Assembly: GCF_000003605.2 (NCBI RefSeq)
Contig: NW_003111480.1
Span: forward strand, 60,232 to 80,265
Source of the DNA: Saccoglossus kowalevskii
Lineage: Eukaryota > Hemichordata > Enteropneusta > Harrimaniidae
Length of the DNA: 20,034 bases
Direction of reading: 5' to 3'
The notes under the pieces are model-generated. The model saw only the letters and a program-made list of their open reading frames with translations. It had not been told where the DNA came from and did not search any database. The translations under genes were made by a program, and so were the position numbers. Each line of letters opens with the position of its first letter. Within the stretch, counting starts at the first letter, position 1. This document shows positions 1 to 20,034 of the stretch, in pieces.

Positions 1-576
1 GCAGTACAGCTACTTAAACGTTGCCGTCTTGAATAATTCCTAAAGTTTTACAGTTTATTATGTGAAAATGATTGATTGTCTGAATTAGTGCGATTTGAGA
101 GAAGTATATGAGACTATAGTAACGCTGATGTTTACTGAATCCTGGAGGTAATACGTGGACCATATCGTGATAGAGGATTTTAATCATAGAATATATTCAT
201 TCCAATAGGTCGCACCCCCTAGGCCTGTTCTTTGATCGTGGAAAAATGTCGTCTAAATCAGACAAATTATGTTAAATTTTGTAGTCGATATTCATTAAGA
301 ATGTACCAATTTTCGCAATGTTTTTTTTTTATTGATCATGTTTTATCACAAACTAGTATTGTAGGCCGTTGTGTGACAGTAGGTCACTTGGGAACGGATA
401 ATCCATTGTTTCCACCCACGGGAGTATTCCGTAGGGATAAAACTCATTCGCTCCATTAATAGCGCGACAGGATAGTGAAAACATTGTTTCAGTTAATGAT
501 ACAAGCACCAAAGTTGGCATGATTGGAGTTTAACTATATTTTTAATAAAAAAGCACAATAGCCACAAAATAAATTA

Positions 577-765
577 AAATGGCGGTCTTTTTCCAAGATG
601 GCGGACTATGACCACAAATTTGAATACACGGATAAACTGAATCTCTCTAAATGCTATTTATAAAAATGGTACAAGCCATAACTGTTACAATATCAAGCCC
701 CAAGCTATGCTAACATATTTTAAATCAATTTCATCAATTTAATGTTTAAGATTGGCGGCCATTTT
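577..765. promoter_or_regulatory. Cluster of YY1-like ATGGCGG/CCAT motifs
   Basis: AAAATGGCGG (577-586) and CAAGATGGCGG (594-604) lie on the plus strand. GGCGGCCATTTT (754-765) carries the same core in inverse orientation. A related AATATGGCTGC follows at 772. AAGATGGCGGC is the YY1 consensus. No start codon in a convincing frame follows, so these may be part of a dispersed repeat rather than a promoter. Confidence 0.4.
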
Positions 766-785
766 CAAAAAAATATGGCTGCATT

Positions 786-1190
786 GGTATTTTTAAGTGT
801 TTATGAAAGGTTTTGCTTCTTGAATTCGTGGGAATTTTCTGCATGTGATGGTATTTGGTGAATTTTATAATTATAGAGAAAGTTTTTAGTATATGAGATA
901 GTGTATTGTCTATTTATTTTTTGTATAATTACGTATATATGATTTAAGGAATGGTCGTAACCAGACACAAGTAGGATTAGTTCAATGTCTGCTCTAGGCG
1001 TAGCAGAGCTAGGAGCCGAAGTCCCTAACACGTCCTTTATTTCAACCACTCAGCAAAAGCATATACATGTAATAAAATTGGAAATATCTGACAAAAAAAT
1101 AATCACCCTCTAAAGTTTCACTAGCCAATCACATGATAATGACTAATCATATTCTCAACATTGAACCAATCATAGACACTTTCGTTAACT
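786..1190. other. Non-coding stretch, nothing recognised
   Basis: Between the YY1-like cluster and the LTR-like module the sequence is AT-rich. The 82-codon minus-strand frame at 801-1049 has no domain or splice support. Two CCAATCA boxes occur near 1125-1160. The first 576 bases of the window are similarly featureless apart from a T run at about 320. Confidence 0.5.
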
Positions 1191-1207
1191 TGATGACGTG
1201 GCCAGAA

Positions 1208-1395
1208 TTGTCGCGTGGTAAACTAGTGTCTTGGTTAGTCCACGCGACCACGTGAAGCCCCTTTCCGAATTTCATATATATAAAATACAGATATTAATGT
1301 CGGACTGTCATTTTGTTTGTGTCCAAATAGTTACACTAGTAAATAAACTCAATCTACTACGTGTCTTTAGCAACCGGTGTTGTCCACGCTATGGC
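1208..1395 (+). mobile_element. LTR-like module (TATA, start, polyA signal within 75 bases)
   Basis: A TATA box (TATATATAAAA, 1275-1285) is followed about 33 bases later by an initiator-like GTCATTTTG (1307-1315). AATAAA comes another 30 or so bases on (1342-1347). Such close packing of promoter and polyadenylation signal is the U3-R layout of LTR retrotransposons. A 9-base inverted pair GTCGCGTGG/CCACGCGAC (1210-1218, 1240-1248) lies in the U3-like part. No internal gag/pol follows and exact ends and target duplication were not found, so a solo or degenerate LTR is the most that can be said; the limits given are approximate. Confidence 0.35.
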
Positions 1396-1399
1396 AGGC

Positions 1400-2740
1400 A
1401 TTATCTATGACTATTCCAATACTCTATCACATATAACAACAAAAAGTGCACAAAACCAAAAGAAGTATCATGCCATCAATTAGAAATACTACTGAATATA
1501 CTTGAAAGGAAACTGGGGATTTAAGAGTGATTTAAATGGTTGGTATTTTTAATAGTAATACATTGTATGACTTTCGAAACAAAAAATATATAAACTTTCT
1601 GTAAAACGCATAAAACGCAAAATCTCATTTCCCAGAGAATATCGTCTGCCCTACTCTTCTCAATGTTTCTATGACTAAAAACACAGAATCTACATAGGCT
1701 TCTTCAAATAAAATCTTTTTTACAAGATTAATGTTAGTCGATATGTGTCCAGCTTGGAAAACGAATGCAATCATATCGACCATTCATTTTGGGCACATAA
1801 ATATTTACATTGCTGTCCCTTGCACATTCCAGACCATACCAATATCCAAACTAACAATTATATTTCACATTACATGCCCAGCACCTGTAATAATTTTCAG
1901 TCATTTCAAATTTATATAGTTATAAAAACAACCAATATACGTTCCAGGATTGTTAACCAGTATCTAACAATACGAGCCATTGCAAGGGTTCTTAGCAGAA
2001 CTCACCCAGCGCAGCGGTGTTACAAGTGTTATAACTAACATTCAACACTCAAGGGATGTAGATTTTTTCAATATTCTGTATACTGTAATTCAGTATTAGT
2101 GCGATTTTAAGGTAAACAAATCTTTAGCGTAATATCATTTTGCTATTTCGTTAAATTAGTTTAATGCTATTTTAGACTATACAGTGTTTTTAAATTCAAA
2201 ACAAATTATCTCATTTCAGTCTGAAAGTCATCAAATTCGACGCCGTCATATACCAAGGTCTTAAGTGAACATGAGAAATATTCCTTAGCAATCTTGGGTA
2301 GACATGGATTCAGGGTTAACTGGTCTCAGTAGTGACCAGAGATGTTTATAATTAGATACCAGGGCGAAATCGCCAAGACCAGTTTGTTGAGGGGGCCAAA
2401 GCTTTCTTTTTATGACGTAACTGCCTGTGCTACTTATAGAAAAAGTGTATTGTATCATATTGATCGGAAATAGTGTCGAACACTGAAGTACTCATGTGGA
2501 AGAATCACATGAAGATACATAAATCATGTTTACTATGAGTTCTACACGACAGGGGAGCTTATACACTACATACATGAATCAATTCAATGCCATAATTGTG
2601 TTTACTGTAACATGTTCTAATTAGGAATGAAGTAGTTCTAGTGAAGACTGAATATATGGTTCTAAATGCGAGTGAGTGGGTAGCACTGAGTCAAAGCACG
2701 TATACTACGCGGAATTTGATACGTCGAAAGAACCTGTCAA
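1400..2740. other. Non-coding stretch, nothing recognised
   Basis: Frames at 1731-1919 and 1745-2038 overlap on the same strand in different registers and look like chance openings (Cys/His/Ile-rich, no domain). No repeats or convincing promoter were seen. Confidence 0.5.
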
Positions 2741-2750
2741 TATAAAAGCG
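2741..2750 (+). promoter_or_regulatory. Isolated TATA box
   Basis: TATAAAAGCG is a consensus TATA box, with CCAAT-type boxes downstream (ATTGG at about 2759, CCAATCA at 2793). No initiator or coding start follows within 150 bases, so it may be fortuitous. Confidence 0.2.
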
Positions 2751-2967
2751 ACTCTTTGATTGGTTTGACTTGGTATGTGTTAGGATTGGGCAGCCAATCA
2801 GGTACAATCTTGTTACTAGCTTCACATTAGCACTAGAGCTGAATCAAATTCATTTTCTTTTGCGTCATTTACTCATTCATTCTGATTGGTTCCGTTTGGT
2901 AATAGGAGCAAACATTTCCTAAGGATTTTGATTATTTGCGTTCGCACACAGCACGTTAGCACGGACT

Positions 2968-3242
2968 CAATCTGATTAAAATAAAATCCTGGTTGGCTTA
3001 TTTTTTTTTTTCATATATAATTATTATTTATTTCAATTATTTTTTGACGTTACAATTATTTTGTTGTAAGAATTGGTTTGTTTATGAAAGCCACCAGGAA
3101 ATTTATTGTGAAAGCAAATATTAAAACGAATATAAATAATAAAAATTAATATTAATAATAATAATAATAAAAACTAATAATAAAAATATTAAAATTAAAT
3201 TAAAAAACTTAAACCAACCAGGATCTTATTTTAATCAGATTG
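2968..3242. mobile_element. AT-rich foldback/MITE-like element, about 275 bp
   Basis: Bases 2971-3000 (starting TCTGATTAAAATAA, then ATCCTGGTTGG) and the reverse complement of 3210-3239 match at 28 of 30. The match extends three more bases outward (CAA/TTG). The interior is almost pure A+T and includes TAA/ATA runs (about 3120-3205), so it could fold on itself. There is no coding capacity. Related material lies outside these arms (2919-2966 versus 3243-3340: CTAAGGAT, GCGTTCG, TTAGCACGG), so the true element may be larger and rearranged. No clean target duplication was found; the superfamily is not assigned. Confidence 0.7.
3143..3210. repeat. AAT/TAA-rich low-complexity tract
   Basis: ATAAT units in imperfect array (for example AATAATAATAATAATAA near 3153-3170) form the right half of the foldback element interior. 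A similar short TAA run is at 4201-4216. Confidence 0.6.
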
Positions 3243-3275
3243 GCACGGGTTAAGAGAAAAAACGTTAGCCCGTGC
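3243..3275. repeat. Short hairpin beside the foldback element
   Basis: GCACGGGTTAA (3243-3253) pairs with TTAGCCCGTGC (3265-3275), an 11-base stem with one G/T-type mismatch around a short loop. The GGGTTAA/TTAGCACG motif recurs at 2954, 3296 and 3334, suggesting subterminal repeats of a larger element. Confidence 0.5.
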
Positions 3276-3344
3276 TAAGAAAACGTGCACGAACGCGGGT
3301 TAAATCTGATCCGTTTTAAGACCCGGTCTAGATCCTTAGCACGA

Positions 3345-4080
3345 GTTAACGAGTGTGTGTGAATTGCTCAGTGCAATCTTCTGTATTTGTTCAGGTATTG
3401 TTTTATAACAGTATACCTAACATGTATAGCATCATGGTTACTGTTCCGTGTTCTCCCGTGCGTGAACGCATTGAAGTCTATCAGATATGCGCAAATATGA
3501 GATCAACTTAAATCTTAAACCAAGCTTGATTTACCCGCAATTGTCAGCTCTTGTAACTGAAAATGCTTTATCTATCACGTTTTTATTCTCATGAATGTAT
3601 CAACATGAATTGTATACCTTCTTATCTTCAAATTACGTGAGGGGAGAAAAATCTAACAGCCCACTTTGGCAAATCTCGATTTTCAGTGTCATTATAGTTC
3701 AATTACTCGCCTATTTGTACGCAATTGAGAATTGCCAAATGCATAGATTTTAAATTAAGCACCAAACTGTGAAATACCAAAGTTTGTCGGCACTTTTTCA
3801 AAGCCGTAAGTGACATGACGCCACCTTTACTCACAATTCACAACTCTCTGATTTGTAACTTGAAGCACTCAACGGGAGGATATCTGCTAAGCTAACGATA
3901 TTTAACGAACGCTTCCCGGGTTGAATGCATAATCGGATCCATGCGAACGAGAGAACGATTAAAACGATTATGCTCCTGTCAATCTGCATCAAATTGAAGC
4001 ACTCCGAGTCAATCGAGTGAGACAACAAAGAGGAAATAACAACAAGGAATGATCATATGGTATGATAGAATTCTGGGGTT
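3345..4080. other. Intergenic stretch, nothing firm
   Basis: A 65-codon minus-strand frame (3831-4028) overlaps a GTGAGT donor at its end but has no recognisable protein and no acceptor. Otherwise unstructured AT-rich DNA. Confidence 0.45.
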
Positions 4081-4082
4081 GT

Positions 4083-4096
4083 GCGCCCTCTAGTAT
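4083..4096 (-). promoter_or_regulatory. CTCF-like motif, minus orientation
   Basis: The minus strand reads ATACTAGAGGGCGC, matching 12 of 14 positions of the bilaterian CTCF core CCASYAGRKGGCRS, including every position of the CTAGAGGGCGC half. Confidence 0.35.
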
Positions 4097-4618
4097 GCGC
4101 AAATATTATGCGCAATACACTGAATCAACAGGTGGCTGAGTATAACTAAGCCCCGACGCTTACAGATTCGACTACTGCATTCATAACGGTGTTATACAGT
4201 ATAATAATAATAATAATTTTATGTTTTGTTTTTTTTCCAAATTAAAAAAATCTAGTAGCTTATGGCAGCTATAGTGGAACCCATTCCTAGTATGATTTTT
4301 TTTTATCTCGTTACATTAGAAAAATTTAGAACAATCGTCATAACAGTCATATAAATAATATTTAAACACGATACAGTTCTATAAAATTAATAGCTACGGA
4401 CAGATTAAAGTCGCCTTTAATATTTTCACTGAAATAAATGTATGCGTCATATATTCGCTATAAAGACAATAAATAACAAAAACCATAAATATGTTTTATT
4501 GAGGTTTAGACCAAATTGGAAATTAAATAGGGTCACCAGAAAATATTGCGATAAATGAGAGTGAATTATATATTGTGGAAAATGACAAATGTATCAATCT
4601 ATCTTTATCTTTACATTA

Positions 4619-4632
4619 GTTTCCATGGTAAC
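4619..4632. promoter_or_regulatory. Perfect-match RFX X-box
   Basis: GTTTCCATGGTAAC fits GTHNYYATRRNAAC at every defined position. It lies about 580 bases upstream of the TATA/initiator promoter at 5166-5200 and about 200 bases beyond the donor of the minus-strand exon 4833-4951. Roughly one such site is not surprising by chance in 20 kb. Confidence 0.45.
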
Positions 4633-4832
4633 AGTATATTAATAAATTGTTTTAGAGACATGAGATAAAAGGTTCTTTCATCATATATTCACTTATTCGC
4701 ATACAATTACTTTTCGTTTCCATAGTGATATGATGTTTGTTGTTGCATTATATTCAACCGGATTTTGTTTTCCATAATGCATTGTAATATGCTAAATAAC
4801 GTGTGCAGTAATTCGAATGCGTCACGTCTTAC

Positions 4833-4951
4833 CTTGCTGTGATTGGTTGCCTCGTTTTGATAACTACTGATAGCCGCAGTCCGAAGGGGCTTTGCTTTGC
4901 TGCTCGTGAATGACGTCACCAATGTTTCGATTTTTCGGGTATTGGTTGTCT
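4833..4951 (-). CDS. Candidate internal exon with strong splice sites, unknown product
   Basis: The minus strand has a strong acceptor (ATTTACATTTTTCAG) before 4951 and a strong donor (CAAG|GTAAGA) after 4833, framing 119 bases. Entering in phase 1 the whole exon is open: two bases finish a codon, then 39 codons (TTNTRKIETLVTSFTSSKAK…) to a phase 0 end. Phase 2 is open for 28 codons (DNQYPKNRNIGDVIHEQQSK…) before a TAG near the donor. The exon could therefore be coding or part of a non-coding transcript. It also contains a CRE (4911-4918). Its transcript would come from near or beyond the plus-strand promoter at 5197, so a divergent or overlapping arrangement is possible. No domain recognised. 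Confidence 0.4.
4911..4918. promoter_or_regulatory. Full CRE palindrome
   Basis: TGACGTCA, inside the minus-strand candidate exon and about 220 bases upstream of the CRE in the 5197 promoter. Confidence 0.55.
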
Positions 4952-5135
4952 CTGAAAAATGTAAATAAGTGATATATTGTAAGTATTTATTGGATGTGTT
5001 TGCAAGTAAAGATTTTATTTTCATTCTGTAAATTCGGGTAAATATGAACTGTTGACAGCGTGCACCATGCATGAACCTGAAACGCGCACTTGAAACCCGC
5101 AAACCGTCTATTCATTGTAAACGAACTATGTGACG

Positions 5136-5200
5136 TGACGTCAGTGTTACATGTGTAGCCGCATGTATATATATACTAATTGTACGAGTATCACTCAGTC
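5136..5200 (+). promoter_or_regulatory. CRE + TATA box + initiator core promoter
   Basis: A full CRE palindrome TGACGTCA lies at 5136-5143. A TATA box (TATATATATA) starts at 5166. An initiator CTCAGTC has its A at 5197, 31 bases from the TATA start. These distances match canonical animal core promoters, with the CRE about 57 bases upstream of the predicted start. It should drive the exon at 5251. CREB/ATF control, for example cAMP or stress inducibility, is inferred from the CRE. Confidence 0.6.
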
Positions 5201-5250
5201 AACCTGAGAAGTGTACGTTGGTTTGTTATGTAGCACGTGAACTGTAGGTA

Positions 5251-5359
5251 ATGGCTAACACACAGTGTGCTGCCAAAACTCAGGGACAGTATCTGGGTTC
5301 AAAATACGTCTTCAGAAGAGTACAGTGGCTGGTTAAAGAGGACAAGTACGTCAATGAAG
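5251..5359 (+). CDS. Candidate first coding exon, unrecognised protein, behind a TATA/initiator promoter
   Basis: ATG at 5251 opens 36 codons plus one base, ending at donor GAAG|GTATGC (phase 1). The product starts MANTQCAAKTQGQYLGSKYV and continues FRRVQWLVKEDKYVNE, a mixed, aromatic and charged sequence typical of coding DNA. I see no signal peptide or membrane segment and do not recognise the family. The start is supported by a correctly spaced TATA box and initiator giving a 5' UTR of about 54 bases. The next exon was not pinned down. Phase-compatible acceptors downstream include GGGTTTCAG at about 5812, CTTTCTTGTGCAG at 6831 and GTGTTATTTCAG at 7254. The 7254 acceptor opens 28 codons and the 6831 acceptor is near an AATAAA. 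Confidence 0.5.
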
Positions 5360-5364
5360 GTATG

Positions 5365-6595
5365 CGTGTTATATAACCAAACAAGGTCTGCATGATGTGA
5401 TGAAACTCTGGTGGCCACAGGGCCGCATCAAACACAGCAAAACGGTCAATTGTTCCCAAGAACCAATCAGTATTATAGCAAACGAGAATGACAAATCGAA
5501 TAACAAATACAGTTGCACACACGTTATCGACATGGATAAGAAAGGCGTTAGCTAAGCGCCCCGGCTAAGCAATATATGGAGCCTAAAGTGTGTTTGAGTT
5601 ATATTGTGACGTCATCAATAATTGTGATTGTGCCACGTTTATATATGAAAAAAAAAACATCAATGTGAAATGAAATGTTTCGCTGCTATTGGCCCCGAAA
5701 TCGGAATAATTATACCTCATCCTCGAAACGCATTTAATTAATCAACAAATTGTCACGCAAATACGAGGAGAACAATAAATTGTAAATTGTAAAGGGAATT
5801 CTGGGTTTCAGACATCCATATTGCTCCTTTTTATCGCAACAGCTCGTGACATCTGACATTTCCACTGCATAGTAATTATTGCCACTGAAGTCATGACACT
5901 GACTGATGGAGCACGTTTGTAATTCTTATACTTTCTCACTATGCACTGACGGGTAACACTGATAACTGAGTTGTATCTCAAGAATTCCTAACTCGACACA
6001 TACAAGTCCCATATGTGATTTTATTAGAATGTTTAGTGGCGTGGATTATTTCCACATAAAATCGCCGTCGCGCAAAGCATCACGGTCGTCACACAGAGCA
6101 CCACACATTTGTCACATACCCAGGGTGTTCAAAATTAATGTAAACATTTATATTAGGGCAGGATATAGAGGAAGAGACCAAAACTTTGTTATAAAATTTG
6201 TTATTTTGGTAAAATTAGTCATTTCACGGTGAGGGGAAACAACCATGTACATTTTATTTGGTGGAAATCAGTTCATGTGACTACAGGATATAAATAACTG
6301 TATAGATTAGGAAATTCGCAATTTTGCAAACACAGAAATGCAATGCTTCATAATTCCAACAACCAAGTAATTACAATCACATCAAACTTTGCCAGGAAAT
6401 GTGGTCAACATGGGTTTATTGTTGGGGTTTCAATTACTATGATACTTGTATGGCGTTAAATCATACTCTACATGATGACTTATTTTAGTTACGTCATGAA
6501 GTTTCTAAAGTGTTCACTTACTTACATCACTGACCAGATTACATTGGACCAGATTGTGCGAATGTAGCCGATAGATCACGCAGTGTGTTTTACAG
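5365..6595 (+). other. Presumed intron of the 5251 gene
   Basis: Apart from the CRE at 5607 and an acceptor-like GGGTTTCAG at about 5812, followed by 12 open codons and TGA in phase 1, I see no supported exon. Frames at 5280-5522 (minus) and 6029-6232 (plus) look like chance. Confidence 0.35.
5607..5614. promoter_or_regulatory. Full CRE palindrome
   Basis: TGACGTCA, about 250 bases inside the presumed first intron of the gene starting at 5251. Confidence 0.5.
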
Positions 6596-6596
6596 A

Positions 6597-6597
<1 letters not shown>

Positions 6598-6684
<87 letters not shown>

Positions 6685-6720
6685 AGAAATAAAGAAATAA
6701 AGAAATAAAGAAATAAATAA
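6598..6720. repeat. AAAT tetranucleotide microsatellite with AAAGAAAT tail
   Basis: The array is uninterrupted AAAT units from 6598 to about 6685. After that AAAG and AAAT alternate to 6720, for roughly 31 units in all. The compound tail suggests point substitution followed by expansion. Low-complexity; no gene. Confidence 0.97.
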
Positions 6721-6831
6721 AGTCTAATCAGAGATGGCGGAGCCTTGTGACATTTAAGACTACAAGACGGTGAGCGTTTTCGCTTGTGTTACGTCAAACA
6801 TTTATATTGATACTGTCTCTTTCTTGTGCAG

Positions 6832-6857
6832 TCGTCCGTCATTTACAATTAAATAAA
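6832..6857 (+). other. Strong splice acceptor with adjacent AATAAA: possible 3'-terminal exon start
   Basis: The plus strand reads ACTGTCTCTTTCTTGTGCAG up to 6831, an excellent acceptor with a long pyrimidine tract. All three frames stop within 18 codons, and AATAAA lies at 6852-6857. This would suit the last exon of the gene starting at 5251 (phase 1 gives 17 codons to TGA). No protein similarity supports it. Confidence 0.25.
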
Positions 6858-6933
6858 TCTATAAAAAAAAATATTTTTCTTTGACGGGCAGACTCCAGAA
6901 CGAAATAATATCGACGCCGCTCCTGCCACCCAA

Positions 6934-6941
6934 TGACGTCA
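6934..6941. promoter_or_regulatory. Full CRE palindrome
   Basis: TGACGTCA, 14 bases before the CTCF-like motif at 6955-6968. Confidence 0.5.
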
Positions 6942-6954
6942 TAGAAGCGTTATA

Positions 6955-6968
6955 TGGCTAGAGGGCGC
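6955..6968 (+). promoter_or_regulatory. CTCF-like motif, plus orientation
   Basis: TGGCTAGAGGGCGC shares the 11-base CTAGAGGGCGC core with the motif at 4083-4096 in the opposite orientation; the first three bases do not fit the CTCF consensus. Confidence 0.35.
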
Positions 6969-6969
6969 G

Positions 6970-8040
6970 ATATGTAAAAATAGTTTATCATTTGCTAAAT
7001 TGAAAAGTGAAACATATATATTTATTTATGCCCGGTAGCCTCTATACAAGAACAACAAAATAAAATAAATATGGTTTATCCGTATCAATAGCTTTAATGA
7101 TAATTCAGTTTACTGAACCATATTACACCGAACCACGGCTTTAATAACTGCATATTGTTTCCTATTATATAGTCAAGTTATATAAAGATGTTTCGTGCAC
7201 AGGTTCTGAATGTTTGTGTTATATATTAGTTATTTGTCTGTGTGTTATTTCAGTCAGCATCCAGTGTAGCGAAAAACTCTCACAAACAGCTTTGATATTT
7301 AAAAGTCACGTTTCGTTTCCACTGAAATTGGAAGCATAGCTTGAAGTGTTATCAGCGTGTCTGTGACGAGACTCGGAAAGTAAAGTTGGCGGTACTATCA
7401 ATGGATTCTGAGTTAACGCTATTGCAGTGAGATCAGTGAAGCCGTGCACGATTCTCTCACGGTTTGTATAGCATTTGTTTGTGTGTGTTTTTCGAGAGAC
7501 AACACAAATGTGACATTTCTAAACATAATATCTATGATGTTACATTTATTTCAGTTTTCTTTCTACATCAGTCACTGAAGGTAATTACAAATACAGTCTT
7601 TAAATCTGTTTTCTTCATAACTTCAGTTAACGGCATATATTAAACTAATAACCGTAAAGCATTCCGATTTGATACAATTATCCGTACTAGCCGGCCGTCT
7701 TCCTAATGTCACGTGAACATTGCGTCATATGGTGACCGAATAAACACGACAGACACGATAAAGTAACACTCGTTTACTTTGACTGATTGTTACTTCTGCT
7801 TTCTGTGACTCCCTGTGACGCGCTCCGAAACAACACTTAATCTACCTCCGAATACACATACTATTTGCCATGGTGACTGTTACCAGGATACCGCATCTAT
7901 TAGGCTGAATACTGTATTAATACACACTGACCAATCAATGCTCACTGATCAATGTTGAAAATTTCTTTAATATTTACGCTCTCATTTACCAGATAAATTT
8001 GGCCTCGGTGCCGATTCAATTTGACAGCTCAATGGTAGCG
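6970..8040. other. Non-coding stretch with two good splice acceptors
   Basis: GTGTTATTTCAG ends at 7254 and opens 28 codons in phase 1 (VSIQCSEKLSQTALIFKSHV… then stop). ATTTATTTCAG ends at 7554, and 26 bases later CTGAAG|GTAATT forms a possible microexon (7555-7580). Neither has protein-level support. Confidence 0.3.
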
Positions 8041-8045
8041 GATAG

Positions 8046-8177
8046 ATGCCAACTTTAAGTGTTTCGCAAATGTCGTCTACTTTTAAGGACTACACTTCAA
8101 TCAAGCAAATCAACGTTGAAAAGCTGGTACAGGAAATGACATTTGACAGACTGGCGGAAACAAGCACGCTAAATTGA
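8046..8177 (+). CDS. Small ORF (43 codons), protein-like, unrecognised
   Basis: ATG at 8046, immediately preceded by an in-frame TAG, runs to TGA at 8175-8177. The product includes STFKDYTSIKQINVEKLV and then QEMTFDRLAETSTLN, hydrophilic, probably helical and without low-complexity bias. A second in-frame ATG at 8070 is possible. Frames of this length are expected by chance in this composition, so the support is only the amino-acid mix. It could be a short peptide gene, a first exon cut at AAGCTG|GTACAG, or noise. Confidence 0.25.
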   Translation: MPTLSVSQMSSTFKDYTSIKQINVEKLVQEMTFDRLAETSTLN

Positions 8178-8266
8178 GCCTTTTTCTACCGTGATTGTTG
8201 ATTCATTTGACGAGTGTTCCGAACATTTCTACAAAAAAAGGGAAACAATTTACGGCGTCGCCGGTC

Positions 8267-8276
8267 TATATAAAAA
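8267..8276 (+). promoter_or_regulatory. Isolated TATA box in GC-richer context
   Basis: GCCGGTCTATATAAAAACAC contains a consensus TATA box. A 90-codon plus-strand frame (8191-8463) starts upstream of it, so the box would not serve that frame. No recognisable product follows. Confidence 0.2.
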
Positions 8277-8856
8277 CACTATGAATATTTTTATGTTCAA
8301 CTCAATTCGTTCAACTCGATATACATGTACAAATCCTCGTCGTCAGATAAAAAATAGAGACAAATCCTTCACTTTCATATTCACATTTCGATGGTGTTCT
8401 TCAATGATTATAAAAAATAATATACCACATAACCGTATGTGGATGCTTCCTATTTACATCTGACATATGTTCCCAGCTTAATCGCTGAACCAGTGAGGGT
8501 AGTACACGTCGTGTTCTAGAGAGACGTCATCTGCTCTCTCCGGCATCAACCAGGTTGTTTTTGTCACAGATATGGGCTTGGACGTTACGTAAGTTATTAA
8601 AAAAGACGTCGGAGGTCATCAATGTCACTTGTCTGGTTTAAGATTCATGTTTATATGAGCAGGATAGATGTCCCCGCTGAGAATGATGTGCCTACTCTTT
8701 TCGAAAGACATGGCATCACGATCTCTCGCTGGTAAAACCATGAATCGTTAGTAAAGATATGAATACATGTAACATATACTAATATAAATAAATGAAGATT
8801 CACTAACAAGTCAAAGGCCACGTGTCTGATTATATTTACATTCAAAAAATACTCAC

Positions 8857-8970
8857 ACGCAATGCATCTTGGGAGAATGTATGGTCAGCGTAAGACGTTG
8901 CTCTACTATAAATATCTCGGAGAATTTTGGAAATAAAAACACGAAGAAATAAACCAGTGAGTCGAGACAT
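8857..8970 (-). CDS. Weak candidate first exon, unrecognised
   Basis: On the minus strand ATG at 8970 opens 38 codons ending exactly at a GTGAGT donor (8856-8851). The reading starts MSRLTGLFLRVFISKILRDI and continues YSRATSYADHTFSQDALR. The beginning is basic and hydrophobic, like a mitochondrial presequence or short helix. The base before GT is T rather than G, which weakens the donor. A chance frame is quite possible. Confidence 0.2.
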
Positions 8971-8989
8971 TGTGCATGTCAGTGCTCCA

Positions 8990-10440
8990 ATGTCGTTTTT
9001 TTGTATCTGTCATGTGATCTAATAGTAACATTCACAAAGGAAAAACGACAACCAGTACAGAGACAATAATGAATCATAGACCCAGGGTGTCCGAGCAAAA
9101 GGCGTCGGTGAGGTTTTTCAAAAATAGCGAGTACATTCTGCTTCACCTGTGTCGTAATTAAAAAAGATTGCTGTTCTACATCAAGCATCGAGATCAACTT
9201 TGTAACAGTGTTGTCGTATTTAGGTTCTATCGCTGTATAAATAAGTGTAAGGCGTGATATGTTCGTAGCCATGTACAAAAACTCACAGCAACATGTGCGC
9301 ATGCGTGACTGGAGAACAGTCACACTCCTTGCACGGTTTATACGCTGTGTTATAATTGAAAGTGTGTTTTTTTTTATTTAAAGAAATTACCCGTGACAGG
9401 AGAAATGGCAGCGGCGCCTCTTGAGTTGACTACAGTACACAGGATGTTTGGTTAAGTAAGTCACTTTTGGTGCCGACTAAGTGTTCCAATTATACGGCAA
9501 AGACAGAATTACGTAAATGTGAGCGAGTTCTTTTAATGGGAACATTCCACGAGTTCCGAGTTTGCAGAAAACATAAAGAATGTTGGCAGAATCCAATCAA
9601 AAAAGATCAACGTAGTGACGTTGTATTAACGTTTGCGTAATATGCGTGGAGGTGTGCGTGCACGTACTCGTGGTTTGACGGTAATTGGACAAGCATACGT
9701 GCCATGGATCGATGAACCGACTGACCGACTCTGTAGTTTATTTCTCGGTGACATTTAAAGTGAAATGTCAAGTTACTATAAAAGTAATGTACTGACAATA
9801 CAAGTGTGATTTTATACACACACACGTGTAATTTCGATTTCAGATCTCCGCTAATAACTATTCGAACATATCTAGATAGATAGAGAAAGTACGACAAGAA
9901 CCCTGCTGAACGATGAAAATATACTCAATACGTAAATATATAATGGTGTTTATTCTAGACTATAAGAATTAGCATCTAACTGCTTCATTTATGAAATGAA
10001 TCAGACTATGAGAAGCTTTTTTTAACACATCTGAATATTTGTTCGATGCAACAATGACATTCTATAATACGCATGCATATTTCCATTTTTCATCTAACGA
10101 ATTTGTGTCCTGCAAAAACAACATGTTCAGTTTATGATAAATTATAGTGCGATTTGGTCTTTAGTATTGAACAGCAATATTAAACAATATGTTTTTATCC
10201 ATATTGCATTTATAAAATAGACAATAATGCATATTTTCCGTAATGCGTGTTTTTTCTGAAAAATTAAATGACACTGTCTCTATGATACGTCGTTATTCCG
10301 TGTCTGTGCATACATAAATAATATAATATTGAAATATACTTAGATTTCATCAATATCGTCCCAATACGATCAATTAACTCAACAGAAACAATATTAGCTA
10401 TTAACGAATTGTGTCTACAGCCAATTAAATATTAACTTGA
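8990..10440. other. Non-coding stretch, nothing firm
   Basis: It contains a well-contexted ATG at 9405 (AGAAATGG) with 16 codons to TAA, next to GTAAGT at 9455. It also has a short GATA run near 9872 and an NRF1-like GTGCGCATGCGTG at 9295-9307. The minus frames at 8979-9323 and 9607-9897 show no domain. Confidence 0.4.
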
Positions 10441-10482
10441 GTTGAAAAAAGCCAAACATAGGATAAAGACCGCGGCACTATG

Positions 10483-10556
10483 GGAATCGAATTCCGGCTT
10501 TCATGGATCAAACGCCGCCGATGTTTTTTTCAATTTATACTGCTAACCTAATCTAA
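10483..10556 (-). other. Degenerate tRNA-like sequence (possible SINE head)
   Basis: On the minus strand GGAATTCGATTCC (10495-10483) resembles a Pol III B box (GGTTCGANTCC). TTAGATTAGGTTAGCAG (10556-10540) resembles an A box followed by the D loop. The gap between them is about 44 bases, longer than in a normal tRNA, and no intact cloverleaf can be drawn. This pattern suits an old tRNA-derived SINE rather than a functional tRNA. Confidence 0.27.
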
Positions 10557-10697
10557 GGGGGAGAGATTTTGACATCGTTTGTGAATTCAAATTCAGCGTA
10601 TTCGTCATCACAAATATTCAGCTTTTAGGTGTACTTGCCACAGCTATTTAGTGTTTCGATCCAAGAAAGGAGGTCGCACATTTTGATTGTTAAAGTA

Positions 10698-10705
10698 TGA
10701 CGTCA
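10698..10705. promoter_or_regulatory. Full CRE palindrome
   Basis: TGACGTCA followed by a half site (CGTGACGAC). No start codon or TATA box is obvious nearby. Confidence 0.4.
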
Positions 10706-10870
10706 TCGTGACGACACAGCTCTTGAATCTCATTGAATTGCTTGGCCTTATTGAAGAATTGTTCAATAGACCCTGACATCAACGCAATAACACTTCTGAG
10801 TAAAATTTTGTACTAACGTTCATCGTATCACCGTGGCAAATATTAACTCAGTTATAACGTTGGTATGGTA

Positions 10871-11390
10871 TAGTAAATGTCCTGATATTCACAGTAAATG
10901 GTTGATATTCACGGTAAACGACCTGATATTCACAGTAAATGGTTAATATTCACGGTAAACGACGTGATATTCACAGTAAATGATTAATATTCACGGTAAA
11001 CGACCTGATATTCGCAGTAAATGGTTAATATTCACCGTAAACGACCTGATATTCACAGTAAATGGTTGATATTCACGGTAAACGACCTGATATTTACAGT
11101 AAATGATTGATATTCACGGTAAACGACCTGATATTCACCGTAAATGGTTAATATTCACAATAAACGACCTGGTATTCACGGTAAACATCTTTATATTCAC
11201 GGTAAACGACCTAATATTTACGGTAAACTTCCCGATATTCACTGTAAACGAGGTGATAACGTCATGATATATTCACGGTAAACATCCTGATATTCATGGT
11301 GAACGTCCTCGCGTTCACGGCAAACGTTACGATATTCGCGGTTAACGTAGTGATGTTTCCAGTAAATGCCATGCTATTCACAGTTATACC
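10871..11390. repeat. Minisatellite of 20-21 bp monomers, about 24 copies, with a 41-bp dimeric phase
   Basis: Two monomer types alternate in the left part: A (GATATTCACAGTAAATGGTT, 20 bases) and B (GATATTCACGGTAAACGACC plus T, 21 bases). They give a 41-base higher-order unit repeated about seven times to about 11165. From there the array continues as B-like monomers only, increasingly diverged (ATCTT, TTCCC and AGGT variants), and fades out by 11390. The ORF at 11296-11532 on the plus strand begins inside this array and is rejected as coding. Confidence 0.92.
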
Positions 11391-12080
11391 ACTCTTTGCC
11401 TCATGCCCATTATTATGGTGTTTATTTCTGGTAGGGGGACAGTTTTCGGAAAGTACTTTTTGTCGGAATTTACTAGGAAAGTACTCTTTTTTGTCAGCAT
11501 TTACTGGAAAAATATTTTTTCTTTGCCTTTAATAATGTTCATAATACGAATTTGAAAATGGTACATTTTAAATTAGCAACGCCCTGGACAGATCGACGAG
11601 CTGTGTGAATGGCTGAGCTGGTGGTTTGTGTTTGAAAGCAAATTAGTTTACCATGATACGTACATGAGTCAGGTGTAATTTCTACATTGTCCCATTGTAC
11701 TTCTATACAAAAAACTTTACGTAACAATGTTCGCCGTGACAACGCACAAACCGGAATGGGCCGCCAAAAAAAACAACGTAATACATCGTTGAAATGCGGC
11801 AACAAATGACGCTAACGGTATTTAGCCGTCTGTTCGGGGTCTTGATTCTAGTAAACGTCTTCGGCCCTGTGGGCTTCATACTTTAGTAGACGTCGTGCTA
11901 TTGACAGTATGACACCATGACTTTAAAAGCCACAAAAAACAGTAGTTTTTGAATAATAGTAATTTGTTAAAAGTGTTTTTATTTTTGTTAAATGGTCATT
12001 AATTTTATGTTGTTTTTTTATATTATCTATAACGAACAACTGACTCGCGCGTTTTTAACTGTCACGTAAAAACTATATAG
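11391..12080. other. Non-coding stretch, nothing recognised
   Basis: The plus frame ending at 11532 is a read-out of the minisatellite into a hydrophobic chance tail. The 88-codon minus frame at 11539-11805 has no domain or splice support. Confidence 0.45.
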
Positions 12081-12087
12081 TATGTAT
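12081..12087. repeat. Target-site duplication, left copy
   Basis: TATGTAT directly abuts the left end of the hAT-type MITE. The identical heptamer abuts the right end at 12489-12495. The eighth base differs depending on how the boundary is drawn (G on the left, A on the right). Confidence 0.75.
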
Positions 12088-12488
12088 CAGAGGTACATTA
12101 CTTGGGGTTTGCAACTCGCATAGTACTGTATGGTGACATCATGTCAAGATCCCATTCAAGTCTCTTCTCGTAGATAGCGAGACTGAGGCTACGAACTTCT
12201 GACATGATATATATCAATGTTCAAGGTTTGTAATGAAAAAATAAAACTTTTCTTGCCACTATCGTAGTGAAAAATGTAATACATCGAAAATGTAAAGGAA
12301 ATATAGTTCTCGTAATCCGTCATATCGTGGGCAGCTATTTTGATCCACCTGGACATCCCAGTATCCGAGTTACCTCGGGCATGCGCATTCGCATTTTTCT
12401 GAGTTGGAACGCTTATGCGAGAGCGAGATTGTGACGGGATCTTGGTATCATGTCACCGTAGTTGTAAACCCCAAGTAATGTACCTCTG
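12088..12488. mobile_element. hAT-type MITE, 401 bp, with terminal inverted repeats
   Basis: The left end begins CAGAGGTACATTACTTGGGG. The reverse complement of the right end begins with the same 20 bases and stays matched to 28 of 29. Beyond that the arms remain recognisably related (GGTGACAT…AAGATCCC in both). The element is flanked on both sides by TATGTAT, a 7-base direct repeat that fits a decayed 8-base hAT target duplication. CAGAGG…CCTCTG ends are typical of hAT elements. No transposase frame is present, so it is non-autonomous. The near-perfect ends suggest fairly recent insertion. Confidence 0.85.
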
Positions 12489-12495
12489 TATGTAT
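12489..12495. repeat. Target-site duplication, right copy
   Basis: TATGTAT directly follows the right end of the hAT-type MITE and matches the left copy at 12081-12087. Confidence 0.75.
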
Positions 12496-12809
12496 ACAAT
12501 TCGTTCATATACCAGTCCTCCGTGTGATAACCCCTGCCACTTCACCGCACGTTCATATTGTGCTCTGGGTTTGACTTATACATAACGAATGTGTCAAATC
12601 CAGCTGCAGTATTTATGAGCTCTGTCTCAGATTGAAACATGATTTCAATTTTCAACTGACCTGTAAAGAGGCAATCATGAGAAAAAATGAAATGTTGCTC
12701 GTTGTTTGTCTTAAAATAAAAATTGAAACGTTTTCACGTACGCACAGCTAATTCGAAGTGAATGCGACTGAGAACTCACTATTAACATGCTTGAAAATAC
12801 ACAGTTTTC

Positions 12810-12815
12810 TTTATT
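12810..12815 (-). terminator. AATAAA polyadenylation signal
   Basis: The minus strand reads AATAAA here, overlapping the TAA stop of the candidate terminal exon. It is followed within about 10-20 bases by GTGTATTTTC, a plausible GU-rich downstream element. It is meaningful only if the exon call is right. Confidence 0.4.
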
Positions 12816-12926
12816 GCATATTTCGAAGCGTAAGACCGAAGTATCCGTCTTTGTAAGAGAAACCGGACCGATTCATCAGCGAATCTGGAGATGTTGTCTT
12901 CGATGATGATGACGGTTTCGCAGTAA
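12811..12926 (-). CDS. Candidate terminal exon with overlapping polyadenylation signal
   Basis: On the minus strand an acceptor (GTATTTTTCTAG) is followed by 116 bases. They read as two bases finishing a codon, 37 sense codons and TAA. The reading (…AKPSSSSKTTSPDSL, then NRSGFSYKDGYFGLTLRNMQ) is Ser/Thr-rich and then ends in a Gly/Tyr/Phe segment. The acceptor phase (1) matches the donor phase of the RIIa exon at 18864, so the two could belong to one transcript, directly or with exons between. The stop codon overlaps an AATAAA signal (GCAATAAAG), and a GT/T-rich stretch follows at about 12805-12795, as expected for a 3' end. Codon use is richer in G/C third bases than the surroundings. I do not recognise the C-terminal sequence as a known domain. 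Linkage to the RIIa exon is inference. Confidence 0.42.
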
Positions 12927-12929
12927 CTA

Positions 12930-14340
12930 GAAAAATACACGCGTACATCACAAACATTCTTTTACCGTGTCTTTGAGTAGTCTGTCTATTGAATTTAAAC
13001 AAATTATGTAATGGCATATTGACGCGCTGTTATCAGTTATTATATCTCGTCTAATCCGATAAGTAGGCTGTTGTCAGTTTCTGTTCAGCGTCAAATGGGA
13101 TACGGAATCATTAATTGGGTTTGATGTGGCCGATGTTGGGATAATCTCTCGCGATAAACCATATTACGTATTTGGGTTAGGAATAATTAGCCACTTTGGA
13201 CATGTAAATCGATAGTGATCCTGATTAAACTAAGTATTATTCTCGTTTGTTATAACATATTTAAATGTAGGATGGGCTTGACGTACGTAGTGTTGGGTGA
13301 CGTAAAACACGGTGAATTAGCTATTTAACGCTCCAGCGAAGTCCGCGACTCGGTGTATGAATTATCAGACCCCGACTGTGATTATAGACATTTCTGAATT
13401 TTGAAATGTTGTTGAACTAGCTTAAACGCAAGTGTAACGCCTGCTAGGGAAAGGGGCATTTTACGGTACTATGTGACGTAACCCATGACACGTAGCCTAA
13501 TTAAAACCTCTCGCCATTTTCGTGATTGAGTATATACTGTAGAAAACGTTGAAATAGCTGCACACAGTTTTAACGTATTTGACTCTTGGTATAAATTAAC
13601 AGAATCTTAATTTAGCTAAAGTGTTGATTATCTCCCTGTGAGAATATACTTTCTTTTAAATTAGCTACATCTTGAATTAGTGAAATTACAGATTAGCTAA
13701 ATTAGCTAAAATAACATGCTAGCTAAAAAGACATGTTTTATTGTTGGTTTCACATTCTTTTTTGAATGATTTAAATTGGTATAGCTTTTGGTGTGTTTTT
13801 TATCGATGCATATACTTACAGATAACACACGAGTAAACGGATTAACAGAGTGACCTGCCAGAGTACTTTTGCAACGTTCTGTGCGAGTATAAACGGGCAC
13901 GCAGATCAAAACGGAAACGCAATACCGCGGATCTCCAAAAACGTGAGCATAATGTGTCACCAATTGTATCACTGCTGTCTCAAAATGTCAAATAGATCTT
14001 CTAGAGTTGCCGTGGTTATATACTTATTCGTGACATGTTATATGAGAATCATATACCAATAGGAGACAAATTGACTACAAATTAAGCAACACGTAATACA
14101 TACCGACAATTTGATTGGCCGAAACCTCGCCCATTTCACTACAGTAGTAGTGGTACAAATTAATCGAATCGTTGCCATTTGAAGGTTACAGAACGTAATA
14201 AACTACTCCCGTATTGCGCCCGTGGTTCAGGTGCCGTAACAAACACGCAGTCATAAGATAACAAAAGTAAGTAAACTTGTATAGGAATTTACTTCAGTTT
14301 ATATGTTTATCTAAAAAGAGTATTTTGATGAGAGCCACAC
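12930..14340 (-). other. Presumed intron of the RIIa gene or intergenic DNA
   Basis: TTAGCTAAA-type motifs recur at 13612-13735 without forming a tandem array. A minus-strand acceptor at about 13383 (ATAATCACAG) opens 16 codons to a stop in phase 0, which does not fit the RIIa exon phase. Overlapping frames at 13706-13972 and 13850-14062 on opposite strands look spurious. Confidence 0.35.
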
Positions 14341-14570
14341 ACATTTTACGAGGCGGGGTAGGCTGAAAAGCGCCGAGCGTCCGACCGTCCACAAACATTT
14401 AATTCAGCCGATTTATTTTGTTTTGGGATTGGAATTGCATTTAAAGCGCGAGGGTCGGGACGATAACAACACACGCTAAAAACCGCAAAGGCTCATGAGA
14501 AGGCGCTTGTTTGTAAACAATGACACGCTATGGCCGTCTGACGCATGCGCAGGTGACGACTCCCCGGCTT
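14341..14570. promoter_or_regulatory. CpG-richer block with NRF1-like and forkhead-like motifs
   Basis: The stretch has a visibly higher CpG density than its flanks. It holds ACGCATGCGCAG (14541-14552, one mismatch from NRF1) and TTGTTTGTAAACAATG (14507-14522), a palindromic forkhead site. An ATG at 14494 gives 19 codons (MRRRLFVNNDTLWPSDACA) to a GCAG|GTGACG donor, too weak to call a gene. A promoter or enhancer is possible; forkhead plus the nearby RFX cluster would suit a ciliary programme. Confidence 0.3.
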
Positions 14571-16515
14571 TAATCATTCACAATAACTGTATTACCAAGA
14601 TCAAAACATATCTTTGTTGACAACTTGGTCGCGCCTAACAATATCTCGTAAAAAATGTAAAATTTTAAATAATTTTGGAGAGTGAATAAGTTCCACCTTA
14701 TAAATGTTCAAGTGAAAAATAAAAATCACGATTCATTGTCATAGCTGATAGCTGTGTCTACCAGTGCCAATCTATACATAGAGCCACTGAATTCGCTGAA
14801 ACGGCAAGTATTTATTTCAGCGTTTTTTTTAGTTAAATCCAACTTTAGTGGCCAGTTTAAAATGCATTACAGGTACCCGCATTTTTCACCGGAATTTAAA
14901 ACAGCCAATCACAAAGAATAATTTACCAATATTTCAAAAAAAAATCTATAAGTGTGTTGATTGCGGGATCCTCACTATCTGATGTGAAATATAGAGCACC
15001 TGACCTGAGTACAGATCACAGTTATCATTATTTTAATGTTATCATATATAATAGTGAATTACGAAACCAAATATGTATTCATTCAACTTGATAAGACGGA
15101 CATGTATAATAACGCTACGATAAAGACTTTCCGGTTCGACATTGTGAAATTCTTTCATTTTTTAGAGAAAAAACATGAAAAAACTGATTTTGACAAGATA
15201 ATTCATAAATTTATATTAGGAATGATTCGATATGTATTCTCTATACATCCATAAATTATTTTCATAATTATCGATTACACAAGAATATAAAGAAGATAAA
15301 TTGCTATATTCTCTATATATTTGTTTTGCATTATGGCTGACAGAAGCTGAATGATATTACAAACTATGTAGTGTGTTCAACAACTTTGATAAATATGATT
15401 CTACTTGATGAAAATACTGTACTGCATAAAAACAAAAGAATTTCACAATGTCGAAAATGCAAATTTGCAGTGTTCACTATGGATTATTTGATTAACGATC
15501 TGTGTACTAGTAATTATGGCCGATAGACGAGACGTTAATAAAATAATTCAAAGGGGGACTGAGCAGTAAAGTATTACTATTATCACATTATCACACCTGC
15601 TACTAGCGTTAATATTATCATAATACATGTATTTTATGTACATTTTTGACAAATATTTTTTAACTGGGATTTGGAAATCAAGCCCTGGCCTGTTTTACTG
15701 CTAGATTGGAGATATAATAAACGAATCACATGTTGTACACAAGGGACTGGTGTAATTATTAACTTAATTATTATCATAGAATACACTGATAACAGCCCAC
15801 ATTCAGAAGTAGAACTTATAACCCAGAGTTAGACGCATTTGACACGACACAAACAAATATCTGAAATTGGGTTGTGCTATTTGTCCCCGATGTTGCCCTA
15901 GGACTTCACTTTGGGCGACAAATGTCACAGGTGTTATGGGCCAGTCTGAAGTCAAATTGGTAAAGAAATTTAGTGATACACTTCGGTATAGTACGACGTT
16001 CTCATTTGTGAACTCTATTCGATGTCTACGTGAAATGTTCGTTCTGAACTGACACGAAATTCCTGGCACCAAACATTCCCACACTCATACTAGTTAGTCC
16101 AGGGCTTTCAGTTATTATACTACGCTTGTTAATTTATAAAATGTAACTTTTTTATCGCCAGTTTATTTATGTGATAATTTACAAATATGTATGTGAAGAG
16201 TCATGTATTGTCGCATGATCATTTCCGACCTTATTGAGGTGTGTGTAGAGTGTGTTTTCGTAAACTTCGCCTCTTACTCATCGTTTAGTCGCGTAATTAA
16301 AGCCGCGTGTAGCACTGAACAATTGCAGGGGCGAGCGATATTGCCGAATACGAGAACCATACCAAGCATAAATTGTGTTTATATGTACCTAATACACTTA
16401 CAGTTTCAGGTAGTTCATGTGTGGCGTTTCTATATGCATATAATTGTGTTGTACTATTATCATTCTAAATTATCCATGCTTTACACAAATGTCAAATTTT
16501 AAACTGATTAAAAAA
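14571..16515. other. Non-coding stretch, nothing firm
   Basis: An ATG at 15516 in good context gives 16 codons (MADRRDVNKIIQRGTE) to GCA|GTAAAG, which is unconvincing. Frames at 15036-15254, 15803-16084 (with 15867-16052 opposite) and 16203-16502 lack domains. A 9-base inverted pair AAGCCCTGG (about 15679 and 16106) was seen but is too short to define an element. Confidence 0.4.
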
Positions 16516-16519
16516 CCGT

Positions 16520-16594
16520 ACACAAGGTGGTAAAAATATTGAATATTTTTGGGTGTTTCGAATGAATATTTGACCTAACCACGTGACCTTGTGT
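16520..16594. repeat. Nested inverted repeats
   Basis: ACACAAGGT (16520-16528) pairs with ACCTTGTGT (16586-16594). Inside lies the near-perfect palindrome AAAAATATTGAATATTTTT (16532-16550). It sits about 85 bases before the X-box cluster. It could be a remnant of a small inverted-repeat element. Confidence 0.4.
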
Positions 16595-16677
16595 CAACCA
16601 TACCCATATTTAGCCTACCGTCAATGCCATTATTATTGTCATTCGCAGTTCATTTTTATAATGCACGACGGCTACTT

Positions 16678-16913
16678 GTTGCCAAGGTAACAAATAATAA
16701 TATTTTATGCGGTCGCTCAAACTGAATTAAATTAGTGTTTCATTGTTGAAAAATGACGTTGTCGTGGTAACATCCCACTTACGTCATTTGTTGATCATTA
16801 CATGAAAACAAAACAACCTGTGCAGTGGTTGCTATGTCAACTCTCATCGCATACCGTTTTCTAAGACGTTTACACTTTCATCGAAATAATTGATGGTTAG
16901 TTGCCGTGGCAAC
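16678..16913. promoter_or_regulatory. Homotypic cluster of four RFX X-box motifs
   Basis: Four 14-mers resemble the palindromic X-box GTHNYYATRRNAAC with one mismatch each. They are GTTGCCAAGGTAAC (16678-16691), GTTGTCGTGGTAAC (16758-16771), GTTGCTATGTCAAC (16828-16841) and GTTGCCGTGGCAAC (16900-16913). Spacing is regular (80, 70 and 72 bases) although the intervening DNA is not a tandem repeat. RFX factors bind X-boxes and drive ciliary genes in animals. The cluster lies about 2 kb inside the transcribed side of the RIIa exon, so an intronic ciliary enhancer or an internal promoter is the natural reading. The motifs are directly visible; the function is inferred. Confidence 0.6.
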
Positions 16914-17525
16914 AATGCCACAATATAACAGGTTCGGATTTAGTCCGTATGAGATATTCTCAGGTGTATTAAGTGAGGTAGGGATTATTTTATTCACAAT
17001 GTGAAATGTAATAACAAAAAGTAATGATCTCGTATAAATGTGAAATGGTGTGCAAGTTCAGACTAAACTGTAAATGGTAATAAATGACATTGAAACTAGT
17101 TTACTGCCACTGCAGTACCTGGATATTGAATCCAAGGCATGGACAAACTGCAGTATGTGTTCTTCCGCGCTAAATTAAGCTTTCGTAACTGACGTGAAAT
17201 AATGAAGAATGCCTTTGTCTGTGGTAGGTCGTTCGCAAAAATACGGTGACATTGTGTCAATTTTCGAATGCAGCACACAGCACACAGCACACCATAACAT
17301 TACTCACGCTACTTGTGCGAGAGTTTAACGATTTCAGTCAGCATTCGACTGCATGTACATTTTGTATTTTCCTTTCAAAGTGAGAACTCACGATATTGTC
17401 ATATTGACGTGTGGGGAATATCAAGAAGCGGTACGGCAAATGTGACTTGACTAAAACCGCGGTGTACATGCTTTATATACATCATGATATTTTAAGTCAC
17501 CAAACACATCCCGAAGCCGATCAAA
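16914..17525. other. Presumed intronic DNA right of the X-box cluster
   Basis: A CACACAGCACACAGCACACC short tandem run is at 17272-17291. A GTGAGT donor-like site on the minus strand at about 17301 follows only an 11-codon frame that stops. Nothing else supported. Confidence 0.4.
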
Positions 17526-17611
17526 TTAAGCTTTATTTGAATGGTATTGGTGGTATTCCGTGTGCGCTGCAGACTGATACAACATCGGTGAACTCAAAGA
17601 ATGTATCATAG
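17526..17611 (-). CDS. Weak alternative terminal exon for the RIIa gene
   Basis: A good minus-strand acceptor (GCTTTTTTTACCTACTAG) ends just before 17611. In phase 1 the next 86 bases read 28 codons to TAA (…MIHSLSSPMLYQSAAHTEY…), and an AATAAA overlaps the end (17532-17537). In phase 2 a different frame is also open for 25 codons. Phase 1 agrees with the RIIa exon donor, but short open frames next to acceptors are expected by chance in DNA of this composition. It is listed as a competitor to the exon at 12811. Confidence 0.15.
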
Positions 17612-18255
17612 CTAGTAGGTAAAAAAAGCTATTATAAGTTGATTTCGAAACAAGTGACCCGACTTTTAATGCGTAAGCATGGTGATACGTTTATACGCGA
17701 TAACATAATATTGTGATGGATTATATTCCATCGAATATGCGTCACGGTACCGGGAAAGATACGCTTGCAATCGACACCGGAATATAATTATTTTCATTGC
17801 AGTTTTCTTATTATAATCTACAGAGTGTGGGTTTCATTCTATATCATGATGAAATCAGATTGCCGCAATTGAGTCGAGGCAACTAATCACGTTAATACGG
17901 TCCTAATGTGTAACGCAAACGCCTCGGTACAACGCAATGATTGTAAAAGCAGTGCGTAGCAGATGGTGCAGCGGGATTGAATCACGAATGTCAATACATT
18001 TTCGCTTTCGATAAACTAAACCTGATGAGGCACGGGGTGCCGTGAATCACCTTCAGATAATTTACATCATATGACACGAGTATATATTTATGCTCCTCAT
18101 GTATATTTCATAGCATAGATTTTATATTAATGATGTCCCAATACGATGTCCATTGTAAAAGTAGCATATTAAAAACTGGTCAATCAACACTCATCGCTGC
18201 TTTCAATTAAAAATTTCATCACCCAAATAATGACCAGTGCTGCGGTATATATTAC
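17612..18255. other. Presumed intronic DNA, nothing recognised
   Basis: No tandem repeat, inverted repeat or domain-bearing frame was seen between the weak terminal-exon candidate and the weak internal-exon candidate. Confidence 0.4.
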
Positions 18256-18389
18256 CTTCCACAAACGATGTTTTTCATCTATACTGGGCAATCTCTCGCG
18301 TTTAAAATATGTTTTCCGTACTACACCGCAAAGATGCATTTTAATATTCAATATACAATCCCCAGAATCAGTAGTACATGCAATACCTA
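18256..18389 (-). CDS. Weak candidate internal exon beside the 21-bp minisatellite
   Basis: The minus strand shows a possible acceptor (CTCTGTATGTCATGTAG) at the edge of the minisatellite, then an open frame that can start in phase 1, and a donor TGGAAG|GTAATA. The last part reads VVRKTYFKRERLPSIDEKH followed by RLWK, a charged segment with a protein-like composition. The phase would join the RIIa exon donor. The acceptor has a poor pyrimidine tract and sits at a repeat, and the plus strand is also open here, so this is only a possibility. Confidence 0.17.
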
Positions 18390-18390
18390 C

Positions 18391-18621
18391 ATGACATACA
18401 GAGATATAGACATTACATACAGAGATATTGACATGACATTCAGAGATATGGACATGACATACAGAGATATTGACATGACATACAGAGATATTGACATGAC
18501 ATTCAGAGATATAGACATTACATACAGAGATATAGACATGACATACAGAGATATGGACATGACATACAGAGATATGGACATGACATACAGAGATATGGAC
18601 ATGACATACAAAGATATGGTA
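18391..18621. repeat. 21-bp minisatellite, 11 copies
   Basis: Eleven contiguous copies of ATGACATACAGAGATATNGA plus C. Variation is concentrated at three sites (G/T at base 4, A/T at base 8, A/T/G at base 17). Copies 8-10 are identical. Because 21 is a multiple of three and the unit lacks stops in several frames, it creates long open frames on both strands (about 122 and 166 codons). These are artefacts of the repeat. It lies directly beyond the RIIa exon, inside the presumed first intron. Confidence 0.95.
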
Positions 18622-18863
18622 TGGAATACGATGTGAACTTGTATATAAACCAAATAATAGATAGATATTTTTGAAAAAAATAAACTGAACACGAGTAAAA
18701 CATCATATATGCAGTATTGGGCAATGACTACATACATATTACCAGTAAATACTTTCCCGAGACATGTGACAATATCAAAGCAATGCATTGATTTTTGTAA
18801 ATGTTTACGGAATTCATGATACGTTTGTGTGTGCATCAGTTCACGTGAATTATTGGGACTTAC

Positions 18864-19014
18864 CTCTGATGTTGATAAGTGAATCAAAATAGTCGGCTGC
18901 GAACGTGTATATATTTTCTGGCTGGGATCTCAATATCTCCTTCGTCAGACCTTCTAGGAGTGACTCAAATCCGTCCGGAATTTTATATTTTACATGTGCA
19001 CGTTGAGTTGCCAT
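18864..19014 (-). CDS. First coding exon of an SPA17-like RIIa-domain protein (sperm/cilium PKA-anchoring type)
   Basis: Reading the minus strand from the ATG at 19014 gives 50 codons plus one base, then the donor AGAG|GTAAGT at 18863 (phase 1). Residues 12-29 read IPDGFESLLEGLTKEILR and residues 31-46 read QPENIYTFAADYFDSL. This is the RIIa dimerisation/docking pattern: IP.GF..LLEGLT..ILR, then QP.NI..FAA.YF.SL. The best family match from memory is SPA17; CABYR and other RIIa proteins share the fold but are less similar. RIIa domains dimerise as a four-helix bundle and bind the amphipathic helix of AKAPs, in sperm fibrous sheath or axonemal radial spokes. The N-terminal position of the domain and the short leader (MATQRAHVKYK) fit the family. 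The C-terminal part (an IQ motif in SPA17) was not found in the window, so the exact paralogue is unresolved and no symbol is given. The domain call is firm. Confidence 0.93.
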
Positions 19015-19265
19015 AGTAGTCACAGTCGGAAACGGAGAGTGAAACTAACGTGCGATGTAACAGGAGTTACAACCGTTGTCGTTACGGAGACTCCTTAGGT
19101 TTATACAAATTCACAAAATAACTACCCAGCTTGTTGTCGACTCGGAACTCTTGACACGCCGCTACGACTGAGCTCACTGCGGTACGTATCTATTAATTTT
19201 AAGTGGCGCCGTATCGCCAGGTAGACCCCCTTATTATCGACTCTGCACTTCTTTCGACGCCGCCT
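19015..19265. promoter_or_regulatory. 5' UTR/promoter region of the RIIa gene, possibly bidirectional
   Basis: This stretch directly upstream of the minus-strand ATG has more CpG than its surroundings, especially 19140-19265. On the minus strand a weak TATA-like GTATAAAC lies at 19099-19106. A degenerate X-box-like 14-mer (GTCGTTACGGAGAC, two mismatches to GTHNYYATRRNAAC) lies at 19078-19091, about 64 bases before the ATG. A plus-strand ATG at 19270 suggests a head-to-head arrangement, but that start is weak. The promoter position follows from the exon; the individual motifs are marginal. Confidence 0.5.
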
Positions 19266-19269
19266 TTCA

Positions 19270-19452
19270 ATGATGAACGATGAAAAAGACGCGATCCGAG
19301 CGACGATGCGCGATCAGCTGGAAGTACCGTGTATTGGTATGATGGGTTCACAGAGAGACTGCCTTACTAAATTGCATATCATTTCTAACTACGACGACTA
19401 TAGAAGATTAAATTTTGGTAATGATGTATGGAGTGTATTTCTGGTAAAATAA
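19270..19452 (+). CDS. Weak candidate exon or short ORF divergent from the RIIa gene
   Basis: ATG ATG at 19270 starts a 60-codon frame, closed by TAA at 19450-19452. The first 22 codons (MMNDEKDAIRATMRDQLEV…) are CpG-rich and charged and are followed by a reasonable donor TATTG|GTATGA at 19336/19337. A spliced first exon is therefore as likely as the full ORF. It starts 255 bases from the minus-strand ATG, compatible with a bidirectional promoter. I recognise no domain. Confidence 0.22.
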   Translation: MMNDEKDAIRATMRDQLEVPCIGMMGSQRDCLTKLHIISNYDDYRRLNFGNDVWSVFLVK

Positions 19453-19970
19453 TTAAAATATTCCCTGACTCTCTAAGTAGCGATATCAAGCGCTGACATT
19501 GCTTTCTGTTGATGAGTAATTAAATCTGCAACATGCTATCACCATCTTAATATTATTAATATGTCGTTCAAATTATTCCATTGAGAATCAAATCAATATG
19601 AGGACAAGTTATACTGAAATGCGCAGAGATCCCCCTTTATTAAATGTCATTATATACGCACGCGCATTAGATGCACGCCGCATGCATGTCGATGAAATGA
19701 AATAAAAACTGCACAGATCATATCTTAATCGCGTGGTCGCCCTGTCCCCGTGACCTGAACAAAGACTTATAAAAGTCAAATTGGTATAGATCACATGGCT
19801 CCTCATTTTTTATAGCACGGTCAATATTTTTCTATAATTGCTTTGCAAGGCCATGGGGATTAGTTTTATTAGCGGGAACTCGTCGATAAACGTTATTTAC
19901 TGTGATTACTTTATTGTGATAAAGCTCCTCGGATCGCACACGCTAGTTTGACAAATACGAGTATGCGGGC
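19453..19970. other. Non-coding stretch, nothing recognised
   Basis: Mixed-composition DNA with no splice-bounded frame. The minus frame at 19609-19806 has no domain. CpG density rises again toward 19940. Confidence 0.4.
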
Positions 19971-19984
19971 GTTGTCATGGTAAT
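19971..19984 (+). promoter_or_regulatory. X-box-like motif before a possible plus-strand start
   Basis: GTTGTCATGGTAAT matches the X-box consensus except for the last base. It lies 23 bases before the ATG at 20008 in a locally CpG-rich stretch. That position would suit the promoter of a second ciliary gene divergent from the RIIa gene. Confidence 0.35.
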
Positions 19985-20007
19985 ATTACGACGTCGCTTG
20001 CGCTGAC

Positions 20008-20034
20008 ATGAGGGGGAGCTATCAGCAGAACGAG
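20008..20034 (+). CDS. Possible start of a gene running off the window
   Basis: ATG at 20008 opens nine codons (MRGSYQQNE) to the window end, with an in-frame TAA 27 bases upstream. It follows an X-box-like motif and CpG-rich DNA (ACGACGTCGC). Nine codons cannot establish a gene; only the context makes it worth recording. Confidence 0.2.

Follow-up and report, generated by a model that had tools for sequence, protein, structure and literature searches.

Four X-box-like palindromes within 236 bp near a SPA17-like exon of Saccoglossus kowalevskii: a candidate RFX-bound regulatory element

RFX is the standard regulator of cilium genes. In the hemichordate Saccoglossus kowalevskii, a 20,034-bp stretch of contig NW_003111480.1 (assembly GCF_000003605.2, positions 60,232 to 80,265; hereafter the window) carries four X-box-like sites within 236 bp in the neighborhood of a SPA17-like exon, which raises the question of whether such an array is more than a chance feature of the sequence and, if so, which factor could bind it and which gene it might serve. 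The four sites are palindromic 14-mers that each differ from GTHNYYATRRNAAC by one mismatch on both strands, and they begin at 16678, 16758, 16828 and 16900, that is, at start-to-start distances of 80, 70 and 72 bp, as the first-pass annotation of this DNA had described them. Using a hand-typed RFX matrix (maximum possible score 22.3), X-box 1 (16678..16691, GTTGCCAAGGTAAC) scored 17.5 and matches GTNRCC-N2-RGYAAC exactly, while X-box 2 (16758..16771, GTTGTCGTGGTAAC) and X-box 3 (16828..16841, GTTGCTATGTCAAC) scored 15.4 and 14.3, the latter the weakest of the four, and each show one mismatch to GTNRCC-N0-3-RGYAAC. X-box 4 (16900..16913, GTTGCCGTGGCAAC) matches this consensus exactly and, with a score of 20.2, is the top site in the window. 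Across the 20 kb, the array sites rank first, third, fifth and sixth.

The DNA between the sites had been described as something other than a tandem repeat, and this is borne out: no TRF row lies between the four sites and no repeat family of at least 20 nt was reported at the array. Further, when the four units of 70-80 bp were locally aligned two at a time, they showed little similarity outside the X-box itself. An origin of the array by tandem repetition or unit duplication was rejected on these grounds. The spacing of the sites is even (P ~0.004-0.006 given four sites, in a post hoc test chosen after the data had been seen). A shared helical phase was also considered and rejected, as the spacings divided into 10.5-bp turns leave fractions of 0.62, 0.67 and 0.86.

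Judged at moderate or strict cut-offs, the four-site cluster is not a random feature of the sequence. At one mismatch, GTHNYYATRRNAAC has 18 strand matches in the window against a shuffle mean of 5.56, a count that none of 100 shuffles reached (largest 16). This mean, which counts both strands of the 20,034 bp, corresponds to ~0.07 per 236 bp, in keeping with the earlier estimate of well under 0.1. When the whole window was dinucleotide-shuffled 500 times and scanned with this RFX matrix, clusters of at least four sites within 236 bp were never found at thresholds of 8, 10 or 12, but a threshold of 6 let them appear in 11 of the shuffles and a threshold of 4 in 261. The significance of the cluster therefore hinges on a moderately strict cut-off, and the comparison with shuffled sequence that the first-pass annotation had proposed sets the array apart at cut-offs of at least 8 and fails to do so at 4. 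In local shuffles of 1.5 kb, 4 of 2000 had at least four sites at a threshold of 8 anywhere in the 1.5 kb. We also scanned the real window with 1000 matrices in which the columns of the palindromic half-site had been reordered, excluding any that left more than two columns unmoved. Nine of these permuted matrices yielded a cluster of at least four at a score of 8 and none did at 10, 12 or 14, and the total site count of the RFX matrix was equaled by 21 of 1000 at a score of 8 and by none above it.

The inverted repeat GTNRCC-N0-3-RGYAAC is a published RFX site (PMC10530576), and its only two exact matches in the window are X-boxes 1 and 4, with 0.11 expected from 200 shuffles. Allowing up to one mismatch, the consensus is found 8 times in the window, while the 200 shuffles average 4.05 and reach 11 at most, so that the relaxed consensus count is by itself unremarkable. 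Among patterns with a two-base spacer, GTTGYYNNRRYAAC has three exact matches in the window, every one of them in the array (mean 0.05 in 100 shuffles), and GYTRYYNNRRHRAC has four, three of them in the array (mean 0.73 in 100 shuffles). The loosest published pattern, RYYNYYNNRRNRAC (RYYNYY-N-RRNRAC, searched with the 2-base spacer only), occurs 13 times in the window (mean 7.84, largest 15) and at three array sites, and clusters of three also arise in 100 shuffles; GYTRYY-type patterns at one mismatch likewise give clusters of four in shuffles. By sequence, RFX is the likeliest factor for these sites, given the two exact consensus matches and the lack of any cluster from permuted matrices at scores of at least 10. 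Inverted-repeat 14-mers could in principle suit other dimeric factors, but use of the array by a factor other than RFX seems very improbable given that the half-sites GTNRCC and RGYAAC are arranged as in the published RFX site and that the neighboring exon is of the sperm/cilium class.

A different challenge comes from the rest of the window, where X-box-like sites are again more frequent than in shuffled sequence. Ten sites score at least 12, against 0.68 in shuffles, and six of them, which the first-pass annotation of the array does not mention, lie outside it (at 4619, 7864, 11730, 19007, 19078 and 19971; same RFX matrix). With tandem repeats masked, other palindromic 8-mers are over-represented too: TGACGTCA with 10 strand counts, equal to 5 sites, against 1.06, CGTGCACG with 6 against 0.34 and TTAGCTAA with 8 against 0.65. 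These excesses would be expected if the genome, or a dispersed element within it, were full of X-box-like palindromes and the array were a dense spot of sites with no regulatory effect. We regard this as unlikely. The X-box count and cluster are not matched by any of the 1000 permuted palindromic matrices at scores of 10 and above, and the flanks of the sites share little sequence. Moreover, when the raised site density of the window is itself taken as background, any four sites would fall within 222 bp with a probability of 0.001 if there are 10 sites, 0.005 if there are 14 and 0.013 if there are 18.

The gene next to the array was identified from a minus-strand exon (19014-18864) whose translation is MATQRAHVKYKIPDGFESLLEGLTKEILRSQPENIYTFAADYFDSLINIR and whose 3' end is a phase-1 GTAAGT donor. 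This first coding exon of a SPA17-like gene matches the RIIa domain in Pfam (E 1.9e-9), and in the PDB Sp17 chains are the best three of 23 sequences, the top one at 1.5e-12. The SPA17/RIIa-like gene named in the first-pass annotation is thus upheld by both searches and by the donor. An X-box-like site at 19078..19091 (score 12.0) precedes the SPA17-like ATG by 64 bp and is a candidate promoter X-box. Sp17 carries an IQ motif in its C-terminal tail. Within the window, regular expressions, alignment of a hand-typed SPA17 tail and PDB searches gave no convincing downstream exon, IQ exon or tail exon; the best tail alignment scored 37, and tail exons may be too short to be found or may lie beyond the window. 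No relative of exon 1 was confirmed among 15 pattern matches in viral_contigs and 171 in genome_contigs.

The array lies ~2.1 kb downstream of the sole recognized start codon and ~1.95 kb beyond the donor of exon 1. As no further exon was found, it may be intronic, downstream of the gene, or another promoter. Of the earlier proposal of an intronic RFX enhancer or alternative promoter beside a ciliary-class gene, two elements hold, namely RFX as the likeliest factor by sequence and the Sp17/RIIa neighbor, whereas the intronic position does not follow for want of an exon 2. Six-frame Pfam searches at E up to 1, covering 61-10052 and 10043-20034, returned only RIIa and a sub-threshold GatZ_KbaZ-like match (E 0.17). 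PDB searches at E up to 1, run on the plus frames of 5050-20034 and the minus frames of 3884-18866 in addition to the search with exon 1, found no relative beyond those of exon 1, although short or poorly conserved exons could escape them. No known RNA or tRNA gene was detected in the window at the thresholds used.

These searches bear on the possibility that the array functions as a core or proximal promoter. The transcript could be that of an unrecognized neighbor, whether a gene (perhaps ciliary) or a non-coding RNA, and would then most likely run leftward on the minus strand from ~16630; or the SPA17-like gene could use the array as an alternative promoter. A minus-strand TATAAAA (16654..16660), a possible leftward core-promoter element, is placed 17 bp left of X-box 1. 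Because TATAAAA is present 21 times in the window, counting both strands, the chance of one that points outward no more than 60 bp from an end of the array is ~6%. At mouse Heatr2, the RFX3 peak 200 bp upstream of the start contains two predicted X-boxes (PMC4168999). Yet the Pfam and PDB searches reveal no further relative in the frames searched, and the 21-codon open stretch that follows the plus-strand ATG at 16915 was rejected as a first coding exon, having no PDB match at E up to 10. A promoter at the array is possible but on the unlikely side in our estimation.

Overall, the array would most likely be an enhancer or promoter bound by RFX, of an ordinary type but unusually rich in sites. 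More specifically, we tentatively suggest, as a reading with somewhat less than an even chance of being correct, that it is a homotypic cis-regulatory element to which RFX binds and which contributes to expression of the SPA17-like gene in ciliated cells or in cells that form sperm. The binding by RFX, the activity, the target gene and the cell type are all proposed here from sequence, and the target is assumed from proximity. In such an element, RFX dimers would occupy up to four of the inverted-repeat sites, and the array, as an intronic or downstream enhancer, could be brought to the candidate promoter X-box near 19078 by contacts between RFX proteins; alternatively, redundant sites may raise RFX occupancy. 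The improbable cluster, the adjacent Sp17/RIIa exon with its site at 19078 and the CRE-like words by X-box 2 count in favor of this RFX element, and against it count the unexplained X-box-like sites elsewhere, the ordinariness of the cluster at low cut-offs and the absence of [AG]TAAACA. These non-X-box motif words come from a short, hand-picked list: CRE-like TGACGT (16754) and TTACGTCA (16779) lie on either side of X-box 2, no CCAAT is present in 16500-17050, no [AG]TAAACA forkhead site starts in that interval, and a looser forkhead pattern has 2 matches there against a window average of 4.04.

The MHC class II S/X/Y module combines RFX, CREB and NF-Y. The array resembles this module in having an X-box and CRE-like words adjacent to each other at X-box 2, but differs in having several X-boxes and no CCAAT. 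It also resembles the RFX X-box promoters of ciliary and sperm genes in its GTTGCC-like inverted repeats near an axonemal-type gene, two of the four being exact to consensus. Published promoter X-boxes, however, are mostly near the transcript start (PMC4498915), whereas here four sites in 236 bp lie ~2.1 kb downstream of the only recognized start codon. Of the nearly 3,000 RFX2 peaks in mouse testis, 977 (about one third) were at promoters and the others were in introns, exons and intergenic DNA (PMC4498915). In Xenopus, Rfx2 was described on promoters and enhancers equally, with dimerization proposed to loop them together (PMC5245798). The distal Rfx2/Foxj1 enhancers of Xenopus multiciliated cells are comparable to the array in carrying RFX motifs away from a known promoter, but they also carry forkhead motifs (PMC5245798). 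Palindromic X-boxes are over-represented among the genes that dRFX regulates in Drosophila (PMC2375033). As a caution, degenerate X-boxes are as frequent there in negative-control genes as in dRFX targets, the separating feature being interspecies conservation of the X-box (70% in targets vs 23% in controls; PMC2375033).

Fine-tuning of expression has been suggested as a role for multiple X-boxes, although their significance is described as unclear (PMC4168999). If the array is used, it would offer a compact natural test of additive versus joint action of several X-boxes; otherwise it would be one unexceptional instance of the conserved control that RFX exerts over cilium and sperm genes. A more elaborate version, in which the sites, ~74 bp apart (about seven turns of the helix, or half the length of nucleosomal DNA, but without a shared phase), form a dedicated RFX array whose dimers cooperate by displacing or bridging a nucleosome, and which would act as a strong sperm/cilium enhancer or scaffold with no forkhead sites, strikes us as improbable.

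Several other features of the window were observed. Between 4619 and 5614 is a second regulatory-looking stretch, with X-box-like sites at 4619 (score 18.4) and 4716 (11.8) and three full CRE palindromes TGACGTCA at 4911, 5136 and 5607; no gene was recognized nearby. An X-box-like pair 15 bp apart is found at 7864-7892 (7864, score 15.7; 7879, score 8.1). The X-box-like match at 19007-19020 overlaps the SPA17-like start codon (ACTACTATGGCAAC) and is probably a coding coincidence. A further 8-mer, ACCAATCA, is over-represented in the window with tandem repeats masked. The whole-window CpG o/e is 1.16, which indicates no CpG depletion. Such a lack of depletion would suggest little germline DNA methylation in the source animal. 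A CpG-island-like promoter at the array was considered and rejected, its CpG o/e of 1.30 being matched or exceeded by 32% of equal-size windows. A minisatellite of 21-bp units (18389-18619, 11 copies) lies ~245 bp beyond the splice donor of the SPA17-like exon, and at 10873-11354 a minisatellite with a 41-bp unit (8.6 copies) merges into a diverged array of 97-bp period made of ATATTCACGGTAAAC-like words. Finally, a 29-bp inverted repeat (12088-12116 and 12460-12488), whose arms are 97% complementary and 343 bp apart, could mark a small mobile element.
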